A DNA stretch of 64,000 bases, taken from the NCBI RefSeq assembly GCF_001633165.1, contig NZ_CP015418.1:1481001-1545000 (forward strand), in the 5' to 3' direction. Source of the DNA: Rhodovulum sulfidophilum DSM 1374. GTDB taxonomy: Bacteria; Pseudomonadota; Alphaproteobacteria; Rhodobacterales; Rhodobacteraceae. Every line of letters begins with the position of its first letter. Positions within the stretch are counted from its first letter, which is position 1. The translations under genes and the position numbers were made by a program. The notes beneath the pieces are model-generated. The model was not told the DNA's origin, did not search any database, and saw only the letters and a list, made by a program, of their open reading frames with translations. Positions 1-64,000 of the stretch are shown in pieces.

Positions 1-3000
1 AGCGCGGCCGCGGTCGTCATCGGCGGCAGGCGCCGGGCCAGTGCCTCGCGCAGCCCCGTCTCGCGCGCCAGATACCCCGCATCGGCAATCGGCCCCCAGG
101 CGATGGCCAGACCCGGCAGTCCGGCCTCGCGCCGGGCCCGGGCAAGGCCCTCGAGCCCCCGGTTGGCCGCCACATAAGGCGCCTGTGCGGGGTTGCCGAA
201 GCGCGCCGCGATGGAGCTGAAGACCCAGAAATGATCGAGCGCATCGGTCCGTGTCAGCCGGTCAAGCACCTGCCCGCCGACAAGCTTCGGCGTCAGCACC
301 GCCGAAAGCCGCGCCTCGTCGAGATCGGCCAGCGGCGCGTCGTCGAAGATCGCGGCGGCGTGGACCACGCCGCGCAGGGGAACCTCTGCCGACCGGATCC
401 GCGTCAGCGCGGCGTCGAGCGCATTGGCATCGGCCACGTCGCAGGCCAGCGCCTCGGCCGCTGTGCCGAGCCCGTCGAGCGTGCCGGGCGCGACCGCGCC
501 GCTCTTGCTCATCAGCCAGAGATGCTCGGCCCCCTGCGTTGCCAGCCAGCGGGCGGTTTCAAGACCGAAGCCCCGGGTGCCGCCCACCACCAGCCAGCCG
601 CCCCGGATCGGCGCGGCCGCCGGACGGGGCGCGTCATGCTCTTGCGGCGCGCGCAGCACGATCTTGCCGACATGGGCCGCGCGTTGCATCGAGCGGATCG
701 CCTCGGCCACGTCCTCGGCCGGGTAGGCGGTGACCGGCAGCGGCTGGTAGACGCCCTCGGCGAAGGCATCGCGCAGCCGCGCCAGCGTGCGCCGCGCCGC
801 ATCGGGCCGGTGCAGCAGCAGCTGGTCGGCATCGACGGCGTGAAAGCCGATATTGTTGCGCATGGCGTGCAGCGCGATCGTGTTGTTCTCGTAGAGATCG
901 CGCTTGCCCAGTTCGACGAAGCGGCCGAAGGGCGCCAGGCAGGCCAGCGAGCGCTCCATCGCCTCGCCGGCCAGCGAGTTCAGAACCACATCGACCCCGC
1001 GCCCGCCGGTCGCGGCCATCACCTCGTCCTCGAAGCCGAGGCTGCGGCTGTCGAACACCGCCTCGGCGCCCATTGCCGCGACCAGCCGCCGCTTGGCCGG
1101 GCTGCCCGCCGTGGCGAAGACCCGCGCGCCCAGCCGCCGGGCGACCTGCAGCGCGGCAAGTCCGACGCCGCCCGCGCCGCCATGCACCAGAACCGTTTCG
1201 CCGGGCGCGAGCCGCGCCACTTCGGTCAGCGCGTAATCGGCGGTGACGAAGACCACCGGCAGCCCGGCCGCGGCTTCGGGATCGACCGTATCGGGCAGGG
1301 GCATCGCCGCCTCGGCCCGGGTGATGACCCGGCTGGCCATGGCATGCGGCGCCATCGCGATCACCCGGTCGCCGGGCTTCAACCCGGCCTGGACCCCCGC
1401 GCGCAGAACCGTGCCCGCGCATTCCATGCCGAGGCAGGGGCCGGAGAAACCGGCCTCGAGCGCCTCGGGCGGCAGCAGGCCCTGGGCCCACATCACGTCG
1501 CGGAAATTGAGCCCCGAGGCCACCGCCTCGATCTCGATCTCGCTCGGTTGCAGGGCGCGGGCGGGCGGCGTCTGCCAGACCAGCCCGTCAAGCGCCACGC
1601 CGCGGCGGTCTGCCACCAGGCGGCGGGGCCCGGTCTCGGCAGAGAGCGGGCGCACCGGCACCACCCGGGGCGTCGCGGCGCCGGTCGCCGTAAGCCGGAT
1701 CTCGGTCTCGGGCGAGGTGGCGGCCAGGGCCGCGATCCGTTCGGCCTCCACGCCCGGGGCAGCGCAGATCAGGCGGATGTCGCGGCCGGTCTCGTTCGCC
1801 ACCACCCGGCGCCAGCCGGTCAGCTCTTCCCAGCGCCCGGTCTCCGCGACCGCGATCCAGAGCGTTCCGTCGGTGTCGGGAAGGGCGCGAAAGATCCGCG
1901 CCGCGGCCAGAGGATCGCCCTCCTCGGGCACCGCGCAGTGAAGGGCGACGGCCGCCTCGCTGCCCTGCGGCAGCGCGCGCAGCGCCTCGGCCAGCGGGCC
2001 GCTGCCGGTGATCCGGAGTTCGGGCCGGGGCGCGGCGCGGCGTGCCGGGCGGGTGGCGCGGATCAGCCTCAGCGCCTCGGAGCCGCTGGTCGGAGCGCCG
2101 ACGGTATCGAGCCCGGCGGCATGCAGCGCATGTTCGAGCCGGTCGAGCGCGTCGGCATCGCGGTGGCGCCGCGTCATCAGCGCGAAAAGGTCGGGCGCTT
2201 CCTCGGCCGCGATCAGCGCGCCGCCCGGCGCCACCAGGGCCGCGAGCCGTCCGGCGCTTTCGCGCTGGGCGAAGCCCTGCGAGAGGCAGCAGCCCAGCAC
2301 CAGGTCGACGGCATCGGCAGTCCCGGCTTCGGTCAGTGCCAGAAAGCGCAGCGGCAACCCGGTATCGAGCCTTGCCCGCAGCCGGTCGAGCGCGTCCTTG
2401 TCCTCGGCCAGGACGGTGACGTGACCGGCCGCCCGCAGCGCCGCGGCCACGAGGCCGAGATCCGGCAGGCCCGCAAGCGCGATCCGGCCGAGCGGTGTCG
2501 CGCTGTCCAGCAGGGTTTCCAGCGTCCGCGCGGCCTGCGGCAGCGGGTCGGCCGGGCGGTCCTCTCCGGCCGCAGCGGCGAGCGCCGATTTCAGCTCGGC
2601 CGAGGCGCCGGGCGCCACTTCGGGCAACATCGTCAGCAGGGCGTCGGCCGTGGGCCAAGGACAGTCGGAGGGCAGGTCCGGCGCGCGGACATCGCGGCTC
2701 CGGTCATGTCCGGCCGCGACCATCCAGCGGCGCGCGGCCTCCTGGCGCGGGTCGGAGGGAGCGGCACCCTCGGCCAGAAGATCCCAGGCCAGGCGGCTGC
2801 CCAGCGCGGCGCGCAGCACGTCGGCATCGCTGGCGGTCTCGGTCGTGCCGCAGAGCGCCTTGGCGGCCCGCAGGGCGGTCGCGGCCCCGTCGCCCGTCAG
2901 CGGGACCAGCCGTTCGTCCCAGAAGTCGTGCGCGGTCGCGGTTCCGGCCGGCAGCGGCCGCAGCCGCATGCCCTCGAAGGACAGAAGCGCGGTGCCGGTC

Positions 3001-6000
3001 GCATCGGCCAGCACGGTGTCGAAGGCGAGGCTTTCGTCCCAGCCGCCCGCCGCGGTCAGCCGGGCACAGACGATCCGGCCGCGGCCGCAGAGCCGCACCT
3101 TGGCGATCCGGGCGGGCACCCTCAGACGATCGTCGCCGTCCCGGCCGCCGAAAAGAAGCACGGCGCCATGCAGCCCGGCATCGGCCACAGCGGGGTCGAA
3201 GCGGAAGCCCTCGGTCCCGTCGCGCGGGGCCAGCGTCGTCCGCACTGCCGTGCCGTCGCGGTCGAGCACCGTCACCCGCGCGAAATCGGGGCCGTAATCG
3301 AGCCCCGCCGCCCGCAGCCCGGCATAAAGCGGCTCGGCCTCGCCCATCGCCTCGGGCGCGGTCACCGGCGCGGGCCGGGCGGCGGTCGCGCTGAACAGGC
3401 GGGCAACGGCCACCGGCGTCCAGCCGCGCGGCCCGCCCGCCTCGATCCGCATCCGGCGGGCCGTGGGTTCATGCACCAGCCGGACCTCTACGATGCCCTT
3501 CTCGGGCAGCTCGAGCGGACGCAGGAACTCGACGTCGCGAAGCTCGATCTCCTCGGTCTTCAGGATTTCGCAACCGGCATGGGCGAACATCTCGACCATC
3601 GCGGTGGCGGGCAGCAGCACCCGTCCGCCGACCCGGTGATCGCCCAGCCAGGGGGTGCGTGCCAGCGCGATTTCACCCTGCCATTCGGCGCTGTCGGGCC
3701 GAAGCCTTGTGCCCAGAAACGGGTGCTGCGGGCGGCGGTGGAAGATGTCGGTCGCGACCGGGCTGTCGAGCCGGTAGGTCTGGCGGTCGAAGGGGTAGTC
3801 GGGCAGGCCGTCGGCCACCGGCTGCTCGGGGCCGAGGATGCGGGCGCGATCGGTCGCGCCGCCTGCCGCCAGCGCCGCGCGGGCGATTGTGCCCGCATCG
3901 CGGGCTTCGGCGCGGGCGCTGTCGAGGCTTTCCAGCACCCGGGTCTCGCAATCGAGCTCGGCCAGCGTGTCGCGCAGATAGCTGCGCAGCACCGTGCGCG
4001 GCGAGATTTCCACGAACACGCGGATGCCGTCCTCTGCCATCGCCTGCACGCCCGCGCGGAAGGCGACCGGCAGGCGGGCATTGCGCCACCAGTAGACCCC
4101 GTCGAGCGGGGCGTCATAGCGGGAGCCGTCCCAGCCCGAATAGAACGGCACGCTGCCATCCCGGGGCGCGATCCGGGCCAGACCGCGGGTCAGCGCGGGC
4201 CGCAGCGTCTCGACCGCGGCGGAATGATAGGGATAGGGGATCGGCAGGATGCGGCCGGCGATGCGATGCGCGCGGGCGATGCGCGTCAGCGCCTTCAAAG
4301 CGTCGTCGCTGCCGCTGACGGTGACGCTGTCGGGGGCGTTTTCGGCCGAGATCTCGGCGGCGATCCGTTCGGTCTCGATCAGCGCCTCGATCTGGGCGCG
4401 GGAGGCGGCGAAAGCGGCCATGCCCCCCTTGCCGCGCAAGGGCTCGAAGGCGCGGGAACGCTGCGCGATGATGCGGATTCCGTCTTCGCGCGCGATCCGT
4501 CCAGCCGCGATCGCCGCTGCGACCTCGCCCATCGAATGGCCCAGCACGGCGTCGGGCCGGAGCCCGGCCTCGGCCAGAGCCTCGGTCAGGGCGACCTGGA
4601 TCGCGAAGGTCAGCGGCTGCGCCAGTTCGGCCTCGCCGAGCCGCGCCTCGAGATCGGGATCGGCCAGCGCCTCGGCCAGCCCCGCGATCCCCTCGCCGGC
4701 GAAGGCGTCGGCGATGTCGTTGAAGGCGGTACGGAAGGTGGGGTCCCGCTCGATCAGGGTCCGGGCGGCCCCGGCCCACATGGCGCCGTTTCCGGCATAG
4801 ACGAAGGCCACGGGGGCATCGCGCAAGGCGGTCTCGGCCGCCGCCCCGGGTGCGGCCTGCCGGGGGTCCTCAAGCCAGTCGGCAAGCCCTTGCGCCAGCG
4901 CGTCCGCACGCCCCGCTGCGAGGCAAAGCCGGTGGCGATGGCGCGCGCGGCGCCAGTTCGCGGTGGCGATGCGCGCGCCCAGATCGGCCGGAGCCGTCTC
5001 GGCCAGCGTCAGCCAGGACCGGGCGAGGTTCGCCAGCGTGGTCTCGTTGGCCGCCGAGAGCAGCAGCGCGGGCGGGAGCTCGCCCGCGGCGGCGACGGGG
5101 ACATTCTCGTCGGGCCGGGGCTGGCGGATCACCGCATGGGCATTGGCGCCGCCGAAGCCGAAGGAGTTGACCGCCGCAAGCCAGGGCCTGTCGGCGGCGG
5201 GCAGCGCCCGGGCCGAGCGCGCCACATCGAGATTGAGCCCGGCGAAGTCGATGTCCGGGTTCGGCTCGTCGCAATGCAGCGTTGCCGGGATCGTCTGCCG
5301 TTCGAGCGCCAGCTGCGCCTTCAGCAGTCCGACAAGTCCGGAGGCGGGTTCGAGATGGCCGAAATTGCTTTTGGCCGAGCCGATCGGCAACGGCAGGGCG
5401 CGGCGGCGGCCATAGACCCGGCCGATGGCGTCGGCCTCACGCGGGTCGCCGACCGCGGTGCCGGTACCATGCGCCTCGACGAAGGCCAGCGCCTCCGGGT
5501 CGTAGCCGCCCTCGGTCAGCGCCGCCTCGATCAGCGCCGCCTGCCGGTCGGCCGAGGGCAGCGCGATGCCGGGGGTGCGCCCGGCGGCATTGACGGAAGT
5601 CGCGACCAGGACCGAGCGCACCCGGCGCCCGGCCGCCCGCGCGCTGTCCAGCCGCTCGAGCACGAAAGCCACCGCGCCTTCGCTGCGGACATAGCCGTCG
5701 GCCCCCTTTGCAAAGGCCCGGCAGAGCCCCTGCGGCGACAGCATTCCCGCCTGCGAGAAGCCGACGAAGGGCATCGGTGACATCAGCAGGTTGACGGCCC
5801 CGACGATGGCCATGTCGATCTGGCCCGAGCCGATGGCGCGGCGGGCGTGATCCAGCGCGAACAGCCCCGAGGAACAGGCGGTGTCGACGATGTAGCTCGG
5901 CCCCTGCAGGTTCCACTGATGCGAAATACGGTTGGCCATGATCGAGCCGGTATTGCCCAGCATGTATTGCGGCCCGGCCATCTGCGGGTCCTGCAGCATG

Positions 6001-6428
6001 GTCGTCGAATGGTCGAGCGAGGCCGCGCCGATGAAGACACCCACGCGGTCGGGCTCGACGGCCGCAGGATCTATCCCGGCATGGTCGAAGGCCCGCGCCG
6101 TCACCTCGATCAGTAGCCGCTGCTGCGGGTCCATCTGTTCGGCCTCGCGGGGCGTGATGCCGAAGCAGCCCGCGTCGAAGTCGAAGGCGCCGGCGACGAT
6201 CCCGGCGCGGCGGGTATAGCTGTGCCCGGCCAGCCCCGGCTCGGGCGAGAGCCAGCGCGCCGCGCTCCAGCGATCCTCGGGCATGTCCGAAATCGTGCAG
6301 CGGCCTTCGCTCAGCACCTGCCAGACCGCGTCGAGCCCATCGGCGCCGGGCAGGATCGCCGAATAGCCGGTCACGCAGGTTTCGGAGACGGCTAGGATTT
6401 CAGATCCGGAAGTTTGTCGGCTGATCAT
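1..6428 (-). CDS. Type I polyketide synthase, KS-AT-DH-(MT-like)-ER-KR, C-terminus beyond left edge
   Basis: One frame stays open from an ATG at 6428 to the left edge (about 2,142 codons, no stop). Ketosynthase: active-site DTACSS with Cys185, then EAHGTGT and KSNFGHLE. Acyltransferase: GHSMGEV with Ser632; the specificity loop reads YPYHS (His735), not the HAFH or YASH of modular bacterial PKSs. Dehydratase: DHRVGGRVLLP with His931. The region around residues 1300-1420 resembles a C-methyltransferase but lacks a clear glycine-rich SAM motif. Enoylreductase: HGGAGGVGLAAL near residue 1750. Ketoreductase: GGTRGFG near 1947 and YVAAN with Tyr2085. An ACP and any release domain would lie off the window. 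The complete reducing set on one chain suggests an iterative, highly reducing synthase making a saturated chain (inference). Upstream SD is weak. Product unknown. Confidence 0.93.
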   Translation of the reverse strand, partial: MISRQTSGSEILAVSETCVTGYSAILPGADGLDAVWQVLSEGRCTISDMPEDRWSAARWLSPEPGLAGHSYTRRAGIVAGAFDFDAGCFGITPREAEQMDPQQRLLIEVTARAFDHAGIDPAAVEPDRVGVFIGAASLDHSTTMLQDPQMAGPQYMLGNTGSIMANRISHQWNLQGPSYIVDTACSSGLFALDHARRAIGSGQIDMAIVGAVNLLMSPMPFVGFSQAGMLSPQGLCRAFAKGADGYVRSEGAVAFVLERLDSARAAGRRVRSVLVATSVNAAGRTPGIALPSADRQAALIEAALTEGGYDPEALAFVEAHGTGTAVGDPREADAIGRVYGRRRALPLPIGSAKSNFGHLEPASGLVGLLKAQLALERQTIPATLHCDEPNPDIDFAGLNLDVARSARALPAADRPWLAAVNSFGFGGANAHAVIRQPRPDENVPVAAAGELPPALLLSAANETTLANLARSWLTLAETAPADLGARIATANWRRARHRHRLCLAAGRADALAQGLADWLEDPRQAAPGAAAETALRDAPVAFVYAGNGAMWAGAARTLIERDPTFRTAFNDIADAFAGEGIAGLAEALADPDLEARLGEAELAQPLTFAIQVALTEALAEAGLRPDAVLGHSMGEVAAAIAAGRIAREDGIRIIAQRSRAFEPLRGKGGMAAFAASRAQIEALIETERIAAEISAENAPDSVTVSGSDDALKALTRIARAHRIAGRILPIPYPYHSAAVETLRPALTRGLARIAPRDGSVPFYSGWDGSRYDAPLDGVYWWRNARLPVAFRAGVQAMAEDGIRVFVEISPRTVLRSYLRDTLAELDCETRVLESLDSARAEARDAGTIARAALAAGGATDRARILGPEQPVADGLPDYPFDRQTYRLDSPVATDIFHRRPQHPFLGTRLRPDSAEWQGEIALARTPWLGDHRVGGRVLLPATAMVEMFAHAGCEILKTEEIELRDVEFLRPLELPEKGIVEVRLVHEPTARRMRIEAGGPRGWTPVAVARLFSATAARPAPVTAPEAMGEAEPLYAGLRAAGLDYGPDFARVTVLDRDGTAVRTTLAPRDGTEGFRFDPAVADAGLHGAVLLFGGRDGDDRLRVPARIAKVRLCGRGRIVCARLTAAGGWDESLAFDTVLADATGTALLSFEGMRLRPLPAGTATAHDFWDERLVPLTGDGAATALRAAKALCGTTETASDADVLRAALGSRLAWDLLAEGAAPSDPRQEAARRWMVAAGHDRSRDVRAPDLPSDCPWPTADALLTMLPEVAPGASAELKSALAAAAGEDRPADPLPQAARTLETLLDSATPLGRIALAGLPDLGLVAAALRAAGHVTVLAEDKDALDRLRARLDTGLPLRFLALTEAGTADAVDLVLGCCLSQGFAQRESAGRLAALVAPGGALIAAEEAPDLFALMTRRHRDADALDRLEHALHAAGLDTVGAPTSGSEALRLIRATRPARRAAPRPELRITGSGPLAEALRALPQGSEAAVALHCAVPEEGDPLAAARIFRALPDTDGTLWIAVAETGRWEELTGWRRVVANETGRDIRLICAAPGVEAERIAALAATSPETEIRLTATGAATPRVVPVRPLSAETGPRRLVADRRGVALDGLVWQTPPARALQPSEIEIEAVASGLNFRDVMWAQGLLPPEALEAGFSGPCLGMECAGTVLRAGVQAGLKPGDRVIAMAPHAMASRVITRAEAAMPLPDTVDPEAAAGLPVVFVTADYALTEVARLAPGETVLVHGGAGGVGLAALQVARRLGARVFATAGSPAKRRLVAAMGAEAVFDSRSLGFEDEVMAATGGRGVDVVLNSLAGEAMERSLACLAPFGRFVELGKRDLYENNTIALHAMRNNIGFHAVDADQLLLHRPDAARRTLARLRDAFAEGVYQPLPVTAYPAEDVAEAIRSMQRAAHVGKIVLRAPQEHDAPRPAAAPIRGGWLVVGGTRGFGLETARWLATQGAEHLWLMSKSGAVAPGTLDGLGTAAEALACDVADANALDAALTRIRSAEVPLRGVVHAAAIFDDAPLADLDEARLSAVLTPKLVGGQVLDRLTRTDALDHFWVFSSIAARFGNPAQAPYVAANRGLEGLARARREAGLPGLAIAWGPIADAGYLARETGLREALARRLPPMTTAAA

Positions 6429-7026
6429 TCGGCTCTGGTCCGCTAAAAGGAGGTATTGGGATGGGCCGAGTCTTTTGGGGATAGCATATGACTATTCCAA
6501 CGGAGCAATTGGCGCACAGATGCGCATTCTCTTCAAGATTGTATTTTTGCGGGAGTGGCAATCTGGCGGGTATCTGCCGACGCCCTGTTATCGGTCGGCG
6601 GGAACGGATCAATTATTCAGAAAAAGGAAATGTGGGAATGTAGATGCCTGCTATGCTGTGCGAACCTCTTGCAGACTGGGGATATGTAATCTCAGCTGTT
6701 CCCTTCCAGCCGCGATGCGGCAGATCTGAATTGCACCGTCCTGGCTCTTTTGTACGGGTTGGGCAGATGAATTCGAATCGCCTCAGGCCCTTCAGCGTCG
6801 TCAGGCGTCGCGACAGGCGAGCATGGCAGCGCCGAGGGGCATTGCGGGGCTGCCTTCGTGGCGTGATGGGGCCTCCCGACCTCAGCGTCCTCGACCGAGA
6901 GGTTCAGCCCCTCGATCTGACTGGCGCTTGGGAAAAGTCTTGGGTTTTCGCCGCAAAGGCAATTGGTTGTATGTGGGGCTGGTGCTTGACGCGGGTCTCT
7001 TCGCGGCCACTGCCGGGAAACTGCGC
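6429..7026. other. Gene-free region upstream of the PKS
   Basis: No open frame here has convincing coding character. The part near 6470-6730 is visibly less GC-rich than its surroundings and must contain the PKS promoter on the minus strand. On the plus strand a strong SD-like AAGGAGG (6446-6452) precedes an ATG at 6461, but that frame stops after seven codons. The right part probably belongs to the decayed insertion sequence next to it, although I cannot recognise transposase sequence in it. Confidence 0.5.
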
Positions 7027-7590
7027 CATTGCGCGGCGATCCTGCGGGCGATTGGTGAGTTGCACGCCCTTCGCCATTGTCATCCGGACAAATGGCATTC
7101 CAATTTCTTGATCGATGAGAGCAATATGGCAGCGCCGCGATGGGATTTCCGAGGCATTGCGCGGTCGCCAGATTTTCGGCCTTCCGGTGACGCCCGACGA
7201 AAGCGTCTTTCGAGCTTTGGCAATTGCGACGAACAGGTGGGATTGCCCTTCTCCCGAACGAATTTCCGTGATGTCGATGTGAAAACAGCCGATCGGGCAG
7301 GTCTTTAATTTCCGCTTCGGCCTTTCGTCCTCGACTGCGGGCCGGCGGCCGATGCCATGGCGCTGCGTCAGAGCGAGGCCAGCCCATAGGAGGCGGTCGC
7401 ATCCGGTGCGGCATCGGGGTGGGCCCGGCCCGAGACCGTCGGTCGGGTGGCTTGCGGTTCAGAGCCGGGGTCGCCCCGAACCGGGCGCCTATGTGGCCCG
7501 CAGCGTAGGTCCCGGGTCGGCTCGACCATGGCCTTCCGGGCGCGTTGTCTCCATCGGAGAAGCGGATCCTCCTGAAGGGCCATTGGACAT
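7027..7590 (-). pseudogene. Decayed IS481-type transposase
   Basis: Reading the minus strand, the stretch from 7380 to 7201 gives QRHGIGRRPAVEDERPKRKL, then CPIGCFHIDITEI and GQSHLFVAIA. This matches the middle of IS481-group transposases (HGISRLP..VEGDKP, YPIGFFHIDIAEV, LYLFVAIDRTSK). Further on, frames must be changed repeatedly to follow ALPY, DDNG and GVQLTNRPQDRR, the equivalents of AVPYRIHT, TDNG and GIQFTNRPRDR. A WRQRARK remnant near 7550 fits the N-terminal helix-turn-helix region. No frame is intact and the end of the catalytic domain is not recognisable, so this is a dead relic. Boundaries are approximate; no terminal repeats were identified. Confidence 0.8.
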
Positions 7591-7625
7591 GCCGGAGCGC
7601 GGAGATGACGGGCGTTCTGCGCCGG

Positions 7626-8552
7626 TTATATGGGAAAGGACCCGTCCTGTGGGGACAGGAGCTGCTTCGTTCTGCCCATGAGCCAGCGTAGCGCCGGATC
7701 GGAGCGGCGGCGCTTGGCATAGATCGCGGCGAAGGGGATGGTGGGCAGATCGACCGGCGTCGCGGTCACCTCGAGGCCGGGCGCAACCTCCGACAGACAT
7801 CGGCGCGCGACAGTGAGGATCAGGTCGGTGCCGCGAATGACCTGCGGTGCCACGCTCCAATGCGGAAGAACCAGCGCGATACGCCGGGCCTTGCGATGCG
7901 AACGCAGGTGAAGATCGATCTCGGTCGCCGCCTCGCCATGGACCGCCACAAGGACATGGGGCGCGGACAAGTACCGGCTTTCCGTCAGGCCGCGATAGGG
8001 CTGAGGCTGGGCGGAAGGATCGAGCAGGCAGGCATACTCATCCTCGAACAGGATATCGGCGGCGCAGCGCGATGACAGCTCGGGGAAGACCCCGAAGGCC
8101 ATGTCGATCTGGCCATCCGCCACCGCACCGATCATGCTCTCGCGGCTTTGCTGGGTGACGACCAGATCGATGCCCGGCGCGTCCCGGCGCAGGGATGCCA
8201 TCAGGACGGGAAGCACCAGCGCCGCCCCGAAATCGGACATTGCCAGGCGAAAGACATGACGCCCGGTCGGGTCGAACCCCTCCGGCGCAAGCACGGTCCG
8301 GATCTGCGCCAGCGCTTCTGCCAGCGGCTCCGACAGCTCGAGAGCGCGAAGCGTGGGCTCCATCTCGCGCCTGCGCCGATGGAACAGGGGATCATCAAGC
8401 AGGATCCGCAGCCGGGCGAGCGCATGGCTGACGGCGGGCTGGCTCATGTTCAGGCGTTCTGCCGCGCGCGACAGGTGGCGCTCGGCCAGGAGCGCGTCGA
8501 GCACGACAAGAAGGTTCAGATCCACGTTGCGCAAATTATGCATGGACTGCAT
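7626..8552 (-). CDS. LysR-family transcriptional regulator
   Basis: 308 residues, normal for the family. N-terminal winged helix-turn-helix with RAAERLNMSQPAVSHAL (about residues 30-46), followed by the linker helix and a substrate-binding-like effector domain (about 95-300). The frame stays open far upstream, but that extension is antisense to the neighbouring permease, so the start is placed at the ATG at 8552 (a second ATG lies at 8543). It is divergent from the DMT permease gene across a 75-bp gap that holds a perfect palindrome, the classic arrangement for a LysR regulator controlling its neighbour. The effector is unknown. Confidence 0.93.
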   Translation of the reverse strand: MQSMHNLRNVDLNLLVVLDALLAERHLSRAAERLNMSQPAVSHALARLRILLDDPLFHRRRREMEPTLRALELSEPLAEALAQIRTVLAPEGFDPTGRHVFRLAMSDFGAALVLPVLMASLRRDAPGIDLVVTQQSRESMIGAVADGQIDMAFGVFPELSSRCAADILFEDEYACLLDPSAQPQPYRGLTESRYLSAPHVLVAVHGEAATEIDLHLRSHRKARRIALVLPHWSVAPQVIRGTDLILTVARRCLSEVAPGLEVTATPVDLPTIPFAAIYAKRRRSDPALRWLMGRTKQLLSPQDGSFPI

Positions 8553-8569
8553 ATCACAGCATTCAGGTC

Positions 8570-8582
8570 GAATTTCAAATTC
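8570..8582. promoter_or_regulatory. Perfect 13-bp palindrome, candidate LysR operator
   Basis: GAATTTCAAATTC has 6-bp arms around a central C and lies in the 75-bp gap between the divergent LysR gene and the DMT permease. Position and symmetry suggest the operator for the local LysR protein; binding is inferred. Confidence 0.45.
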
Positions 8583-8627
8583 TTCCCATGATGCGGCAGA
8601 TGAAGGAAAAATCGGAAAGGTCCCCCC

Positions 8628-9086
8628 ATGCCGCTCGTCCTTCTCATCGTCTTTGCCGTGTTCGCCGGTGCCGCCGTTCCCTTTCAGGGCGGCGCCAATG
8701 CTGCCCTCGGGCGCGCGCTCGGCCATCCGCTCTGGGCGACACTGGCCTCGCTTGCGGTCAGCGTTCTTTGTATCGCCCCGATCCTGATGGCCTTGCGCGT
8801 GCCGCTGCCGAGCCTTGGCGGGCTGGCCGGGCAGCCGAAATGGATCTGGATCGGCGGCATTGCCGGGGCGGTCTACGTGACCTCCGCGATCCTCTTGATG
8901 CCGAAGCTGGGGGCCGCGAGTTTCATGATCGCGGTGATCGCCGGTCAGGTCGTCGCGGCTTTGCTGATCGACTGGATCGGCGGTGTCGGACTGGCCTCGC
9001 GGCCCATCGACGCCTCGCGCCTCGTCGGAACGGTGCTGGTGCTGATCGGCGCGGTTGTCGTGCAATGGCCCGCCTTGTCGCGATGA
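8628..9086 (+). CDS. Small DMT-superfamily permease (DUF606/YdcZ type)
   Basis: 152 residues, nearly all hydrophobic, with about five membrane segments and the early GAAVPFQGGANAALGRALG signature typical of DUF606/YdcZ half-size drug/metabolite transporters. Such proteins are thought to act as dimers in the inner membrane; substrates are mostly unknown. The start at 8628 is supported by GGAAAGG just upstream. The divergent LysR regulator is the obvious candidate controller. Confidence 0.88.
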   Translation: MPLVLLIVFAVFAGAAVPFQGGANAALGRALGHPLWATLASLAVSVLCIAPILMALRVPLPSLGGLAGQPKWIWIGGIAGAVYVTSAILLMPKLGAASFMIAVIAGQVVAALLIDWIGGVGLASRPIDASRLVGTVLVLIGAVVVQWPALSR

Positions 9087-9216
9087 GCGCGGCGGCCGGG
9101 CCGCTATCGGCCAATCGTCTGTTTGCACGCGCGCCGGGGTCCGGATACAGGACAGCGGAAGCGGTATCCTGAAAGGGGAACCACGTGAAGTCTGCCGACC
9201 GAACCATCTGAATAAG

Positions 9217-9234
9217 GTCCCGAGGTCTCGGGAC
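9217..9234. promoter_or_regulatory. Inverted repeat upstream of catB
   Basis: GTCCCGAG-GT-CTCGGGAC: perfect 8-bp arms separated by 2 bp, 77 bp before the catB start. The spacer is too short for an RNA hairpin, so a dimeric-protein operator is more likely than a terminator. No regulator can be assigned. Confidence 0.4.
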
Positions 9235-9310
9235 TTCAGCGCAGCGCCTGTCGCGACTGCGCAGGTTCCGTGCATCTGCGCAAGCTTCACATCCCTTCAG
9301 AGAACTGAAC

Positions 9311-9946
9311 ATGCAAAACTTCTTCGAAAGCCCCTTTCGCGGGGTGACGCTCGACAAACAGGTCGGCAACCCGAACATCCTGGTCGGCCGCTACAGCTAC
9401 TATTCGGGCTACTATCATGGCCACAGCTTCGATGACTGTGCCCGCTACCTTCTGCCCGACGAGGGTGTCGATCGCCTCGTGATCGGCAGCTTCTGTTCCA
9501 TCGGATCGGGCGCGGCCTTCGTCATGGCGGGCAATCAGGGCCACAGGAACGACTGGATCAGCACCTTTCCCTTCTACTGGATGTCGGAGGTTCCGGCATT
9601 CGAAGGGGCCGAGAACGGGTACAGGCCTGCGGGCGATACGGTCATCGGCAATGACGTCTGGATCGGGGCCGAGGCGATCATCATGCCCGGGGTGACGATC
9701 GGCGACGGGGCGGTGATCGGCACCCGCGCCGTGGTGACGCGCGATGTCGAGCCCTATGCCATCGTCGGTGGCAACCCGGCCCGGATCATCCGCAAGAGGT
9801 TCGAGGACGACCGCATCGCGCTGTTGCTCGACCTGCGGTGGTGGGAGTGGTCCGACGACCAGCTGCGGGTCGCGATGCCGATATTGACAAGCGGCAATGT
9901 CGAAAGGCTCCACAAGCACTGGGAAACGCATATCCGGTCCCGCTGA
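9311..9946 (+). CDS. catB: CatB-type (type B) chloramphenicol/xenobiotic O-acetyltransferase
   Basis: 211 residues, the usual length for the hexapeptide-repeat xenobiotic acetyltransferases. Left-handed beta-helix repeats are visible as [20 protein letters not shown] and [16 protein letters not shown]. The family's catalytic histidine is in [15 protein letters not shown] (about residue 78). The enzyme transfers acetyl from acetyl-CoA to a hydroxyl group of chloramphenicol or a related compound in the cytoplasm; whether this copy confers resistance cannot be read from the sequence. It stands alone, with a weak SD before the ATG and a hairpin right after the stop. Flanking IS relics and a monocistronic layout would fit acquisition by transfer, but its base composition is not strikingly different. 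Confidence 0.92.
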
Positions 9947-9952
9947 ACTGAA

Positions 9953-9981
9953 AGCACGCGCCATATTACGTGGCGCGTGCT
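9953..9981. terminator. Hairpin after catB
   Basis: AGCACGCGCCA, a 7-nt loop, then TGGCGCGTGCT: a perfect 11-bp GC-rich stem starting a few bases after the catB stop. There is no T-run behind it, so it may be a Rho-assisted or pausing terminator or an mRNA-stabilising end. Confidence 0.6.
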
Positions 9982-10080
9982 GTCCGGACCGCTGTCTGTC
10001 CGGAACCGTCGGATGCTGTGCCGGGCGCTGACCTCTGTTTCCGGGAGCAAGGATGGTTTCCTGCGGAGGCTGTTGGAAAA

Positions 10081-10178
10081 CGCGGCTGTCTGTCCGCAGG
10101 GCGCCATCTCAAGGGAAACGATCCCGCTTCGCCCTTGATCCTCAGCAGATGGCGTGGCCAGACAGTGTCCTAGCCGCG
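10081..10178. other. 98-nt nested long hairpin in a gene-free stretch
   Basis: Four successive stems close on one another: CGCGGCT (10081-10087) with AGCCGCG (10172-10178); GTCTG (10088) with CAGAC (10159-10163); CGCCATCT (10102-10109) with AGATGGCG (10147-10154); CAAGGG (10110-10115) with CCCTTG (10132-10137), plus a 16-nt loop. Bulges are mostly on the 3' side. No gene covers it (gap 9947-10399, between catB and a convergent siderophore gene). It could be a structured RNA, a MITE-like element or an extended transcription end. Confidence 0.45.
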
Positions 10179-10399
10179 CGGGGCCGTCGATGCCGCCGGC
10201 GGTCGCCGCCCTTCTGAGGGTAGGCGCGGATTGCGAGACCTGATCCCCTGGGCGACGAGGACGATGACCGGGTCGGTCGAGAACAAGGGAGGCGCGCCAT
10301 CGCCGGGGCTCCGGCAACATGTCCCTGTGGTCCATGATGGCGGGGCGCCTCGCTGCCTTGCTCCGGTTCAGGCGTCAGACGGCGGGCCCTCAAAACGGC

Positions 10400-11371
10400 C
10401 TAGCGGCGCCGATACCCCTCCCGCAACTCGTCGATGATGATCGAGAGCGAGGTCGGACCGGCGGCGGTGACATACCAGGCTTCCGGATCGGCGAAGATCA
10501 CCCGGTCATTTGCCCAGGCGGCGGTGCTTTCGAGCAGCGGGTTGGCGATCTGGTCGCGGGTCAGCACCGGCCGGTGTTCCATCACGGCCGTGCGGTCGAT
10601 GATGAACAGGATGTCGGGATCGGCCGCCTCGATGAATTCGCTCGTGACGGGCCGGCCGTGCAGTTCGGTTTCCGAAGCCTCCCCGGCCGGGGTCACGCCG
10701 AGATCGGAGAAGACGAAGCCGTAGCGCGAGCGCTGGCCGAAGGACCTGAAGGCCCCGTTATTGTAGAGCAGGATCAGCGCTTTCTCGGGGCGGTCGGCGA
10801 TCTCGTCGCGCAGTCGGGCGACCTGGCGGTCCAGCGCGGCGACGCCTTCTCGGGCGGCTTCTTCCTTGCCGAAGATCTTGCCCAGCGTCAGGAAATGGTC
10901 CTTCACCGCATCGAGATGCCCGGTGGCGCTGTTGCGGTAATCCACGTCGAAATAGAGCACGGGGGCGAAGCTCGAGATCTCCCGGTAATGTTCGGCCTGC
11001 AGCGGCGACATCAGCACCAGATCGGGCTGCAGCGCGTAGATCTGTTCGATGTTGGGCTTCACGATGAAACCGAGATCGCGGATTTGCGGGTCGTCGGCAT
11101 AGGCGGACAGGAAATGCGGCACGAAATCCTTCGGGATCCCCGCGACCGGCACGCCAAGACTGTCGAGGAAATCGAGATCGTTCATGCCCAGCGCCGCCAC
11201 GCGCTCGGGCCGGTGTTCGAGCACGGTCTCGCCCAGATCATGCGCAAGCGTCATCGGTGCGAAGGGGGTGGAGGCGGCCGTGTCGGCCTCTGCCGGGGCG
11301 GCGGCTCCGAAGATCAGCGCGGCAAGGGCCGAGGGCAGGCCGAGCCTGGTGGCAAGCGACGGGACGGGCAT
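10400..11371 (-). CDS. Ferric-siderophore ABC transporter, periplasmic binding protein
   Basis: 323 residues. A Sec-type signal peptide ends near AAAPAEA (about residue 28), followed by a class III (FatB/CeuE/VctP-like) binding fold: RPERVAALGMNDLDFLDSLG, then an LQPDLVLMSPLQAEHY segment typical of siderophore-binding proteins. There is no lipobox cysteine, so the protein is probably soluble in the periplasm. Two in-frame ATGs exist (11377 and 11371). AGGAG touches the first but sits 6 nt from the second, so 11371 is preferred. The ATPase stop overlaps this start region, indicating translational coupling. It is the last gene of the minus-strand uptake operon. Confidence 0.9.
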   Translation of the reverse strand: MPVPSLATRLGLPSALAALIFGAAAPAEADTAASTPFAPMTLAHDLGETVLEHRPERVAALGMNDLDFLDSLGVPVAGIPKDFVPHFLSAYADDPQIRDLGFIVKPNIEQIYALQPDLVLMSPLQAEHYREISSFAPVLYFDVDYRNSATGHLDAVKDHFLTLGKIFGKEEAAREGVAALDRQVARLRDEIADRPEKALILLYNNGAFRSFGQRSRYGFVFSDLGVTPAGEASETELHGRPVTSEFIEAADPDILFIIDRTAVMEHRPVLTRDQIANPLLESTAAWANDRVIFADPEAWYVTAAGPTSLSIIIDELREGYRRR

Positions 11372-11373
11372 GA

Positions 11374-12147
11374 TCATCTCCTGTGACGGGGGGTGAAGTA
11401 GTTGCACAGCACGCTGTCGCCGTTGCGCAGCACCTGAAAGTCGAGGTCGTAAAGCGCGCGCAGGCGGTCCTCGGTCACGATCTCGGCGACCGGGCCGCTG
11501 CAGGCCAGCCTGCCATCCTTCAGCGCCAGGATATGGTCCGAATAGTTGGCGGCGAAATTGATGTCGTGAATGACCAGCACGACGGTGCGGCCCAGGTCGT
11601 CGCAAAGCTGGCGCAGGGCGCGCATGATCTCGACCGCGTGATGCATGTCGAGATTGTTCAGGGGCTCGTCGAGCAGCAGGCATTCGGTTTCCTGCGCGAC
11701 GGTCATTGCGAGATAGGCCAGTTGCCGCTGTCCGCCGCTGAGCTCGTCGATATTCCTGTGCCGCAGCTCGTCCAGCGACAGGAAGGCCAGGGCCCGGTCG
11801 ATGGCCGCGCGATCCTCCCGGCTCAGCCTGCCGCGGCTGTAGGGAAACCGTCCGAAGGCCACCAGATCCTCGACGCTGAGCCTGAGGTCGAGACCGGGCG
11901 CCTGGCGCAGTGTCGCGACCTGACGGGCGTATCTGTCGGGGGCGATGTCGCCGACCGGCGTTCCGGCAAGCCTGACCTGTCCGCCGCTGGGGCGCAGAAG
12001 CCGGGCCATCAGCATCAGCAGCGTGCTCTTGCCGGCGGCGTTGGGCCCGATCAGCGAGGTCAGCCGACCGCGCGGGATCCCGGCGGTGACGCCGCTCAGG
12101 ACGGGCTTGTCGCCATAGGTCTTCGATAGCTCGGTGACGGTGATCAT
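11374..12147 (-). CDS. Ferric-siderophore ABC transporter, ATPase
   Basis: 257 residues with Walker A GPNAAGKST, signature LSGGQRQ, Walker B CLLLDEPLNNLD and the H-loop VIHDINFAANYSDH. It is the FepC/FatE-like ATPase that powers import of ferric siderophore through the two FecCD permeases encoded upstream. It overlaps the preceding permease gene by 4 bp (ATGA) and runs into the start of the binding-protein gene. Confidence 0.95.
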   Translation of the reverse strand: MITVTELSKTYGDKPVLSGVTAGIPRGRLTSLIGPNAAGKSTLLMLMARLLRPSGGQVRLAGTPVGDIAPDRYARQVATLRQAPGLDLRLSVEDLVAFGRFPYSRGRLSREDRAAIDRALAFLSLDELRHRNIDELSGGQRQLAYLAMTVAQETECLLLDEPLNNLDMHHAVEIMRALRQLCDDLGRTVVLVIHDINFAANYSDHILALKDGRLACSGPVAEIVTEDRLRALYDLDFQVLRNGDSVLCNYFTPRHRR

Positions 12148-13085
12148 GCGGGTCTCCCGGCGCGGCGCAGGATGAGGAACAGGAAATATCCACCGCAGAT
12201 CAGGTTGATCAGGATGCCGACCGTGGTGCCGAAGCGGAACAGATGCTGCACCATCAGCTCGGCGATCAGCAGCATGGCGACCGCGACGAGGCTGCCCGCG
12301 GGCAGGGTCCGGCGGTGGCGAAAGCCGCCTGTCAGCGCATAGGCGATATTGGCGATGAAGATGCCCATGAAGGCGGACGGGCCGATCAGGCTTGTGGTCG
12401 CGGCGGCGAACACGGCGATCAGCGTCAGGCAGAGCCGCACCTCGCGCGGGTGATCGAGGCCGAGCGACAGCGCCTGATCCCGCCCCAGCGCCATGACATC
12501 CCAGATCGCGGCGCGGCGCAGGGCGATGGCCCCGGCCGCGAGGACCGCGACGGCCGAGATGGCAAGCCGGTTCGGCGAAATCCCGTCGAGGGAGATCAAC
12601 GCGAAGCTTTGCAGCACCGCGAATTCGCCGGGGCTTATTTGCAACTGGACGAACTGGGTGATGCTGGTCAGCGTGAGCGTGAGCACCAGGCCGATCAGAA
12701 GCATCCGGTGCATGCTGTTGCGCTCGTCCCGGAACAGCAGGCCATGCAGCGCCAGAGACCAGCCCAGCATCAGCGCCAGCGACAGGGCCATATTGCCGAG
12801 ATCGCCCAGCAGCCGCAGGCTGGCCGTGCCCAGCGCCAGGACCAGAAGTGCCTGAAGCAGCAGATAGGCCGCCTCGTAGCCCATGATGGCGGGCGTCAGG
12901 ATGCGGTTGCGGGCGACGGTCTGGAACAGGATCGAGGCCATCGCGATGCCGGTGCCGCCGACCGCCATCGCGCCCAGCCGGATCAGGCGTCGGCTGAGCA
13001 AGAAGCCCGGCGCAAAGCCCGTGCCCCAGCCGAGATAGAGCAGCGCCAGGGCGGCCAGCGCCGCGAGGACAAGGCCGTGCCTCAT
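12144..13085 (-). CDS. FecCD-family siderophore permease (second subunit)
   Basis: 313 residues, with about nine or ten membrane helices and FecCD signatures such as GGTGIAMASILFQTVARN and IGPSAFMGIFIANIAYALTG. It forms the inner-membrane channel together with the product of the preceding gene, from which it is separated by a 4-bp ATGA overlap; the next overlap leads into the ATPase gene. The pair resembles the FatC/FatD and CeuB/CeuC type of heterodimer. Confidence 0.93.
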   Translation of the reverse strand: MRHGLVLAALAALALLYLGWGTGFAPGFLLSRRLIRLGAMAVGGTGIAMASILFQTVARNRILTPAIMGYEAAYLLLQALLVLALGTASLRLLGDLGNMALSLALMLGWSLALHGLLFRDERNSMHRMLLIGLVLTLTLTSITQFVQLQISPGEFAVLQSFALISLDGISPNRLAISAVAVLAAGAIALRRAAIWDVMALGRDQALSLGLDHPREVRLCLTLIAVFAAATTSLIGPSAFMGIFIANIAYALTGGFRHRRTLPAGSLVAVAMLLIAELMVQHLFRFGTTVGILINLICGGYFLFLILRRAGRPA

Positions 13086-14056
13086 GCCGGCCGGCGCAGG
13101 ATCAACAGCAGGAAGATGGCGCCGCCGACAGCGCCCACGGTCAGCCCCAGCGGCACCTCGTAGGGGTAGATCACGATCCGGCCCAGGATATCGCAGAAGA
13201 GCAGCAGGCAGCCGCCGCTCAGCGCGACCGTGGGCAGCGTATGCCGCAGATTGTCGCCGCGCCAGAGCGTCACCAGATTGGGCACGACCAGCCCGACGAA
13301 GGGCACGGCGCCGGCGGTGATCACGGTGGCCGCGACGGTGGCGGAAACCAGCGTCAGGCCCAGCGCGACCATGCCGCGATAGCCCAGCCCGAGGCTCTCG
13401 GCCATGTCCTGCCCCATCGCCAGCACGGTGAAGCGGCGGGCAAAGACATAGGTCAGCGCGACCACCGGCAGGACAAGGTAGATCATCTCGTAATGGCCCT
13501 GCACGATGCGCGAGAAATCCCCCAGCATCCAGCCCTGCATGCTTTGCAGCATATTGCGGCTGAAGGCGTAGAACTCGGCCAGCGCGCCCAGCACGGCGCC
13601 GAACATCAGCCCGATCACCGGCACCAGCACGGCATCGCGAAAGCGGATGCGCTGCAGGATCGCGACAAAGATCAGGTTGGCGGCGAGGCAGAACAGCATC
13701 GCAACGCCCATCCGCAGCAGCGGTGCTGCGGCCGGAAACAGCGTCAGCGCCACCAGGATGCCGAGCTTGGCCGCCTCCATGCCGCCGGTGGTGGCGGGCT
13801 CGGCAAAGCGGTTGCGCAGGATCTGCTGCAGGATCACGCCGCTGATCGCCAGCCCCATGCCGGTCAGCACCAGCGCGATCAGCCGGGGCAGGCGGCTGGC
13901 GGTCAGGACCAGCAGCGCCTCGGGCGACGGATCGAAAATCCAGCCGATCCCGATATCCTTCGCCCCTATCAGAAGCGAGGCAAGGCTCAGCGCTGCAAAG
14001 GCGGCCGGCAGGGCTGCGCGCCGGGCCAGTGACGGTGGGGCAGGGGAAAGAGGCAT
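13082..14056 (-). CDS. FecCD-family siderophore permease (first subunit)
   Basis: 324 residues from the ATG at 14056. Typical features are LTGMGLAISGVILQQILRN near the N-terminus, GLGYRGMVALGL in the middle and GAVPFVGLVVPN near the C-terminus. The frame stays open further upstream, but that part lies inside the ABC exporter gene, so 14056, 10 bp after that gene's stop, is the sensible start although its SD is weak. It pairs with the next permease in the membrane. Confidence 0.92.
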   Translation of the reverse strand: MPLSPAPPSLARRAALPAAFAALSLASLLIGAKDIGIGWIFDPSPEALLVLTASRLPRLIALVLTGMGLAISGVILQQILRNRFAEPATTGGMEAAKLGILVALTLFPAAAPLLRMGVAMLFCLAANLIFVAILQRIRFRDAVLVPVIGLMFGAVLGALAEFYAFSRNMLQSMQGWMLGDFSRIVQGHYEMIYLVLPVVALTYVFARRFTVLAMGQDMAESLGLGYRGMVALGLTLVSATVAATVITAGAVPFVGLVVPNLVTLWRGDNLRHTLPTVALSGGCLLLFCDILGRIVIYPYEVPLGLTVGAVGGAIFLLLILRRPA

Positions 14057-14066
14057 CGGGCGGGCG

Positions 14067-15806
14067 CTATTCGGGGCTGTCCATGCGCCAGGCTTGCGCG
14101 GCCTCACGCAGTCGCAGAAGCCAGGCATAGGGCCCGCCGCGTTGCGCCAGCGCCTCGGGCGGGCCCTGTTCGACGATCCGCCCGGCCTCCAGCACGGCGA
14201 CCCGGTCGGCCATGCGGATCGTGGAAAGCTGATGCGCGATCACGATCAGCGTCCGCTTGCCGCGCAGCCGGGCGAGCGTCTCGGTGACGAGCGCGCGGTT
14301 CGCCGCATCGAGTGCTGCGGTCGCCTCGTCGACCAGCAGGATCGGGGCGTCCTTGAGCAGGGCCCGCGCGATGGCGATGCGCTGGCGTTCTCCGCCCGAG
14401 AGCCGGACGCCGCCCTCGCCGGTCGGGCTGTCGAGCCCTTGCGGCAGGCGTCGGACGATCTCGTCGACCCCGGCGAGCCGGGCCGCCTCGGCGATCTCTT
14501 CCGCGTCGGCATCGGGGCGGCCCATGCGGATGTTCTCGGCAATCGTGCCCTCGAGCAGATAGGTGTCCTGGAAGATCTGGCTGATCTGCGCCGAGAGGAC
14601 CTCTTCGGACATGTCGCGCACATCCACGCCGCCGATCGAGACGCGGCCGCGCTCGACGTCGAAGAACCGTGCAACCAGCCGCACCACGGTGCTTTTGCCC
14701 GATCCCGAGGCGCCGACGAGCGCGGTCATGCTGCCCGGCGCGACCCGGAGCGACAGGCCCTCCAGCACGGGCGCCGTGTCGGGTGAATAGCGAAAGGTCA
14801 CATCCTCCAGCGCGACCGAGCTGTCGCGGGGGGGCTGGGGATGCTCGGCGCGGGGCAGGGGGCGGGCCTCGGCGATCTCCGTCAGTGCGGCAAGGTGGTT
14901 GCGCGCGCCGCGCAGCGCCTCGCCATATCCTGCCAGCTCGGTCATCGGCTCGATGAAGCGCTGCGCCAGCACCAGCGCAACGACCAGCGACAGCCCTTGC
15001 GCGGGCGTCAGATCGGCGTCGAGCAAGCGGAGCGCGACAAGGAGCATGGCCGCGAAGACCGCCTGAAGCGCCCAGCCGTTCAGCACGACCGAGGCGGTCG
15101 ACAGGCGGATCAGCCGACGCACGGCCTGGCGCTGTCCGGCAAAGGCATCCATGAGAAACCGCGCGCTGGCCCCGTCGCCGCTGAAGGCGCGCAGCACGGC
15201 CTGGGTGCGGGCGAACTCCACCGCGCGCTCGCCGGTCCGGGCCGCCGCCGCGTGATAGCCGCGATCCGCGTCGCGCCCCAGCCGCGCGGCAAGCGCGAAG
15301 ACGGCGACCATGAGGGGAAGCGCCGCCAGTGCGATCAGGCCGATCCGCGGCTCCAGCCAGAACAGCACCAGCGCAAGGCCGGGGGGCACCACCAGCCCGG
15401 TCAGGACCGGGGTGAAGACATGGGCGGGCAGCTGCGCCACCTCCATCACCCCCTGGGTCAGCGCATGGTTCAGGCGGCCGGTCGCGGCGCTGTCGAACCA
15501 GCCGATGGGCAGGCGCGCGACATGATTGCCAAGCCGCAGGCGGACCCCTTCGAGAACCGCGATTCCCACCTTGATGCCGGCCTGTTCGACCTGTCTGCGC
15601 AGGATCAGGCAGGCCAGCGCGCCCGTCAGCAGGGCGGCCAGCCAGGGCAGCGCGGCCGCCGCATCGCCCTGCAGCAGGCGCAGCAGAACGGGGACGGTCA
15701 GCGCGATGGTAATCGTGTTCAGCGCGCCCGAGGCCAGCGCCATTGCGGCGTAGTGGCGGAAGATCTTCACATCGTCGCCCAGCAATTTCAGGAACATGCG
15801 CATCAT
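14067..15806 (-). CDS. ABC half-transporter, YbtQ/IrtB-like (siderophore-associated)
   Basis: 579 residues: an N-terminal six-helix exporter-fold membrane domain (about 1-310) and a C-terminal ATPase with Walker A GASGSGKST, signature LSGGERQR and Walker B ILLVDEAT. Its position next to a second half-transporter inside a siderophore-uptake operon matches YbtP/YbtQ of Yersinia and IrtA/IrtB of mycobacteria, exporter-fold heterodimers that import ferric siderophore or release its iron at the inner membrane. It starts within a 4-bp overlap with the upstream half-transporter gene, suggesting equimolar production. Confidence 0.9.
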   Translation of the reverse strand: MMRMFLKLLGDDVKIFRHYAAMALASGALNTITIALTVPVLLRLLQGDAAAALPWLAALLTGALACLILRRQVEQAGIKVGIAVLEGVRLRLGNHVARLPIGWFDSAATGRLNHALTQGVMEVAQLPAHVFTPVLTGLVVPPGLALVLFWLEPRIGLIALAALPLMVAVFALAARLGRDADRGYHAAAARTGERAVEFARTQAVLRAFSGDGASARFLMDAFAGQRQAVRRLIRLSTASVVLNGWALQAVFAAMLLVALRLLDADLTPAQGLSLVVALVLAQRFIEPMTELAGYGEALRGARNHLAALTEIAEARPLPRAEHPQPPRDSSVALEDVTFRYSPDTAPVLEGLSLRVAPGSMTALVGASGSGKSTVVRLVARFFDVERGRVSIGGVDVRDMSEEVLSAQISQIFQDTYLLEGTIAENIRMGRPDADAEEIAEAARLAGVDEIVRRLPQGLDSPTGEGGVRLSGGERQRIAIARALLKDAPILLVDEATAALDAANRALVTETLARLRGKRTLIVIAHQLSTIRMADRVAVLEAGRIVEQGPPEALAQRGGPYAWLLRLREAAQAWRMDSPE

Positions 15807-17611
15807 CGGGCGATCTCCGGGTCTTGGGTCGGGGCGGGCAGCTGCGATCCGCTCTGCGCCCAGAGCGTGGCATAGCGCCCGTTTCGCGCCAGAAGCGCCT
15901 CATGGGTGCCGGTTTCCGCGATGCGGCCATCCTGCAGCACCACGATGCGGTCGGCCCCGGTAACGGTTTCCAGCCGGTGCGCGATGACCAGCAGCGTGCG
16001 GCCCCGCGCCAGTTCGGACAGCGCCTTCTGAAGCGCCAGCTCGCCTTCGGCATCCATCGCCGAGGTCACCTCGTCGAGCACGAGCAGCGGCGGGTTGAGC
16101 AGCAGCGCGCGGGCGATGCTGACGCGCTGCGCCTCGCCGCCCGAGAGCATGGCGTCGCGCCCCAGGATGCTGTCATAGCCCTGCGGCAGGGCCAGGATGC
16201 GGTCATGGATCTGGGCGGCCCTGGCCGCGGCCGTCACCTCTTCGCGGGTCGCATCGGGACGGCCCAGGGCGATGTTGTCATGCAGGCTGGCATGGATCAG
16301 CTGCACGTCCTGCAGCACGAAGCCCATGCGCCGGTACAGCTCGGCAGGCACGATGTCGCGCAGATCGGTCCCGCCCAGCGTGATCCGCCCCTCGGTGGGA
16401 TCGAAGAACCGCAGCGCCAGCCGCGCGATGGTGGATTTTCCCGCCCCCGAGGCGCCGACAATGGCGGTCATGGTGCCGGGCTCCAGCGTCAGGTCGATGT
16501 CCGAAAGGGTCTCGGTTCCGTCCTCATAGGCATAGCTGACCGCCTCGAAGCACAGCCGGTTTCCGTCGGGCGTCACGCCCTCGCCGGGGGGCGGCACGGG
16601 CAGGGTCGGGGTGTTCAGCACCGCGTCGATCCGGTCGGCTGCGGCGGTGGAATGTGCCAGCCCATGCGCCATGAAGCCCAGAAGCAGAAGCGGCGCCGAG
16701 ACCCCCGGCGCGATCAGAAGGAACGGAAGAAGATCGGCCGGGGCCATCCATCCGGCTCCGATGAACAGCGCACCCGAGGCGAGCACGATGCTGACCACGG
16801 TGACGGGGGTGATCAGCGCGTTGGCCGTCGCCAGCGGGGCGACCAGCGGCTTCGTGAAGCGCAGGAACGCGTCCAGGAACCGATGCACCGCCCCCGAATA
16901 GGCCTCATGCGCCTCGCCGGTCTTGCCGAAGGTGCGCAGGACCGGCATCGCCCTGCCGAACTCTCCCACCGCATCGCCGATCGCGGTCTGGGCCGAGACA
17001 TAGCTTGCCATGCGGTCCGGGCCGATGGATCTGCGGGTGGCGCCGAAAATGAGGTAATAGAGCGGGAAGGGCGCGAGGCTGACGATCGCCATGCGCCAGT
17101 CGACAAGGGCGAGGAACGCTGCGGCGGCGGCGATGGCGCCGAAGCAGCGCGCCCGCGTGGTGAAATAATGCGCCGAGAGCTCGTGCAGCGTGTTCATGTC
17201 GTCCTGCAGCGCCCGCTTGACGCTGCCCGAGCTGCGCGAGGTGAACCAGCCCAGCGGAACCTGCGTGAGACGCTCGGTCAGGCGGTTGCGCAAGGTGTCG
17301 GTCAGGGAATTGTCGGCGAGGTGGGCCAGGTATTCCGCCAGCGTCAGCAGGGACAATCCGACGACGAGCGCCGCGATACAGATCGTCGCGACGGTCAGCA
17401 CCGGCACCGTCGCCGCGGCCTCGGGCAGGCCAAGCGCCTGACGCCCGATCAGGGCGATCCCGGCCAGCGGCACAAGGGTCAGGATCTGCCCGGCGCCGGC
17501 AAGTGCGGCGGCCAGGCGCAGCTGCATGCGAATCGGCGCCAGGAGGCGGGTGATCGGCGGGGTGGAGGGCCCGGCGGGGCCATTGGGCTGTGTTGTCATG
17601 TCACCAGGCAT
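15803..17611 (-). CDS. ABC half-transporter, YbtP/IrtA-like (siderophore-associated)
   Basis: Up to 602 residues, the first gene of the minus-strand siderophore operon. Exporter-fold membrane domain followed by an ATPase with Walker A GASGAGKST, signature LSGGEAQR and Walker B LLVLDEVT. It lacks the N-terminal siderophore-interaction (flavoreductase) domain of mycobacterial IrtA, so YbtP is the closer model. ATGs at 17611 and 17599 are both possible; neither has a strong SD. The promoter is shared with the divergent TetR gene, and an ATAAACTAA half-site at 17660 lies between them. Confidence 0.9.
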   Translation of the reverse strand: MPGDMTTQPNGPAGPSTPPITRLLAPIRMQLRLAAALAGAGQILTLVPLAGIALIGRQALGLPEAAATVPVLTVATICIAALVVGLSLLTLAEYLAHLADNSLTDTLRNRLTERLTQVPLGWFTSRSSGSVKRALQDDMNTLHELSAHYFTTRARCFGAIAAAAAFLALVDWRMAIVSLAPFPLYYLIFGATRRSIGPDRMASYVSAQTAIGDAVGEFGRAMPVLRTFGKTGEAHEAYSGAVHRFLDAFLRFTKPLVAPLATANALITPVTVVSIVLASGALFIGAGWMAPADLLPFLLIAPGVSAPLLLLGFMAHGLAHSTAAADRIDAVLNTPTLPVPPPGEGVTPDGNRLCFEAVSYAYEDGTETLSDIDLTLEPGTMTAIVGASGAGKSTIARLALRFFDPTEGRITLGGTDLRDIVPAELYRRMGFVLQDVQLIHASLHDNIALGRPDATREEVTAAARAAQIHDRILALPQGYDSILGRDAMLSGGEAQRVSIARALLLNPPLLVLDEVTSAMDAEGELALQKALSELARGRTLLVIAHRLETVTGADRIVVLQDGRIAETGTHEALLARNGRYATLWAQSGSQLPAPTQDPEIAR

Positions 17612-17659
17612 TCAGTCGATGGGCGCGCCGCCCGGGGGGGTGGATTTTCTATAGGGTCC

Positions 17660-17668
17660 ATAAACTAA
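17660..17668. promoter_or_regulatory. ATAAACTAA half-site, candidate TetR site
   Basis: ATAAACTAA lies in the divergent gap between the YbtP-like gene and the TetR gene. The same 9-mer forms one arm of the perfect palindrome at 18445-18466 upstream of the receptor gene. Shared use by the local TetR protein is inferred. Confidence 0.4.
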
Positions 17669-17784
17669 ACATGCAAGAAAGACCCAGAGAAACACTCGGA
17701 TATGAAAGGCGGGCTGTTTGTCAGACTGTGGCGCAGGCGTTACCTTCGTGTGATCACGCTTTGCCGCGCAATGGAGATGCCGCG

Positions 17785-18369
17785 ATGACCGATCCCAAGC
17801 CCAGACCCGGCCGAGGCCGCCCGCGGACCATCACCCGCGAGCGGGTTGCCGATGCCGGCATCGCCCTGGGTCTGGCGCAGTTGTCCGTCGTGGGCGTCGC
17901 GGCCGCTTTGGGGGTCACGCAGATGGCGCTTTACAAGCGTGTCGGCGGCCTCGAAGAGCTGCGCAGCCTGGTCGCCGAGGAGGCCTTCCTGCGCTGGCCC
18001 CTGCCGGACCCTGAAGAGGATGCGGATCTCGAGGCCTATCTGCACCGTTTCAGCCTCAGCCTCTGGCGTCTGGTGCACCGGCATGCGGGGATTGCGCCCT
18101 ACCTTCTGCGCCGCGACTGGATCACCGATGCGATGCTGTGCCACACGCAAGAACACCAGGCGCGGGTGGCCGAGTGCTTCGGGCTGACAGCGGCGCAGTC
18201 CAGTCGGCTGGTCTTTACCGTTGCCTATCATTGCTGCGCCATCGCCGATACGTCCCGGTCGGAGGCGCCCTCGGAGGCACCGGACGGGGAGAAGATCGAA
18301 CCGTTGCACGAGTTCGGCCTGAAGGCGCTGATTGCCGGAGCGATCGCGCTGAGCGGGGATGACGGGTGA
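17785..18369 (+). CDS. TetR-family regulator of the siderophore module
   Basis: 194 residues from the ATG at 17785, preceded by TGGAG at 8 nt. The N-terminal helix-turn-helix reads VAAALGVTQMALYKRVGG (about residues 35-55), and the rest is an all-helical ligand/dimer domain. It sits between the minus-strand ABC operon and the plus-strand receptor gene. Iron-uptake genes in this group are usually governed by Fur/Irr/RirA-type regulators, and I see no obvious Fur box here, so local TetR control (perhaps by the siderophore itself) is an interesting possibility. Confidence 0.85.
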   Translation: MTDPKPRPGRGRPRTITRERVADAGIALGLAQLSVVGVAAALGVTQMALYKRVGGLEELRSLVAEEAFLRWPLPDPEEDADLEAYLHRFSLSLWRLVHRHAGIAPYLLRRDWITDAMLCHTQEHQARVAECFGLTAAQSSRLVFTVAYHCCAIADTSRSEAPSEAPDGEKIEPLHEFGLKALIAGAIALSGDDG

Positions 18370-18872
18370 GCCCGGCCGGAAGGGGCGTGTCGGTGGCGCC
18401 TGTCTCCGCCGGAATGAGAGCTGCGACCGGCTCGGCCCTCCAATTTAGTTTATCTTAATAAACTAATTGACAGGTAGGATTTCAGACGGCATCTACGGAG
18501 CATCTGACGCGTATGGATCGGTGCCCCAGTGCATCCATGCCGTCAGGTCGACGAAGGTTACGTGCCAGACTGCAATTCCGAGAGCCATGGGCGCCGCCCG
18601 CCACCGATGCGTTGAAGCCTCCCTTCGTCCGATAGCCAGCTTCCGATAGCCAGCTTCTGGTTGCCACAGGGTGTGAACGGGATTCTCGACAGGCCGGAAA
18701 TCCAGCGAATATCGGAAGATGCCGCGCGACCCCGGAGCGGGTTTCGCCGGTCGTGACCGCCATCGTGATGTGGCGGCAGGCATCGCGCGGCAGATCCGGC
18801 CGCGCGCCGGTTGGCTCTGTTTGTCCCGGAGAGACACGACATCCCAAGAAACAGTCAATATTCGGGACGAAC
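18370..18872 (+). other. Long leader region before the TonB receptor
   Basis: About 500 bp without a credible gene. It holds the palindrome at 18445-18466, a perfect TTGACA (18467-18472) abutting it, and a 14-bp tandem duplication (CCGATAGCCAGCTT at 18629-18642 and 18643-18656). If transcription starts near 18500, the receptor mRNA has a leader of roughly 370 nt. No known riboswitch was recognised. Confidence 0.45.
18445..18466. promoter_or_regulatory. Palindrome TTAGTTTAT-N4-ATAAACTAA
   Basis: Perfect 9-bp arms around CTTA, extended imperfectly by CAATT on the left and ATTG on the right. It directly precedes TTGACA, so a bound repressor would block a promoter reading toward the receptor gene. 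Its half-site recurs at 17660. Confidence 0.55.
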
Positions 18873-20969
18873 ATGATGCAAATACGTCTTTCCAGCCGCG
18901 CGGCGCTCATGGCCAGCGCGCTTGTTGCCCCGGTCTGCATTGCGCCGGGGACAGCCCTTGCCCAGCAGGGCCCCGACACGGGCTATTACCTGGGGGATAT
19001 CATCATCCGCGGCAATATCGCGGAGCGGTCCCTGAAGGATACCTCCAGTTCGGTCAGCGTTCTGGGGGATGAGGAGATCGAGGAAAAGTCCGCATCGGGG
19101 ACGGTCAACGAGGTCATCGCCGACACGCCGAACGTGCTCATTCCCGGCTCTACCAGCGCGCCCATCATCCGGGGGGTCGACACCGACGGCCCGCTGATCG
19201 GCGGCAACGCCTATCTGGCCAAGCCGCTGCCACGCGCGACGATGAGTATCGACGGGCGCTATGTCTCTTCGGTGGAGCTTGGCGCCGGCGGCGGCACGAC
19301 CTGGGATGTCGAGTCGATCGAGGTGTTCCGCGGGCCGCAGACAACCTCGCAGGGGGCCAACGCGATCGCGGGCGCGGTGGTGGTGACCACCAAGGATCCG
19401 ACCTTCGAGCCGGAATATTCCGCTCAGGCGGTCTATGGCAGCCGGAACAAGCGCAGGCTGTCCTTCGCGGCCTCCGGCCCGCTCAGCCAGGATTTCGCGG
19501 CGCGGCTTGCGCTGGATTACACCGGTCGCGACACCTTCGTCGATTACACCCACCCGGATTTCACCGAGCCGGATTTCGACTATGATTTCGCCTCGCTGAA
19601 CGGCCGCCTGAAGCTTTTGTGGGAACCGGCGGATATGCCGGGGCTGCGGGTCAAGCTGACCTATTCGCATACCGATCTGCACCGTCCCAGCAACGAGCAG
19701 GTGACCAAGCCCTATCGCGACCTCGATAATGCGAGTGATTACCAGGACTACATGGATGTGATCGCGGACGGGGTGGTGCTGGATACCCAGTACGACTTCG
19801 ACAACGGGATACGGCTGTCGAACCAGCTTCAGTATTCCGAAGCCGACTATGATTTTACCTTTGCCGCCCCCTATTCCGGCACCGCCGCGCGCGATTCCGC
19901 AACGCTCAGCAACGAGCTGAAGCTGACCCTGGGCCAGGGCGAGGATATCTGGAGCGGTGTTCTGGGGGTCTATTTCTCCGATGAGGATGCCGATGCGGAT
20001 TTCGCCAACAGCTATGAGGGGGTCCCGTTGGGCAGCGCCGATCTGTCCTACCGGACCCGCAGCCTCGCGCTGTTCGGCGAGGCGACCTGGCGCTTTGCCT
20101 CCGACTGGGCGCTGACCGGCGGGCTGCGCCTGCAACAGGACAGGATCGAAATCGAGGGCAAGACCAGCTATGTCGTGGACGAGAGGCTCGATTATGACGA
20201 GACCTTTACCGAAATCCTGCCGGCGCTGACGCTTTCGCATGACCTCAATTCCGACTGGACGCTGGGCGCCACGGTCAGCAAGGGCTATCTGCCCGGCGGC
20301 TCGGGCACCAATTTCCATGGCAAGGAGTATTACGAGTTCGACCCCGAGACGGCTTTGAATTCCGAGATCTTCCTCCGGGGGAGCGCGCTTGACGGGGCGC
20401 TCGATGTCTCAGCCAACCTGTTTTACACCAAATACAGGGATATCCAGCGGTCGGTGATCAACTGCCTGAACGCCGATTGCAGCGTGACGCAGGGCTCGAT
20501 GATCGTGAACGGCGAGCGCGCCCATGCCTATGGCTTCGAGTTGAGCGCCGATTATCAGGCGAGTTCGACCTTGCGCCTGTCGGGCGATATCGGGGCGTTG
20601 CAGACCGAGGTGACCGAGTTCAGCGATCATGACGGCACCAAATACGAAGGCAACGAGTTCGCGCGCTCTCCGGGCTATTCTGTCGGACTTGGCGCGGCCT
20701 GGGACATCACGCCGGATGTGACGCTTCAGGGCGACATGCGCTATGTCGACGGCTATTACAGCGACGACACCAATGAGCCCGCTGCCGAGGTCGATGGCTA
20801 TGCGCTTGCCAATATGCGCCTGAGCTACCGCCCGCGCGACGGGGTCGAGTATTTCGCCTATGTGAATAACGTTTTCGACAACCGCGCCGCGCTGTCGGTC
20901 AGCACGAACGACGCGGCGGAAATCGCCCAGCCGCGCGAATTGGGCCTCGGCCTCCGGGTGACGTTCTGA
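18873..20969 (+). CDS. TonB-dependent ferric-siderophore receptor
   Basis: 698 residues from the ATG at 18873 (an adjacent ATG lies at 18876), preceded by GGGA. A signal peptide ends near APGTALA (about residue 28). The plug domain shows NEVIADTPNVLIPGST, APIIRGVDTDG and VFRGPQTTSQGANAIAGAV. The remainder is a 22-strand beta-barrel with alternating aromatic strands and a C-terminal Phe (GLGLRVTF), the recognition end for the BAM machinery. It should carry ferric siderophore across the outer membrane to the binding protein encoded by the minus-strand operon. The longer upstream frame is rejected because its N-terminus would hide the signal peptide. Confidence 0.95.
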   Translation: MMQIRLSSRAALMASALVAPVCIAPGTALAQQGPDTGYYLGDIIIRGNIAERSLKDTSSSVSVLGDEEIEEKSASGTVNEVIADTPNVLIPGSTSAPIIRGVDTDGPLIGGNAYLAKPLPRATMSIDGRYVSSVELGAGGGTTWDVESIEVFRGPQTTSQGANAIAGAVVVTTKDPTFEPEYSAQAVYGSRNKRRLSFAASGPLSQDFAARLALDYTGRDTFVDYTHPDFTEPDFDYDFASLNGRLKLLWEPADMPGLRVKLTYSHTDLHRPSNEQVTKPYRDLDNASDYQDYMDVIADGVVLDTQYDFDNGIRLSNQLQYSEADYDFTFAAPYSGTAARDSATLSNELKLTLGQGEDIWSGVLGVYFSDEDADADFANSYEGVPLGSADLSYRTRSLALFGEATWRFASDWALTGGLRLQQDRIEIEGKTSYVVDERLDYDETFTEILPALTLSHDLNSDWTLGATVSKGYLPGGSGTNFHGKEYYEFDPETALNSEIFLRGSALDGALDVSANLFYTKYRDIQRSVINCLNADCSVTQGSMIVNGERAHAYGFELSADYQASSTLRLSGDIGALQTEVTEFSDHDGTKYEGNEFARSPGYSVGLGAAWDITPDVTLQGDMRYVDGYYSDDTNEPAAEVDGYALANMRLSYRPRDGVEYFAYVNNVFDNRAALSVSTNDAAEIAQPRELGLGLRVTF

Positions 20970-21022
20970 ACGCCTGCGCGCAGGCCGGGTGGTCCGGTCC
21001 GCGCGCTGGTTTCGCCTTGCAG

Positions 21023-21051
21023 CGCGGCGCCCGCCCGGGCGCCGCGTTTTT
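21023..21051 (+). terminator. Rho-independent terminator of the receptor gene
   Basis: CGCGGCGCCCG-CC-CGGGCGCCGCG, a perfect 11-bp stem, is followed directly by TTTTT. It lies 54 bp after the receptor stop codon. Confidence 0.9.
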
Positions 21052-21216
21052 CATCTCGGGCGATGGCCGCCGCCCGGTGGGCAACGATGTCCCTGATCCC
21101 CAAGGTTTGGTATGTTATAAGGTCGTTCACCCCCGCGAGCGGAGGCAGGCTGTCGAGGGCTGCTGTCAGCGCGGCATGGCGGGGTACTCCTTTCCCAAGA
21201 TAGCATGGAAAGAAGG

Positions 21217-21459
21217 CTAAGTAGACAGTTCGGGCGCACGGTGTTGGAGGAGGTCTCCCGCGTGAAGATGTGCGCGGTCCTTTACTAGTCCGTCGAGGCG
21301 CTCCTCGCCGGCGTACAGCCGGTCGAACTCAGCATCCAACGAGCGCAGCGCATCGTTGACGACGGACCTGATCTTGCGCAGCAGATGCCTTGCGGTATTG
21401 TGCTCCTCGAGATCGACGTAACTGAATAGCGATCCCGTCACCTTGTCCGATCCGTGCAT
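21217..21459 (-). pseudogene. 5' fragment of an IS5/IS1182-type transposase
   Basis: From the ATG at 21459 the minus strand reads GSLFSYVDLEEHNTARHLL, then RKIRSVVNDALRSLDAEFD, the conserved N-terminus (DUF772 region) of a DDE transposase common in Rhodobacteraceae. Similarity fades after about 55 codons (LYAGEERL), and the rest of the gene is absent. The element's outer end is seen upstream at 21521-21538. Confidence 0.8.
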
Positions 21460-21520
21460 CGCCGTCTCCGACCCTGCCGTGGTGGCGATGAACCATGTTC
21501 CACGAAGGGCGTCGAGGCCG

Positions 21521-21538
21521 GAGTTTTTCAGCAGCCTG
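21521..21538. repeat. Terminal inverted repeat of the left IS5-type relic
   Basis: On the minus strand, CAGGCTGCTGAAAAACTC points into the transposase fragment. It matches the end at 23475 (CAGGTCGTTGAAAAGGAT read inward) at 11 of the first 14 positions. It directly abuts the stop codon of the chemoreceptor gene; the bases outside it are TTAG on the plus strand. Confidence 0.65.
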
Positions 21539-23098
21539 TTAGGAGATCTGGCAGAGAAGTGGCGCTGAATTCTCATTCTCGGCGGCATTTTGAAATTCCG
21601 CCACAATCTCGCTAAGCAAATTTGTTGCGGCGGTCAAAGCTGTCGTTGCAGCAGACGTTTCTTCAAACATTGCTGCATTCTGCTGTGTAAGCTGATCAAG
21701 CTCACCCATGGTATGTTTCAAATCGGCGATTCCTTGTGAGTGGGTCCCGACCGTCGATGCAATGTTCTGCATGGAGTCAGATGCCTTGCGCACCGCTTCT
21801 AGAACACCACGAAGGACGGTGCCGGCGTTGTCGACGAGTTCCACACCGTTTTGAACCTGCCGGGCGCTATCGTTTATGAGAGCACTGATTTCGCGGGCCG
21901 CATCCGAAGAACGGCCAGCAAGCGCACGAACTTCCGATGCGACAACAGCGAAGCCTTGACCGGCCGACCCCGCACGCGCGGCCTCGACCCCGGCATTGAG
22001 CGCAAGGAGGTTGGTCTGAAACGCTACGTCTTCAATCAAATCGACAACTGACAGGATCTGGCCTGAGCTGCTCCTGATTTGACCCATTGCGTCCAACGCA
22101 CCGTCGACTACTTTCATGCCGTTTTCCGCATCGGCTCTCATCTCGGCCGTCGTCATCGCGACCTGCCGGGCGTCTTCTGATGCGGAGGACATGACCTCAC
22201 TGATTGCATCAATACGCGAGGTCACACTTCCCAGAGCGTGCGCCTGATCCTCTGTCCGTTTGGCAAGTTTCTCGGATGCCGAGGCAATGTTTCTTGTATC
22301 CGACTTGATTGAATCCGCGTTTTCCTGGACGCTGAACATGGCGGCCGACAACGAGTTGACAGCGCTGTTGAATTCGTTCCGCAGCGGTTCGAACTGATCC
22401 GGAAAGATCGTCTCTATGCGTGTCGCAAGGTCCCCTTTGGCCAATTTGGTCAAAGCCGCGCTGAACCGCTCCATGACATTGAGCTGCTCGGCTTCCTTTT
22501 GGGTCAAATTCAGTTGCAGCTCTTGAGAGCTTGCCAACGCATCGGATAGCCTTGCTGCCTCTTGCTCGATCTGGTCACGCTGACTGAGCTGCATGCGCAA
22601 AAGGTAAAGCAGACCTCCGGTTTCGGCTACCCACACGGTGCCGTGTAGCGCCAGGCGCCCCAAATCAACCAGCAAGCCGCTACTCGGATAAATCAGCGTC
22701 GGCAGAAAAAACGTCAGCAGTGCGTGATGAACAATGACGATTCCTGAAGCGGAGAGAAGCGCCCGCTGGTCCTGCAGGATAACCAGTACCGCCAGCACGG
22801 CAAAATAGATCAGGTGGGAGTCAAGTTGCCAAGGGTTTCCGGCCAGTGCCGCAGTCAGCAGAGGCAATTGACCCATCGCACCAAGCGACACTGCGATCCG
22901 CGCCATACTCCCGCCACGGCGCTGAAGGCCGATGGTCACCGCGGCAATCGCGAGAGACATCGCCAGAAACGGCCACGGAGACAAGCCCGCCAACCAAGCA
23001 CCGATCGCCGGAACGGGCGTTAGCAGAACGTTGAGATAGCCAATCAGGCGTAGACCTTTTGCCTGCGCAATTTCCAGGGAAGAGGTGGAATCGGCCAT
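21539..23098 (-). CDS. Methyl-accepting chemotaxis protein
   Basis: 519 residues from the ATG at 23098, with GTGGAG 6 nt upstream. The N-terminal ~170 residues are a multi-helix membrane domain (about six segments) rather than the usual periplasmic ligand domain flanked by two helices, so it may sense a membrane-linked or cytoplasmic cue. A HAMP-like linker (LAKGDLATRIE, about residue 225) leads to the coiled-coil signalling domain with FQTNLLALNAGVEAARAG and QGFAVVASEVRALA. No CheB/CheR-binding pentapeptide tail is seen; the chain ends NSAPLLCQIS. The stop codon sits exactly at the end of the left IS relic. It is preceded by a small exported-protein gene, probably co-transcribed. Confidence 0.93.
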   Translation of the reverse strand: MADSTSSLEIAQAKGLRLIGYLNVLLTPVPAIGAWLAGLSPWPFLAMSLAIAAVTIGLQRRGGSMARIAVSLGAMGQLPLLTAALAGNPWQLDSHLIYFAVLAVLVILQDQRALLSASGIVIVHHALLTFFLPTLIYPSSGLLVDLGRLALHGTVWVAETGGLLYLLRMQLSQRDQIEQEAARLSDALASSQELQLNLTQKEAEQLNVMERFSAALTKLAKGDLATRIETIFPDQFEPLRNEFNSAVNSLSAAMFSVQENADSIKSDTRNIASASEKLAKRTEDQAHALGSVTSRIDAISEVMSSASEDARQVAMTTAEMRADAENGMKVVDGALDAMGQIRSSSGQILSVVDLIEDVAFQTNLLALNAGVEAARAGSAGQGFAVVASEVRALAGRSSDAAREISALINDSARQVQNGVELVDNAGTVLRGVLEAVRKASDSMQNIASTVGTHSQGIADLKHTMGELDQLTQQNAAMFEETSAATTALTAATNLLSEIVAEFQNAAENENSAPLLCQIS

Positions 23099-23099
23099 T

Positions 23100-23399
23100 T
23101 TAAACTCCACAAAGTTGCGCTGCGATCGCGCCGTCGAGGACCAACCATGCACCTTCGGTTTTCAGACGCTCGGGAAAGTCCTCTGGATGGTCGTCTGCAA
23201 CGGCGAGCAGGGCGAACGGCGCGCGCGTCGGGCCGATGGGGCGTCCGCCCGCACGCCGCAGGATGTCAGGCAAGCCGTTCATGGGGCCGACAACAAGAAG
23301 TGTGGTCGCTGTTTGAATGGGACGACCAGTTAACGCCAATACGGGCGCCGCGACCAAGGGCCCCAGGATCAAACATATCATTGCGACGACGCGCATCAC
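23100..23399 (-). CDS. Small exported or membrane-anchored protein of unknown function
   Basis: 99 residues. The first ~25 are hydrophobic (VVAMICLILGPLVAAPVLAL), a signal peptide or anchor, followed by a globular part (ATTLLVVGPMNGLPDILRRA, later EDFPERLKTEGAWLVLDG). The stop codon lies one base before the chemoreceptor ATG, so the two are very likely co-translated. I do not recognise the family. As a periplasmic partner of a receptor that lacks its own periplasmic domain it would make sense, but that is inference. Confidence 0.65.
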   Translation of the reverse strand: MMRVVAMICLILGPLVAAPVLALTGRPIQTATTLLVVGPMNGLPDILRRAGGRPIGPTRAPFALLAVADDHPEDFPERLKTEGAWLVLDGAIAAQLCGV

Positions 23400-23470
23400 G
23401 ACCTTCCCAAAAGAATCACTCGGTCTCTTAGAGATAGGGTCGTGTAATTACCTTGCGATTAACATTCTGC

Positions 23471-23895
23471 CTAGCAGGTCGTTGAAAAGGATCCGTTAGA
23501 GAAACACTTTCCACGGAATTGTCGATTTGTTTGCGAATTGGGGTCTCGGGTTCGGCCCGAATGCTCTCTTTTCGGCTTCAGGCAGCGAGCAGTTTCGGCA
23601 ATCCTCGCGAGATTGCAGGTCGTCATCGAAAGCGTGAATCGGTCCCGTACGCGCTCGATGCCGCGATACATGGTCTGCGCCATGCCGCCGATGGCTTCGG
23701 CCAAGCCGAAGGGGTCCTCGAACTTCTTCCGGCGCCTCTCAGATTTCGCATAGTCTGGGTGCCGGCTGGTTCTGCCATCGATTGGGGAGTGGCGAGACTT
23801 CTGTGCGACAGGCAGTGTGAACGCCGTCTGGTGCAGCTCGGCGACAAAGCCGACGATGCCCCAGCCACGGCAACGCGCTATCGAAACTGCGCCAT
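23471..23895 (-). pseudogene. 3' fragment of an IS5/IS1182-type transposase
   Basis: The minus strand reads VAQKSRHSPIDGRTSRHPDY, KKFEDPFGLAEAIGGMAQT and MYRGIERVRDRF, the conserved C-terminus of the same transposase type whose N-terminus lies at 21217-21459. The upstream two thirds of the gene are missing; the fragment begins next to the SDR stop codon. The inner terminal repeat is at 23475-23492 (CAGGTCGTTGAAAAGGAT read on the plus strand), flanked by CTAG. The gap 23400-23470 holds nothing else apart from the promoter for the small protein. Confidence 0.8.
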
Positions 23896-24678
23896 TCAAG
23901 TTTCTAGGTTACCGGTCTGCGTCATGCCAGATGCAACATAGCCGCCATCGACGGTTAGGACTTCGCCGTTTACATATGACGCTGCGGGGCTTGCAAGAAA
24001 AGCGACCGCTTCGGCGATATCCTCTGGCTGGCCACGACGGCGCGCCGGGATCATCTCCAGAACGCGCTTCCAGGTATCTTCGCTATAGGCCGCCAGCGTC
24101 ATCGGGGTTTCGATAATTCCCGGCGCGATGGCATTTGCCGTGATGCTTCTGGAGCCCAGTTCCAAGGCAAATTGCCGTGTGAGACCGATGATCGCGGCCT
24201 TCGACGTCCCATAGGCGGTCCGTCCGACACCGGCGCGCAGACCGGAGATGGAGGCGATGTTTATGATCCGGCCATAACCGCGCTCTGCCATGCCGCGGGC
24301 GATATGCTGGCTCACCCGAAAGGTGCCGGTGACATTGACATCCATGATCCTGTTCCAGCTCTCGGGGGCGAAATCCAGAAGCGGCTCGACCAGGATGAGC
24401 CCGGCGCTGTTCACCAGAATGTCGATGGGACCAAGCTGCTCTTCGGCCTGTGCAACGACGCCTGGCAGAACGCCGGCATCCGCGACATCATGGGCAAGCG
24501 CGATTGCCTCCCCCCCTTGCGACCGGATCGCCTGCGCGACCTCTTCGGCCGCCTCGAACCTCAGGTCGGCCACGGCCACGCGGGCCCCGAGGGCCGCCAG
24601 CCGCAGGGCGCTGGCACGCCCGATGCCGGAGCCGCCGCCGGTGATGAAGGCGGTGCCGTAATCTGTGCGCTGTGTCAT
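23896..24678 (-). CDS. SDR-family NAD(P)-dependent oxidoreductase
   Basis: 260 residues from the ATG at 24678, with AGGAG 7 nt upstream. The Rossmann motif TGGGSGIG, a variant NSAG in place of NNAG, Ser in IASISG and the catalytic YGTSK are all present, then PGIIETPM. Its C-terminus (DGGYVASGMTQTGNLET) is a few residues longer than most relatives and abuts the IS relic, so the last residues may derive from the insertion. It is the last gene of the six-gene catabolic operon and probably oxidises a hydroxyacyl or alcohol intermediate; the substrate is unknown. Confidence 0.92.
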   Translation of the reverse strand: MTQRTDYGTAFITGGGSGIGRASALRLAALGARVAVADLRFEAAEEVAQAIRSQGGEAIALAHDVADAGVLPGVVAQAEEQLGPIDILVNSAGLILVEPLLDFAPESWNRIMDVNVTGTFRVSQHIARGMAERGYGRIINIASISGLRAGVGRTAYGTSKAAIIGLTRQFALELGSRSITANAIAPGIIETPMTLAAYSEDTWKRVLEMIPARRRGQPEDIAEAVAFLASPAASYVNGEVLTVDGGYVASGMTQTGNLET

Positions 24679-24692
24679 GGGGATCTCCTGTC

Positions 24693-26009
24693 TTATCGGG
24701 CCATCATCGTGTCGGGCAGCCAGGTGATGAGCGCGGGGAAGGCGAACAGCAGGACGATGGTCACCATCTCGATCGCAACGAACCAGAGTGCGCCCCGGAA
24801 CACATCCGGCAGGGGCGTTTCGCGGTCGATGCCCGCGATCACGAAACAATTGAGGCCGACAGGCGGCGTGATCAGCCCGATCTCGCACATTTTCACGCAG
24901 AGAATGCCGAACCAGATCGGATCGAAGCCAAGCCCCGAGACCGTTGGAAACACGATGGGCAGGGTTATGACCATCATCGAGAAGGCATCGAGGAACATTC
25001 CGAGCGGGATATAGAGCAACAACAGCACGGCGACGATCAGATGGGGCGGGATGCCGCTTTCGGTGATGGTCTCGGCGATCATCTGCGGCACCTGAACGAG
25101 GGTCAGGAAAAAGCTGAAGATACCCGCGCCGATCATGGTGAAGAGGATCATCACCGTGGTGGTGGCCGTCGAGCGGAAGCTCTCGGACAGGTAGTGACCG
25201 AGATGCCCGCGCGCCGATTTCGCGAAGACCAGCATGAACAGGGCGGCCAGCGCACCTATGGCACCGGCTTCGGTCGGGGTGACGAGGCCAAGGTAAATCC
25301 CGCCCAGCACGATCGCGAACAGGACGACCACCTGCCAGGCCTGCGTCGTCGATGACAGCCTCTCCCCCCAGGAGGCCTTGGGCGCGCGGGTGGAATGGTG
25401 CTGCACCCGGCGGCCGATCAGGGCGACGCCGATCATGAAGGCGGCCGTGGTGATGAGGCCGGGGATGAACCCGGCGATCAGCATCTTGCCGGCAGAGACT
25501 TCGGTCAGGGCGGCGTAGAAGATCAACAGGACAGAGGGCGGGATCAGGACGCCCAGCACGCCACCAGCCGCCACCGCCCCGGCCGAAAGGCGCGGATCGT
25601 AGCCCTTTTCCTTCATTTCGGGGATGGCGACCGCCCCCACCGTGGCCGCCGTCGCCACCGACGAGCCCGAGGTCGCGGCAAAACCGGCAGAGGTCAGGAT
25701 GCTCGCCATTGCCAGCCCGCCGCTCAGATGCCCGACCCATTTATTGGCGACATGGAACAGGCGTTTGCCGACCTGCGCATGATGCGCGAAGGCCCCCATG
25801 AGGATGAAAAGCGGGATGACCGTGAGCGCGTAGTTGGCGGTATGGCTGAAGGAGAAGGATTTCAGCCGCGCAAGCAGGAAGCCCAGGTTTTCCACCATGA
25901 CGATGCCGAAGGCCCCCGAGAGCGCCAATGCGGCGAAGACCGGAGCGCCCAGGGCCATGAGGAAGAAGATCAGCCCGACGGCGAGCAGGGTGATGAGCGT
26001 CACATCCAT
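24693..26009 (-). CDS. TRAP transporter large permease (DctM-like), cluster 1
   Basis: 438 residues with about 12 membrane helices and the family signatures TSGSSVATAATVGAVAIPEM and PPVGLNCFVIAGI. It is the proton/sodium-driven channel subunit of a tripartite uptake system whose small subunit and binding protein are encoded just upstream. The 73-bp gap to the DctQ gene is the largest within the operon. The overlapping open frame to the left on the same strand is a shadow. Confidence 0.95.
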   Translation of the reverse strand: MDVTLITLLAVGLIFFLMALGAPVFAALALSGAFGIVMVENLGFLLARLKSFSFSHTANYALTVIPLFILMGAFAHHAQVGKRLFHVANKWVGHLSGGLAMASILTSAGFAATSGSSVATAATVGAVAIPEMKEKGYDPRLSAGAVAAGGVLGVLIPPSVLLIFYAALTEVSAGKMLIAGFIPGLITTAAFMIGVALIGRRVQHHSTRAPKASWGERLSSTTQAWQVVVLFAIVLGGIYLGLVTPTEAGAIGALAALFMLVFAKSARGHLGHYLSESFRSTATTTVMILFTMIGAGIFSFFLTLVQVPQMIAETITESGIPPHLIVAVLLLLYIPLGMFLDAFSMMVITLPIVFPTVSGLGFDPIWFGILCVKMCEIGLITPPVGLNCFVIAGIDRETPLPDVFRGALWFVAIEMVTIVLLFAFPALITWLPDTMMAR

Positions 26010-26082
26010 TGTCGATGTCCTGTGAAATGCTGGGTCGCGATCCCGGTGACATGCCTCCGGGATCTCTCGGGCCGCGTCCTGC

Positions 26083-26625
26083 TCATTGCAGGGGCTTGTC
26101 TCCCGGGCCGGAGCGCAAGCTGTCGATATGCGGCAGCTCGATCTGCTTCAGCGCGATGCGCAGGCTGTGAAGGGCAGCTTGCAGCGCCGCAAACCAGAGC
26201 CCCCCGGCCACCGCGATCTTTGCCCACCAGATCGGCACCTGGAAATACCCCCAGCGGAACTCCCTGATCGAGAAGGAGTAAGCCGCCTCCTGTGTTGCGG
26301 GCCAGGCCAGCATCAGGAAGGTCAGGGCGGCAAACAGCCAGGCCAGTGCCGTGCATCCGCGCGAAAACGGCCCGGGCAGGGCATCGGTCATCATGGTGAC
26401 CCGGATGTGACCGTCATCGAGCAGGGTCGCCCCCAGCCCCATGAAGACCACCATCACCATGGACATTTCCGTCATCTCGAAAAGCCCCGGCACGGCACGG
26501 CCGAAGGTGGCGCGGGCCACCACATCCACTGTGATGGCCACCATCATGAAGGCGAGGAACCCCAGCGCCACCCATGATGTGATCCGGGCAAGTCCGTCGA
26601 ACAGGCGGTTCAGGCGTGCCAGCAT
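26083..26625 (-). CDS. TRAP transporter small permease (DctQ-like), cluster 1
   Basis: 180 residues, four membrane helices, with VDVVARATFGRAVPGLFEM at the place of the usual RY-type motif after helix 1. It docks the large permease and starts 4 bp after the stop of the binding-protein gene. Confidence 0.92.
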   Translation of the reverse strand: MLARLNRLFDGLARITSWVALGFLAFMMVAITVDVVARATFGRAVPGLFEMTEMSMVMVVFMGLGATLLDDGHIRVTMMTDALPGPFSRGCTALAWLFAALTFLMLAWPATQEAAYSFSIREFRWGYFQVPIWWAKIAVAGGLWFAALQAALHSLRIALKQIELPHIDSLRSGPGDKPLQ

Positions 26626-26629
26626 CGAC

Positions 26630-27715
26630 TTACAGGTCTGCCGCGATTTCGATCGGGCGCTTCATCGTTCCGGTGCCGGCGTGACGGGCGATCGCCTCTT
26701 CGACCACCGCCTGCATGGCCGCACCGTCGATCCCGTTGGGCCTGGCCACGGTCTCGATCCACTTGTCGACCTGTGCGGGCTGGACAAGCGCCTTGGTCTG
26801 CGCCTTTTCCTCGTCCGACAGGGAGGCGAACACCACGCCTTCGGCAACCGCCTTGCGAACGTAATCGGCCAGCACCTTGTTGTAGATTTCGGCAAATTTC
26901 CCGCCATACAGCTCATCGGCCAGATCGGTGCAGATCTGTTGCTGTTCGGCGGGCAGGCCCTCCCAGACGCGGCGGTTCATGATGGTGACGGCGGGGGCGT
27001 GCGGGCCGTCGCCGATATCGTAGAAATTCGGCGCGATCTCATGCAGCTTGTAGGCGACGGCGGTGACGAAATCGAAGCCGTAGACCCCGTCCAGAACCCC
27101 GCGTTCGAGCGCCTGATAGACCTCGCCCGCCGCCATCGGCACGGCAATGCCGCCGAGGCTTTCGATCACATCCGTGGCGACGCCGTAGCCGCGGATCTTC
27201 TTGCCCTTGATATCGGCGATGGAGCTGATCGGATCGCGCATCACCAGGGGCGCGTAATTCCAGTTGGTCCAGTAAAGCACCTTGCTGCGGTGGCGCTCTT
27301 CCCATTCCTGCCGCAGCGGCGCGAAATTCTCGTAGACATCGCGGCAGACGAGTTGCAGCTCATCGGCGCGGTCCATGCGGAAATACCACTCGAGGCCGCG
27401 CGTGACCGGCAGCTCGGCCTGGTAATAGCCCGGCGCGATCAGTGTCATTTCGCTGGTGCCGTCGCGCACCGCGCCCAGATGCTCGCCGACCCTGTTGAGG
27501 CTGCCGGCCCAGTAATACTTGATGCCGATGTCGCCATCGCTGCGCTTGGCGAGTTCCTCGAGGAACCAGCGGTCGACCCAGGACGGGCCGGCCGTCTCGC
27601 TGACATAGCTGTCGAATTTCAGCGAGGTCGCGGCATTGGCAAGCCCGGGCAGGCCCGAGATCAGCCCCGCCCCTGCGAAAGCCCCCGTCGATTTCAGAAA
27701 GTCACGTCTTTTCAT
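26630..27715 (-). CDS. TRAP transporter substrate-binding protein (DctP-like), cluster 1
   Basis: 361 residues from the ATG at 27715, with GGGAGGAG 6 nt upstream. A twin-arginine signal (MKRRDFLKSTGAFAGAG) indicates Tat export. The DctP fold follows, with the carboxylate-binding region around APLVMRDPISSIADIKGKK. The ligand is probably an organic acid that the co-encoded acyl-CoA synthetase then activates (inference). The open frame extends further upstream only as a shadow of the next gene. Confidence 0.94.
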   Translation of the reverse strand: MKRRDFLKSTGAFAGAGLISGLPGLANAATSLKFDSYVSETAGPSWVDRWFLEELAKRSDGDIGIKYYWAGSLNRVGEHLGAVRDGTSEMTLIAPGYYQAELPVTRGLEWYFRMDRADELQLVCRDVYENFAPLRQEWEERHRSKVLYWTNWNYAPLVMRDPISSIADIKGKKIRGYGVATDVIESLGGIAVPMAAGEVYQALERGVLDGVYGFDFVTAVAYKLHEIAPNFYDIGDGPHAPAVTIMNRRVWEGLPAEQQQICTDLADELYGGKFAEIYNKVLADYVRKAVAEGVVFASLSDEEKAQTKALVQPAQVDKWIETVARPNGIDGAAMQAVVEEAIARHAGTGTMKRPIEIAADL

Positions 27716-27768
27716 GGGTGTCTCCTCCCTTTGGGCCGGGCTCCTCCTGCCCGGTATCGTTTCTCGGC

Positions 27769-29280
27769 CTATGCCGTGGCGGTCGCGGCGCCTTTGCCGG
27801 ACCTCAGATCGGATTTCAGAACCTTGCCGTAGCTGTTCTTCGGAAGTTCCTCGACGAACAGGTAGCGCTTCGGCCGCTTGAAGGCCGCGATCTGCTGGCG
27901 GCACCAGCTGTCAAGCTCGGGCACGCTGGCGCTCTTGCCGGGTTCGAAGACGATATAGGCCACGACCTGCTCTCCCCAGTCGGGCTCCGGCTCGCCGATC
28001 ACGGCAATTTCGAACACTGCCGGATGGGCCAGCAGCGCCTCCTCGACCTCACGCGGGTAGATATTGGTGCCGCCGGAGATGATCACGTCCTTGGAGCGGT
28101 CGGTCAGGTAAAGAAAGCCGTCCTCGTCGAGATGGCCGAGATCGCCGGTGCGAAGCCAGCCATCCTGCAGCGCCTGTGCGCTGGCCGCTTCGTTGCGCCA
28201 ATAGCCCGTCATCACCGTCGGCCCCTGCACACAGATTTCTCCGGTATGACCGGGGGGCAAGGCGGTTCCGTCGGGGCCAAGAACGGCAAGTGTCACCGCC
28301 CCCTGCGCAATGCCGACCGAGGCGCGCCGCGCACGCCAGCGCGGGTGGGACTGATCGGCCACCAGATCACGCGGCAGCACGGAGATTGTCATCGGCGTCT
28401 CGCCCTGGCCGTAGATCTGCACGAAACGCGGTCCGAAACAGGCAAGCGCCTCGTCGATGTCATGGGCATACATCGGCCCGCCGCCATAGATGATCGTGCG
28501 GAAGCCGGTGCCGTCATGGCCCTGCTGTTTCGCCGTGGCGATCAGGCGCTTGACCATGGTCGGAGCGGCAAAGAACACGAGATTGCCGCGGGTCTTGGCA
28601 AGCGCGATGATCTCGTCGCTGTCGAAGCCATGGGAGGCGGGCACGAGATGTGCGCCTCCGGCACGGATTTGCGCGAACATGTAGAGCCCCGCGCCGTGAG
28701 ACATCGGAGCGGCGTAAAGCATGTGATCCTCGGGCCGGGCGGTATCGACATCGAGCGCATAGCACAGGGTCATGTGCCGCAGATTGTCATGGCTGAGCAT
28801 GACGCCCTTGGGGGTGCCCGTCGTGCCCGAGGTGTAGAACAGCCAGGCCAGGTCGCGATCTCCGACCCTGGCGGGCGGCACGATCTCCTTTGTGCCGGCG
28901 ACGTGGCTGCCGAGCGCGACCTCGCGGATGTCCTGTCGATCGGCGAAGACCCTGCCGCTTTCGGTCAGGGTCAGGGCCGCGCCGGAATCGCGAATAATCC
29001 ACTCGGCCTCGCGCGGATGCAGTTTGCAATTGACCGGCACGACGACGGCTCCGAGCCACCAGCAGGCATGCAGCAGTTCGATATATTCCGGGGTGTTCTT
29101 GGCAAAGATCGCAACCCGGTCGCCCTTTTCGATCCCGTGCACCGCCTGCATCCAGGCGGCCCGGTCGCAGGTCGCCTGCAGCAATGCGTGATAGGTCTGG
29201 CGCAGGCTGTCGCCCTCATAGAGCGCCGGGCGGGAAGGCCATGACAAGGCTGTCTGATATAGCCAGTTCGCGATGTTCAT
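27769..29280 (-). CDS. AMP-dependent acyl-CoA synthetase/ligase
   Basis: 503 residues from the ATG at 29280 (AAGGA about 10 nt upstream). Adenylate-forming signatures in order: the P-loop FYTSGTTGTPKGVM, IYGQGETPMT, TGDLGHLDEDGFLYLTDR, and a C-terminal PKNSYGKVLK with the catalytic lysine. It should convert a carboxylic acid to its CoA thioester in the cytoplasm. Lying between a TRAP transporter and a thiolase, it probably activates the imported acid. The chain length or aromatic nature of the substrate cannot be told. Confidence 0.93.
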   Translation of the reverse strand: MNIANWLYQTALSWPSRPALYEGDSLRQTYHALLQATCDRAAWMQAVHGIEKGDRVAIFAKNTPEYIELLHACWWLGAVVVPVNCKLHPREAEWIIRDSGAALTLTESGRVFADRQDIREVALGSHVAGTKEIVPPARVGDRDLAWLFYTSGTTGTPKGVMLSHDNLRHMTLCYALDVDTARPEDHMLYAAPMSHGAGLYMFAQIRAGGAHLVPASHGFDSDEIIALAKTRGNLVFFAAPTMVKRLIATAKQQGHDGTGFRTIIYGGGPMYAHDIDEALACFGPRFVQIYGQGETPMTISVLPRDLVADQSHPRWRARRASVGIAQGAVTLAVLGPDGTALPPGHTGEICVQGPTVMTGYWRNEAASAQALQDGWLRTGDLGHLDEDGFLYLTDRSKDVIISGGTNIYPREVEEALLAHPAVFEIAVIGEPEPDWGEQVVAYIVFEPGKSASVPELDSWCRQQIAAFKRPKRYLFVEELPKNSYGKVLKSDLRSGKGAATATA

Positions 29281-29309
29281 CGTCTTCGAAATCCTTGGAA
29301 CGTCTGGTG

Positions 29310-30485
29310 TCAGGCGCGGTCGGCCTGCAGGATCGTGGCGTAATTGGCGACGGCGGCACCGCCCATGTTGAAGGTCAGCCCCCATTCCGCGCCCTTGCGC
29401 TGCATGTCGCCGGCGCGTCCGGTCAGTTGCCGGAACGCCAGGGCATTCATCGACACGCCGGTCGCGCCCACCGGGTGCCCCTTGGCCTTGAGCCCGCCAG
29501 AGAGGTTCACGGGGGTACGGCCATCGGCATGGACCCTGCCGTCATCGAGAGCGCGCGCGCCCTGGCCTTTCGGTGCAAGCCCCATGGCCTCGTAGATGAG
29601 CAGTTCCGCCGGGGTGAAGCAGTCATGGACCTCCGCGAAATCGAGATCGTCGACAGTGATGCCCGCGGTTTCATAGGCGCGGCGAATGGCGCGTTCCGGC
29701 CCCTCGAAAGCGACGAAATCCCGGCGGCTCATGGGCAGGTAATCGGAAACATGTTCGGCGGCGGCGATCCGCACGCGGGCGGTGGCGTCCCGGGCATGGG
29801 CGTCCGCCGCACTCAGGACGATGGCGGCGGCACCATCCGTCACCAGCGAGCAATCGCTCAGCCGCAAGGGGGGCGCGATCAGCGGGTTCTTGTCGCTCAC
29901 CTCGCGACAGAACTCGTGGCTCAGCGGCTTGTGCATATGCGCCAGAGGGTTCTTCATCGCGTTTTCATGGTTCTTCGCCGCGATCCGCGCCATGGCGTCC
30001 ATCGGATCGCCGTAGCGGTCGGCATATTGCCCGGCGGCGATGGCGAAGACCTGCGGAAAGCTCAGCGCCGCTTCCGCTGCGTCGTTCTGATACCCGGCTC
30101 CGGCCAGCGCGGCGGTGACATCGGCGGTCGGGCGATGGGTCATCTTCTCGGCGCCGACGACGAGGACGTTGCGGGCGCGTCCGGCGGTAATGGCATTCAG
30201 CCCGGCATGAAGCGCGGCGGCACCAGAGGCGCAGGCGTTCTCGCAGCGCGTCGCCGGTTTGAACCGCAGCTCGGGATGCGCCTGCAAGATCAGCGAGGAG
30301 GCAAAGCCGTCCGGCACCAACCCGGAATTGAAATGGCCGAGGAAGACGGCATCGATGTCCGCCGGCGGGATCCGAGCCTCTTCCAGCGCCTCGCGCGCCG
30401 CCTCTACGATCATACCCTCAAGCGTGTCTTCGAGCCGTCCGAAACGGGTGTGGCCGGAGCCGGTGATAAAGATGTCCTGCGTCAT
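29310..30485 (-). CDS. Thiolase, SCP2/non-decarboxylating type
   Basis: 391 residues. The nucleophile is in RCENACASGAAALHAG and the catalytic histidine in KGHPVGATG. The C-terminal CxG motif of classical thiolases is replaced by NMGGAA, which places it with SCP2-type thiolases. GGAGG lies 8 nt before the ATG. It is the first gene of the operon and likely performs the final CoA-dependent cleavage of the activated substrate. The promoter is shared with a divergent PAS-LuxR regulator gene. Confidence 0.92.
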   Translation of the reverse strand: MTQDIFITGSGHTRFGRLEDTLEGMIVEAAREALEEARIPPADIDAVFLGHFNSGLVPDGFASSLILQAHPELRFKPATRCENACASGAAALHAGLNAITAGRARNVLVVGAEKMTHRPTADVTAALAGAGYQNDAAEAALSFPQVFAIAAGQYADRYGDPMDAMARIAAKNHENAMKNPLAHMHKPLSHEFCREVSDKNPLIAPPLRLSDCSLVTDGAAAIVLSAADAHARDATARVRIAAAEHVSDYLPMSRRDFVAFEGPERAIRRAYETAGITVDDLDFAEVHDCFTPAELLIYEAMGLAPKGQGARALDDGRVHADGRTPVNLSGGLKAKGHPVGATGVSMNALAFRQLTGRAGDMQRKGAEWGLTFNMGGAAVANYATILQADRA

Positions 30486-30543
30486 GTGTCGTCCTCCAGC
30501 CCCGACAGTGATGTGAAAAACGCATGGCAGATATTGGTGAAAC

Positions 30544-30572
30544 TACGTAGAAATATACGTATCACTTACGTA
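30544..30572. promoter_or_regulatory. Three phased TACGTA palindromes
   Basis: TACGTA occurs at 30544-30549, 30556-30561 and 30567-30572, with starts 12 and 11 bp apart, in the gap between the thiolase operon and the LuxR-type gene. The spacing puts them on one face of the helix. They are a candidate binding array for the PAS-LuxR regulator or its dimer. Confidence 0.55.
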
Positions 30573-30600
30573 GATGCAGATGCAGCGAAGGGGGCGACCG

Positions 30601-31167
30601 ATGGCTTACGACCAGATATCCGACGCAGATCTCAACCTTACCGGCTTCATGGATGCGCCCATCGGTCTGATGGTGTTGTCGAACCGGGTGATCCAGCGAA
30701 TCAATACCGAGATCGAACGGATCTTCGGCTGGACCCGCGACGAGCTGGAGGGCCGGTCGATCCGGGCGCTCTACCCCTCGAGCGTGGATTACGAGAAGAC
30801 CGGCTCACGCTGGCGGCGCTGGCTTGACGAGCGTCCACGCTATACCGACGAGCGCTTCATGCAGTGCCGCAGCGGAGAGATCATCTGGACGCGGGCGTCC
30901 GGGCGGACCCTGACCCCGGGGGATCCCTTTCGGCTCATGGTCTGGACCTTCGAACATCTCGAGAACCGTCCGCCGAATTCGGCCACGCTGACCCCCCGCG
31001 AACGCGAGGTCGCGCGCTACATCGTGAATGGCTACACCAGCAAGGAAACAGGCCTTGCCATGGGCATCTCGCCACGGACGGTCGAAGTGCATCGCGGCTC
31101 GGTGATGAAAAAGCTGGGCGTGCAGAATGCAGCCGAGCTCGTAGCGAAAATGATCGTGCAAAACTGA
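30601..31167 (+). CDS. PAS-LuxR family transcriptional regulator
   Basis: 188 residues from the ATG at 30601, chosen because GGGGG lies 6 nt upstream; an in-frame ATG at 30574 lacks an SD. An N-terminal PAS fold (about residues 10-110; RINTEIERIFGWTRDELEG) is followed by a LuxR helix-turn-helix (LTPREREVARYIVNGYTSKE, then ISPRTVEVHRGSVMKKLGV). It has no receiver domain. It is divergent from the thiolase operon and is the natural sensor-activator of it. Confidence 0.9.
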   Translation: MAYDQISDADLNLTGFMDAPIGLMVLSNRVIQRINTEIERIFGWTRDELEGRSIRALYPSSVDYEKTGSRWRRWLDERPRYTDERFMQCRSGEIIWTRASGRTLTPGDPFRLMVWTFEHLENRPPNSATLTPREREVARYIVNGYTSKETGLAMGISPRTVEVHRGSVMKKLGVQNAAELVAKMIVQN

Positions 31168-31374
31168 ACCCGACAGGGCGTTGTTGCGCAAATCAGCGTA
31201 CGGGCTAAGGGTCCGCTTTCGCGTGGCGCTTCAGGTGATAGCCTCAATCTCGGCCCTTCCGAGGGCCGAGAAGCGGTTCATGAATGAGCCATGTCGCGCC
31301 ATTGGTCCGATTGACCTGCCACGGGATTTTTCCTCCATCGTCGATTAGAGACTGGCTCAACTTGAGGACGGACA
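31168..31374 (-). mobile_element. Scar of an IS5/IS903-like element
   Basis: GGGCGTTGTTGCGCAAAT (31176-31193) resembles the terminal repeat of IS5/IS903-like elements. On the minus strand about 60 bp inside, an ATG near 31281 opens MNRFSALGRAEIEAIT followed by a stop, reminiscent of the last residues of such transposases. The same stretch forms a perfect 9-bp hairpin (31249-31270). Nothing else of the element is left; the assignment is tentative. Confidence 0.35.
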
Positions 31375-32335
31375 ATGAAGCGAACGAGATTCACGGACGA
31401 GCAGGTCATCGGCATCCTGGCCGAGCACGAGGCAGGCGCGAAGTGTACCGACCTGTGCCGCAGTTCAAGCGTCGAGCAAACCGTCCGGAGGACCGTTTGT
31501 AGCGTCGAACAGCATGTCGGAGGGCACCTTACTACAACTGGAAGGCCAAGTTCGGCAGCATGACGGTATCGGAGGCCAAGCGGCTGAAGGTGCTCGAGGA
31601 TGAGAACGCGAAGCTGAAGCAGATGCTGGATCTGGCTGCGATGAAGGACCTGGTTGCAAAAAAGTGATAGAGTCCGCCGTGAAGCGCGAAGCGGTCGCAT
31701 ACCTTCGGGCCAGTCACGTTCTGTCGGAGCAGCGGGCCTGTCGGATCGTTGGCGCGGATCGCAAGATGCTCCGCTATCAGGCGCAACGTGCTCCGGACAC
31801 GGAGCTGCGATATCGTATTCGTGAGTCGGCCAATGAACGTCTGCGATTCGGCTAGCGGCGTCTGTTCGTGCTGCTGCGCCGCGAGGGCGCGCCTTCTGGC
31901 ATCAATCGAATCCACCGGCTCTACCGCGAGGAAGGCCTGACGGTGCGCAAGAGAAAGGTGCAGCGCAAGGCCGTCGGGACACCGGCGCCAATCCTGGTCA
32001 AGGCGCGTGCGAACGCGCGCCGGTCGCTGGATTTTGTCCATGACCAGTTCGTCAACGGTCAGCGCTTCGGAGTGCTCAACGTGGTCGACGACGTCACTCG
32101 TGAATGCTTCGTAGCGATCCGTCGACCGCATGGGTCGATCCTCGATCTCGGGGCGCCGGGGGTCGCGTGAACTGACGGCGCTGCGACGCTCACCGTCGAG
32201 AGTCTCAATGGGCGGATGCGCGACGAGTGTTTCAACGAAACCAAGTGGCACATGCGCGGGTTGTGATCGCCGCCTGGGCAACGGACTACAACACCGAACG
32301 CCCGCATTCGGCCTTGGACTACCGGCCCCCATGAC
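31375..32335 (+). pseudogene. Decayed IS3-family element (IS407-like orfA + orfB)
   Basis: OrfA begins MKRTRFTDEQVIGILAEHEA at 31375, is interrupted in its helix-turn-helix by a short palindromic insertion, resumes as YYNWKAKFGSMTVSEAKRLK and ends in DLVAKK. OrfB follows with REAVAYLRASHVLSEQRACR, LRREGAPSGINRIHRLYREE, ARRSLDFVHDQF and GVLNVVDDVTRECF, then loses the middle of its DDE domain; ESLNGRMRDECFNE and YNTERPHSALDY mark the end. Stops and frameshifts are spread throughout, so it cannot make a transposase. Confidence 0.9.
31468..31508. repeat. 25-bp palindromic insertion flanked by 8-bp direct repeats
   Basis: AGCGTCGA occurs at 31468-31475 and again at 31501-31508. Between them lies a 25-bp near-palindrome running from GCAAACCGTCC to GGACCGTTTGT. 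The unit interrupts the helix-turn-helix of the IS3 orfA. It looks like a miniature insertion or an excision remnant that left a target duplication. Confidence 0.55.
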
Positions 32336-32483
32336 TGCGATATCCGAGGCCTTCGCTCTCTCAGGCCGCTTCCGTCAGTGCCTCACAGCGGCATATCCGC
32401 GTGGCAGGCCGGAGGATATTTTCACCTGATTGCAACCGCACGCGGAGGGGGCGCGCCGTCCCTGGCTTCGGGGGCGGGCGCGC

Positions 32484-33230
32484 TCAGGACGACCGTGTCG
32501 AGGCCGTCTGGCCGCCGGTTTCCTCGTCCGCATCGCAGAAGCAATAACCGTCGCCATGCACAGTGACGATCCAGCGCGGGTTCTTCGGGTCGTCCTCGAT
32601 GCGCTTTCTCAGCCGCGCGACCAGCACGTCTATGGCGCGATCTTCATAGCTCCAGTCGCGGCCGCAGATGCGTGGCGTCAGGCGCTCGCGCTCCAGGACT
32701 TCGCCGGCATGGGTCAGGAATATGGCGAGCAGGCGCGTCTCGGACGGGCTCAGGCGCAAGGTCCGGTTGCCGAGCGACAGCGTGCGCGTCGCCGGATGCA
32801 GGCGGAACGGGCCGCGCGTGATCGGGCCGTCCATCGCCACGTCGAGCGAGCGCCGTCCCGAGGCGAGGAGGTTGCGGATGCGCAACCGGATCTCGTTGGC
32901 GTTGAAGGGTTTCGAGATGTAGTCGACGGCGCCGAGGCCGATCCCCAGCATGCGGTCCTGCTCGTCGCGCATCACCGAGAGCACGATGATCGGGCAGCGG
33001 CAGCTTTCCTGGACCCGCCGGATCAGCAGCAGACCGTCGCCGTCCGGCAGGCGCCGGTCCAGAAGCACCAGATCCCAGGCCGCGTTGCGGATCGCGGCCC
33101 GCGCCTCGTCCGAGGTCCGTGCCTCGCCGACATGGTGGCCGGCCTCGCCCAGGATCCCGCGCAGCATGGCGCGCGTGACGGCATCGTCGTCGACGATCAG
33201 GATCCGGCTGCGCGCGGGCGTCATCAGCAT
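32484..33230 (-). CDS. OmpR-family response regulator, divergent partner of the ddh operon
   Basis: 248 residues. Receiver domain with ILIVDDDAVTR, phospho-acceptor Asp in LVLLDRRLPDGDG and the conserved Lys in SKPF. The C-terminal winged helix has LSPSETRLLAIFLTHAGEVL and IDVLVARLRKRIEDDP, ending with a VHGDGYCF hairpin. The start at 33230 overlaps the kinase gene by 7 nt, with AAGG 7 nt upstream; the ATG at 33224 is an alternative. The tight coupling to the hybrid kinase and divergence from ddhA suggest it controls DMS respiration genes. A TorR-like role is inferred. Confidence 0.92.
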   Translation of the reverse strand: MLMTPARSRILIVDDDAVTRAMLRGILGEAGHHVGEARTSDEARAAIRNAAWDLVLLDRRLPDGDGLLLIRRVQESCRCPIIVLSVMRDEQDRMLGIGLGAVDYISKPFNANEIRLRIRNLLASGRRSLDVAMDGPITRGPFRLHPATRTLSLGNRTLRLSPSETRLLAIFLTHAGEVLERERLTPRICGRDWSYEDRAIDVLVARLRKRIEDDPKNPRWIVTVHGDGYCFCDADEETGGQTASTRSS

Positions 33231-35599
33231 GGGTGCGCCTTCGCCAGTCCGGAGGCGCGCGCCGGTGCCGTGTCGAGCAGCGGCATGAGACGGCGGCGCC
33301 ACAGGCCCAGATCGGCGGCCGGGGGATGGCGGCGGCAGCGTGTCTCGCAGGCCGCCAGCTCTTCGGCCAGGTCGACGAAGCCGAGCGTCGTGCAGCTGCT
33401 GGCCATGCGGTGCGCGATCTCGGCCGCCTCCTGGCCGTTGGCGGTGTCGAAGGCGCGCAGGAGCGCCGCGCGGTCGCTGCCCCATTGGGTTTCGAAGGCG
33501 CTTACCATGGTCCGCAGGATGCCCGGAGAGACGCCGTCGAGATCATGCGCCGCCTGCCTTGGGGGGCCGCTGTCCTGTCCCGCGCCGGTCAGCGCCTTGC
33601 GCAGCGCATCGGATGTGGCGGGTTTCGCCACCACCGCGTCGAAGGCGCTGCGGCCCCCGGAAATCAGCTCGGCATTGGCGGTCAGCGCGACCGCCCGGCG
33701 ACCGGCCCCCATCCTGCCGCGCTGCGCGAGCTTGGCCAGAAGGTCGATGCCGTCGCCGTCGGGCAGGTGGTAGTCGATGAGGAAGACGTCGAACTCCCGA
33801 TCGGCGACGCGATCCAGCGCCGTCCGGATCGAGGCCGCCTCGGCGGGCTCGGCGCCGAGGCGGCGCAGATGCTCGACCGTGACGAAGCGGCTGATGGCAT
33901 CGTCATCCACGATCAGACAGCGCAGGCCCGTGATCGCGTCGGCCGGGTCGTCGGAGGCGAGGGCCGCGGGCACGGACGGGCGCCGGGCCGCGACCAGCGG
34001 GATCTCGAACCAGAAGGTCGCGCCGGTCCGGCGGTTGCAGAACCCGATCTCGCCCTCCATCGCGGTGACCAGCCGCCGGCAGATCGCAAGCCCGAGGCCC
34101 GAGCCCGAGGTCTCGCCCTGGCCGGGCGTGGTCGCGCCGAACGGCTCGAACAGGGTCTGGGCCACGTCGGGCGCGATACCGGCGCCGCCATCGCGCACCT
34201 CGAACCGCAGCCCCGGCCTTCGCCCCGTGGCGGCGCGGCACCTTATGGCAAGGGTGATGTCGGTGCGGGTGTGGCGGACGGCGTTCGAGATGAGGTTGGT
34301 CAGGACCTGCTGTGCCATCTCCCAGTCGATGTCGATCCAGGCAGGCAGGCGGGTCGTGGTCTCGATGCGGAAGTCGACGCCGGCATTGCGCGCCAGCGTC
34401 GTCGCGAAGCGGGCATAATCGTCAAGCACGGCGCGCAGGTCGACGACACGCGGCTTGGGCGCGGGCGGCCGGGCTTCGAGGCGCGAATAATCCAGCACCT
34501 TGTTCAGGGTCTGCAACAGATGCCGGCCGGTGACCTGGATCGCATCGCGATAGATCCCGATCCGTTCGGGATCGGAATCGCGCAACAGCTCGGCCGCGCC
34601 CAGAACGCCATGCAGCGGTGTGCGGATCTCGTGGCTCATCGTGGCGAGGAATTGCGACATGGCACGCTGCGCCCGCATCGACTCGTCGGTCGCGCGGCGG
34701 TGTTCGGTCACGTCGTGCAGGATCGCGACATAGCCGAGCCGCAGGTTCTGCACCGCGTCGTGGATCTGACGCACCCGCACGTCGAAGCAGAGCCGCCCCA
34801 TGCGCGTGTCGATCCAGAGCGCGTCGCAGCCTTCGGGGTTTTCGCAGTTCCAGAGATCGAGGTCGCGCAGCGCCCGTTCCAGCGGCGCCTTTCGCGCCCG
34901 CATGGTGCTGAGATAGACGATCTCGCCCGCGCCGGCCTCGCCCACGAAAAGCTCGGCCGCCGCCTGGTTGCCAGTGATCAGCCGCCGTTCCCGGTCGAGC
35001 AGGAAGGCCGGATCGCGCAGGCTTTCGAACACCGCGAAGTAGCGGTCCTTTTCAAGCGTGACGGCGCGGTTGCGGGATTGCATGTCGCGCAGCCGCGTGT
35101 CGTCCCCGCAATCCGCCCAATGCGCCGCGATGCCGAGTTCCGCCAGATCGAAGAAGCCGCGCACCCGGTCGGCGAGTTCGGCCGCCCCGGCCGTATTCGC
35201 GTCCGCGCCCAGAACCTCCAGATAGATCTCGCGGAAATGCTTGAGGAACCCCAGGTAATGCTGCAGCGACACGCCGTGGGCGCGATGCCGGATCGCCACC
35301 TCGCGCAGCCGTGCGAAGCGGGGATCAGCCGCATAGTCGATCCGGGCATGCGGACCGTCCGAGGCGGCCTGGCCCTCGGGCAGGTAGGCGCCGAGGCTCT
35401 CGCTTACCGCGGCCACGGCCTCCTCCCAGGCGGCGCGGATGGTCGTGGTGAAGCGCGCATAGCCTTTCGCCCTGGCCCGCCTGATCGCGGCATCGACAAG
35501 GCTCTCGCTGATCTGCGCAAAATCCGCACACAATTGATCCGTGCGCGGCGTCGGTCCGATTTCCCGCGGCATGGCACCATCCGGGGCCGATTGCGGCAC
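33224..35599 (-). CDS. Hybrid histidine kinase (sensor-PAS-HisKA-HATPase-REC-HPT)
   Basis: 791 residues from a GTG at 35599, chosen because GAGGAGG lies 4 nt before it; the later ATG (35572) and the earlier GTG (35674) lack an SD. The N-terminal helical domain (about 20-180) looks like an RsbRD/globin-type sensor. Then a PAS segment, HisKA with SHEIRTPLHG (His323), HATPase with LTNLISNAVRHT and GSGLGLAIC, a receiver with FLIDYHLPDGDG (Asp609), and an HPT with AEIAHRMAS (His730). No membrane segment is seen, so the sensor is cytoplasmic. The phosphorelay layout resembles TorS/ArcB. It is co-encoded with the OmpR-type regulator and divergent from ddhA. Confidence 0.9.
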   Translation of the reverse strand: MPQSAPDGAMPREIGPTPRTDQLCADFAQISESLVDAAIRRARAKGYARFTTTIRAAWEEAVAAVSESLGAYLPEGQAASDGPHARIDYAADPRFARLREVAIRHRAHGVSLQHYLGFLKHFREIYLEVLGADANTAGAAELADRVRGFFDLAELGIAAHWADCGDDTRLRDMQSRNRAVTLEKDRYFAVFESLRDPAFLLDRERRLITGNQAAAELFVGEAGAGEIVYLSTMRARKAPLERALRDLDLWNCENPEGCDALWIDTRMGRLCFDVRVRQIHDAVQNLRLGYVAILHDVTEHRRATDESMRAQRAMSQFLATMSHEIRTPLHGVLGAAELLRDSDPERIGIYRDAIQVTGRHLLQTLNKVLDYSRLEARPPAPKPRVVDLRAVLDDYARFATTLARNAGVDFRIETTTRLPAWIDIDWEMAQQVLTNLISNAVRHTRTDITLAIRCRAATGRRPGLRFEVRDGGAGIAPDVAQTLFEPFGATTPGQGETSGSGLGLAICRRLVTAMEGEIGFCNRRTGATFWFEIPLVAARRPSVPAALASDDPADAITGLRCLIVDDDAISRFVTVEHLRRLGAEPAEAASIRTALDRVADREFDVFLIDYHLPDGDGIDLLAKLAQRGRMGAGRRAVALTANAELISGGRSAFDAVVAKPATSDALRKALTGAGQDSGPPRQAAHDLDGVSPGILRTMVSAFETQWGSDRAALLRAFDTANGQEAAEIAHRMASSCTTLGFVDLAEELAACETRCRRHPPAADLGLWRRRLMPLLDTAPARASGLAKAHPC

Positions 35600-35844
35600 T
35601 TTCCCTCCTCGGAACGCGGCCCCGTTCTCCTCCCGCGTCGAGGATAGGCCGAGGTCTGGCGATGCGGCAAGCACGCAATCGAAAACTGTTACAAGTCACC
35701 CACGAATTTCTACATCTCCTCAAACACCGCGGCCCCGTCCCCGCTCTAGGCTCGATGCGAAGCCGAAACGACATAAGCCCCGCGCCATGAACAAGAAACC
35801 GGCCCTGAGGCCGGACCGGCGCGGAGCAGCAAGGGAGGGGATCG
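35600..35844. promoter_or_regulatory. Divergent promoter region, kinase gene/ddhA
   Basis: 245 bp between the kinase gene and ddhA. A lower-GC part (about 35680-35730) is the likely promoter and regulator-binding region. A 6-bp hairpin, CCGGCC-CTGA-GGCCGG, lies at 35799-35814 in the presumed ddhA leader, 30 bp before its start, followed by a strong SD, GGGAGGGG. No repeat clear enough to call an operator was found. Confidence 0.45.
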
Positions 35845-38577
35845 ATGCTTCGTACCACGCGCCGCACCTTGATGCAGGGAGCGTCCCTTGTGGGCGCCGG
35901 GCTTTTCGCGGCAGGCCGCGGCTGGGCGCTGAACCGGCTTGAACCCATCGACGACACGCTGGCCGAGGAATATCCCTACCGCGACTGGGAGGATCTCTAC
36001 CGCAACGAGTTCACCTGGGATTACGTCGGCAAGGCGGCCCATTGCATCAACTGCCTCGGCAATTGCGCCTTCGACATCTACGTCAAGGACGGCATCGTCA
36101 TCCGCGAAGAGCAGCTTGCCAAATATCCCCAGATCAGCCCGGACATTCCCGACGCCAACCCGCGCGGCTGCCAGAAGGGCGCGATCCATTCCACCTCGAT
36201 GTACGAGGCCGACCGGCTGCGCTATCCGATGAAGCGGGTCGGCGCGCGCGGCGAGGGCAAGTGGCAGCGCATCAGCTGGGACCAGGCGACCGAGGAGATC
36301 GCCGACAAGATCATCGACATCTACGAGAAATACGGCCCCGGCAAGCTGATGACCCATACCGGCTCGGGCAACATGTCGATGATGCGCATGGCCGCGCCCT
36401 ACCGCTTTGCCTCACTGGTCGGGGGCGTGCAGCTCGACATCTTCACCGATGTGGGCGACCTCAACACGGGCGCGCATCTGGCCTATGGCAACGCGCTCGA
36501 AAGCTTTACCTCGGATGCCTGGTTCGGCGCCGACTATATCATGTTCCTGCTGTTCAATCCGGTCGCCACCCGGATCCCGGACGCCCATTTCCTGTGGGAG
36601 GCGAAGTGGAACGGCGCCCGCGTCGTGTCGGTCGCGCCCGACTACAACCCGTCCTCGATCCATTCCGATCTGTGGATGCCGATCAAGCAGGGCGCCGACC
36701 CGTTCCTGGCGATGTCGATGGTCAATGTCATCATCGAGGGCAAGCTCTACAACGAAGCCTTCATGAAGGAGCAGACCGACCTGCCGATCCTGGTGCGCAG
36801 CGATAACGGGATGCTCCTGCGCGAGGCCGATCTGGAGGAAGGCGGCTCGGACCAGGTGTTCTATCACTGGGACAGCCGGACCGGCGCGGCGGTCAAGGTC
36901 AAGGGCTCGATGGGTTCGGAGGAAAAGACCCTCGTTCTGGGCGATGTCGATCCGGCGCTCGAGGGCAGCTTCGAGGTGGGCGGAATCCCGGTCACGACGG
37001 TGTTCGAGAAGGTCCGGGCCGAGGCCGCCAAATACCCGCCCGAAGAGACCGCTGCGATCACCGGGATCGGTCCCGGGGTGGTGCGCGCCGAGGCCGAGAC
37101 CTTTGCCCGGGCCAAGAAGGCGCTGCTGATGACCGGCTTCAATATCGGGCGCTATTCGAACGGCATCTATACGAGCTGGGCGCTGACGCTGATGCTGGCG
37201 CTGACCGGCCATGGCGGCCGGACCGGCGGGCTGGACACCTCCTGGATCGCATGGAACCAGCCCGCCTTGCTTGAGCTTGCGTTTTTCGACTTCAAGAAGC
37301 TGCCGCGGCTGGAGGCCGGGGGGCTGGGCGAATTCGTGCGCGGCGGCATGATGGAGCATTCGCGCCAGCACTACGACAACGACAAGCTCAAGGCGCGCAC
37401 CGGCTTCGATCTCGACGAGTTGCAGGAGATGATCGACGAGTCGATCGATGCCGGCTGGATGCCCTATTACGGCGACATGAAGGGGCTGATCTCGATCGCC
37501 GACAACAAGTTCCGCCGCAACAAGAATGCCGAGGCCTATCGCGAGCGCATCCTCGAAGAGGTCGAGGAATTGTTCGTCGATATCAATGTGCGGATGGATT
37601 CGACCGCGCAATGGGCCGATTACCTGCTGCCCGCCGCCGCGCATTACGAGGCCTGGGATCTGCGCTCGATCGCCTTCCACCGCTTCGTCAACGTCTTTTC
37701 CCGGCCGGTGCCGCCGATCGGCGAGGCGAAGTCGGACTGGGAGATCATGGAGATCCTGACCCGGAAGATCCAGGAGCGCGCCATCGCCCGCGGCATCACC
37801 GGATACGAGGATGGCGATGTCACCCGCGACTTTGCCACCATCCACGACGATTACACGATGGACGGCACGCTGATGACCGACCATGACGTCGTCAGCTGGC
37901 TGGTCGAGAACGGCCCCGAATTCGCCGGCGCGACGCTGGAGGAAGGGGTCGAGCGCGGGTTCTTCGTGATGGGCGAGGATGCGGGCCCGACGCAGAAGCT
38001 GCGCCCAAGCGAGCCCTATCACGCCTTCCTGCAGCAGACCGAGGGCAAGGAGCCCTACAAGACGATGACGGGGCGGATCACCTTCTTCGTCGATCATCCC
38101 CGCTTCGTGAGGCTCGGCGCGACGGTGCCGACGGCCCGCCATCACGCCGGACGCGACGCCTCGAACTATCCGCTGAACTTCTTCTCCCCGCATACCCGCT
38201 GGGGCATCCATTCGAACTGGCGGAGCAACAAGTTCATGCTGCGCCTGCAGCGGGGGGAGCCGAACATCTATATCAGCCCGCAGCTTGCCGCGGCCAAGGG
38301 CATCGCCGACGGCGCACAGGTCCGCGTCTTCAACGAGCTGAGCTTCTTCTTCGCGCAGGCCAAGTTCTACCCCAGCCTGCCGCCCGATACGATCATGATG
38401 GAGCATGGCTGGGAGCCGCACCAGTTTCCGAACTGGCGCCCGATGAATGTCTGCATGGCGACGCTGTTGCAGCCGCTGGAGCTGGTGGGGGGCTGGGGAC
38501 ACCTGAACTTCTCGCTCTGGCACTGGAACGCCAACCAGCTTGCCCATGAAAGCAGCGTCGACATCGAACCCGCCTGA
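35845..38577 (+). CDS. ddhA: Dimethylsulfide dehydrogenase-type molybdopterin subunit (type II DMSO reductase family)
   Basis: 910 residues. A twin-arginine signal (TTRRTLMQGAS) directs folded, cofactor-loaded export to the periplasm. The N-terminal cluster ligands are His66, Cys70, Cys74 and Cys109 (H-x3-C-x3-C-x34-C), the type II pattern shared with NarG. Asp224 in FTSDAWFG aligns with the aspartate that ligates Mo in this subfamily, and IPDAHF follows as in NarG. The gene order A-B-D-C is shared by DMS dehydrogenase, ethylbenzene dehydrogenase, selenate reductase and chlorate reductase. The DMS assignment rests on the apparent Rhodovulum-like background and overall resemblance, so the substrate is less certain than the family. 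Expected reaction: DMS + water to DMSO, feeding electrons to a c-type cytochrome. Confidence 0.85.
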   Translation: MLRTTRRTLMQGASLVGAGLFAAGRGWALNRLEPIDDTLAEEYPYRDWEDLYRNEFTWDYVGKAAHCINCLGNCAFDIYVKDGIVIREEQLAKYPQISPDIPDANPRGCQKGAIHSTSMYEADRLRYPMKRVGARGEGKWQRISWDQATEEIADKIIDIYEKYGPGKLMTHTGSGNMSMMRMAAPYRFASLVGGVQLDIFTDVGDLNTGAHLAYGNALESFTSDAWFGADYIMFLLFNPVATRIPDAHFLWEAKWNGARVVSVAPDYNPSSIHSDLWMPIKQGADPFLAMSMVNVIIEGKLYNEAFMKEQTDLPILVRSDNGMLLREADLEEGGSDQVFYHWDSRTGAAVKVKGSMGSEEKTLVLGDVDPALEGSFEVGGIPVTTVFEKVRAEAAKYPPEETAAITGIGPGVVRAEAETFARAKKALLMTGFNIGRYSNGIYTSWALTLMLALTGHGGRTGGLDTSWIAWNQPALLELAFFDFKKLPRLEAGGLGEFVRGGMMEHSRQHYDNDKLKARTGFDLDELQEMIDESIDAGWMPYYGDMKGLISIADNKFRRNKNAEAYRERILEEVEELFVDINVRMDSTAQWADYLLPAAAHYEAWDLRSIAFHRFVNVFSRPVPPIGEAKSDWEIMEILTRKIQERAIARGITGYEDGDVTRDFATIHDDYTMDGTLMTDHDVVSWLVENGPEFAGATLEEGVERGFFVMGEDAGPTQKLRPSEPYHAFLQQTEGKEPYKTMTGRITFFVDHPRFVRLGATVPTARHHAGRDASNYPLNFFSPHTRWGIHSNWRSNKFMLRLQRGEPNIYISPQLAAAKGIADGAQVRVFNELSFFFAQAKFYPSLPPDTIMMEHGWEPHQFPNWRPMNVCMATLLQPLELVGGWGHLNFSLWHWNANQLAHESSVDIEPA

Positions 38578-38615
38578 TCCAGGCGCGCGCAACCTACGGG
38601 ACTGAGTGAACCGAT

Positions 38616-39593
38616 ATGGTAAAACGTCAAATCAGCATGGTCCTCGACCTCAACAAGTGCATCGGCTGCCAGACCTGCACTTCGGCCTGCAAGCTGCAAT
38701 GGACCAACCGAAACGGCCGCGAATACATGTACTGGAACAATGTCGAGACCCATCCGGGGCCCGGCTATCCGCGCAACTACGAACATTCGGGCGGCGGCTT
38801 CGACGAGGAGGGCGCGCTGAAGATCGGCATCACGCCCTCGGCCGAGGATTACGGCATCCCCTGGGAATACAATTACGAAGAGGCGCTGATGACCGGGACC
38901 GATCCCTGGCTGCGCCCGAACGTCAAGCCCACCTGGGGCGCCAACTGGAACGAGGACGAGGGCCGGGGTGAATACCCCAATTCCTACTATTTCTACCTGC
39001 CCCGGATCTGCAACCACTGCGCCAATCCGGGCTGTCTGGCGGCCTGCGCGCGCAACGCCATCTACAAGCGGCAGGAGGACGGCATCGTTCTGGTCGACCA
39101 GGAGCGCTGCCGCGGCTATCGCTACTGCATCACCGCCTGCCCCTACAAGAAGGTCTATTTCAACGAGCAGATCTCGAAGGCGGAGAAATGCATCTTCTGC
39201 TATCCGCGGATCGAGAAGGGCCTGCCCACCGCCTGCGCCAAGCAATGCGTCGGCCGCATCCGCTTCATCGGCTATCTCGACGACGAGGCGGGGCCCGTGC
39301 ACCTGCTGGTCGAGCGCTACAAGGTGGCGATCCCGCTGCATCCCGAATGGGGCACCAAACCCAGTGTCTTCTACGTGCCGCCGCTGGCGCCGCCCCGGAT
39401 CGGCGATGACGGCGAACCGACCGAGGAGACGCGGGTGCCTCTCGCCTATCTCAAGGAGCTGTTCGGCGAGGCGGTCGTGCCCGCGCTTGCGACGCTGAAG
39501 ACCGAGCGCGCCAAGAAGCAGTCGGGCGCCGAAAGCGAGCTGATGGACACGCTCATCGGCTATCGCCACCCCGAAATGTTCAAGCTGAGCTGA
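38616..39593 (+). CDS. ddhB: Iron-sulfur subunit of the DMS dehydrogenase-type enzyme
   Basis: 325 residues, NarH-like, holding four Fe-S clusters that relay electrons between the Mo and heme subunits. Cysteine groups: CIGCQTCTSACK near the N-terminus, NHCANPGCLAACARN, CRGYRYCITACPYKK and KCIFCYPRIEKG...CAKQCVG. CRGYRYC has an aromatic residue in place of a cysteine, the mark of a 3Fe-4S cluster in this family. It has no signal of its own; related subunits travel with the Tat-targeted alpha subunit. SD weak; 38 bp after ddhA. Confidence 0.87.
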   Translation: MVKRQISMVLDLNKCIGCQTCTSACKLQWTNRNGREYMYWNNVETHPGPGYPRNYEHSGGGFDEEGALKIGITPSAEDYGIPWEYNYEEALMTGTDPWLRPNVKPTWGANWNEDEGRGEYPNSYYFYLPRICNHCANPGCLAACARNAIYKRQEDGIVLVDQERCRGYRYCITACPYKKVYFNEQISKAEKCIFCYPRIEKGLPTACAKQCVGRIRFIGYLDDEAGPVHLLVERYKVAIPLHPEWGTKPSVFYVPPLAPPRIGDDGEPTEETRVPLAYLKELFGEAVVPALATLKTERAKKQSGAESELMDTLIGYRHPEMFKLS

Positions 39594-39603
39594 CGGGCCC
39601 ATC

Positions 39604-40356
39604 ATGACCGCACAGACCCGCCGCCCCCCGACCCATGACGATGCCCTGGCGCGCGCCCGCGCCGGGGAAAGCCTCTGGCGCCTCGGCGCGCTGGCCTTCG
39701 GCCATCCGGTCGAGGAATTCCACCGGGCGCTGCTCGACGGCAGCTTCCACGAGGCCGTCGATGCCGCCTGGTCGGCGCTGACCGGCCGGCCCTGGCCGCG
39801 CGAGGCGCCCCCGCCGCGCTTTGCCGATCTCGAGGCGGGCTATATCGCCGCCTTCGAGCATGGCCGGGGCGGCAAGCGGCTGGCCTCGCTTCTGGCCGGC
39901 GAGCACAAGGACTTGCTGGCCGGGCAGGCCCGCCCCGCCTTCATGTTGAACGTCGCCGCCTTCTATCGCCATTTCGGACTGAGGCAGGCGACGGCCGACG
40001 AGGGCCGCGTGGACGAGCCCGACCATCTTGCCTGTCTGCTCGAATTCATGGCGGTCCTGTCCCATCTCGAGGCCGCCGCGATCACCGGCGGCAGGGACCC
40101 GGGCCCGGTCCGCCGCGCCGCGCGCGATTTCCTGGTGCGCTATGTCGAGCCGATGCTGGCACTCATCGCGACAGCGCTCCGAAGACCGTCCGAGCCGCCG
40201 CTCGATGCGACGCTGGTCCGGCTGACCCGGGATCTGCACGGCTTTGCCGAAAGCCGGATCGCCGAGCTCGCCGCGCAGGTGGGACCTTACCGCTCGGCCG
40301 AGGCGCGGTCCGATGCCGCGCCCGATGCGGCCGCACATCAAAATCTCTGGGGATAG
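39604..40356 (+). CDS. ddhD: TorD/DdhD-type molybdoenzyme maturation chaperone
   Basis: 250 residues, all-helical, with ESLWRLGALAFGHPVEEFHR at the N-terminus and the TorD-family VDEPDHLACLLEFMAVL segment (about residues 135-155). Such proteins bind the Tat leader of the apo-alpha subunit and hold back export until the Mo cofactor is in place. They stay in the cytoplasm and are not part of the final enzyme. It starts 10 bp after ddhB and ends 9 bp before ddhC, the standard ABDC position. Confidence 0.85.
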   Translation: MTAQTRRPPTHDDALARARAGESLWRLGALAFGHPVEEFHRALLDGSFHEAVDAAWSALTGRPWPREAPPPRFADLEAGYIAAFEHGRGGKRLASLLAGEHKDLLAGQARPAFMLNVAAFYRHFGLRQATADEGRVDEPDHLACLLEFMAVLSHLEAAAITGGRDPGPVRRAARDFLVRYVEPMLALIATALRRPSEPPLDATLVRLTRDLHGFAESRIAELAAQVGPYRSAEARSDAAPDAAAHQNLWG

Positions 40357-40365
40357 GAGGTGAGC

Positions 40366-41163
40366 ATGCCCGGATTTCGGTTCTTCCTTGCCGCGACGGC
40401 GGCATTTCTGGCGACCTCCCCGGCGCTGCCGCTTTCTGCCGATAGCCTGAATGCGGGGAATATCCGGCTGATCGAACCCGGAGAGACAGTGCCTGTCATA
40501 AAGATCCCCGACGGCATCTATCTGCGCACGCCCAACGACCCCGATGACATCATCTGGGCGCGGGTGCCCGAGTTTCGGGTCGAGATGGTGATGGCGCCGC
40601 CGGTCCATCCTTCGGTCGGGCTGCGCTATCGCGACGAGTATCCGGAACAGGATCTGGTGGTACAGCTCGCGCGGACCTCGGAGCGCTTTTACGTGCGCCT
40701 CCGCTGGGTCGATCCGACCCGGGACATGTCGACCCTGCGGGACAGGTTCCGCGATGGCGCGGCCATCGAATTCTCGGAGTCCGATGACAGCGTGTCCTAC
40801 ATGATGGGGACGGATGCCGAGAGCCCGGTGAATATCTGGTATTGGCACCCCGACGGCGATCGCGTGGAATCGCTTGCGGCCGGCAGCCCGGGCAGCCTGA
40901 CCCGGCTGGACCGGCAGCCGGTGACCGGGGCAAGCGAATATCGCGCCGGGCACGGTCCCGACGACAGTCAGTGGATCGTGGTCATGTCGCGGCCGCTTGC
41001 CAGCGAGGGCGATCATCAGGTCAGCTTCGAGCGCGACACGATCCCGGTGGCCTTCGCGCTCTGGCAGGGGGCCGACGCGCAGCGCGACGGGCTGAAGCTC
41101 GTCTCGCTGAACTGGATATTCGCGCGGATGACACCCGATGCCGCGCCCGCGCCGGGGAACTGA
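40366..41163 (+). CDS. ddhC: Heme b subunit of the DMS dehydrogenase-type enzyme
   Basis: 265 residues from the ATG at 40366. AGGAGG sits 5 nt before it, which rules out the GTG at 40360. A Sec signal peptide (FFLAATAAFLATSPALPLSA) exports it separately. The body is the EbdC/DdhC-like heme-binding beta-sandwich (LYLRTPNDPDDIIWAR-like opening, FYVRLRWVDPTRD, YMMGTDAESPVNIWYW). In the family the single heme b passes electrons to periplasmic cytochromes. It is followed after 4 bp by the Mrp-type ATPase gene. Confidence 0.85.
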   Translation: MPGFRFFLAATAAFLATSPALPLSADSLNAGNIRLIEPGETVPVIKIPDGIYLRTPNDPDDIIWARVPEFRVEMVMAPPVHPSVGLRYRDEYPEQDLVVQLARTSERFYVRLRWVDPTRDMSTLRDRFRDGAAIEFSESDDSVSYMMGTDAESPVNIWYWHPDGDRVESLAAGSPGSLTRLDRQPVTGASEYRAGHGPDDSQWIVVMSRPLASEGDHQVSFERDTIPVAFALWQGADAQRDGLKLVSLNWIFARMTPDAAPAPGN

Positions 41164-41167
41164 GACA

Positions 41168-42286
41168 ATGGCACATCCGAACCTGAAGATCCCCGATGGC
41201 AGCGGAGAAGAATGCGGGCGGGGCCATGCCTGCGGCTTCTGCCCGCAGGAACAGACCTGCACACTCGACAAGCGCGCCCATAACAAGACGCTGGTCGAGG
41301 CGCGGCTGGGCGAGATCGGCCAGATCGTGCTGGTGCTGGGCAACAAGGGCGGCGTCGGCAAAAGCACCGTCTCGGCCAATCTCGCGGCCGGGCTGGCAGC
41401 GCGCGGCTTTCGCGTCGGCATGGCCGATGCCGATATCCACGGCCCGAACCAGAGCCGCTATTTCGGCTTTGCGGGCGAACATATCCGGGTGGATGCGCGC
41501 GGCCTTGCCCCCAAGCATTTCACGGACCCGGCGCTGCGGCACGGGCTCAAGGTCGGCTCGCTTGCCTTCATGCTGCAGGACGATGATGCGCCGGTGGTCT
41601 GGCGCGACGCCTACAAGCACGATTTCGTCCATCACCTGATGGGCTCGTTCGACTGGGGCGCGCTCGACTTCCTGATCGTCGACATGCCGCCTGGTACCGG
41701 CAACGAGCTGATCACGCTCACCGACCTGCTCGAAGGCTGCGATGTCGGCGCGCTGCTCGTCACCACGCCGCAGGCGGTCGCCCAGATGGACAGCCTGAAG
41801 GCGGCGCGGTTCTGCCTCGAACGCGGGCTGCCGGTCATCGGCTGCGTCGAGAACATGGCCGGCGTGGTCTGCCCGCATTGCGCCGGTGCCTTCCACCTCT
41901 TTCCCGAGGCGGGGCTGGGCGAAAAGCTGACGGCGCTCGGGATCCGGCGGCTCGCGCGGCTGCCGCTCGACCCGGCCATCGCCGCGGGCTCGGATGACGG
42001 GCGCCCCGTCGCGCTTGACCCGGATGCGGCACCGCCCGTCGCCGAGGCGCTGGCCGCGATCGTCGGGGCCTGCGCCGCACTCGGCAGCGCCGGGTTCCAG
42101 GATGCGGCGCTGCGCAGCCTCGACGCCGCTTTCGCAGAGAACCTCGAGGACGAGGATCTGGCGCGCGCGCTGGCCGCGTTGCCCGAGGCCGAGCGTGAAC
42201 AGATAGGCCGCGCGCTGGCCGAGGCCCTGACGGAGGAGAGCGGTCGCTTTCACGGCGCGGCCTCGGTCCCGGGGGGCAAGGCATGA
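41168..42286 (+). CDS. Mrp/Nbp35-like P-loop ATPase with N-terminal cysteine motif, in the ddh operon
   Basis: 372 residues from the ATG at 41168. Deviant Walker A GNKGGVGKST (about 58-67), LIVDMPPGTGNE, and the CPHC pair at Cys235/Cys238 are those of Fe-S-carrying Mrp/ApbC proteins. In addition the N-terminus has C16-x5-C22-x2-C25-x5-C31, close to the second cluster-binding motif of eukaryotic Nbp35 and absent from ordinary bacterial Mrp. It also carries a roughly 100-residue helical C-terminal extension. It starts 4 bp after ddhC and ends in a 4-bp overlap with the next gene, so it belongs to the operon. Likely job: delivering Fe-S clusters to DdhA/DdhB before Tat export (inference). Confidence 0.88.
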   Translation: MAHPNLKIPDGSGEECGRGHACGFCPQEQTCTLDKRAHNKTLVEARLGEIGQIVLVLGNKGGVGKSTVSANLAAGLAARGFRVGMADADIHGPNQSRYFGFAGEHIRVDARGLAPKHFTDPALRHGLKVGSLAFMLQDDDAPVVWRDAYKHDFVHHLMGSFDWGALDFLIVDMPPGTGNELITLTDLLEGCDVGALLVTTPQAVAQMDSLKAARFCLERGLPVIGCVENMAGVVCPHCAGAFHLFPEAGLGEKLTALGIRRLARLPLDPAIAAGSDDGRPVALDPDAAPPVAEALAAIVGACAALGSAGFQDAALRSLDAAFAENLEDEDLARALAALPEAEREQIGRALAEALTEESGRFHGAASVPGGKA

Positions 42287-44130
42287 GCGGCGCGGTCCCC
42301 GCAGAGGCCGCCCTCAGCCGACGCAACCTGCTGCGCGGCAAGCTGGACGGGGGTCCGGCCGTCGCCGGTTGGCAGGACATGGCCGGGGCGCCGACGGTGC
42401 CGGGCGATGTGCTCTGGGCGGTGCATGCCTGTGGCGAGACGCTTTTCGTCGGCGGCGACGAGGGCACGATCCTGCAATTCGACGGGGCCCTCTGGAGGCG
42501 GAGCCGGCTTTCGGCCCGCGTTCCGGTCCATGCCATCGCGGGCGATCCCGAAACGGGGCTGCTGGCCGTGGGCTGGATGGGCGCGGTCTGGCGGTTCGAC
42601 GGCACGGACTGGCGGCTCGAGCGCGGCTGCGAGGTCGGCGCGGATGGCAAATATGCTGCTTGCGCAGAGAATACGCCGCTTTTCGGTCTCGCCGCCGACG
42701 GCGAGGGGCGGTTCTGGGCGGTGGGCGACGAGGGCACGATCCTGCATTTCGACGGCGAAGGCTGGCATGCTGAGGCCTCGGGCACACGGTTTCACCTGCG
42801 CGCCGTCACGATGCTGGGCGATGGACGGGTGCTGGCGGCCGGCGCGAATGGCACGGTGCTGATCCGGGGCCATGACGGCGCGTGGTCGGCCGGGGATTGC
42901 CCCGTCGCCACGACGATCCACTCGGCGCTGGCGCTGGCTCCGGACGACGTGCTGCTGGCGGGCGGGCGCTATTTCCTGGATGCGGGCGGGTTCCGCGGCG
43001 ATCTGCTGCGCTGGGATGGAAAGGGTTTTCGCAAGCTCGATCCCGGCCCGGGAGTGACACGTCTGCGCGCGCTGGCCGCGCTTTCGGGCGGGGCGCTGGC
43101 GGTGGGCGATCGCGGGCAGAGCTTTCGCATCGCGGGCGAGCGCGTCACGCGCCTGGCCGACGGCACGTCGCACGACCTGCTGGGCCTGGCGGTCACCGCT
43201 TCGGGCGCGGCCGTCGCGGCGGGCGATTTCGGCACGCTGCTGGCGGGCGACGGCGCCACGGCGCCTGCTCCCGTCGTCCGGACGCGGCCCGCGCCCTGCT
43301 GGGACCGGATGACGACCGGGACGGATCGGCAGATCTGGGCCGTCTGGCAGCATCCCGAAACGGGCACCGCCTATGCCTGCGGCGAGGAGGGTCTCGTGCT
43401 TCGGCGGGAGGGCGATGGCTGGGAGGCCCTGCCGCCGGTCGGTACGCTCGGCCTGCATGCGCTGGCTGCAAGCGAGGATGGCGGTGTTCTAGCCGCCGGG
43501 CAGATGGGCGAGATCCATCATTTCGACGGAACACGCTGGCGCAGGCATTTCGATCTGAAGCTCGACGTGACGATCCTGGCGCTCTGGAGCGACGGGGCCG
43601 GGACGATGATCGCCGCGGGCGACGAGGGGTTGGTCCTGCGCTGGACGGGCGAGAGCTGGACCCGGATGGTCAGCGGTACCCAATCGGCGCTCTACGCGCT
43701 CTGGGGGCCCGATCCCGAGCATCTTCTGGCGGTGGGCGATTCCGGGTTGGTGCTGCGTTGGAACGGCCGGAACTGGCAGGAATTCACCTGCGGCAGCGAG
43801 GCCTTCCTCTTCGGTGTCTGGGGCACGGGGCTCGACAACATCTTCGTCACCGGCCTTTCCGGCACGATCCGTCACTTCGACGGACAGGGCTGGCAGGCGG
43901 CGCCGACGCGGATGCGAAACGACCTTCTGGCGATCTCGGGCAAAGGGGCCGAGGCCGTCGCCGTGGGCACGGCGGGCGCGGCGCTGCGCCATGACGGCAA
44001 GGCCTGGCGGAGCGAGCCGACCGGGTTCGACGGCGGGCTGAGGGCCGTCAGCGCCACCGGCCCCGCGATCCTCGCGGCGGGCGACGGAGGCGCGATCCTG
44101 CGCCGCCGCGGGTCTTGGGGCGCGCCCTGA
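42283..44130 (+). CDS. 14-repeat beta-propeller protein in the ddh operon
   Basis: 615 residues, overlapping the ATPase gene by 4 bp (ATGA). From about residue 40 to the end it is built of about 14 copies of a ~42-residue repeat with the core GDEGTILHFDGxxW, often preceded by LxALWG or LFGVWG. Examples near the C-terminus are AGDEGLVLRWTGESW, VGDSGLVLRWNGRNW and TGLSGTIRHFDGQGW. Fourteen repeats would suit two seven-bladed propellers. The N-terminus carries LSRRNLLRG, like a twin-arginine motif, but no hydrophobic stretch follows, so it is probably cytoplasmic. Its function is unknown; an assembly scaffold or substrate-binding partner for the enzyme is plausible. Confidence 0.85.
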   Translation: MSGAVPAEAALSRRNLLRGKLDGGPAVAGWQDMAGAPTVPGDVLWAVHACGETLFVGGDEGTILQFDGALWRRSRLSARVPVHAIAGDPETGLLAVGWMGAVWRFDGTDWRLERGCEVGADGKYAACAENTPLFGLAADGEGRFWAVGDEGTILHFDGEGWHAEASGTRFHLRAVTMLGDGRVLAAGANGTVLIRGHDGAWSAGDCPVATTIHSALALAPDDVLLAGGRYFLDAGGFRGDLLRWDGKGFRKLDPGPGVTRLRALAALSGGALAVGDRGQSFRIAGERVTRLADGTSHDLLGLAVTASGAAVAAGDFGTLLAGDGATAPAPVVRTRPAPCWDRMTTGTDRQIWAVWQHPETGTAYACGEEGLVLRREGDGWEALPPVGTLGLHALAASEDGGVLAAGQMGEIHHFDGTRWRRHFDLKLDVTILALWSDGAGTMIAAGDEGLVLRWTGESWTRMVSGTQSALYALWGPDPEHLLAVGDSGLVLRWNGRNWQEFTCGSEAFLFGVWGTGLDNIFVTGLSGTIRHFDGQGWQAAPTRMRNDLLAISGKGAEAVAVGTAGAALRHDGKAWRSEPTGFDGGLRAVSATGPAILAAGDGGAILRRRGSWGAP

Positions 44131-44221
44131 GGTGCGATGGAGTTGCTCCCGGATCCCGGACTTGGAGTTACAGGCCTCTCAGGGAATAATGATCCTGCCC
44201 CGAAGACGTGGACGGGGTCAT

Positions 44222-45117
44222 GCCGCCATGCGCTCCATCTCGGCCGGTTATCCGTAACCTGTTGCGGAATGCAGTCGCCGTGAATGGCAGAAGCCCTCGA
44301 TGTAGGCAAGAAGATCGCGGTACGCTTCATCCCTGATGGCGTAGACGCGGTGGTGGACGCGCTCGATTTTGTACATGTGAAAGAAGCTCTCCATCGGCGC
44401 GTTCTGCGTCTTCGGCCGATCCCCTGGATCTTCCGATCCGCTTTAGCGGACCGGCTTGAACTAGAGGCAATTCCCCTTTCGTCTCATCGAGGACGTTATC
44501 TTCGCTGCGGCATAGGATTGGCGATCCTCGTCCGATGCGTATCGGCCCCCGCGAACCGCGTATTGGATCGAACCGGATGCCGGGCGCGGACGTCTGAGGG
44601 CCATGTGGAGCGCTTCGCGCGCGATCGGGGCATGCAAGGTCTCGCGCATGCTCCGGCCAACGACCTTGCGCGTATGCATATTGATAGACGCGGCAAGGAA
44701 AAGCCAGTCTTCTCCGGTCCGAATGCAGGTCGGATCGGCCAGCCAGACGGGGGCAGGCGCGGTTGTCGTGAAGCTTCCACGCAGCCTGTTCGGCACCCAT
44801 GAGGATCACAAAATGGTCCGGGGAAACGTTTTCACGAGGGGTGAGTAATCGTTGCGGCTGTCCGTTGTGCGAACGCGACGAGGGATCGCGGCCAGACGGA
44901 CCCTGCGCTCGCGGAATGGAGCGCCGCGCACGGTCCGTTTCCAGCGGCGCGAACCGGCACATTCAGCGCCGCAGAACTGTTTCACGCAGCCGGTGTCCGT
45001 CGGCCACTTCGATGATCGTCAGGCCACTGTTGTGGTCCCGATCCACCACCTCGCGCTTGAACGCAGCGGGGAGATGACGGCGTTTCTTGCTTTCAATACA
45101 ACACTCATGTCTTGGCT
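44222..45117 (-). pseudogene. Decayed IS3-family element (orfA + orfB)
   Basis: OrfA starts near 45117 and gives KKRRHLPAAFKREVVDRDHN and GLTIIEVADGHRLRETVLRR, then stops. OrfB is recognisable as VWLADPTCIRTGEDWLFLAA, INMHTRKVVGRSMRETLHAP, AAKITSSMRRKGNCL and, after a frameshift, ESFFHMYKIERVHHRVYAIR and LLAYIEGF near the end. Several stops and frameshifts and a missing orfA/orfB junction make it inactive. It separates the ddh operon from the RND module. The remaining gap, 44131-44221, has nothing I can identify. Confidence 0.88.
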
Positions 45118-45313
45118 CGAAAGCCTATCAGGGCAGTCCACTCAGGCGCGGCAAGGCCCCTGCCGCGTACCGTCGTCCATAATCCGCCGTGTCGGCGGAA
45201 AGCGTCGTGCTTTTAAGTGGGCGGTCCACCTTTTCCGGTTGGCTGGCGACTGCCGCACTGGCGTCCCGCGCCTCCGGTCCGTCGCGCAGTGGCCCGACGG
45301 ACCGGCAGAGGGA

Positions 45314-45335
45314 ATATCTCCACGATATCTCCACG
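45314..45335 (+). promoter_or_regulatory. Tandem 11-bp direct repeat upstream of the RND operon
   Basis: ATATCTCCACG is repeated head to tail (45314-45324 and 45325-45335), 66 bp before the adaptor gene. OmpR-family regulators bind direct repeats spaced one helical turn apart, and the operon encodes such a regulator, so this is a good autoregulatory site candidate. No other gene is visible in 45118-45401. Confidence 0.5.
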
Positions 45336-45401
45336 AAACCTCGGCGGTTAGTCCACCGGCCGATGCCAGTTGGTTGCAGTGTGAAACCGACGGGACGCAA
45401 C

Positions 45402-46541
45402 ATGGCACGCCGAAATATCCTGATCCTATCGTTCCTCGGCCTGATGGCCGGGACGCTTGCGCTGTTCCAGCTTGCCGATCGCCCCGATGCGGCCCCGGCA
45501 GAAGAGAGCGGAACCGAGATGGCAGTCCAGGTGACCGTCGAGACGATCCGGCCCGAGCCGATCGTGCTTGCGACCGAGTATTCCGGCCGGGTCTCGGCCG
45601 CTCGGCAGGTCGAGATCCGGCCGCAGATCGGCGGTCTGATCCTGGAAAGGCGCGTCGAGGAAGGAACGCGGATCTCGGCCGGCGAGGTCCTGTTCCGCAT
45701 CGATCCGGCGCCCTTGAAAGCCGATCTGGCCCTCGCGGAAGCCGCGCTGATGCGTGCCGAAGCCACCGAGGCCCATGCCCGTCGCACCGTCGAACGCTCG
45801 GATGCCCTGCTTGCCAGGAAGGCCATCAGCCAGCAGAGCAACGATACTGCCCATACCGATCTGCGGCTTGCGATGGCCGGTATTGCGGAAGCGCGCGCCG
45901 CGGTGGAACACAAACGCCTCGACCTAGATTTCGCGACGCTGCGCTCTCCGATCGGCGGCTATGTCGCGGCGGGGCTGGCCGATGTCGGCGGGCTGGTCAC
46001 GGTCGGCGGCGAGAAGGCCCTGGCGGTGGTGCAGGACCTGGACAAGGTCTATGTCGACCTGCGTTTGCCGGCAGACGACCTGGACGCGGTCATGATGGCG
46101 GCCGAAGAGGGGCTGGGACCGGTCCGGATCGTCAGGGACCGTGACGGGGCGGCGCCCCTGACCGGCGTGCTGAAATCCTCGGATGTCATCGTCGATCCGG
46201 GCACGGGCTATGTCAGCGTCCGTATCGAGACCGCGAACCCGAAGCTTGCGCTGCTGCCGGGCATGTTCGTGCGCGCGAAGCTTCCTCGCGGCGCCGTTCC
46301 CGATGCGCTGCTGGTGCCGGAGGACGCCGTCCTGCACACCGCAGGCGGCGGGACGCAGCTTGTCGTCGTCTCGCCGGAGGGCAAGGCCCGGCGCCGCGAC
46401 GTTGTTCCGGGCGCGCGCATCGGCAACCGCATCATCATCGCCTCGGGCCTGACCCCCGGTGAGGTCGTGGCGATCCGCGGGCAGAACCGCGTGCCCGAGG
46501 GGGTCGCGGTATCGGTCGAGGCCCGCCCGGCCGAAACCTGA
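45402..46541 (+). CDS. RND efflux periplasmic adaptor (MFP) subunit
   Basis: 379 residues from the ATG at 45402 (GGGA upstream; the longer open frame upstream is not coding-like). N-terminal membrane anchor (ILILSFLGLMAGTLALFQLA), lipoyl half-motifs around VEIRPQIGGLILERRVEEG and LDFATLRSPIGGYVA, an alpha-helical hairpin between them, then beta-barrel and membrane-proximal domains. It links the RND pump to an outer-membrane channel, which is not encoded in this module and must come from elsewhere. Confidence 0.93.
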   Translation: MARRNILILSFLGLMAGTLALFQLADRPDAAPAEESGTEMAVQVTVETIRPEPIVLATEYSGRVSAARQVEIRPQIGGLILERRVEEGTRISAGEVLFRIDPAPLKADLALAEAALMRAEATEAHARRTVERSDALLARKAISQQSNDTAHTDLRLAMAGIAEARAAVEHKRLDLDFATLRSPIGGYVAAGLADVGGLVTVGGEKALAVVQDLDKVYVDLRLPADDLDAVMMAAEEGLGPVRIVRDRDGAAPLTGVLKSSDVIVDPGTGYVSVRIETANPKLALLPGMFVRAKLPRGAVPDALLVPEDAVLHTAGGGTQLVVVSPEGKARRRDVVPGARIGNRIIIASGLTPGEVVAIRGQNRVPEGVAVSVEARPAET

Positions 46542-46559
46542 TCCCGAAAGGCAGAGGCA

Positions 46560-49500
46560 ATGTCCCAGTTCTTCATCCTGCGCCCGGTATTTGCCTGGGT
46601 GATCGCGATCTTCATCATGCTTGCCGGGATCGTCGCGATCCCGCGCCTGCCGGTGGCGCGGTTCCCCGACATAGCGCCGCCCAGCGTGAGCATCTTCACG
46701 ACCTATGCCGGGGCCGACGCGCAGACGGTCAGCAACAGCGTGGTCCGTCCGATCGAGAAGGAACTCTCCAGCGTCAAGAACGTGCTCTATTACGAGAGCA
46801 GCATCGACTCGACCGGCGGCGCAAGCATCACGGTGACGTTCAAACCCGGCACCGACCCCGAGATGGCGCAGGTGGAGGTGCAGAACCGGCTGAAGAATGC
46901 CGAGGCCCTGCTGCCCGCCCCCGTGCGGCGCGAAGGTCTCGGGGTCGAGGCGGCGGAGTCGGGCTTCCTGATGGTCATCACGCTCAGGTCGCTCAGCGGG
47001 GCGACGGATGAGCTGAGCCTGGGCGATTACCTGTCCCGCAATCTGGCCGAGGAACTCAAGCGGGTCCCCGGTGTCGGGCGCGTGCAGCAATTCGGCTCGG
47101 AACGCGCGATGCGGGTCTGGGTCGATCCGGCGAAGCTCTCCGCATATGGCCTGAGCATGGCCGATGTGACCGGGGCGATCGCGCGCGAAAACGCGCAGGC
47201 CACGCCCGGCCGGGTCGGCGATGAACCCACGGTACCGGGCACCCGGGTTTCGACCCCGCTCACCATCCGGGGCCAGCTGACCACGCCCGAGGCCTTTGCC
47301 GGGATCACGCTGCGCGCCAATACCGACGGCGCGCGCCTCGTGCTGGGTGATGTCGCCCGGCTGGAGCTTGGCGCGCAGACCATGGCCTTCAGCGTCAGCA
47401 GCAACGGCAAAGGGGCCGCCGCCGCCGCCATCCAGATGTCGCCCGGCGCCAATGCCGTCAGCACCTCTGCCGCGATCGAGAAGCGGCTGGCCGAGCTGCG
47501 CCTTGCCATGCCCGAGGACATGGAGGTCTCGATCTCCTACAATACCGCGCCATTCGTGAAGGTCTCGATCACCAAGGTGATCCACACGCTGATCGAGGCC
47601 ATGGTGCTGGTCTTCCTCGTGATCCTGCTGTTCCTGCAGAAGGTCCGCTATACGCTGATCCCGACCATCGTCGCACCTGTCGCGCTTCTGGGTACCTTCG
47701 CGGTGATGGCGCTTGCGGGCTATTCGATCAACGTGCTGACGATGTTCGGCATGGTCCTGGCCATCGGCATCATCGTCGACGATGCCATCGTCGTGGTCGA
47801 GAATGTCGAGCGCATCATGGCGCGGCAGGGGCTCTCGCCCCGGGCCGCGACCCAGCAGGCGATGCGCGAGATCTCGGGCGCCATCATCGGCATCACGCTG
47901 GTTCTGTCCGCGGTCTTCATTCCGATGGGCCTGGCGGGCGGATCGGTCGGCGCAATCTACCGCCAGTTCACGCTGTCGATGGCGGTGTCGATCCTGTTCT
48001 CGGCCTTTCTTGCGCTGACGCTGACACCGGCGCTTTGCGCCACGCTCCTGCGACCGGTGACAGGGCATGGCGAGGCGCGCGGTTTCTTCGGCCGGTTCAA
48101 CCGCGGCTTCGACAGGATGACCCGGCGCTATACCGGCTGGGTCGGCTGGACGCTGAGGCGCGGCGGGCGGATGCTGGTGCTTTATGCCGTGCTGATCGGC
48201 GTCATGGCGGCGGGCTACATGCGCCTCCCGACCTCCTTCGTTCCGGACGAGGACCAGGGCAGCTTCATGGCCATGTTCGAACTGCCCGCCGGCGCCACCG
48301 CCGAGCGCACCCGCGCCGTGATCGCCGCCTACGAGGCCCATACCGCTACCCGTCCCGACATCACCGAGAATACCGTGATCCTCGGGTTCGGCTTCTCGGG
48401 ATCGGGGCCGAATGCGGCGCAGGCCTTCACCAGCATGAAGGACTGGAGCGCGCGCAAGACCAGCGTCGACGAGGAAATCGCCGCCGCCGAGGCCGCCATG
48501 GCCGATATTCCCGAGGGGATGGCCATGATCATGAAGCCTCCGGCCATCGAATCCCTGGGCACCACCTCGGGCTTTTCGTTGCGGCTGGAGGATCGGGCCA
48601 ATGCCGGACCCGCCGCGCTGAAGGCGGCAGAGGACCGGTTGATCGCCCTCGCGCAGGCCAGCCCGCTGCTGAGCGGGGTGATGAGCGAGGGCCTGCCCGA
48701 CGGCATGAGCATCGCGCTGAAGATCGACCGGGAAAAGGCCCAGGCCCTCGGGCTGCGCTTCGACACGATCAGCGAGACGATCGGGACCGCCATCGGCTCG
48801 ACCTATGTGAACGACTTCCCCAATCAGGGGCGGATGCAACAGGTGATCGTGCAGGCGGATGCCCCGGCCCGGATGCATGTCGAGGACGTGCTGCGGCTGG
48901 AGATGCGCAACCTCGAGGGCGGCATGGTGCCCCTGTCCGAGGTGGCGACCCCGGTCTGGGAAAGCACGGCGCTGCAACTGGACCGCTATAACGGCTATCC
49001 GGCCGCGCAGATCTCTGGCGAGGCGGCCGGCGGCGTGTCCAGCGGTGCGGCCATGGACGAGATGGAGCGGCTGGCCGGGGCGCTGCCGCAGGGCTTTGCC
49101 GTCGAATGGAGCGGACAATCGCTGCAGGAACGGCAATCGGCTAGTCAGGCGCCGATGCTGCTGGCGGCCTCGATGCTGGTGGTGTTCCTGGTGCTGGCGG
49201 CGCTTTACGAAAGCTGGTCGGTGCCCTTCGCGGTGATGCTGGTCGTGCCCCTGGGGCTTCTGGGGGCGGTGGCCGCGGTTCTGCTGCGCGGTGCGGACAA
49301 TGACGTGTTCTTCAAGGTGGGACTCGTCACCATCATCGGCCTGTCTGCCAAGAACGCGATCCTGATGGTCGAATATGCCCGCCACCTGCGGGCCGGGGGC
49401 AGGGGGCTGAACCGGGCGATCCTGCAGGCCGCGCGGCTGCGTCTCCGGCCGATCCTCATGACCTCGATGGCCTTCATCCTGGGCGTCGTGCCGCTGATGC

Positions 49501-49670
49501 TGGCACAAGGCGCCGCATCCGAGATCCAGAATGTGATCGGGACCGGCGTCTTCGGCGGCATGGTCTCGGCCACGATGCTGGCCGTCTTCTTCGTGCCGGT
49601 GCTTTATGTCACTGTCAGCCGCCTGACTCGCGGACTGGCCCGGGAGAAGCTGCGAAAGACCGCGCCATGA
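46560..49670 (+). CDS. RND multidrug efflux permease (HAE1/AcrB family)
   Basis: 1,036 residues, full length. Twelve membrane helices in two halves, each with a large periplasmic loop. The proton-relay motif in helix 4 reads GIIVDDAIVVVENVERIM, with the paired aspartates. The N-terminus is FFILRPVFAWVIAIFIMLAG. It works as an inner-membrane trimer exporting hydrophobic compounds with the preceding adaptor. SD-like AGGCAG precedes the ATG. Confidence 0.96.
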   Translation: MSQFFILRPVFAWVIAIFIMLAGIVAIPRLPVARFPDIAPPSVSIFTTYAGADAQTVSNSVVRPIEKELSSVKNVLYYESSIDSTGGASITVTFKPGTDPEMAQVEVQNRLKNAEALLPAPVRREGLGVEAAESGFLMVITLRSLSGATDELSLGDYLSRNLAEELKRVPGVGRVQQFGSERAMRVWVDPAKLSAYGLSMADVTGAIARENAQATPGRVGDEPTVPGTRVSTPLTIRGQLTTPEAFAGITLRANTDGARLVLGDVARLELGAQTMAFSVSSNGKGAAAAAIQMSPGANAVSTSAAIEKRLAELRLAMPEDMEVSISYNTAPFVKVSITKVIHTLIEAMVLVFLVILLFLQKVRYTLIPTIVAPVALLGTFAVMALAGYSINVLTMFGMVLAIGIIVDDAIVVVENVERIMARQGLSPRAATQQAMREISGAIIGITLVLSAVFIPMGLAGGSVGAIYRQFTLSMAVSILFSAFLALTLTPALCATLLRPVTGHGEARGFFGRFNRGFDRMTRRYTGWVGWTLRRGGRMLVLYAVLIGVMAAGYMRLPTSFVPDEDQGSFMAMFELPAGATAERTRAVIAAYEAHTATRPDITENTVILGFGFSGSGPNAAQAFTSMKDWSARKTSVDEEIAAAEAAMADIPEGMAMIMKPPAIESLGTTSGFSLRLEDRANAGPAALKAAEDRLIALAQASPLLSGVMSEGLPDGMSIALKIDREKAQALGLRFDTISETIGTAIGSTYVNDFPNQGRMQQVIVQADAPARMHVEDVLRLEMRNLEGGMVPLSEVATPVWESTALQLDRYNGYPAAQISGEAAGGVSSGAAMDEMERLAGALPQGFAVEWSGQSLQERQSASQAPMLLAASMLVVFLVLAALYESWSVPFAVMLVVPLGLLGAVAAVLLRGADNDVFFKVGLVTIIGLSAKNAILMVEYARHLRAGGRGLNRAILQAARLRLRPILMTSMAFILGVVPLMLAQGAASEIQNVIGTGVFGGMVSATMLAVFFVPVLYVTVSRLTRGLAREKLRKTAP

Positions 49671-50365
49671 CCGATGCCCTGATCCTGATCGTCGAGGATG
49701 AGCCCGAGATCGCCGAGATCCTCGAGACCTATTTCGCGCGCGAGGGCTTTCGCGTGATCTGCGCCCGCGATGGCTCGACCGGGCTGGCCCATCATCAGCG
49801 CCTGCGCCCCGATCTGGTGGTGCTGGACATCAAGCTGCCCGGACAGGACGGCTACGAGGTGCTGGCCGCGATCCGGCGCCGGGGCGAGACGCCGGTCATC
49901 ATGGTGACGGCCCTGGCCGAGGATCTCGACAAGTTGCAGGCGCTGCGGATCGGGGCCGACGATTACGTGGTCAAACCCTTCAACCCGCTTGAAGTGGTGG
50001 CCCGCGCCCGTGCCGTGCTGCGCCGCACGATGGGACGGGGGCCGGATCACCTGTTGCGGCTGGGGCCGCTGACGGTCGACCCACAAGCTTACCGCGCCGT
50101 CATCGATGTGGCTGCCGGGCCGCTCCCGCTGGAGCTGACCCCGACCGAATTCCGCATCCTCGCCCATATGGCGCGCTTTCCGGGGCGGGCCTTCGGCCGG
50201 GCCGAACTGGTCGATGCCTGCCTGCCCGAAGGGGCCGCGCTGGATCGCACCGTCGACAGCCATGTCAGCAACCTGCGCCGCAAGCTCGCGGCGACGGAGG
50301 CGGATGGCATGCTCGAAGCCGTGCGCGGGGTCGGCTACCGTCTGGATATGCCCCATGTCCGGTAA
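49667..50365 (+). CDS. OmpR-family response regulator of the RND operon
   Basis: 232 residues, overlapping the pump gene by 4 bp (ATGA). Receiver with LIVEDEPEIAEIL, acceptor Asp in LVVLDIKLPGQDG and Lys in VVKPFNPLEV. The winged helix carries LTPTEFRILAHMARFPGRAF and DSHVSNLRRKL. It is BaeR/AdeR/SmeR-like in size and context and probably activates the operon through the direct repeat at 45314. Confidence 0.94.
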   Translation: MTDALILIVEDEPEIAEILETYFAREGFRVICARDGSTGLAHHQRLRPDLVVLDIKLPGQDGYEVLAAIRRRGETPVIMVTALAEDLDKLQALRIGADDYVVKPFNPLEVVARARAVLRRTMGRGPDHLLRLGPLTVDPQAYRAVIDVAAGPLPLELTPTEFRILAHMARFPGRAFGRAELVDACLPEGAALDRTVDSHVSNLRRKLAATEADGMLEAVRGVGYRLDMPHVR

Positions 50366-51434
50366 CCTGAACGCCCGGATCACCAAGACGATGGTCGCGC
50401 TGACGCTGATCGCGACGCTCGTCGTCTCTCTGGGGCTGATGGCCTATTTCCTGTTCATCTACGACTGGATCTATCCCGACAGCGATGACCTCGCGGGGTG
50501 GCGGACCGCCGACACCGTCATGGTTCTGCTGCTGTTGGCCTTCGGGTTGCTGACCGCCTCGGGGATCGGCTGGCGGCTGGCGCGGCGCATCGTCGAGCCG
50601 CTGAAATCGGTGGCGGCGGCGGCGCGGCGGATCGCGACCGGCGATTTCTCGGCACGGGCCGACCTGCCGTCGGGCAGTTTCCGCGAGGCCGCGGACCTGC
50701 TTGCGGATTTCAACGCCATGGCCGAGCGCCTCGAACGCGCCGAGGCCGAGCTGGCCTATTCCAACTCGGCCATCGCGCATGAGCTGCGCACCCCGCTGAC
50801 GATCCTGCGCGGCCGCCTGCAGGGCATGTCGGATGGCGTCTTCGATCCGACGCCGCAGCTCTATACGCGCCTGATCGAGCATGTGGATCACCTCTCGGCC
50901 CTTGTGGAGGAGTTGCGCACGCTGGCCTTGAGCAATGCGGGCCAGCTCGAGCTGAACCGGGACCGGTTCGATCTGGCCGGGGAGGTCGGCGCCGCGCTGA
51001 ACGGGCTGGAGGCGGACCTGACCGCGGCGGGCATCACGCTGACCCGCGCGCTTGCCCCGGCCCGGATCGAGGCGGACCGGACCCGGCTGCGCCAGGCCTG
51101 CGTCGCGGTGCTGGAAAACTGCCGCCGCTATGCGCCTCAAAGCCATGTCCATGTCGAGACCCGCGCCGATGGCGACGAGGTGGTCTTTCGCTGTTCGGAT
51201 ACCGGGCCCGGGCTTTCCGCCGAAGATCGGGCGCGCGCCTTTGACCGGTTCTGGCGGGCCGATGCCTCGCGCGGGCGCAGTCTGGGCGGCTCGGGCCTCG
51301 GCCTGCCCATCGTGCGCGCCATCGCCCGCGCCCATGGCGGCGAGGCGCGGATCATCCCGCAGCCGCCTCCGGGGCTGACCGTGGAGCTCCGCCTGCCGAA
51401 AAGCGCCTTGCCTGCCGGACAGACCGATGACTGA
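50355..51434 (+). CDS. Membrane sensor histidine kinase of the RND operon
   Basis: 359 residues from the ATG at 50355, overlapping the regulator gene by 11 bp. Two membrane helices enclose only a short periplasmic loop (about residues 37-52), then HAMP, HisKA with IAHELRTPLTILRGR, and an ATPase domain with VLENCRRYAP, DTGPGL and GGSGLGLPIV. The minimal outside loop points to sensing of membrane stress or lipophilic compounds. It is the partner of the preceding response regulator. Confidence 0.93.
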   Translation: MSGNLNARITKTMVALTLIATLVVSLGLMAYFLFIYDWIYPDSDDLAGWRTADTVMVLLLLAFGLLTASGIGWRLARRIVEPLKSVAAAARRIATGDFSARADLPSGSFREAADLLADFNAMAERLERAEAELAYSNSAIAHELRTPLTILRGRLQGMSDGVFDPTPQLYTRLIEHVDHLSALVEELRTLALSNAGQLELNRDRFDLAGEVGAALNGLEADLTAAGITLTRALAPARIEADRTRLRQACVAVLENCRRYAPQSHVHVETRADGDEVVFRCSDTGPGLSAEDRARAFDRFWRADASRGRSLGGSGLGLPIVRAIARAHGGEARIIPQPPPGLTVELRLPKSALPAGQTDD

Positions 51435-52589
51435 CGATCCCGGGCATTACGACGACCTGGCCGCGCGGCATGTGTCGATACGGCGCGTCCTGCGGCTGTT
51501 CGCCCCCTATCGGGCGCGGATCGGGGCCGTGGTGGCGTTGATGATCCTTGCATCGGCCATCGGTCTGGCCGGGCCGTTCCTTCTGCGCGCGATCATCGAC
51601 ATCGCCTTGCCCTGGCGACGCTGCCCGCGCTGACGCTGCTTGCGGGCGGGCTGTTGATGCAGACCGGTAAGCCTGCCAGCATCGGCACGCTCGTCGCGAT
51701 GATCGCGCTTCAGGAACAGCTTCTGTGGCCCTTCGAGCAATTGCTCGAGGTCGCTCGCGATGCCCGCAAGACCCGTGCCCTCTTTGCCCGCGTCTTCGAA
51801 TATCTCGACAAGCCGGTCGAGATCACCGAGCGCGCCGATCCGGTGACCATCCACCGGTCCGACATGCGCGGTGCGGTGCAGCTGGACCATGTCAGCTTTG
51901 CCTATGGGGGGCAGTCCCTCCGGGCGATCGATGATGTGACCCTGATCATCCCGGCGGGCAGCCATGTCGCCATCGTCGGGCCGACGGGCTCGGGCAAGAC
52001 CACGCTCGGCTACCTTCTGGCGCGGCTTTACGATGTCGAAGCTGGCGCGATCCGCTTCGACGGGGTGGATCTGCGCGATCTCGGCTTTGCGACGCTGTCG
52101 CAGATGCTGGGGGTCGTGTCGCAGGAGCCCTATCTGCTCAATGCCTCGGTGGCCGAGAACCTGCGCTTTGCCTGCCCCGAGGCGACCGGGGCCCAGATGA
52201 TCGCGGCCGCGAAGGTGGCGCAGATCCATGACCATATCGCGGCCTTGCCCGAGGGCTATGACACCCTGGTCGGCGAGGGAGGCTTCCGGTTCTCGGGCGG
52301 CGAGAAGCAGCGCCTGGCGCTGGCCCGCACCATTCTGCGCGACCCGCCGATCCTGCTGCTGGACGAGGCGACGAGCGCGCTCGATACCCGCACCGAACGC
52401 GCGATGTCGCAGGCCCTGGATGCGCTGGCGAAGGGCCGCACGACCATCACCATCGCGCATCGGCTCTCGACCGTCCGCGATGCCGACATGATCGTGGTCA
52501 TGCAGCACGGACGGATGGTCGAGACCGGCATCCACGCGGCGCTGGCGGCGAAAGGCGGTGTCTATGCCGGGCTTCTGGCCGGCGCGTGA
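51427..52589 (+). pseudogene. ABC exporter, broken by internal deletion and frameshift
   Basis: An N-terminal piece (51427-51633) begins MTDDPGHYDDLAARHVSIRR, with the first membrane helix, and reaches IIDIALP. There the sequence jumps, in another frame, to LATLPALTLLAGGLLMQTGK, which belongs to the end of the membrane domain. The rest (to 52589) is an intact ATPase: GPTGSGKTT, FSGGEKQRLALARTI, ILLLDEATSALD. About 180-200 codons of the membrane domain are missing compared with full half-transporters. It overlaps the kinase stop by 8 bp, so it was once the last gene of the RND operon. The ATPase part could still be made alone from an ATG near 51657, but could not transport. Confidence 0.82.
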
Positions 52590-52620
52590 CCCCCGGGCGC
52601 GCCTTGATCCGTGCCGGGGA
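52590..52620. terminator. Weak hairpin between convergent operons
   Basis: CCCCGG (52591-52596) can pair with CCGGGG (52614-52619) across a 17-nt loop in the 31-bp gap between the ABC relic and the convergent MFS gene. No T-run; low-confidence shared end. Confidence 0.3.
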
Positions 52621-54141
52621 TCAGTGCTGGAAGGCCACGGCCCGACGCCCCTGGGCCAGCAGGAAGAACACCAGGACCGCCAGAAGGCCCATCAGCAGGG
52701 CCGCTGTCGTCAGCAGCACCGAATGGGTCGCGGAAAACGCGGCCTTGCCGGCGGCGATCACCGCCGCCCCCTGGTCGGCGTCAAGCTGCCGGGCGGCAAT
52801 GTAGACATCGCCGATCGAGCGTGCCGCCTGGTCGGCCAGCGGCTCCGGTACGCCCTCGGGCAGGACAAGATGGCGTCCGAACACCACCGACATGAAGACC
52901 CCGAACAGCGTGATCCCGAGACCGCTTCCCAGCTCGTATCCCGTCGCCTCGAGCGAGCCCGCGGCCCCGGCCTCACGCGCATCGGCCGCGCCCATGATCG
53001 CGATCGACGAGGCGGTAAGCCCGATGCTCAGCGCCAGCCCGAGGAGCACCAGCAGCACTGGCACGACCAGCCCGGGATGGTGGAAATCCGTGACGGCAAG
53101 GCCTGCAAGCGCGCCCGCTGAGATCGCCAGCGACAGGCAGGCCACCGGCCGCAGACCGAAGCGCTCGGACAACCAGCCCGCGACGGGTCCGCCAAGCCCC
53201 GCGGCCACCATGATCGGGATCATGAAAACCCCGGCCTGCAGCGGGGTCTTGCCCAGGACATATTGCAGCTCCTGCGCCAGCGTCAGTTCGACCCCCGCCA
53301 GAGCGCCGCTGGCCACGATGGCCATGATGATCCCCGCCAGGATCGCCGGGCGCGCAAACAGCGACAGATCCAGCATCGGCTCGGCGCTCAGCAGCTGCAG
53401 GCGGGCAAAGACCGACAGCAGAGCCACGCCCAGGACCAGAACCGGCAGCACGACCGCGACCGGCTGTTTCGCGCCGAACCCCGCCTTGATGGCATAGACG
53501 GTGGCGATCATTCCGAGGATCAGCAGCAGCGCCTGGCCGATGGCCCAACGGCCGGGGCTGAGCTCCTCGTGGCGCGGCAGCAAGAGCCAGCAGACCGGCA
53601 GAACGAACAGCATCACCGGCAGGTTGATCAGGAAGACCGAGCCCCACCAGAAATGCCCCAGCAGCGCGCCGCCGATCAGCGGCCCCACCGCCGCACCGGC
53701 CGCGCCCACCGTGCCCCAGAGACCCAGCGCGAGACCGCGCTCGGCCGGGTCTTCGAAGGTGCGGCGGATGACCCCCAGCACGCAGGGCGTGATCATCGCC
53801 CCGCCAACCGCCAGCAGCATCCGCGCGGCGATCAGCAGGGCCGGGCTCGGCGCATAGGCCGCCAGGGCCGAGGCAAGGCCAAAGACTGCCAGCCCGGTCA
53901 GAAGGATGCGCCGGGTGCCGACACGGTCCGCCAGGGTGCCCATCGGCACCAGAAGCCCCGCCATCAGCAGCGGATAGATGTCGATGATCCACAAGACCTC
54001 GGTGTTGCTCGCCCCCAGCGCCTGGGTCAGTGTCGGCACCGCCACATGCAGGATCGTCATGTCCAGCACCACCGGCAGAAAGGCCAGCATCACCGCCAGC
54101 AACACCAGCCAGCGGTTCGGATCGGGTCGGGGAAGGGGCAT
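52621..54141 (-). CDS. MFS drug efflux permease, DHA2 (14-helix) family
   Basis: 506 residues with about 14 membrane helices. The loop 2-3 motif is LADRVGTRRILLTGLAVFGL, and helix 1 contains LDMTILHVAVPTL, the D1 motif of DHA2 drug:proton antiporters (SmvA/QacA-like). It ends in a short cytoplasmic tail. A TetR gene is divergent across 84 bp containing a perfect CATACGTATG palindrome, so it is probably an inducible pump. Confidence 0.94.
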   Translation of the reverse strand: MPLPRPDPNRWLVLLAVMLAFLPVVLDMTILHVAVPTLTQALGASNTEVLWIIDIYPLLMAGLLVPMGTLADRVGTRRILLTGLAVFGLASALAAYAPSPALLIAARMLLAVGGAMITPCVLGVIRRTFEDPAERGLALGLWGTVGAAGAAVGPLIGGALLGHFWWGSVFLINLPVMLFVLPVCWLLLPRHEELSPGRWAIGQALLLILGMIATVYAIKAGFGAKQPVAVVLPVLVLGVALLSVFARLQLLSAEPMLDLSLFARPAILAGIIMAIVASGALAGVELTLAQELQYVLGKTPLQAGVFMIPIMVAAGLGGPVAGWLSERFGLRPVACLSLAISAGALAGLAVTDFHHPGLVVPVLLVLLGLALSIGLTASSIAIMGAADAREAGAAGSLEATGYELGSGLGITLFGVFMSVVFGRHLVLPEGVPEPLADQAARSIGDVYIAARQLDADQGAAVIAAGKAAFSATHSVLLTTAALLMGLLAVLVFFLLAQGRRAVAFQH

Positions 54142-54179
54142 GCATCACCTGAAATCGCGTTGCATCCGGCATATAAATA

Positions 54180-54189
54180 CATACGTATG
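54180..54189. promoter_or_regulatory. CATACGTATG palindrome, candidate TetR operator
   Basis: Perfect 10-bp palindrome within an AT-rich patch of the 84-bp gap between the divergent MFS and TetR genes, 36 bp before the TetR start. Likely operator for the local repressor. Confidence 0.5.
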
Positions 54190-54225
54190 GATTTCAACGT
54201 TCCGACGACCGCACCGAGGAGGCTC

Positions 54226-54762
54226 ATGGGCAGAACTCCGACGATCACCCGCGACCGATTGCTCGACGTCGCCGAAGAGATAGTGCGCAAGGGGGGCGGG
54301 GCGGCTCTGACCATCGGCGCGCTGGCCCGGGCGGCGGGCGTCTCCAAAGGCGGGGTGCAGTATTCCTTCGCCAGCAAGGACGACCTCGTGCGGGCTCTCA
54401 TCGAGCGATGGACCAGCCAATTCGACGCCATGATGGAAGGCGAGACCGGTGACGACCCGCTGGCCTTCGTCCGACGCTACATCGCGGCGACCCGGGCCTC
54501 GCAGCAGGCCATGGATGCCAAGATGGCGGGGCTCATGGTCACCTACCTCGAAGACCCGGCCAACCGACAGGAGACACGCGACTGGTATTGCGGGGTCTTC
54601 CACCGGCTCGGCGGCGGTTCGGCCGACGCCCGCGCGGCGCGGGTCGCCTTCCTCGCGGTCGAGGGGCTTTTCCTCATGCACATGAACGGGATCGACGAGG
54701 ACGGGGACTGGCGCGGCTTTCTCGACGACGTCGAGGCGGTCCTTGCGCGGCTGACCAGCTGA
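54226..54762 (+). CDS. TetR-family repressor of the MFS pump
   Basis: 178 residues from the ATG at 54226, which has AGGAGG just upstream; an earlier in-frame ATG (54187) would overlap the palindrome and lacks an SD. Helix-turn-helix TIGALARAAGVSKGGVQYSF (about residues 28-48), then a C-terminal ligand domain of the TetR_C type. It is divergent from the DHA2 pump gene, the classical repressor/pump pair. Confidence 0.92.
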   Translation: MGRTPTITRDRLLDVAEEIVRKGGGAALTIGALARAAGVSKGGVQYSFASKDDLVRALIERWTSQFDAMMEGETGDDPLAFVRRYIAATRASQQAMDAKMAGLMVTYLEDPANRQETRDWYCGVFHRLGGGSADARAARVAFLAVEGLFLMHMNGIDEDGDWRGFLDDVEAVLARLTS

Positions 54763-54860
54763 GCCCTTCGTTGCGTTGATCAGCTGGCGGAAGGATCGCC
54801 GCGCGCAACTGGGCGTCACGCGCTGAAGATGACGGGTGTTTTCAGCCCGAACCGCTCATG

Positions 54861-55580
54861 TCAGCCCCTGCGGGCCCAGGCGCCTTCGGGGACGTCATCA
54901 AGGGCGGTTTTCCAGGCGTCGCTGCGATGGCTCGGGCGGCTGGACATGGCGCAGGCGGCGGCGATGAGACGGTCGATGTGCTTTTTCCGCTCGGGCTCGC
55001 TTATCCGCGAGACAGCGTAGGCAACCTGAAGCGGCTCGACCTCAAATCCCATGTATTCCAGCGCGAGCTTGCGGATCGGCATCAGAAGCGGGTCAATCGG
55101 GCCATAAACGCCTTGCTCCGAGAACCGCTCGGGCGTGCCTCCGGTGGTGACCGAAATCATCGCCCGCCGCCCCTTGAATATGTCGGTGTCAAACCGCCGA
55201 CCGTCAACGTAGCCGAAACCGTAGCTCAGCACGCGGTCAATCCAGCCTTTCAGCAATGCGGGCGGTCCTCCCCACCAGATCGGAAATTGCAGAATGACCG
55301 CGTCCGCTTGCGCCACCCGTGCCTGTTCGCGCGCAATGTCAGGCGCATAGGTTCCGGCCCGGGCGGCGTTCGCCTGTTCGGCCTGGACGTGAAAGCGGGC
55401 CGGATCGGCGCGCTCGGTCATGTCCGCCGGGGAAAGGTCGGCGCGGAAACCCTCGGCGGCAAGGTCCGAGATGGTGACCTCGTGACCCGCGGCGCGCAGG
55501 GCCTCGGCGGTGGCGAAGGCGAGCGCATGGTTGAACGAGGCCGGATCGGGATGAGCGATGGCGATCAGGACATGTGTCAT
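54861..55580 (-). CDS. Flavodoxin-fold NAD(P)H oxidoreductase (NQO1/MdaB type)
   Basis: 239 residues. Opening MTHVLIAIAHPDPASFNHAL, then FPIWWGGPPALLKGWIDRVL and the SVTTGGTPERF loop, which are FMN/FAD-binding marks of NAD(P)H:quinone oxidoreductases and KefF/MdaB-like reductases. It reduces quinones or electrophiles by two electrons in the cytoplasm. It starts 4 bp after the TRAP large-permease stop and closes the five-gene minus-strand operon, so its substrate is probably a product of the same pathway. Confidence 0.9.
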   Translation of the reverse strand: MTHVLIAIAHPDPASFNHALAFATAEALRAAGHEVTISDLAAEGFRADLSPADMTERADPARFHVQAEQANAARAGTYAPDIAREQARVAQADAVILQFPIWWGGPPALLKGWIDRVLSYGFGYVDGRRFDTDIFKGRRAMISVTTGGTPERFSEQGVYGPIDPLLMPIRKLALEYMGFEVEPLQVAYAVSRISEPERKKHIDRLIAAACAMSSRPSHRSDAWKTALDDVPEGAWARRG

Positions 55581-55583
55581 GTG

Positions 55584-56855
55584 TCAGACCATGAAACGGG
55601 GAATGAAAAGGGCGACTTGCGGCACCAGTGCAATGATCGCCAGCACCAGCAGGCAGATGGCGATCAGTGGCAGCGCCTCGCGGATGACGCGGGTCACCGG
55701 CTGTCCGGATATCGCGGCGCCGATGAACAGGAGGATGCCGACCGGCGGCGTGGCCATGCCGATCACGACATTGAGCACCACGACAGTCCCGAACTGCACG
55801 GAATCCATTCCGATGAGATCCTGGAACTTCAACAGGATCGGCATGGTCAGGATGAGAATCGAGATCGGCTCGAGGAACATGCCGAGGACCAGCAGAAAGA
55901 TGTTGAGCAGCAAAAGGATCAGCAGTGGGTTCTCGGTCAGCGAGAGCATTCCGTCGGCAATGAGCTGCGGCACCTGTTCCAGCGTGAAGACGAAGGAAAC
56001 GATGCTGGCCATCGAGGTAATGAAGAGGATGGATGTCGAGACCAGCGCGGTGGCGATCAGCGCCTCCCAGACACGGCTCGGCGTCAGCTCACGGTAAATG
56101 AAGCCGATGATCAGCGCATAGCCCACAGCCACTGCAGCGGCCTCGGTCGGGGTGAAGATGCCCGCCTTGATCCCCACGAGGATGATCAAGGGCAGGATCA
56201 GTGCCGGGAGGGTGCGCCGGGTGGATGCAAAGCGCTCGCGCGCGGTCATCCTGGGGATCACCGGAAAGCCATCGCGCCTGGCCCGCCAGGTCGCATAGAT
56301 CAGAAGCCCGGTGGCGATCAGGATGCCGGGCATGATCCCCGCCAGGAAAAGCTGCCCGATGGAGGCTCCTGACAGGACGCCGTAGATGATCATGGTGATC
56401 GACGGCGGGATGATCGGCCCCATCACGGAGCTTACCGCGATGAGCGCCGCCGCATAGGCGGGCGGCATCCCCTGTTTCGACATCGAGGGGATCAGGATCG
56501 ACCCCAATGCCGACGCTTCGGCGGTCGCGCTTCCCGAGATTCCGGCGAAAAACCCTGACGACAGGATCGATACCGAAGACATGCCTCCGGGCCGGTGCCC
56601 GACCATGGCGCGTGCGAAGGTCACGATGCGTGTGGTCACGCCGCCCACGTTCATAAGTGCCCCGGCCAGCAGGAACAGCGGGATGGTCAGAAGCACGAAT
56701 TGGTCGATGCCCGCGATCATCCGTTGCGGAAGCATCAGCGCCATCGCACCATTGCCCGACAGGTAAAGATATGCGGTCCCCGCGATGCCGAGCGTCAGGG
56801 CAATCGGCACACCGGTTGCCAGAAAGGCTGCGAAAAGAAGAAAGAAGCTGCTCAT
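55584..56855 (-). CDS. TRAP transporter large permease (DctM-like), cluster 2
   Basis: 423 residues from the ATG at 56855 (4-bp overlap with DctQ). About 12 helices; signatures FFAGISGSATAEASALGSIL, MGPIIPPSITMIIYG and MATPPVGILLFIGA. The longer open frame upstream is a shadow of the DctQ gene. It is the channel of the second TRAP system. Confidence 0.95.
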   Translation of the reverse strand: MSSFFLLFAAFLATGVPIALTLGIAGTAYLYLSGNGAMALMLPQRMIAGIDQFVLLTIPLFLLAGALMNVGGVTTRIVTFARAMVGHRPGGMSSVSILSSGFFAGISGSATAEASALGSILIPSMSKQGMPPAYAAALIAVSSVMGPIIPPSITMIIYGVLSGASIGQLFLAGIMPGILIATGLLIYATWRARRDGFPVIPRMTARERFASTRRTLPALILPLIILVGIKAGIFTPTEAAAVAVGYALIIGFIYRELTPSRVWEALIATALVSTSILFITSMASIVSFVFTLEQVPQLIADGMLSLTENPLLILLLLNIFLLVLGMFLEPISILILTMPILLKFQDLIGMDSVQFGTVVVLNVVIGMATPPVGILLFIGAAISGQPVTRVIREALPLIAICLLVLAIIALVPQVALFIPRFMV

Positions 56856-57430
56856 GTCATCTCGGAGGTTTGGGCGAGAGCTGCGTCTTCCTCGCCGAGG
56901 TTCAGGATCACCTGCCGATGGAAATCGACGACGAGCCCGGTGAGGATGTGTCCGGCAAGCAGCACCATCCCGACCGAAACGCTGATATAAACCCAGCGGA
57001 TTGACAGCCCGAGAGCCTCGCCTGTCACTGCGGACCATATGAAATCGAGGGCAGGGATCGTCTGGGTTCCCATGCGTTCGGCGAAATCCCAGCCATACCA
57101 GGTCATCACCGCGAGGAAGGCCAGGATCGGCACCGCCATCACGGCGCGCAGCCCCCATCTCAGGCGTGCCGACAGCAGCGAGGGCACGAAGTCCAGGGAC
57201 ACGAATTCGCCCTTGCTGAAGGCCAGTCCCAGCACGAGGAAGGTTTGCCAGATCAGCAGGTAGCGACACAGCTCCTCGGCCCAGATCAGGCTTCCGCCGA
57301 GCACATAGCGCCAGAACACCTGTGCCAGCATGATCGCAACTATGGCCGCCATGCTCAGCCCTGCAAGGCCCCGAATAAGGCACAAGTAGCCCGCAACGAG
57401 ACGGGCGAGCGGCCCGCTCCTGTACTGCAT
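56852..57430 (-). CDS. TRAP transporter small permease (DctQ-like), cluster 2
   Basis: 192 residues from the ATG at 57430, selected because AAGGA lies 7 nt upstream; an in-frame ATG at 57457 has none. Four membrane helices, with VFWRYVLGGSLIWAEELCRY after the first, the canonical DctQ motif. It overlaps the large permease gene by 4 bp. Confidence 0.93.
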   Translation of the reverse strand: MQYRSGPLARLVAGYLCLIRGLAGLSMAAIVAIMLAQVFWRYVLGGSLIWAEELCRYLLIWQTFLVLGLAFSKGEFVSLDFVPSLLSARLRWGLRAVMAVPILAFLAVMTWYGWDFAERMGTQTIPALDFIWSAVTGEALGLSIRWVYISVSVGMVLLAGHILTGLVVDFHRQVILNLGEEDAALAQTSEMT

Positions 57431-57495
57431 GTTTTCGTCCTTAGGTATGTCCGGCACGCGCGGGGCTCGGCCCTCGCAGCGTGTTCAGGTCTGAA

Positions 57496-58497
57496 TCATG
57501 CGGATTTGGCCGCGGCTTCCACCATCGCCGCGATGAGCGGGTCCTTCGACGACCAGTCGGCCGTCAGGCCTTCGACACGGGCACGCATCTCCGACAGATC
57601 GGTCAGCTCCGCGATCTCGACGTCCCTGGCGGCCAGTTCTTCGCGGCCCTCGAGGTCCTGCTGTTTGGCGTATTCAATCGTCGCGGCGGTGGACATCTTC
57701 CCTGCTTCCACGACGACGTCCCGCTCTTCTTCATCCAGCCCTTCGAAGAAGCGCTCCGACATCAGCGTTGTCATGTGCCAGGGATAATGCCCGGTAAGGG
57801 TGAAATGCTTGCCCACCTCCCACAGGTTCTCCCCCAGCATCGACGAGACGTTGATTTCGACGGCGTCGATAACGCCGGTTTCAAGCGCGCCGTAAACCTC
57901 GCCATAGGGCAGACCGGCAGGCGCGGTGCCCACCGTTTTCCAGATCTGCTGGTGCAGCGGCACCGGCACGATGCGCGTCTTGAGCCCGGCGAAATCCTCG
58001 ATACTGGCGACATTTCGGTCGATCGACAGGAAATGCCGCTGGCCGGTATTGGCGATCGAGAGGCCGACCAGGCCGGCGGGACGCAAATCATCGAGGATCT
58101 GCTGTCCGACAGGGCCATGCGCGAGCTTGCCGAAATGATCGTAGTCGCGGATCAGGAACGGCATCTGCCAGGCGTTCATCGCCTGCCGCCCGGTGACCAG
58201 GGGCACCAGCACCCCCGAGACGCTCACGACATCCATCGTCCCTGCCACCGCGCCTTCAAGCAGCTGCTTGTCATCGCCAAGCTGGCGGTTGGGGAAGATC
58301 CGCACATCAAAGCCGCCCGGGCGCAGTTCCTCGAGCGCGGCGGCAAAGCTGGTGGCCATGATGTGGCCGGGGTGGACCTCGTTCGCGGCATGGGCAAAGC
58401 GCATCCTCCTGCCGGAAGCGCGGGCGATATTCGGCGCGGCCAGCACTGTGGTGAAGGCGGCGCCGCGGGTCAGCAATCGTCTGCGGGTAATGGTCAT
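57496..58497 (-). CDS. TRAP transporter substrate-binding protein (DctP-like), cluster 2
   Basis: 333 residues. Twin-arginine-type signal TITRRRLLTRGAAF with cleavage near ARASG. DctP fold with IFPNRQLGDDKQLLEGAVAG and LKTRIVPVPLHQQIWKTVG. Ligand unknown. It is preceded on the same strand by the cupin gene, with a 24-bp gap. Confidence 0.94.
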   Translation of the reverse strand: MTITRRRLLTRGAAFTTVLAAPNIARASGRRMRFAHAANEVHPGHIMATSFAAALEELRPGGFDVRIFPNRQLGDDKQLLEGAVAGTMDVVSVSGVLVPLVTGRQAMNAWQMPFLIRDYDHFGKLAHGPVGQQILDDLRPAGLVGLSIANTGQRHFLSIDRNVASIEDFAGLKTRIVPVPLHQQIWKTVGTAPAGLPYGEVYGALETGVIDAVEINVSSMLGENLWEVGKHFTLTGHYPWHMTTLMSERFFEGLDEEERDVVVEAGKMSTAATIEYAKQQDLEGREELAARDVEIAELTDLSEMRARVEGLTADWSSKDPLIAAMVEAAAKSA

Positions 58498-58521
58498 TCA
58501 GGTCTCCTCCCTGTGAATAAC

Positions 58522-59427
58522 TCAGGCCTGTTCCGGCATCGGATAGTCCTCTGCATTCAGAACCCACCCCGGCTTGAGCGAGAAATCCTCGCGCGGCGGG
58601 CTGAATATGTCGGCAAGCAGGTTGTCGCCGGGGCCGGTGGCGCGCGTGGTGTGGATCACGGGCGGCGGGACCACCAACAGCGACGGGGCGGCCATTTTCA
58701 GCACCTTGTCGTCTTTCCAGTCCGCCATGTCCGATGTCCAGCTCCAGCGCAGATAATGCGTGAACTCGCCGCTCAGCGCGAGGCTGCCCTGTTCGAAGTC
58801 GTCGTGGTGATGCGGCGACATCTTCGAAGGGTCACGCGGCCCCTCGAACGGCTCGAGCACGTTCACCATCAGCGTGGTGCAGCGGAAGATCCGCCCGAAA
58901 CGACCCGGCTCCGGCGCCACATCCAGACTGTAATGCCGGACCTTGAAGCCGCCTTTCGGAGCGGGCCAGGCGGTCAGCGGCTTTACATGGCTGCGCGGCC
59001 GGTCATAGCCGCCGGCATTGCCGCACAGCGCCAGAAGGTCTTCGTTCGCGGTGGTGAACAGGCGGACGATCTCGCCCCCCTCGGGGGTCACACGGCTGTC
59101 GCCGGCGGGGACGAAGGCGATGGAATGGCCCGGCACCTCGGTCACCGCGCCGTTCCATTCGATGGTCGCGCCGCCCTTTGGCAGCAGCACGCAATATTCA
59201 TCAACCTGCGCCACGCGGTCGAAGCTGGCACCGGGGGCGGCATGGCTCAGAGCGACCAGGAAATTGTGACCGCGTTGCAGCCAAGTCTGGCCGGTGTCGT
59301 CATCCAGCTGCGGTGGGCTGTCGTAGAACGTCGCAACCTGCTCCTCGGCGACAAGGCCGGTGACGCCGATCATGCTGTCGGCGGGCGTGCTTGCCAGTGC
59401 GGCCCTCGGGTCGGACTTGTCGTACAT
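58522..59427 (-). CDS. Cupin-domain protein, first gene of the TRAP operon
   Basis: 301 residues from the ATG at 59427 (AAGGGAG upstream; an open extension to 59535 overlaps the promoter palindromes). Two cupin-like halves: the first around ATIEWNGAVTEVPGHSIAFV, the second with SPHHHDDFEQGSLALSGEFT, which offers two or three histidines and a glutamate as metal ligands, and VPPPVIHTTRATGPG. It may be a ring-opening dioxygenase, an isomerase or a non-catalytic binding protein; I cannot choose. Being first in an operon with transport genes, it probably acts on the imported compound or its first product. Confidence 0.85.
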   Translation of the reverse strand: MYDKSDPRAALASTPADSMIGVTGLVAEEQVATFYDSPPQLDDDTGQTWLQRGHNFLVALSHAAPGASFDRVAQVDEYCVLLPKGGATIEWNGAVTEVPGHSIAFVPAGDSRVTPEGGEIVRLFTTANEDLLALCGNAGGYDRPRSHVKPLTAWPAPKGGFKVRHYSLDVAPEPGRFGRIFRCTTLMVNVLEPFEGPRDPSKMSPHHHDDFEQGSLALSGEFTHYLRWSWTSDMADWKDDKVLKMAAPSLLVVPPPVIHTTRATGPGDNLLADIFSPPREDFSLKPGWVLNAEDYPMPEQA

Positions 59428-59472
59428 GCTCTCCCTTTCTCTCCCGCGGTGTACCGCCACCATCGGCGAATG

Positions 59473-59507
59473 TTCCGCTTGGCGAAACTGTGTTTCCTTT
59501 AACGGAA
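59473..59507. promoter_or_regulatory. Candidate IclR operator(s) before the cupin-TRAP operon
   Basis: TTCCGC-TTG-GCGAAA (59473-59487) is a 15-bp imperfect palindrome. A second, weaker copy, TTTCCT-TTA-ACGGAA, lies at 59493-59507. The consensus TTCCGC-N3-GCGGAA recurs upstream of the divergent hydrolase operon, and IclR proteins bind 15-bp palindromes of this kind. The rest of 59428-59640 shows no gene. Confidence 0.45.
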
Positions 59508-59640
59508 CATATTTATCGGCAGATCTGTCTGTCAAGCCACATGATGGGCACCGGGCGAAGGCCGGTCGGGAGCCACGAAAGCGCAGGCATGCGAAGACAA
59601 CGCGCCGGCGGCGCGGTTCGTCGTCAGCAAGTGGGATGCG

Positions 59641-60432
59641 TCAGCGCAGAAGCTGGTCGCCCGAATGCCCCATCAAGACCGAAACCTGGCGGGCCGTTTC
59701 CAGCAACGCCTCTATCTGCTCGGGCGACGGCTCTGCGCCAAGCGACTGAGTCAGGTTGACACAACCGACCGTGCCGCAAACCATGTTGGCGCCATCGAGG
59801 ACCGGGCTCGCCAGCGTGTTGAGGCCCAGCGCCGCCTGGTCCGGCGCGGTCGCCCAGCCGCGTTCCCGAATGAGCTCGAACTCGGCCTGGAGCCTGTCGG
59901 GATCGGTGATGGTCGCTTCGGTAAAGGCGGTCAACGTGCCGCCAAGCACCCTGTTGCGAAAGGCCTCGGACGAGAACGCCGCCGCCACCTTGCCCTGTGC
60001 GGAGCCGTGAAAGCTGAGCAGCGATCCGACGCGCACCCCGATCTCGATGGGCGAGCGGCCCGAAACCGTGGCGATCACCAGCATCCCGTCCGGGGTCAGC
60101 TGCGAGGCCACGGTGGAATGGCCAAGCCTGTCGCGCAGCGCCAAAAGCGCGTCTCTGGTGGCGGCAATCAGCCCGGTGCCTTCCAGCACCGCCTGCCCCA
60201 GCGACACCAGTTGATGGCCAACCTCGTACCGTTCGGAATCCTCGTGCTGAAAGACATACCCCTGCTGCACCAGGGTCTGAAGGTGTCGGTGAATGCGACT
60301 TTTCGAAGTGCCAAGCGCGGTGGCCAGGCTGGTGACGCCGACACCCTTCCCGGTGCGGCTCACATGTTCGACGATCTGCATGGTCAGGATCACCGATTGC
60401 AGGCCCTCGCCCATCTTCTTGTCGTTTTCCAT
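59641..60432 (-). CDS. IclR-family transcriptional regulator
   Basis: 263 residues from the ATG at 60432, with GGAGG 6 nt upstream. N-terminal winged helix (VTSLATALGTSKSRIHRHLQ, about residues 33-52) and a C-terminal GAF-like effector domain (TVASQLTPDGMLVIATVSG; FHGSAQGKVAAA; CVNLTQS). It lies between two oppositely oriented catabolic operons that share a candidate operator sequence and probably controls both. The effector is likely a pathway intermediate. Confidence 0.93.
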   Translation of the reverse strand: MENDKKMGEGLQSVILTMQIVEHVSRTGKGVGVTSLATALGTSKSRIHRHLQTLVQQGYVFQHEDSERYEVGHQLVSLGQAVLEGTGLIAATRDALLALRDRLGHSTVASQLTPDGMLVIATVSGRSPIEIGVRVGSLLSFHGSAQGKVAAAFSSEAFRNRVLGGTLTAFTEATITDPDRLQAEFELIRERGWATAPDQAALGLNTLASPVLDGANMVCGTVGCVNLTQSLGAEPSPEQIEALLETARQVSVLMGHSGDQLLR

Positions 60433-60549
60433 GCGTGTCCTCCGTTGGCACTGATCAAGGGTTTTACAGGCCCCGAATGAGGCGTGGCAACGTCGGGACG
60501 GACGGGGCCGGCCCTTGACTTCTGTGCGATTCGAAAAATAATAGAACAC

Positions 60550-60578
60550 AATTCCGCTGAGCGGGACAGTGCGGAATT
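60550..60578. promoter_or_regulatory. Inverted repeat and IclR-type site before the hydrolase operon
   Basis: AATTCCGC (60550-60557) and GCGGAATT (60571-60578) are perfect 8-bp arms 13 bp apart. Inside them TTCCGC-TGA-GCGGGA (60552-60566) matches the 15-bp motif found before the cupin operon. The site lies 19 bp upstream of the hydrolase start, in the gap with the divergent IclR gene. Confidence 0.5.
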
Positions 60579-60596
60579 CATATGGGAGGAGAACGC

Positions 60597-61520
60597 GTGA
60601 AGATGCAGGGCACCATGCCTCTGGAACATGAGGCCCGGATTTCCGAGCTTCTGGTCGGAGCCGTCGATCCGCATGTGCATAGCGGGCCATCCATCGCGCC
60701 GCGTGCGCTGGACCATCTTGAACTGGCCCGGGAGCTGTCAGAAGCCGGGTTTTCGGCGGTAGTGACCAAGGATCACGACTATTCCGGCGTGATGTGCGCC
60801 ACGATGATCGCGCACCATCACCCCGATCTGACAACACGGGTGTTCTCGGGCATCGCGCTGAACAACGTGGTGGGTGGGCTCAACCCTTACGGGGTCGAAC
60901 ATACCGCGGCGATGGGCGGCAAGATCGTTTGGCTACCGACACTTGCGGCAGAGAACCACCTGTCCTGGCAGGCCACGTCCGGATGGTCTCATCCCGCCTC
61001 CACCTCAAGGATACGGGCGGCGACGGCGGTCAGGCTATGGGACGACGATGGCAAGATGCTGCCGGAGCTTCACGACATTCTTGATGTCTGCGCCGCGACA
61101 GGGCTCGCCCTGGCAAGCGGGCATGTGCATGTCTCTGAGACGAAGAAGATCTTTGCCGAAGCCAGGAAGCGCGGGGTGGAGCGGCTGATCTTCACCCATC
61201 CCGAGGATATCGTCGGCGCCTCGATGGAGGACACCAGGGAGATCGCCGACATGGGGGCGATGGTCGAGCATTCGCTTGCCTTCTTCCTGGAAGGATCGAA
61301 ATTCCGCACCCATACGACCGAACAGCTCGGGGAATATATCGAGCTGGTGGGCCCGGAACGGACGATCCTGTGTTCGGACCTTGGGCAGGTTGGCACGCTG
61401 ACCCCGCTGCAGGGATTTCGGCGCGCGGTCTCCGACTGCCTGTCGCTGGGATATGACGACGCTGCGGTACGGGCGATGGTGTCGGGCAACGCGGCGCAGG
61501 TCATCGGCCTGGACAGGTAA
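60597..61520 (+). CDS. DUF6282-type amidohydrolase-like protein
   Basis: 307 residues from the GTG at 60597, chosen because GGGAGGAG lies 5 nt upstream; an ATG follows at 60603. Metal-ligand motifs of the amidohydrolase/PHP barrel: GAVDPHVHSGPS, TKDHDYSG, ALASGHVHVSE, FTHPEDIVGAS, CSDLGQVG. It is expected to be a cytoplasmic metal-dependent hydrolase; the substrate is unknown. It is followed by thiolase and aldolase genes, so it may hydrolyse an amide, lactone or imide to an acid that enters CoA-based cleavage. Confidence 0.82.
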   Translation: MKMQGTMPLEHEARISELLVGAVDPHVHSGPSIAPRALDHLELARELSEAGFSAVVTKDHDYSGVMCATMIAHHHPDLTTRVFSGIALNNVVGGLNPYGVEHTAAMGGKIVWLPTLAAENHLSWQATSGWSHPASTSRIRAATAVRLWDDDGKMLPELHDILDVCAATGLALASGHVHVSETKKIFAEARKRGVERLIFTHPEDIVGASMEDTREIADMGAMVEHSLAFFLEGSKFRTHTTEQLGEYIELVGPERTILCSDLGQVGTLTPLQGFRRAVSDCLSLGYDDAAVRAMVSGNAAQVIGLDR

Positions 61521-61613
61521 CACAGGGCACGCCCTTCCGCGGCTCTGCCCAGGCGATATCGAAAAGACGCAGGGGCGGGCGCCGGAGCGGCGGCCTGGAA
61601 AGAAGGTTTTCGA

Positions 61614-62798
61614 ATGCAGGACATCTATATTCTCGGGGCTGCCCGGACGCCCATCGGCAGCTTTGGCGGCGCATTGTCGTCGCTTGGCCCCGACGCGCTG
61701 GGACGCATTGCGGCCGAGGCGGCGATTGCGCGGGCAGAGGTCTCGGCCAGGATGATCGACAATGCGGTCGCGGGGAACGTGATCCCGACCCAGCCGCGTG
61801 ACATGTACCTGGCGCGCGCGGTCGCGATGGATGCGGGGATGCCGGCGACGTCGCAGGCGCTGACGCTGAACCGGCTTTGCGGCTCGGGCGCACAGGCGAT
61901 CGCCACCGCAGCGACGATGATCCGCGCCGGGGAAAGCCGCCTCGCGCTGGCCTTCGGCGCCGAGGCGATGAGCCGGGCGCCCCATACCGTCGGCGGGATG
62001 CGCGACGGCGTAAAGATGGGCGATGCCTCGGTCACCGACTGGCTGACCGGCGCGCTGAGCGATCCCTTCGACATCGGTCACATGGGGGTCACAGCCGAAA
62101 ACGTGGCCGGGCTGCACGGCATCACGCGGCAGGAACAGGATGCGTTTGCGGCCGAAAGCCAGCGTCGGGCCGGGATCGCAATTGAGGAAGGTCGGTTCGA
62201 CACGCAAATCTGCCCGGTCACCATCAAGGGACGGCGCGGCGATACCGTGGTGTCGCAGGATGAATACCCCAAGCCCGGTACCGACGCCGCAAGGCTGGCG
62301 GGGCTGCGGCCCGCCTTCCGCAAGGACGGCACGGTGACGGCGGGCAATGCCTCGGGGATCAACGATGGGGCTGCGGCGCTGGTGCTGGCCGGTGAAGACG
62401 CGGCCAGGGCTGCCCACCCCATCGCCCGGCTGTTGTCATGGTCGGTGGCGGGCGTCCCCCCCGAGGTCATGGGGCTGGGCCCTGTCGAGGCGGTTCCGCT
62501 GGCGCTGTCCCGCGCGGGGCTGTCATTGGCCGAGATCGACGTGATCGAAAGCAACGAGGCGTTCGCCGCGCAGGCCATCGCCGTGAACCGCCTGCTCGGT
62601 CTCGACCCCGAGAAGGTAAACCCGAACGGCGGCGCGATTGCGCTGGGCCATCCGCTTGGCGCGACGGGGGCGATCCTTGCCGTCAAGGCGATACACGAGC
62701 TGCAGCGGATCTCTGGGCGCTATGCCCTTGTCACCATGTGCATCGGCGGGGGGCAGGGCATCGCGCTGGTCATCGAGCGGCTGGAGGATACGGCATGA
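61614..62798 (+). CDS. Acetyl-CoA acetyltransferase (thiolase)
   Basis: 394 residues. Nucleophile Cys89 in NRLCGSGAQA, GGAIALGHPLGATG with the catalytic His, and CIGGGQG with the second Cys: a complete classical thiolase (AtoB/PhaA/BktB type). It cleaves 3-ketoacyl-CoA or makes acetoacetyl-CoA. It lies 93 bp after the hydrolase gene and overlaps the aldolase gene by 4 bp. Confidence 0.94.
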   Translation: MQDIYILGAARTPIGSFGGALSSLGPDALGRIAAEAAIARAEVSARMIDNAVAGNVIPTQPRDMYLARAVAMDAGMPATSQALTLNRLCGSGAQAIATAATMIRAGESRLALAFGAEAMSRAPHTVGGMRDGVKMGDASVTDWLTGALSDPFDIGHMGVTAENVAGLHGITRQEQDAFAAESQRRAGIAIEEGRFDTQICPVTIKGRRGDTVVSQDEYPKPGTDAARLAGLRPAFRKDGTVTAGNASGINDGAAALVLAGEDAARAAHPIARLLSWSVAGVPPEVMGLGPVEAVPLALSRAGLSLAEIDVIESNEAFAAQAIAVNRLLGLDPEKVNPNGGAIALGHPLGATGAILAVKAIHELQRISGRYALVTMCIGGGQGIALVIERLEDTA

Positions 62799-63535
62799 GT
62801 TTTCGGGACAGGCTCCTGGCAGGTGAGGTGCTTATCGGCACCTTCGTCAAAACGCCAAGCCCGCATGTGGTCGAGATACTCGGTCTCGCCGGGCTCGATT
62901 TTGCGGTGATCGATCAGGAACATGCGCCCATCGGCCTGGCGGAAATGGACATGATGGCGATGGCGGGGCGTGCGGTTGGCCTGCCCCTGCTGTCCCGGCG
63001 CTGGGGCAAGGGAACGGACTGGATCGCTCCGCTGATGGATCTTGGCATGACCGGGGTCATGGTGCCCCATGTGCTGGACCCGGAGGGCGCCGAAGCAGTC
63101 TGCGACGCCGTGAAATTCGCCCGTTTGAAACGGGGTCTGTCGCCCTCTCCACGGGCGGGAGATTACGGTGGCATGAGCATTCCGTCCTATCGCGAAAAGA
63201 GCGACACGGAGTCGGTCGTGATGGTGCAGATCGAAGATGAATGCGCGCTTGCACATCTGGATGCGATTGCCGCCATCAAGGACGTCGATCTGGTCTTCAT
63301 TGGCCCGGCGGACCTGTCGCAATCCATGGGCGTGGGGTTCCCGTCGCCCGAGCTGGACGACGCCATCATGACCATCGTCGAAGCTTGCAAACATGCGGGC
63401 TGTGCCGTCGGCTTGTTCGTCGGCGATGCCGCCGCAATTCCTGCCTGGGTCGAAAAGGGCGTGGGCGTTTTCGTCTGCGGCTCGGACCAGGCCCTGTTGC
63501 GCAAGGGTGCGGCAGGCATCATGGCCGCGAGGTAA
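62795..63535 (+). CDS. HpcH/HpaI-family aldolase
   Basis: 246 residues from the ATG at 62795 (ATGA overlap with the thiolase; GGAGG 7 nt upstream). Barrel signatures IGTFVKTPSPHVVEILGLAG, FAVIDQEHAPI, VMVPHVLDP, MVQIEDECAL and FIGPADLSQSMG, including the acidic Mg/Mn ligands. It cleaves a 2-keto-4-hydroxy acid to pyruvate (or a related keto acid) plus an aldehyde. The frame extends far upstream only as a shadow of the thiolase. Confidence 0.94.
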   Translation: MSFRDRLLAGEVLIGTFVKTPSPHVVEILGLAGLDFAVIDQEHAPIGLAEMDMMAMAGRAVGLPLLSRRWGKGTDWIAPLMDLGMTGVMVPHVLDPEGAEAVCDAVKFARLKRGLSPSPRAGDYGGMSIPSYREKSDTESVVMVQIEDECALAHLDAIAAIKDVDLVFIGPADLSQSMGVGFPSPELDDAIMTIVEACKHAGCAVGLFVGDAAAIPAWVEKGVGVFVCGSDQALLRKGAAGIMAAR

Positions 63536-63768
63536 TATATCCGCCACCCTGGCAGAATCCGCTTTCATTGCAGCACGGAAAGGATTGCGACCTGCCTCCG
63601 CGAAATCCCTCATCCCCGCTGAAGCATGCCTTCGAGCCGCGAAGGTCCGCAGAGCGGACGAGGGCTGCATGCGGCCTGAGCACCGACTTGCGTGGCCGAT
63701 CAGGGCCGCAATCGTGATCTCAGTGAAGCGCAAGCCGTGACGGCCCGTTCCGCTGAGTCCGGGGTCCC
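63536..63768. other. Intergenic region between aldolase and EamA genes
   Basis: No gene. It contains a small hairpin, GTCCGC-AGA-GCGGAC (63645-63659), and TTCCGCTGAG (63748-63757), identical to ten bases of the IclR-type site at 60552. Confidence 0.4.
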
Positions 63769-64000
63769 CTACCTCTGCTGCACTGGTTGTGCGACCAAGG
63801 TCGGCGTCCGTTGACCCTTCTGTCCGAACCACGCGCTGGCGAGCGCGAGGACCATGCCGACGATTTGAAGCGGAGAAAGCGTCTGGCTCAGGATGACCCA
63901 GCCTAGCAGGACTGCCGCGACGGGGCTCAATCGCCCAAGGGGCGAAACGGCCGAGGGCCCGAGCAATGCGATCCCCCGGAACCAGAGAATGTAGGTGATC
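63769..64000 (-). CDS. EamA/DMT-family permease, C-terminal part
   Basis: The frame is open from the right edge (ITYILWFRGIALLGPSAVSP) to the stop at 63769. WFRGIALLGPSAVSPLGRLS and AVLLGWVILSQTLSPLQIVG are the ninth and tenth helices of ten-helix EamA transporters, followed by a short tail, GQKGQRTP. The start lies outside the window, so the TTG at 63966 is not used as a start. Substrate unknown. Confidence 0.85.
   Translation of the reverse strand, partial: ITYILWFRGIALLGPSAVSPLGRLSPVAAVLLGWVILSQTLSPLQIVGMVLALASAWFGQKGQRTPTLVAQPVQQR

Follow-up and report, generated by a model that had tools for sequence, protein, structure and literature searches.

The ddh operon of Rhodovulum sulfidophilum DSM 1374, which lies in a window of 64,000 nucleotides, ends with genes for an Nbp35-like P-loop ATPase and a β-propeller; both are conserved as accessories of a single enzyme, DMS dehydrogenase. 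Among the loci tested, the ATPase-propeller pair tracks only the DMS-dehydrogenase clade. We propose that the fifth and sixth genes probably constitute a dedicated maturation module, in which iron-sulfur (Fe-S) clusters would be loaded in the cytoplasm before Tat export and the propeller would act as an adaptor.

ORF calling recovered the six genes as a real run on the plus strand (Table 1), with the A, B, D and C subunits all scoring above the curated TIGR cut-offs in the order A-B-D-C. The best solved relatives of DdhA were the type II enzymes 5e7o and 4ydd and ethylbenzene dehydrogenase (2ivf). Judged from its sequence, the operon is predicted to encode DMS dehydrogenase, a DMSO reductase type II enzyme, and R. 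sulfidophilum is the species for which DMS dehydrogenase was described. A plasmid contig of the genome shows 97.3% identity to AP014801.1, and the ATPase 98% identity to R. sulfidophilum. The ORFs, the TIGR and Pfam matches and the conserved order agree on the six-gene ddhABDC-ATPase-propeller operon proposed in the preliminary description, with its 4-bp gap between ddhC and the ATPase gene and its 4-bp overlap (ATGA) between the ATPase and propeller genes. The gap follows from the ATPase start at 41168, whose alignable MAH is also found in the two nearest homologues; an alternative in-frame start is open at 41138. A scan for sigma-70-like promoters gave no matches within 35400-45300, and as only 1.0 match was expected by chance, it says little.

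Table 1. Features of the ddh operon and its upstream flank (positions in the window)
Feature	Position	Strand	Remarks
TorR/OmpR-like response regulator, candidate regulator	32484-33485	-	PF00072 and PF00486
TorS-like hybrid sensor kinase, candidate regulator outside the operon	33224-35674	-	Divergent
ddhA	35845-38577	+	Molybdopterin catalytic subunit; TIGR03479 1428 bits (cut-off 985)
ddhA Tat signal	TRRTLMQG, residues 5-12	+	Tat signal of the catalytic subunit
ddhB	38616-39593	+	Fe-S subunit; TIGR03478 601 bits (cut-off 481); C-terminal MFKLS
ddhD	39604-40356	+	NarJ/TorD-type chaperone; TIGR03482 211 bits (cut-off 152)
ddhC	40360-41163	+	Heme b subunit; TIGR03477 261 bits (cut-off 170); PF09459
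Nbp35-like P-loop ATPase, 372 aa	41168-42286	+	PF10609 226.8 bits (cut-off 27.1)
ATPase N-terminal CX5CX2CX5C (C16, C22, C25, C31)	41213-41260	+	Invariant in 48/48
ATPase CPHC motif (C235, C238)	41870-41881	+	Cysteines invariant in 48/48
β-propeller, 14 blades (probably 2x7), 615 aa, predicted cytoplasmic	42283-44130	+	Blade motifs and AlphaFold2
Propeller Tat-like SRRNLLR, residues 12-18	42316-42336	+	In disordered tail

The full six-gene order was present in 50 of the 60 loci examined, and ddhC, ATPase and propeller followed one another in 56 of the 58 propeller loci (Alpha-, Beta- and Gammaproteobacteria), so the arrangement is not a matter of chance. Gene order and spacing are preserved across the three proteobacterial classes. 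The 58 loci leave out L074-L076, which are remote, partial matches, and the two exceptions among them (L037 and L063, the latter titled an Anaerolineae MAG and lying at a contig end) are broken by a scaffold gap or a contig end. Part of A-B-D is missing at contig ends in L026, L049, L055 and L070; L066 and L073 contain interrupted genes, with a 368-bp gap between ATPase and propeller in L073. No propeller was located away from the operon among the 58 loci, assembly breaks aside. The propeller of Labrenzia DG1229, about 100 kb from its operon, was rejected as a true separation and taken as an assembly break, since the operon-side gene enters a scaffold run of N.

Whole-genome searches, made for 50 of the 57 loci initially chosen, detected a type II alpha subunit (E ≤1e-100) in 49 of the 50 propeller genomes, the single miss being an alpha cut by a contig end. 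In the Halomonas family (151 genomes), the alpha subunit and the propeller occurred in the identical 12 genomes. The genome scan for propeller loci relied on two peptide patterns, by which distant propellers are missed. A random draw from the phylum gave a match in 1 of 398 genomes, namely the source genome itself, and a draw from the family in 3 of 295, two of them genomes with matches at the places of loci L017 and L027. The earlier suggestion of a pair dedicated to the enzyme is borne out by these counts, which speak for co-inheritance. The opposite pattern named there, a pair found for the most part apart from type II DMSO reductases, is not seen, since the pair follows ddhC in 56 of the 58 loci. 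Besides, a PF10609 search of 8 genomes (E ≤1e-30) yielded two copies, housekeeping and operon, in each of the five genomes with one ddh operon, three in the genome with two such operons and one in each of the 2 genomes with only other type II alphas. Extra tandem copies aside, no complete operon set read from the Ddh clade lacked the pair. Oceanimonas carries a tandem ddhA-B-C copy without D, ATPase and propeller beside one full set, and the second set of Oceanisphaera has kept D, with only remnants left of the ATPase and a small fragment, at best, of the propeller. These reduced extra sets are what one would expect of factors that act in trans and not of subunits of the enzyme.

The pair was found in none of the 18 other type II DMSO-reductase loci for which flanking sequence was available (two plasmids and ten genomes), which include two chlorate reductases and one A-B-C set with 59% identity; of the alphas with 57-63% identity (P0322-P0356 and others), one locus, L174, was covered; L097, L141, L146, L147 and L148 (contig ends) and L127-L129 (more distant enzymes) stand outside the 18. 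Given this absence, the pair tracks the Ddh clade and not type II enzymes generally, and we rejected the view that type II DMSO reductases carry it in general. The linkage to type II enzymes expected in the preliminary description thus stands for the Ddh clade and fails for chlorate reductase, the other type II loci and the 59% identical A-B-C set. In thirteen genomes whose alphas belong to other type II enzymes or are more distant, there was likewise no full-length propeller, the best match being partial (E 2.3e-11). The chlorate reductase operon clrABDC of Alicycliphilus and Ideonella has the same order of type II alpha, beta, chaperone and gamma genes (alpha 44.5% identical) but no ATPase or propeller nearby, cytochrome c and mobB being next. 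Since the two Clr and other related enzymes lack the pair, the chemistry of such cluster-rich enzymes does not make it obligatory. One of the 18 loci, L138, shows a weak match to the ATPase over 86 residues (30%, 45 bits).

The ATPase shares the features of Mrp/Nbp35 carriers, that is, a PF10609 match above the cut-off, a deviant Walker A and a CxxC motif. Across 48 sequences (47 loci with all six genes within length limits and the window), the deviant Walker A invariably reads NKGGVGKST, with N in place of the first glycine of the GKGG form described for such carriers, and the six cysteines of CX5CX2CX5C and CPHC as well as C216 are invariant. The cluster motif at the N-terminus of eukaryotic Nbp35 is CX13CX2CX5C; the operon ATPase has four N-terminal cysteines, with a first spacing of 5 instead of 13. 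This four-cysteine motif, which the preliminary description did not mention, is missing from the housekeeping-type Mrp of the source genome (L001) and of 7 others. The best PDB sequence match was CFD1 (6g2g) and the best NCBIfam match MrpORP (238.5 bits, under the cut-off of 450). We regard the protein as a putative Nbp35-like Fe-S carrier, and its original assignment as Mrp/Nbp35-like is strengthened by the retention of the Fe-S-carrier cysteines in 48/48.

The propeller has no Pfam match, and its fold is assigned from its repeats and from the secondary structure of an AlphaFold2 model based on 21 sequences. The blades number fourteen, in agreement with the 14 repeats of the preliminary description: 11 fit a strict G..G..W motif, and three degenerate blades lie near residues 226, 273 and 312. 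The strand pattern of the model (mean pLDDT 87.5, pTM 0.59) fits fourteen blades, with a low-confidence break at 325-336 and pLDDT <50 for residues 1-28. Of its cysteines, only C206 and C366 are nearly invariant among the 21 sequences, and neither of them fully. The preliminary description made no mention of the Tat-like motif at the N-terminus, which was found as RRx[FLI][FLI] in 48/48 operon copies. Among 8000 candidates scored, 325 homologues were obtained at E ≤0.001, and 117 of the 120 listed have RR in the tail; of the other three, two begin inside the propeller and one has WR. The highest 15-residue hydropathy of the tails of these 120 was 0.98, which meets the low end of the DdhA signals (from 0.80) and amounts to no strongly hydrophobic stretch. 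With no such stretch after the RR motif, we rejected the propeller as an exported protein and predict it to be cytoplasmic.

Covariation was compared for all 15 pairs of the six gene products, by distance correlations that share one phylogeny and hence are not independent tests. The partial correlation of ATPase and propeller (0.65) was the highest, with 0.39 for DdhA-DdhB, and this pair was again on top in 13 alphaproteobacteria (0.68) and in 35 beta- and gammaproteobacteria (0.75). A propeller-DdhA contact was rejected as a candidate: the correlation of 0.49 in the whole set fell to 0.21 and 0.05 within the subclades, so direct contact with DdhA is unsupported.

In the maturation module that we favour, the ATPase would carry a [4Fe-4S] cluster on its CPHC motif and probably a second cluster on its N-terminal CX5CX2CX5C, and would hand clusters over to apo-DdhA/DdhB while these are still cytoplasmic. 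The double propeller may be the partner and adaptor of the ATPase, forming a complex that keeps ATPase and apoenzyme together, and its disordered RRx[FL][FL] tail could mimic a Tat signal and probably dock at signal-peptide sites. The most likely dock would be the NarJ-type chaperone DdhD, whereby loading and Tat export would proceed in order.

The same motif and covariation could also belong to a device of quality control, in which the propeller acts as an export gatekeeper or folding chaperone on the DdhA Tat signal or on DdhD and the ATPase is an ATP-driven switch, not a cluster donor. Such an arrangement would suit a Tat-like motif that is conserved yet lacks a strong hydrophobic core, the ATPase-propeller pair as the strongest covariation and the weak MinD-model match of the ATPase (50.8 bits), but the six invariant cysteines of Fe-S-carrier type are needless for a pure switch and PF10609 scores 226.8 bits against the 50.8 of the MinD models, and we consider it unlikely. 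It is quite improbable that the pair inserts another cofactor of the enzyme (Mo-bisMGD, or the heme b of DdhC) instead of Fe-S clusters, given that Nbp35/ApbC proteins are known Fe-S carriers (PMC6345978) and that the pair is missing from Clr operons, which have the same four types of gene; in favour of this, the enzyme is described as also having a Mo cofactor and heme b (PMC8840923), and its chaperone DdhD, highly divergent in the clade (mean p-distance 0.49), might need help.

Upstream of the operon, a divergent TorS-like kinase was found in 12/12 alphaproteobacterial loci for which the scan contained the region, and it is accompanied by a response regulator in the alphaproteobacteria. In the window, the start of the response regulator ORF is uncertain, as it overlaps the kinase ORF. 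With these TorS/TorR-like genes beside the operon and the propeller being a generic interaction platform, the pair might be merely co-transcribed with ddh and have another role in DMS metabolism or sensing, such as signalling to these regulators. We give this little credence, as order and spacing are conserved over three classes, no propeller lies off the operon among the 58 loci (assembly breaks aside), and the pair is kept in beta- and gammaproteobacterial operons, where no TorS-like kinase above 90 bits occurred in the available upstream sequence. It is highly improbable that the mature enzyme contains the propeller as a structural or regulatory subunit: although the propeller shares the operon and is found in all complete Ddh-clade sets read except the extra tandem copies, it has no workable-looking export signal while the enzyme is listed as periplasmic (PMC10100899), the enzyme is named DdhABC (PMC8520302), and a tandem A-B-C copy exists without it.

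DdhA is used as a marker of DMS oxidation in ocean metagenomes (PMC8520302), and for the two genes that travel with it we found no assigned role; a literature search for Mrp or propeller proteins linked to type II enzymes yielded no relevant paper among the 15 of 187 matches listed. If the pair is a maturation module, all six genes may be required to produce the enzyme in another host, and the pair would distinguish true DMS-dehydrogenase operons from those of chlorate reductase and of other enzymes of type II. Such a module would also offer a simple one-client system for β-propeller-directed Fe-S delivery and for the coupling of Fe-S loading to Tat export.

Among known systems, Mrp/ApbC and MrpORP resemble the operon ATPase in being PF10609 P-loop ATPases with CxxC, and for MrpORP a role confined to a single complex has been proposed (PMC6345978). 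In contrast to them, the operon ATPase has CX5CX2CX5C and no second Pfam domain, and it is extra beside a housekeeping-type Mrp. The PSII assembly factor YCF48 (PF14870) is, by its Pfam name, a β-propeller acting in the assembly of a redox complex. At E ≤1, PF14870 matched 6 of 21 propeller homologues and not the window propeller, which differs from YCF48 in probably being two propellers in tandem.

NapF, a cytoplasmic factor encoded in the operon of the periplasmic nitrate reductase, has been implicated in supplying Fe-S clusters to this Tat-exported Mo enzyme. It has an N-terminal SRR-type motif and is not transported; the propeller carries SRRNLLR in its N-terminal tail, its non-export being predicted only. 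NapF is a precedent, though one disputed between species, for cytoplasmic Fe-S loading of such an enzyme, as its loss is described to have little effect in E. coli and Wolinella and a large one in Rhodobacter sphaeroides (PMC10609526). Unlike NapF, which holds four [4Fe-4S] clusters in one protein, the present system has a separate carrier (the ATPase) and an RR-tailed propeller, both of other families. NapF-like four cysteine-rich Fe-S motifs were absent from the propeller in 21 sequences.

The eukaryotic CIA machinery comprises an Nbp35-Cfd1 scaffold and the WD40 protein Cia1 in its targeting complex. The likeness lies in an Nbp35-type ATPase with an N-terminal cysteine motif and a β-propeller that could pick the client; the differences are that the operon propeller has 14 blades, that it would have one client and not many, and that no further CIA component was recognised among the six operon genes, all of which are accounted for. 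By sequence only, the propeller gave no Cia1-type WD40 match in the PDB, the two matches at E ≤1 both being the lyase 8wok (E ~0.06). Part of the CIA clients end in the tripeptide [LIM]-[DES]-[WF] (PMC10623007), which was not seen at the DdhB C-termini of 52 homologues or at the DdhA C-termini displayed, and a CIA-like tripeptide on the enzyme was rejected; DdhB has instead a fixed MFKLS tail (52/52 homologues extracted), to which we give little weight as MF-containing stretches occur at the C-termini of some related beta subunits. It is conceivable, though rather doubtful, that the pair is a one-client bacterial counterpart of CIA, an Nbp35-type scaffold with a double-propeller targeting subunit for a single exported molybdoenzyme, whose Tat-mimic tail would sit in the site for signal peptides on the chaperone or translocon for as long as any cluster is missing and so time the export.

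The six-gene operon with two extra genes that the preliminary description had proposed was confirmed by its open reading frames, their spacing, the curated type II models and the match of the fifth gene to PF10609. Here the DMS dehydrogenase genes ddhA, B, D and C, of the type II DMSO reductase family, are followed by an Nbp35-like P-loop ATPase gene that starts 4 bp after the ddhC stop and overlaps the beta-propeller gene by 4 bp. The ATPase is 98% identical to an R. sulfidophilum protein, and DMS dehydrogenase has been characterised in strain SH1 of this species (PMC8520302). In the genome of R. sulfidophilum DSM 1374 (4,347,929 bases, 3 contigs) a single alpha subunit exceeds the curated type II cut-off. 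Part of the third contig matches the R. sulfidophilum plasmid AP014801.1 at 97.3% identity over 10 kb. DdhB ends exactly in MFKLS (39576-39590) as in all 52 operons, and none of the beta subunits read from other type II loci ends this way. A TorS/TorR-like pair was also found upstream of ddh in 12/12 alphaproteobacterial loci with sequence there, and no such genes above 90 bits were found in the available upstream sequence of beta- and gammaproteobacterial operons. In the second operon of a Thiorhodococcus MAG (L162), TorS/TorR-like genes lie immediately downstream. The transport-like genes 1.1 kb downstream of the operon in the window are apparently unrelated to ddh.

Features of the ddh region, with positions within the window
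Feature	Positions	Strand	Remarks
TorS-like hybrid kinase and TorR-like regulator	32484-35674	-	divergent from ddhA
ddhA	35845-38577	+	ORF; above curated type II model cut-off
ddhB	38616-39593	+	ORF; above curated type II model cut-off
ddhD	39604-40356	+	ORF; above curated type II model cut-off
ddhC	40360-41163	+	ORF; above curated type II model cut-off
ATPase	41168-42286	+	ORF; PF10609
propeller	42283-44130	+	ORF; no Pfam family matched, even at E = 1
membrane-fusion-protein and RND-permease-like ORFs	45189-49670	+	named from translations

When the propeller alignment was used in a pattern-based scan of the genome collection, 61 loci emerged, three of which were remote partial matches and were set aside. 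DdhC and the ATPase preceded the propeller in order and on the same strand at 56/58 loci, the two misses being broken at a contig end (L063) or, in L037 (Labrenzia DG1229), where the scaffold has a gap within the propeller gene. The median gaps were 10.5 bp from ddhC to the ATPase and 23.5 bp from the ATPase to the propeller (largest 104; 368 at L073 with its interrupted propeller gene). The full order A-B-D-C-ATPase-propeller was seen at 50 of the 60 loci examined, the remainder being mostly contig ends. The hosts included Rhodobacteraceae/Roseobacteraceae and other alphaproteobacteria, betaproteobacterial Alcaligenaceae, and among the gammaproteobacteria Halomonas, Marinobacter, Pseudomonas, Oceanimonas, Colwellia and a Thiorhodococcus MAG. 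Whole-genome searches of 50 propeller genomes recovered a type II alpha in 49 at E up to 1e-100 and in 48 over the cut-off.

In the reciprocal direction, the alpha and propeller models marked the same 12 of 151 genomes in the family of a Halomonas genome (G704), an operon distance apart (P = 5e-18 if independent, relatedness ignored). As nine of these 12 had first been reached via propeller loci, the news is mainly that none of the 151 carried the alpha or the propeller alone. The window's own family had the alpha in 3/295 genomes, all three with the propeller. In the order of a Stutzerimonas genome (G717, n = 293) all five genomes with an alpha over the cut-off had the propeller, each previously found via it, and seven with another, below-cut-off type II alpha had no full-length propeller. 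The pair was absent from 18/18 other type II loci (two clr plasmids, L123-L125, L137-L140, L142-L145 and L173-L177), of which L138 gave a weak ATPase-like match (86 residues, 45 bits). The closest of them, the gammaproteobacterial L174, has B, C and an alpha 59% identical, with no match to D, ATPase or propeller in 19.5 kb; three or more additional type II alphas occur in its genome. In the alpha-subunit tree, built without L174, the 52 rows of the Ddh clade grouped together with an SH-aLRT of 99; the eight outgroup rows that they were set against sit on long, unreliable branches. From this distribution the Ddh lineage either acquired the pair or retained it; among the loci compared, the dedication of the pair narrows to the DMS-dehydrogenase lineage.

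Each of eight genomes searched for PF10609 (E up to 1e-30) had one strong housekeeping-type copy; ddh genomes had one additional copy per ddh operon, and the two genomes whose type II alphas are all of other kinds had no additional copy. The operon ATPase carries CX5CX2CX5C ahead of the P-loop, missing from the eight housekeeping-type copies read, and this motif, the C235/C238 pair and C216 were invariant in 48 sequences. Among carriers in the PDB, CFD1 was best by sequence (157 bits, at most 146 for others), and the MrpORP model scored 238.5 bits against 144.4 for ApbC, each under its own cut-off. MrpORP binds a [4Fe-4S] cluster via CxxC and its P-loop domain transfers the cluster (PMC6345978). 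Separately, the second molybdoenzyme of Tropicimonas isoalkanivorans (L127), whose alpha is a distant member of the DMSO reductase family (27% to DdhA), has an Mrp gene ~2.7 kb away from this alpha; that Mrp is also without the N-terminal cysteine motif.

When pairwise protein distances were compared over 48 operons, ATPase and propeller gave the highest correlation of 15 gene pairs (0.96 raw, partial 0.65; central 95% of 500 subsamples of 60% of taxa, 0.56 to 0.73), and again ranked top in 13 alphaproteobacteria and in 35 beta- and gammaproteobacteria alone. This covariation supports a working partnership of the two proteins and does not identify the enzyme subunit contacted. Complete ddh sets occur twice in one gammaproteobacterial MAG (L132) and in the Thiorhodococcus MAG. 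Oceanimonas CHS3-5 carries an extra ddhA-B-C without D, ATPase and propeller adjoining a complete set (L130), and the second set of Oceanisphaera (L039) keeps D, an ATPase remnant and at most a propeller scrap. From these stripped sets, sharing of the accessory genes in trans appears possible, as maturation factors should allow.

The propeller has fourteen countable blades, 11 by strict motif and three degenerate, and the strand pattern of the predicted model fits this count. Together with a low-confidence break at residues 325-336, that pattern suggests two seven-bladed propellers. Residues 1-28 are predicted to be disordered and contain RRx[FLI][FLI] in 48/48 operon propellers, a motif present in none of the 48 DdhB, DdhD, DdhC or ATPase sequences; RR occurs in this tail in 117 of 120 listed homologues. 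Among these 120 the top 15-residue hydropathy after RR averaged -0.18 and never exceeded 0.98, a distribution touched by the true signal peptides of DdhA (about 0.8 to 1.6), and the charged residues directly behind the motif are the better sign. We read the tail as a Tat motif that lacks a usable signal peptide.

Among the top-listed titles and abstract openings of open-access papers on DMS dehydrogenase, its hosts, type II enzymes combined with an Mrp protein or a propeller, and Nbp35 with molybdoenzymes, none described the pair; the original ddh cloning report may already mention downstream ORFs. A 2023 review of molybdoenzyme maturation names a NarJ-like chaperone for type II enzymes, and neither ApbC nor propeller occurs in its main text (PMC10609526). 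The preliminary description had suggested Fe-S delivery before export for the pair, with the propeller as scaffold or quality-control partner; its core, a dedicated accessory pair that probably serves Fe-S delivery, is supported, with its range narrowed to the DMS-dehydrogenase lineage. In the cytoplasm the ATPase would hand [4Fe-4S] clusters to DdhA/DdhB, with the propeller as its client adaptor, whose tail may dock where a signal peptide would bind, with DdhD as the best-guess partner, and so help to put cluster loading ahead of export. Why the pair serves Ddh and not its cousins may, as a guess, be attributed to many hosts being aerobic heterotrophs that have to make an oxygen-sensitive enzyme in air. 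NapF may have a similar RR-type N-terminus. This cytoplasmic protein has been implicated in supplying NapA with Fe-S clusters, a role called "questionable" where NapF is missing or where losing it matters little (PMC10609526).
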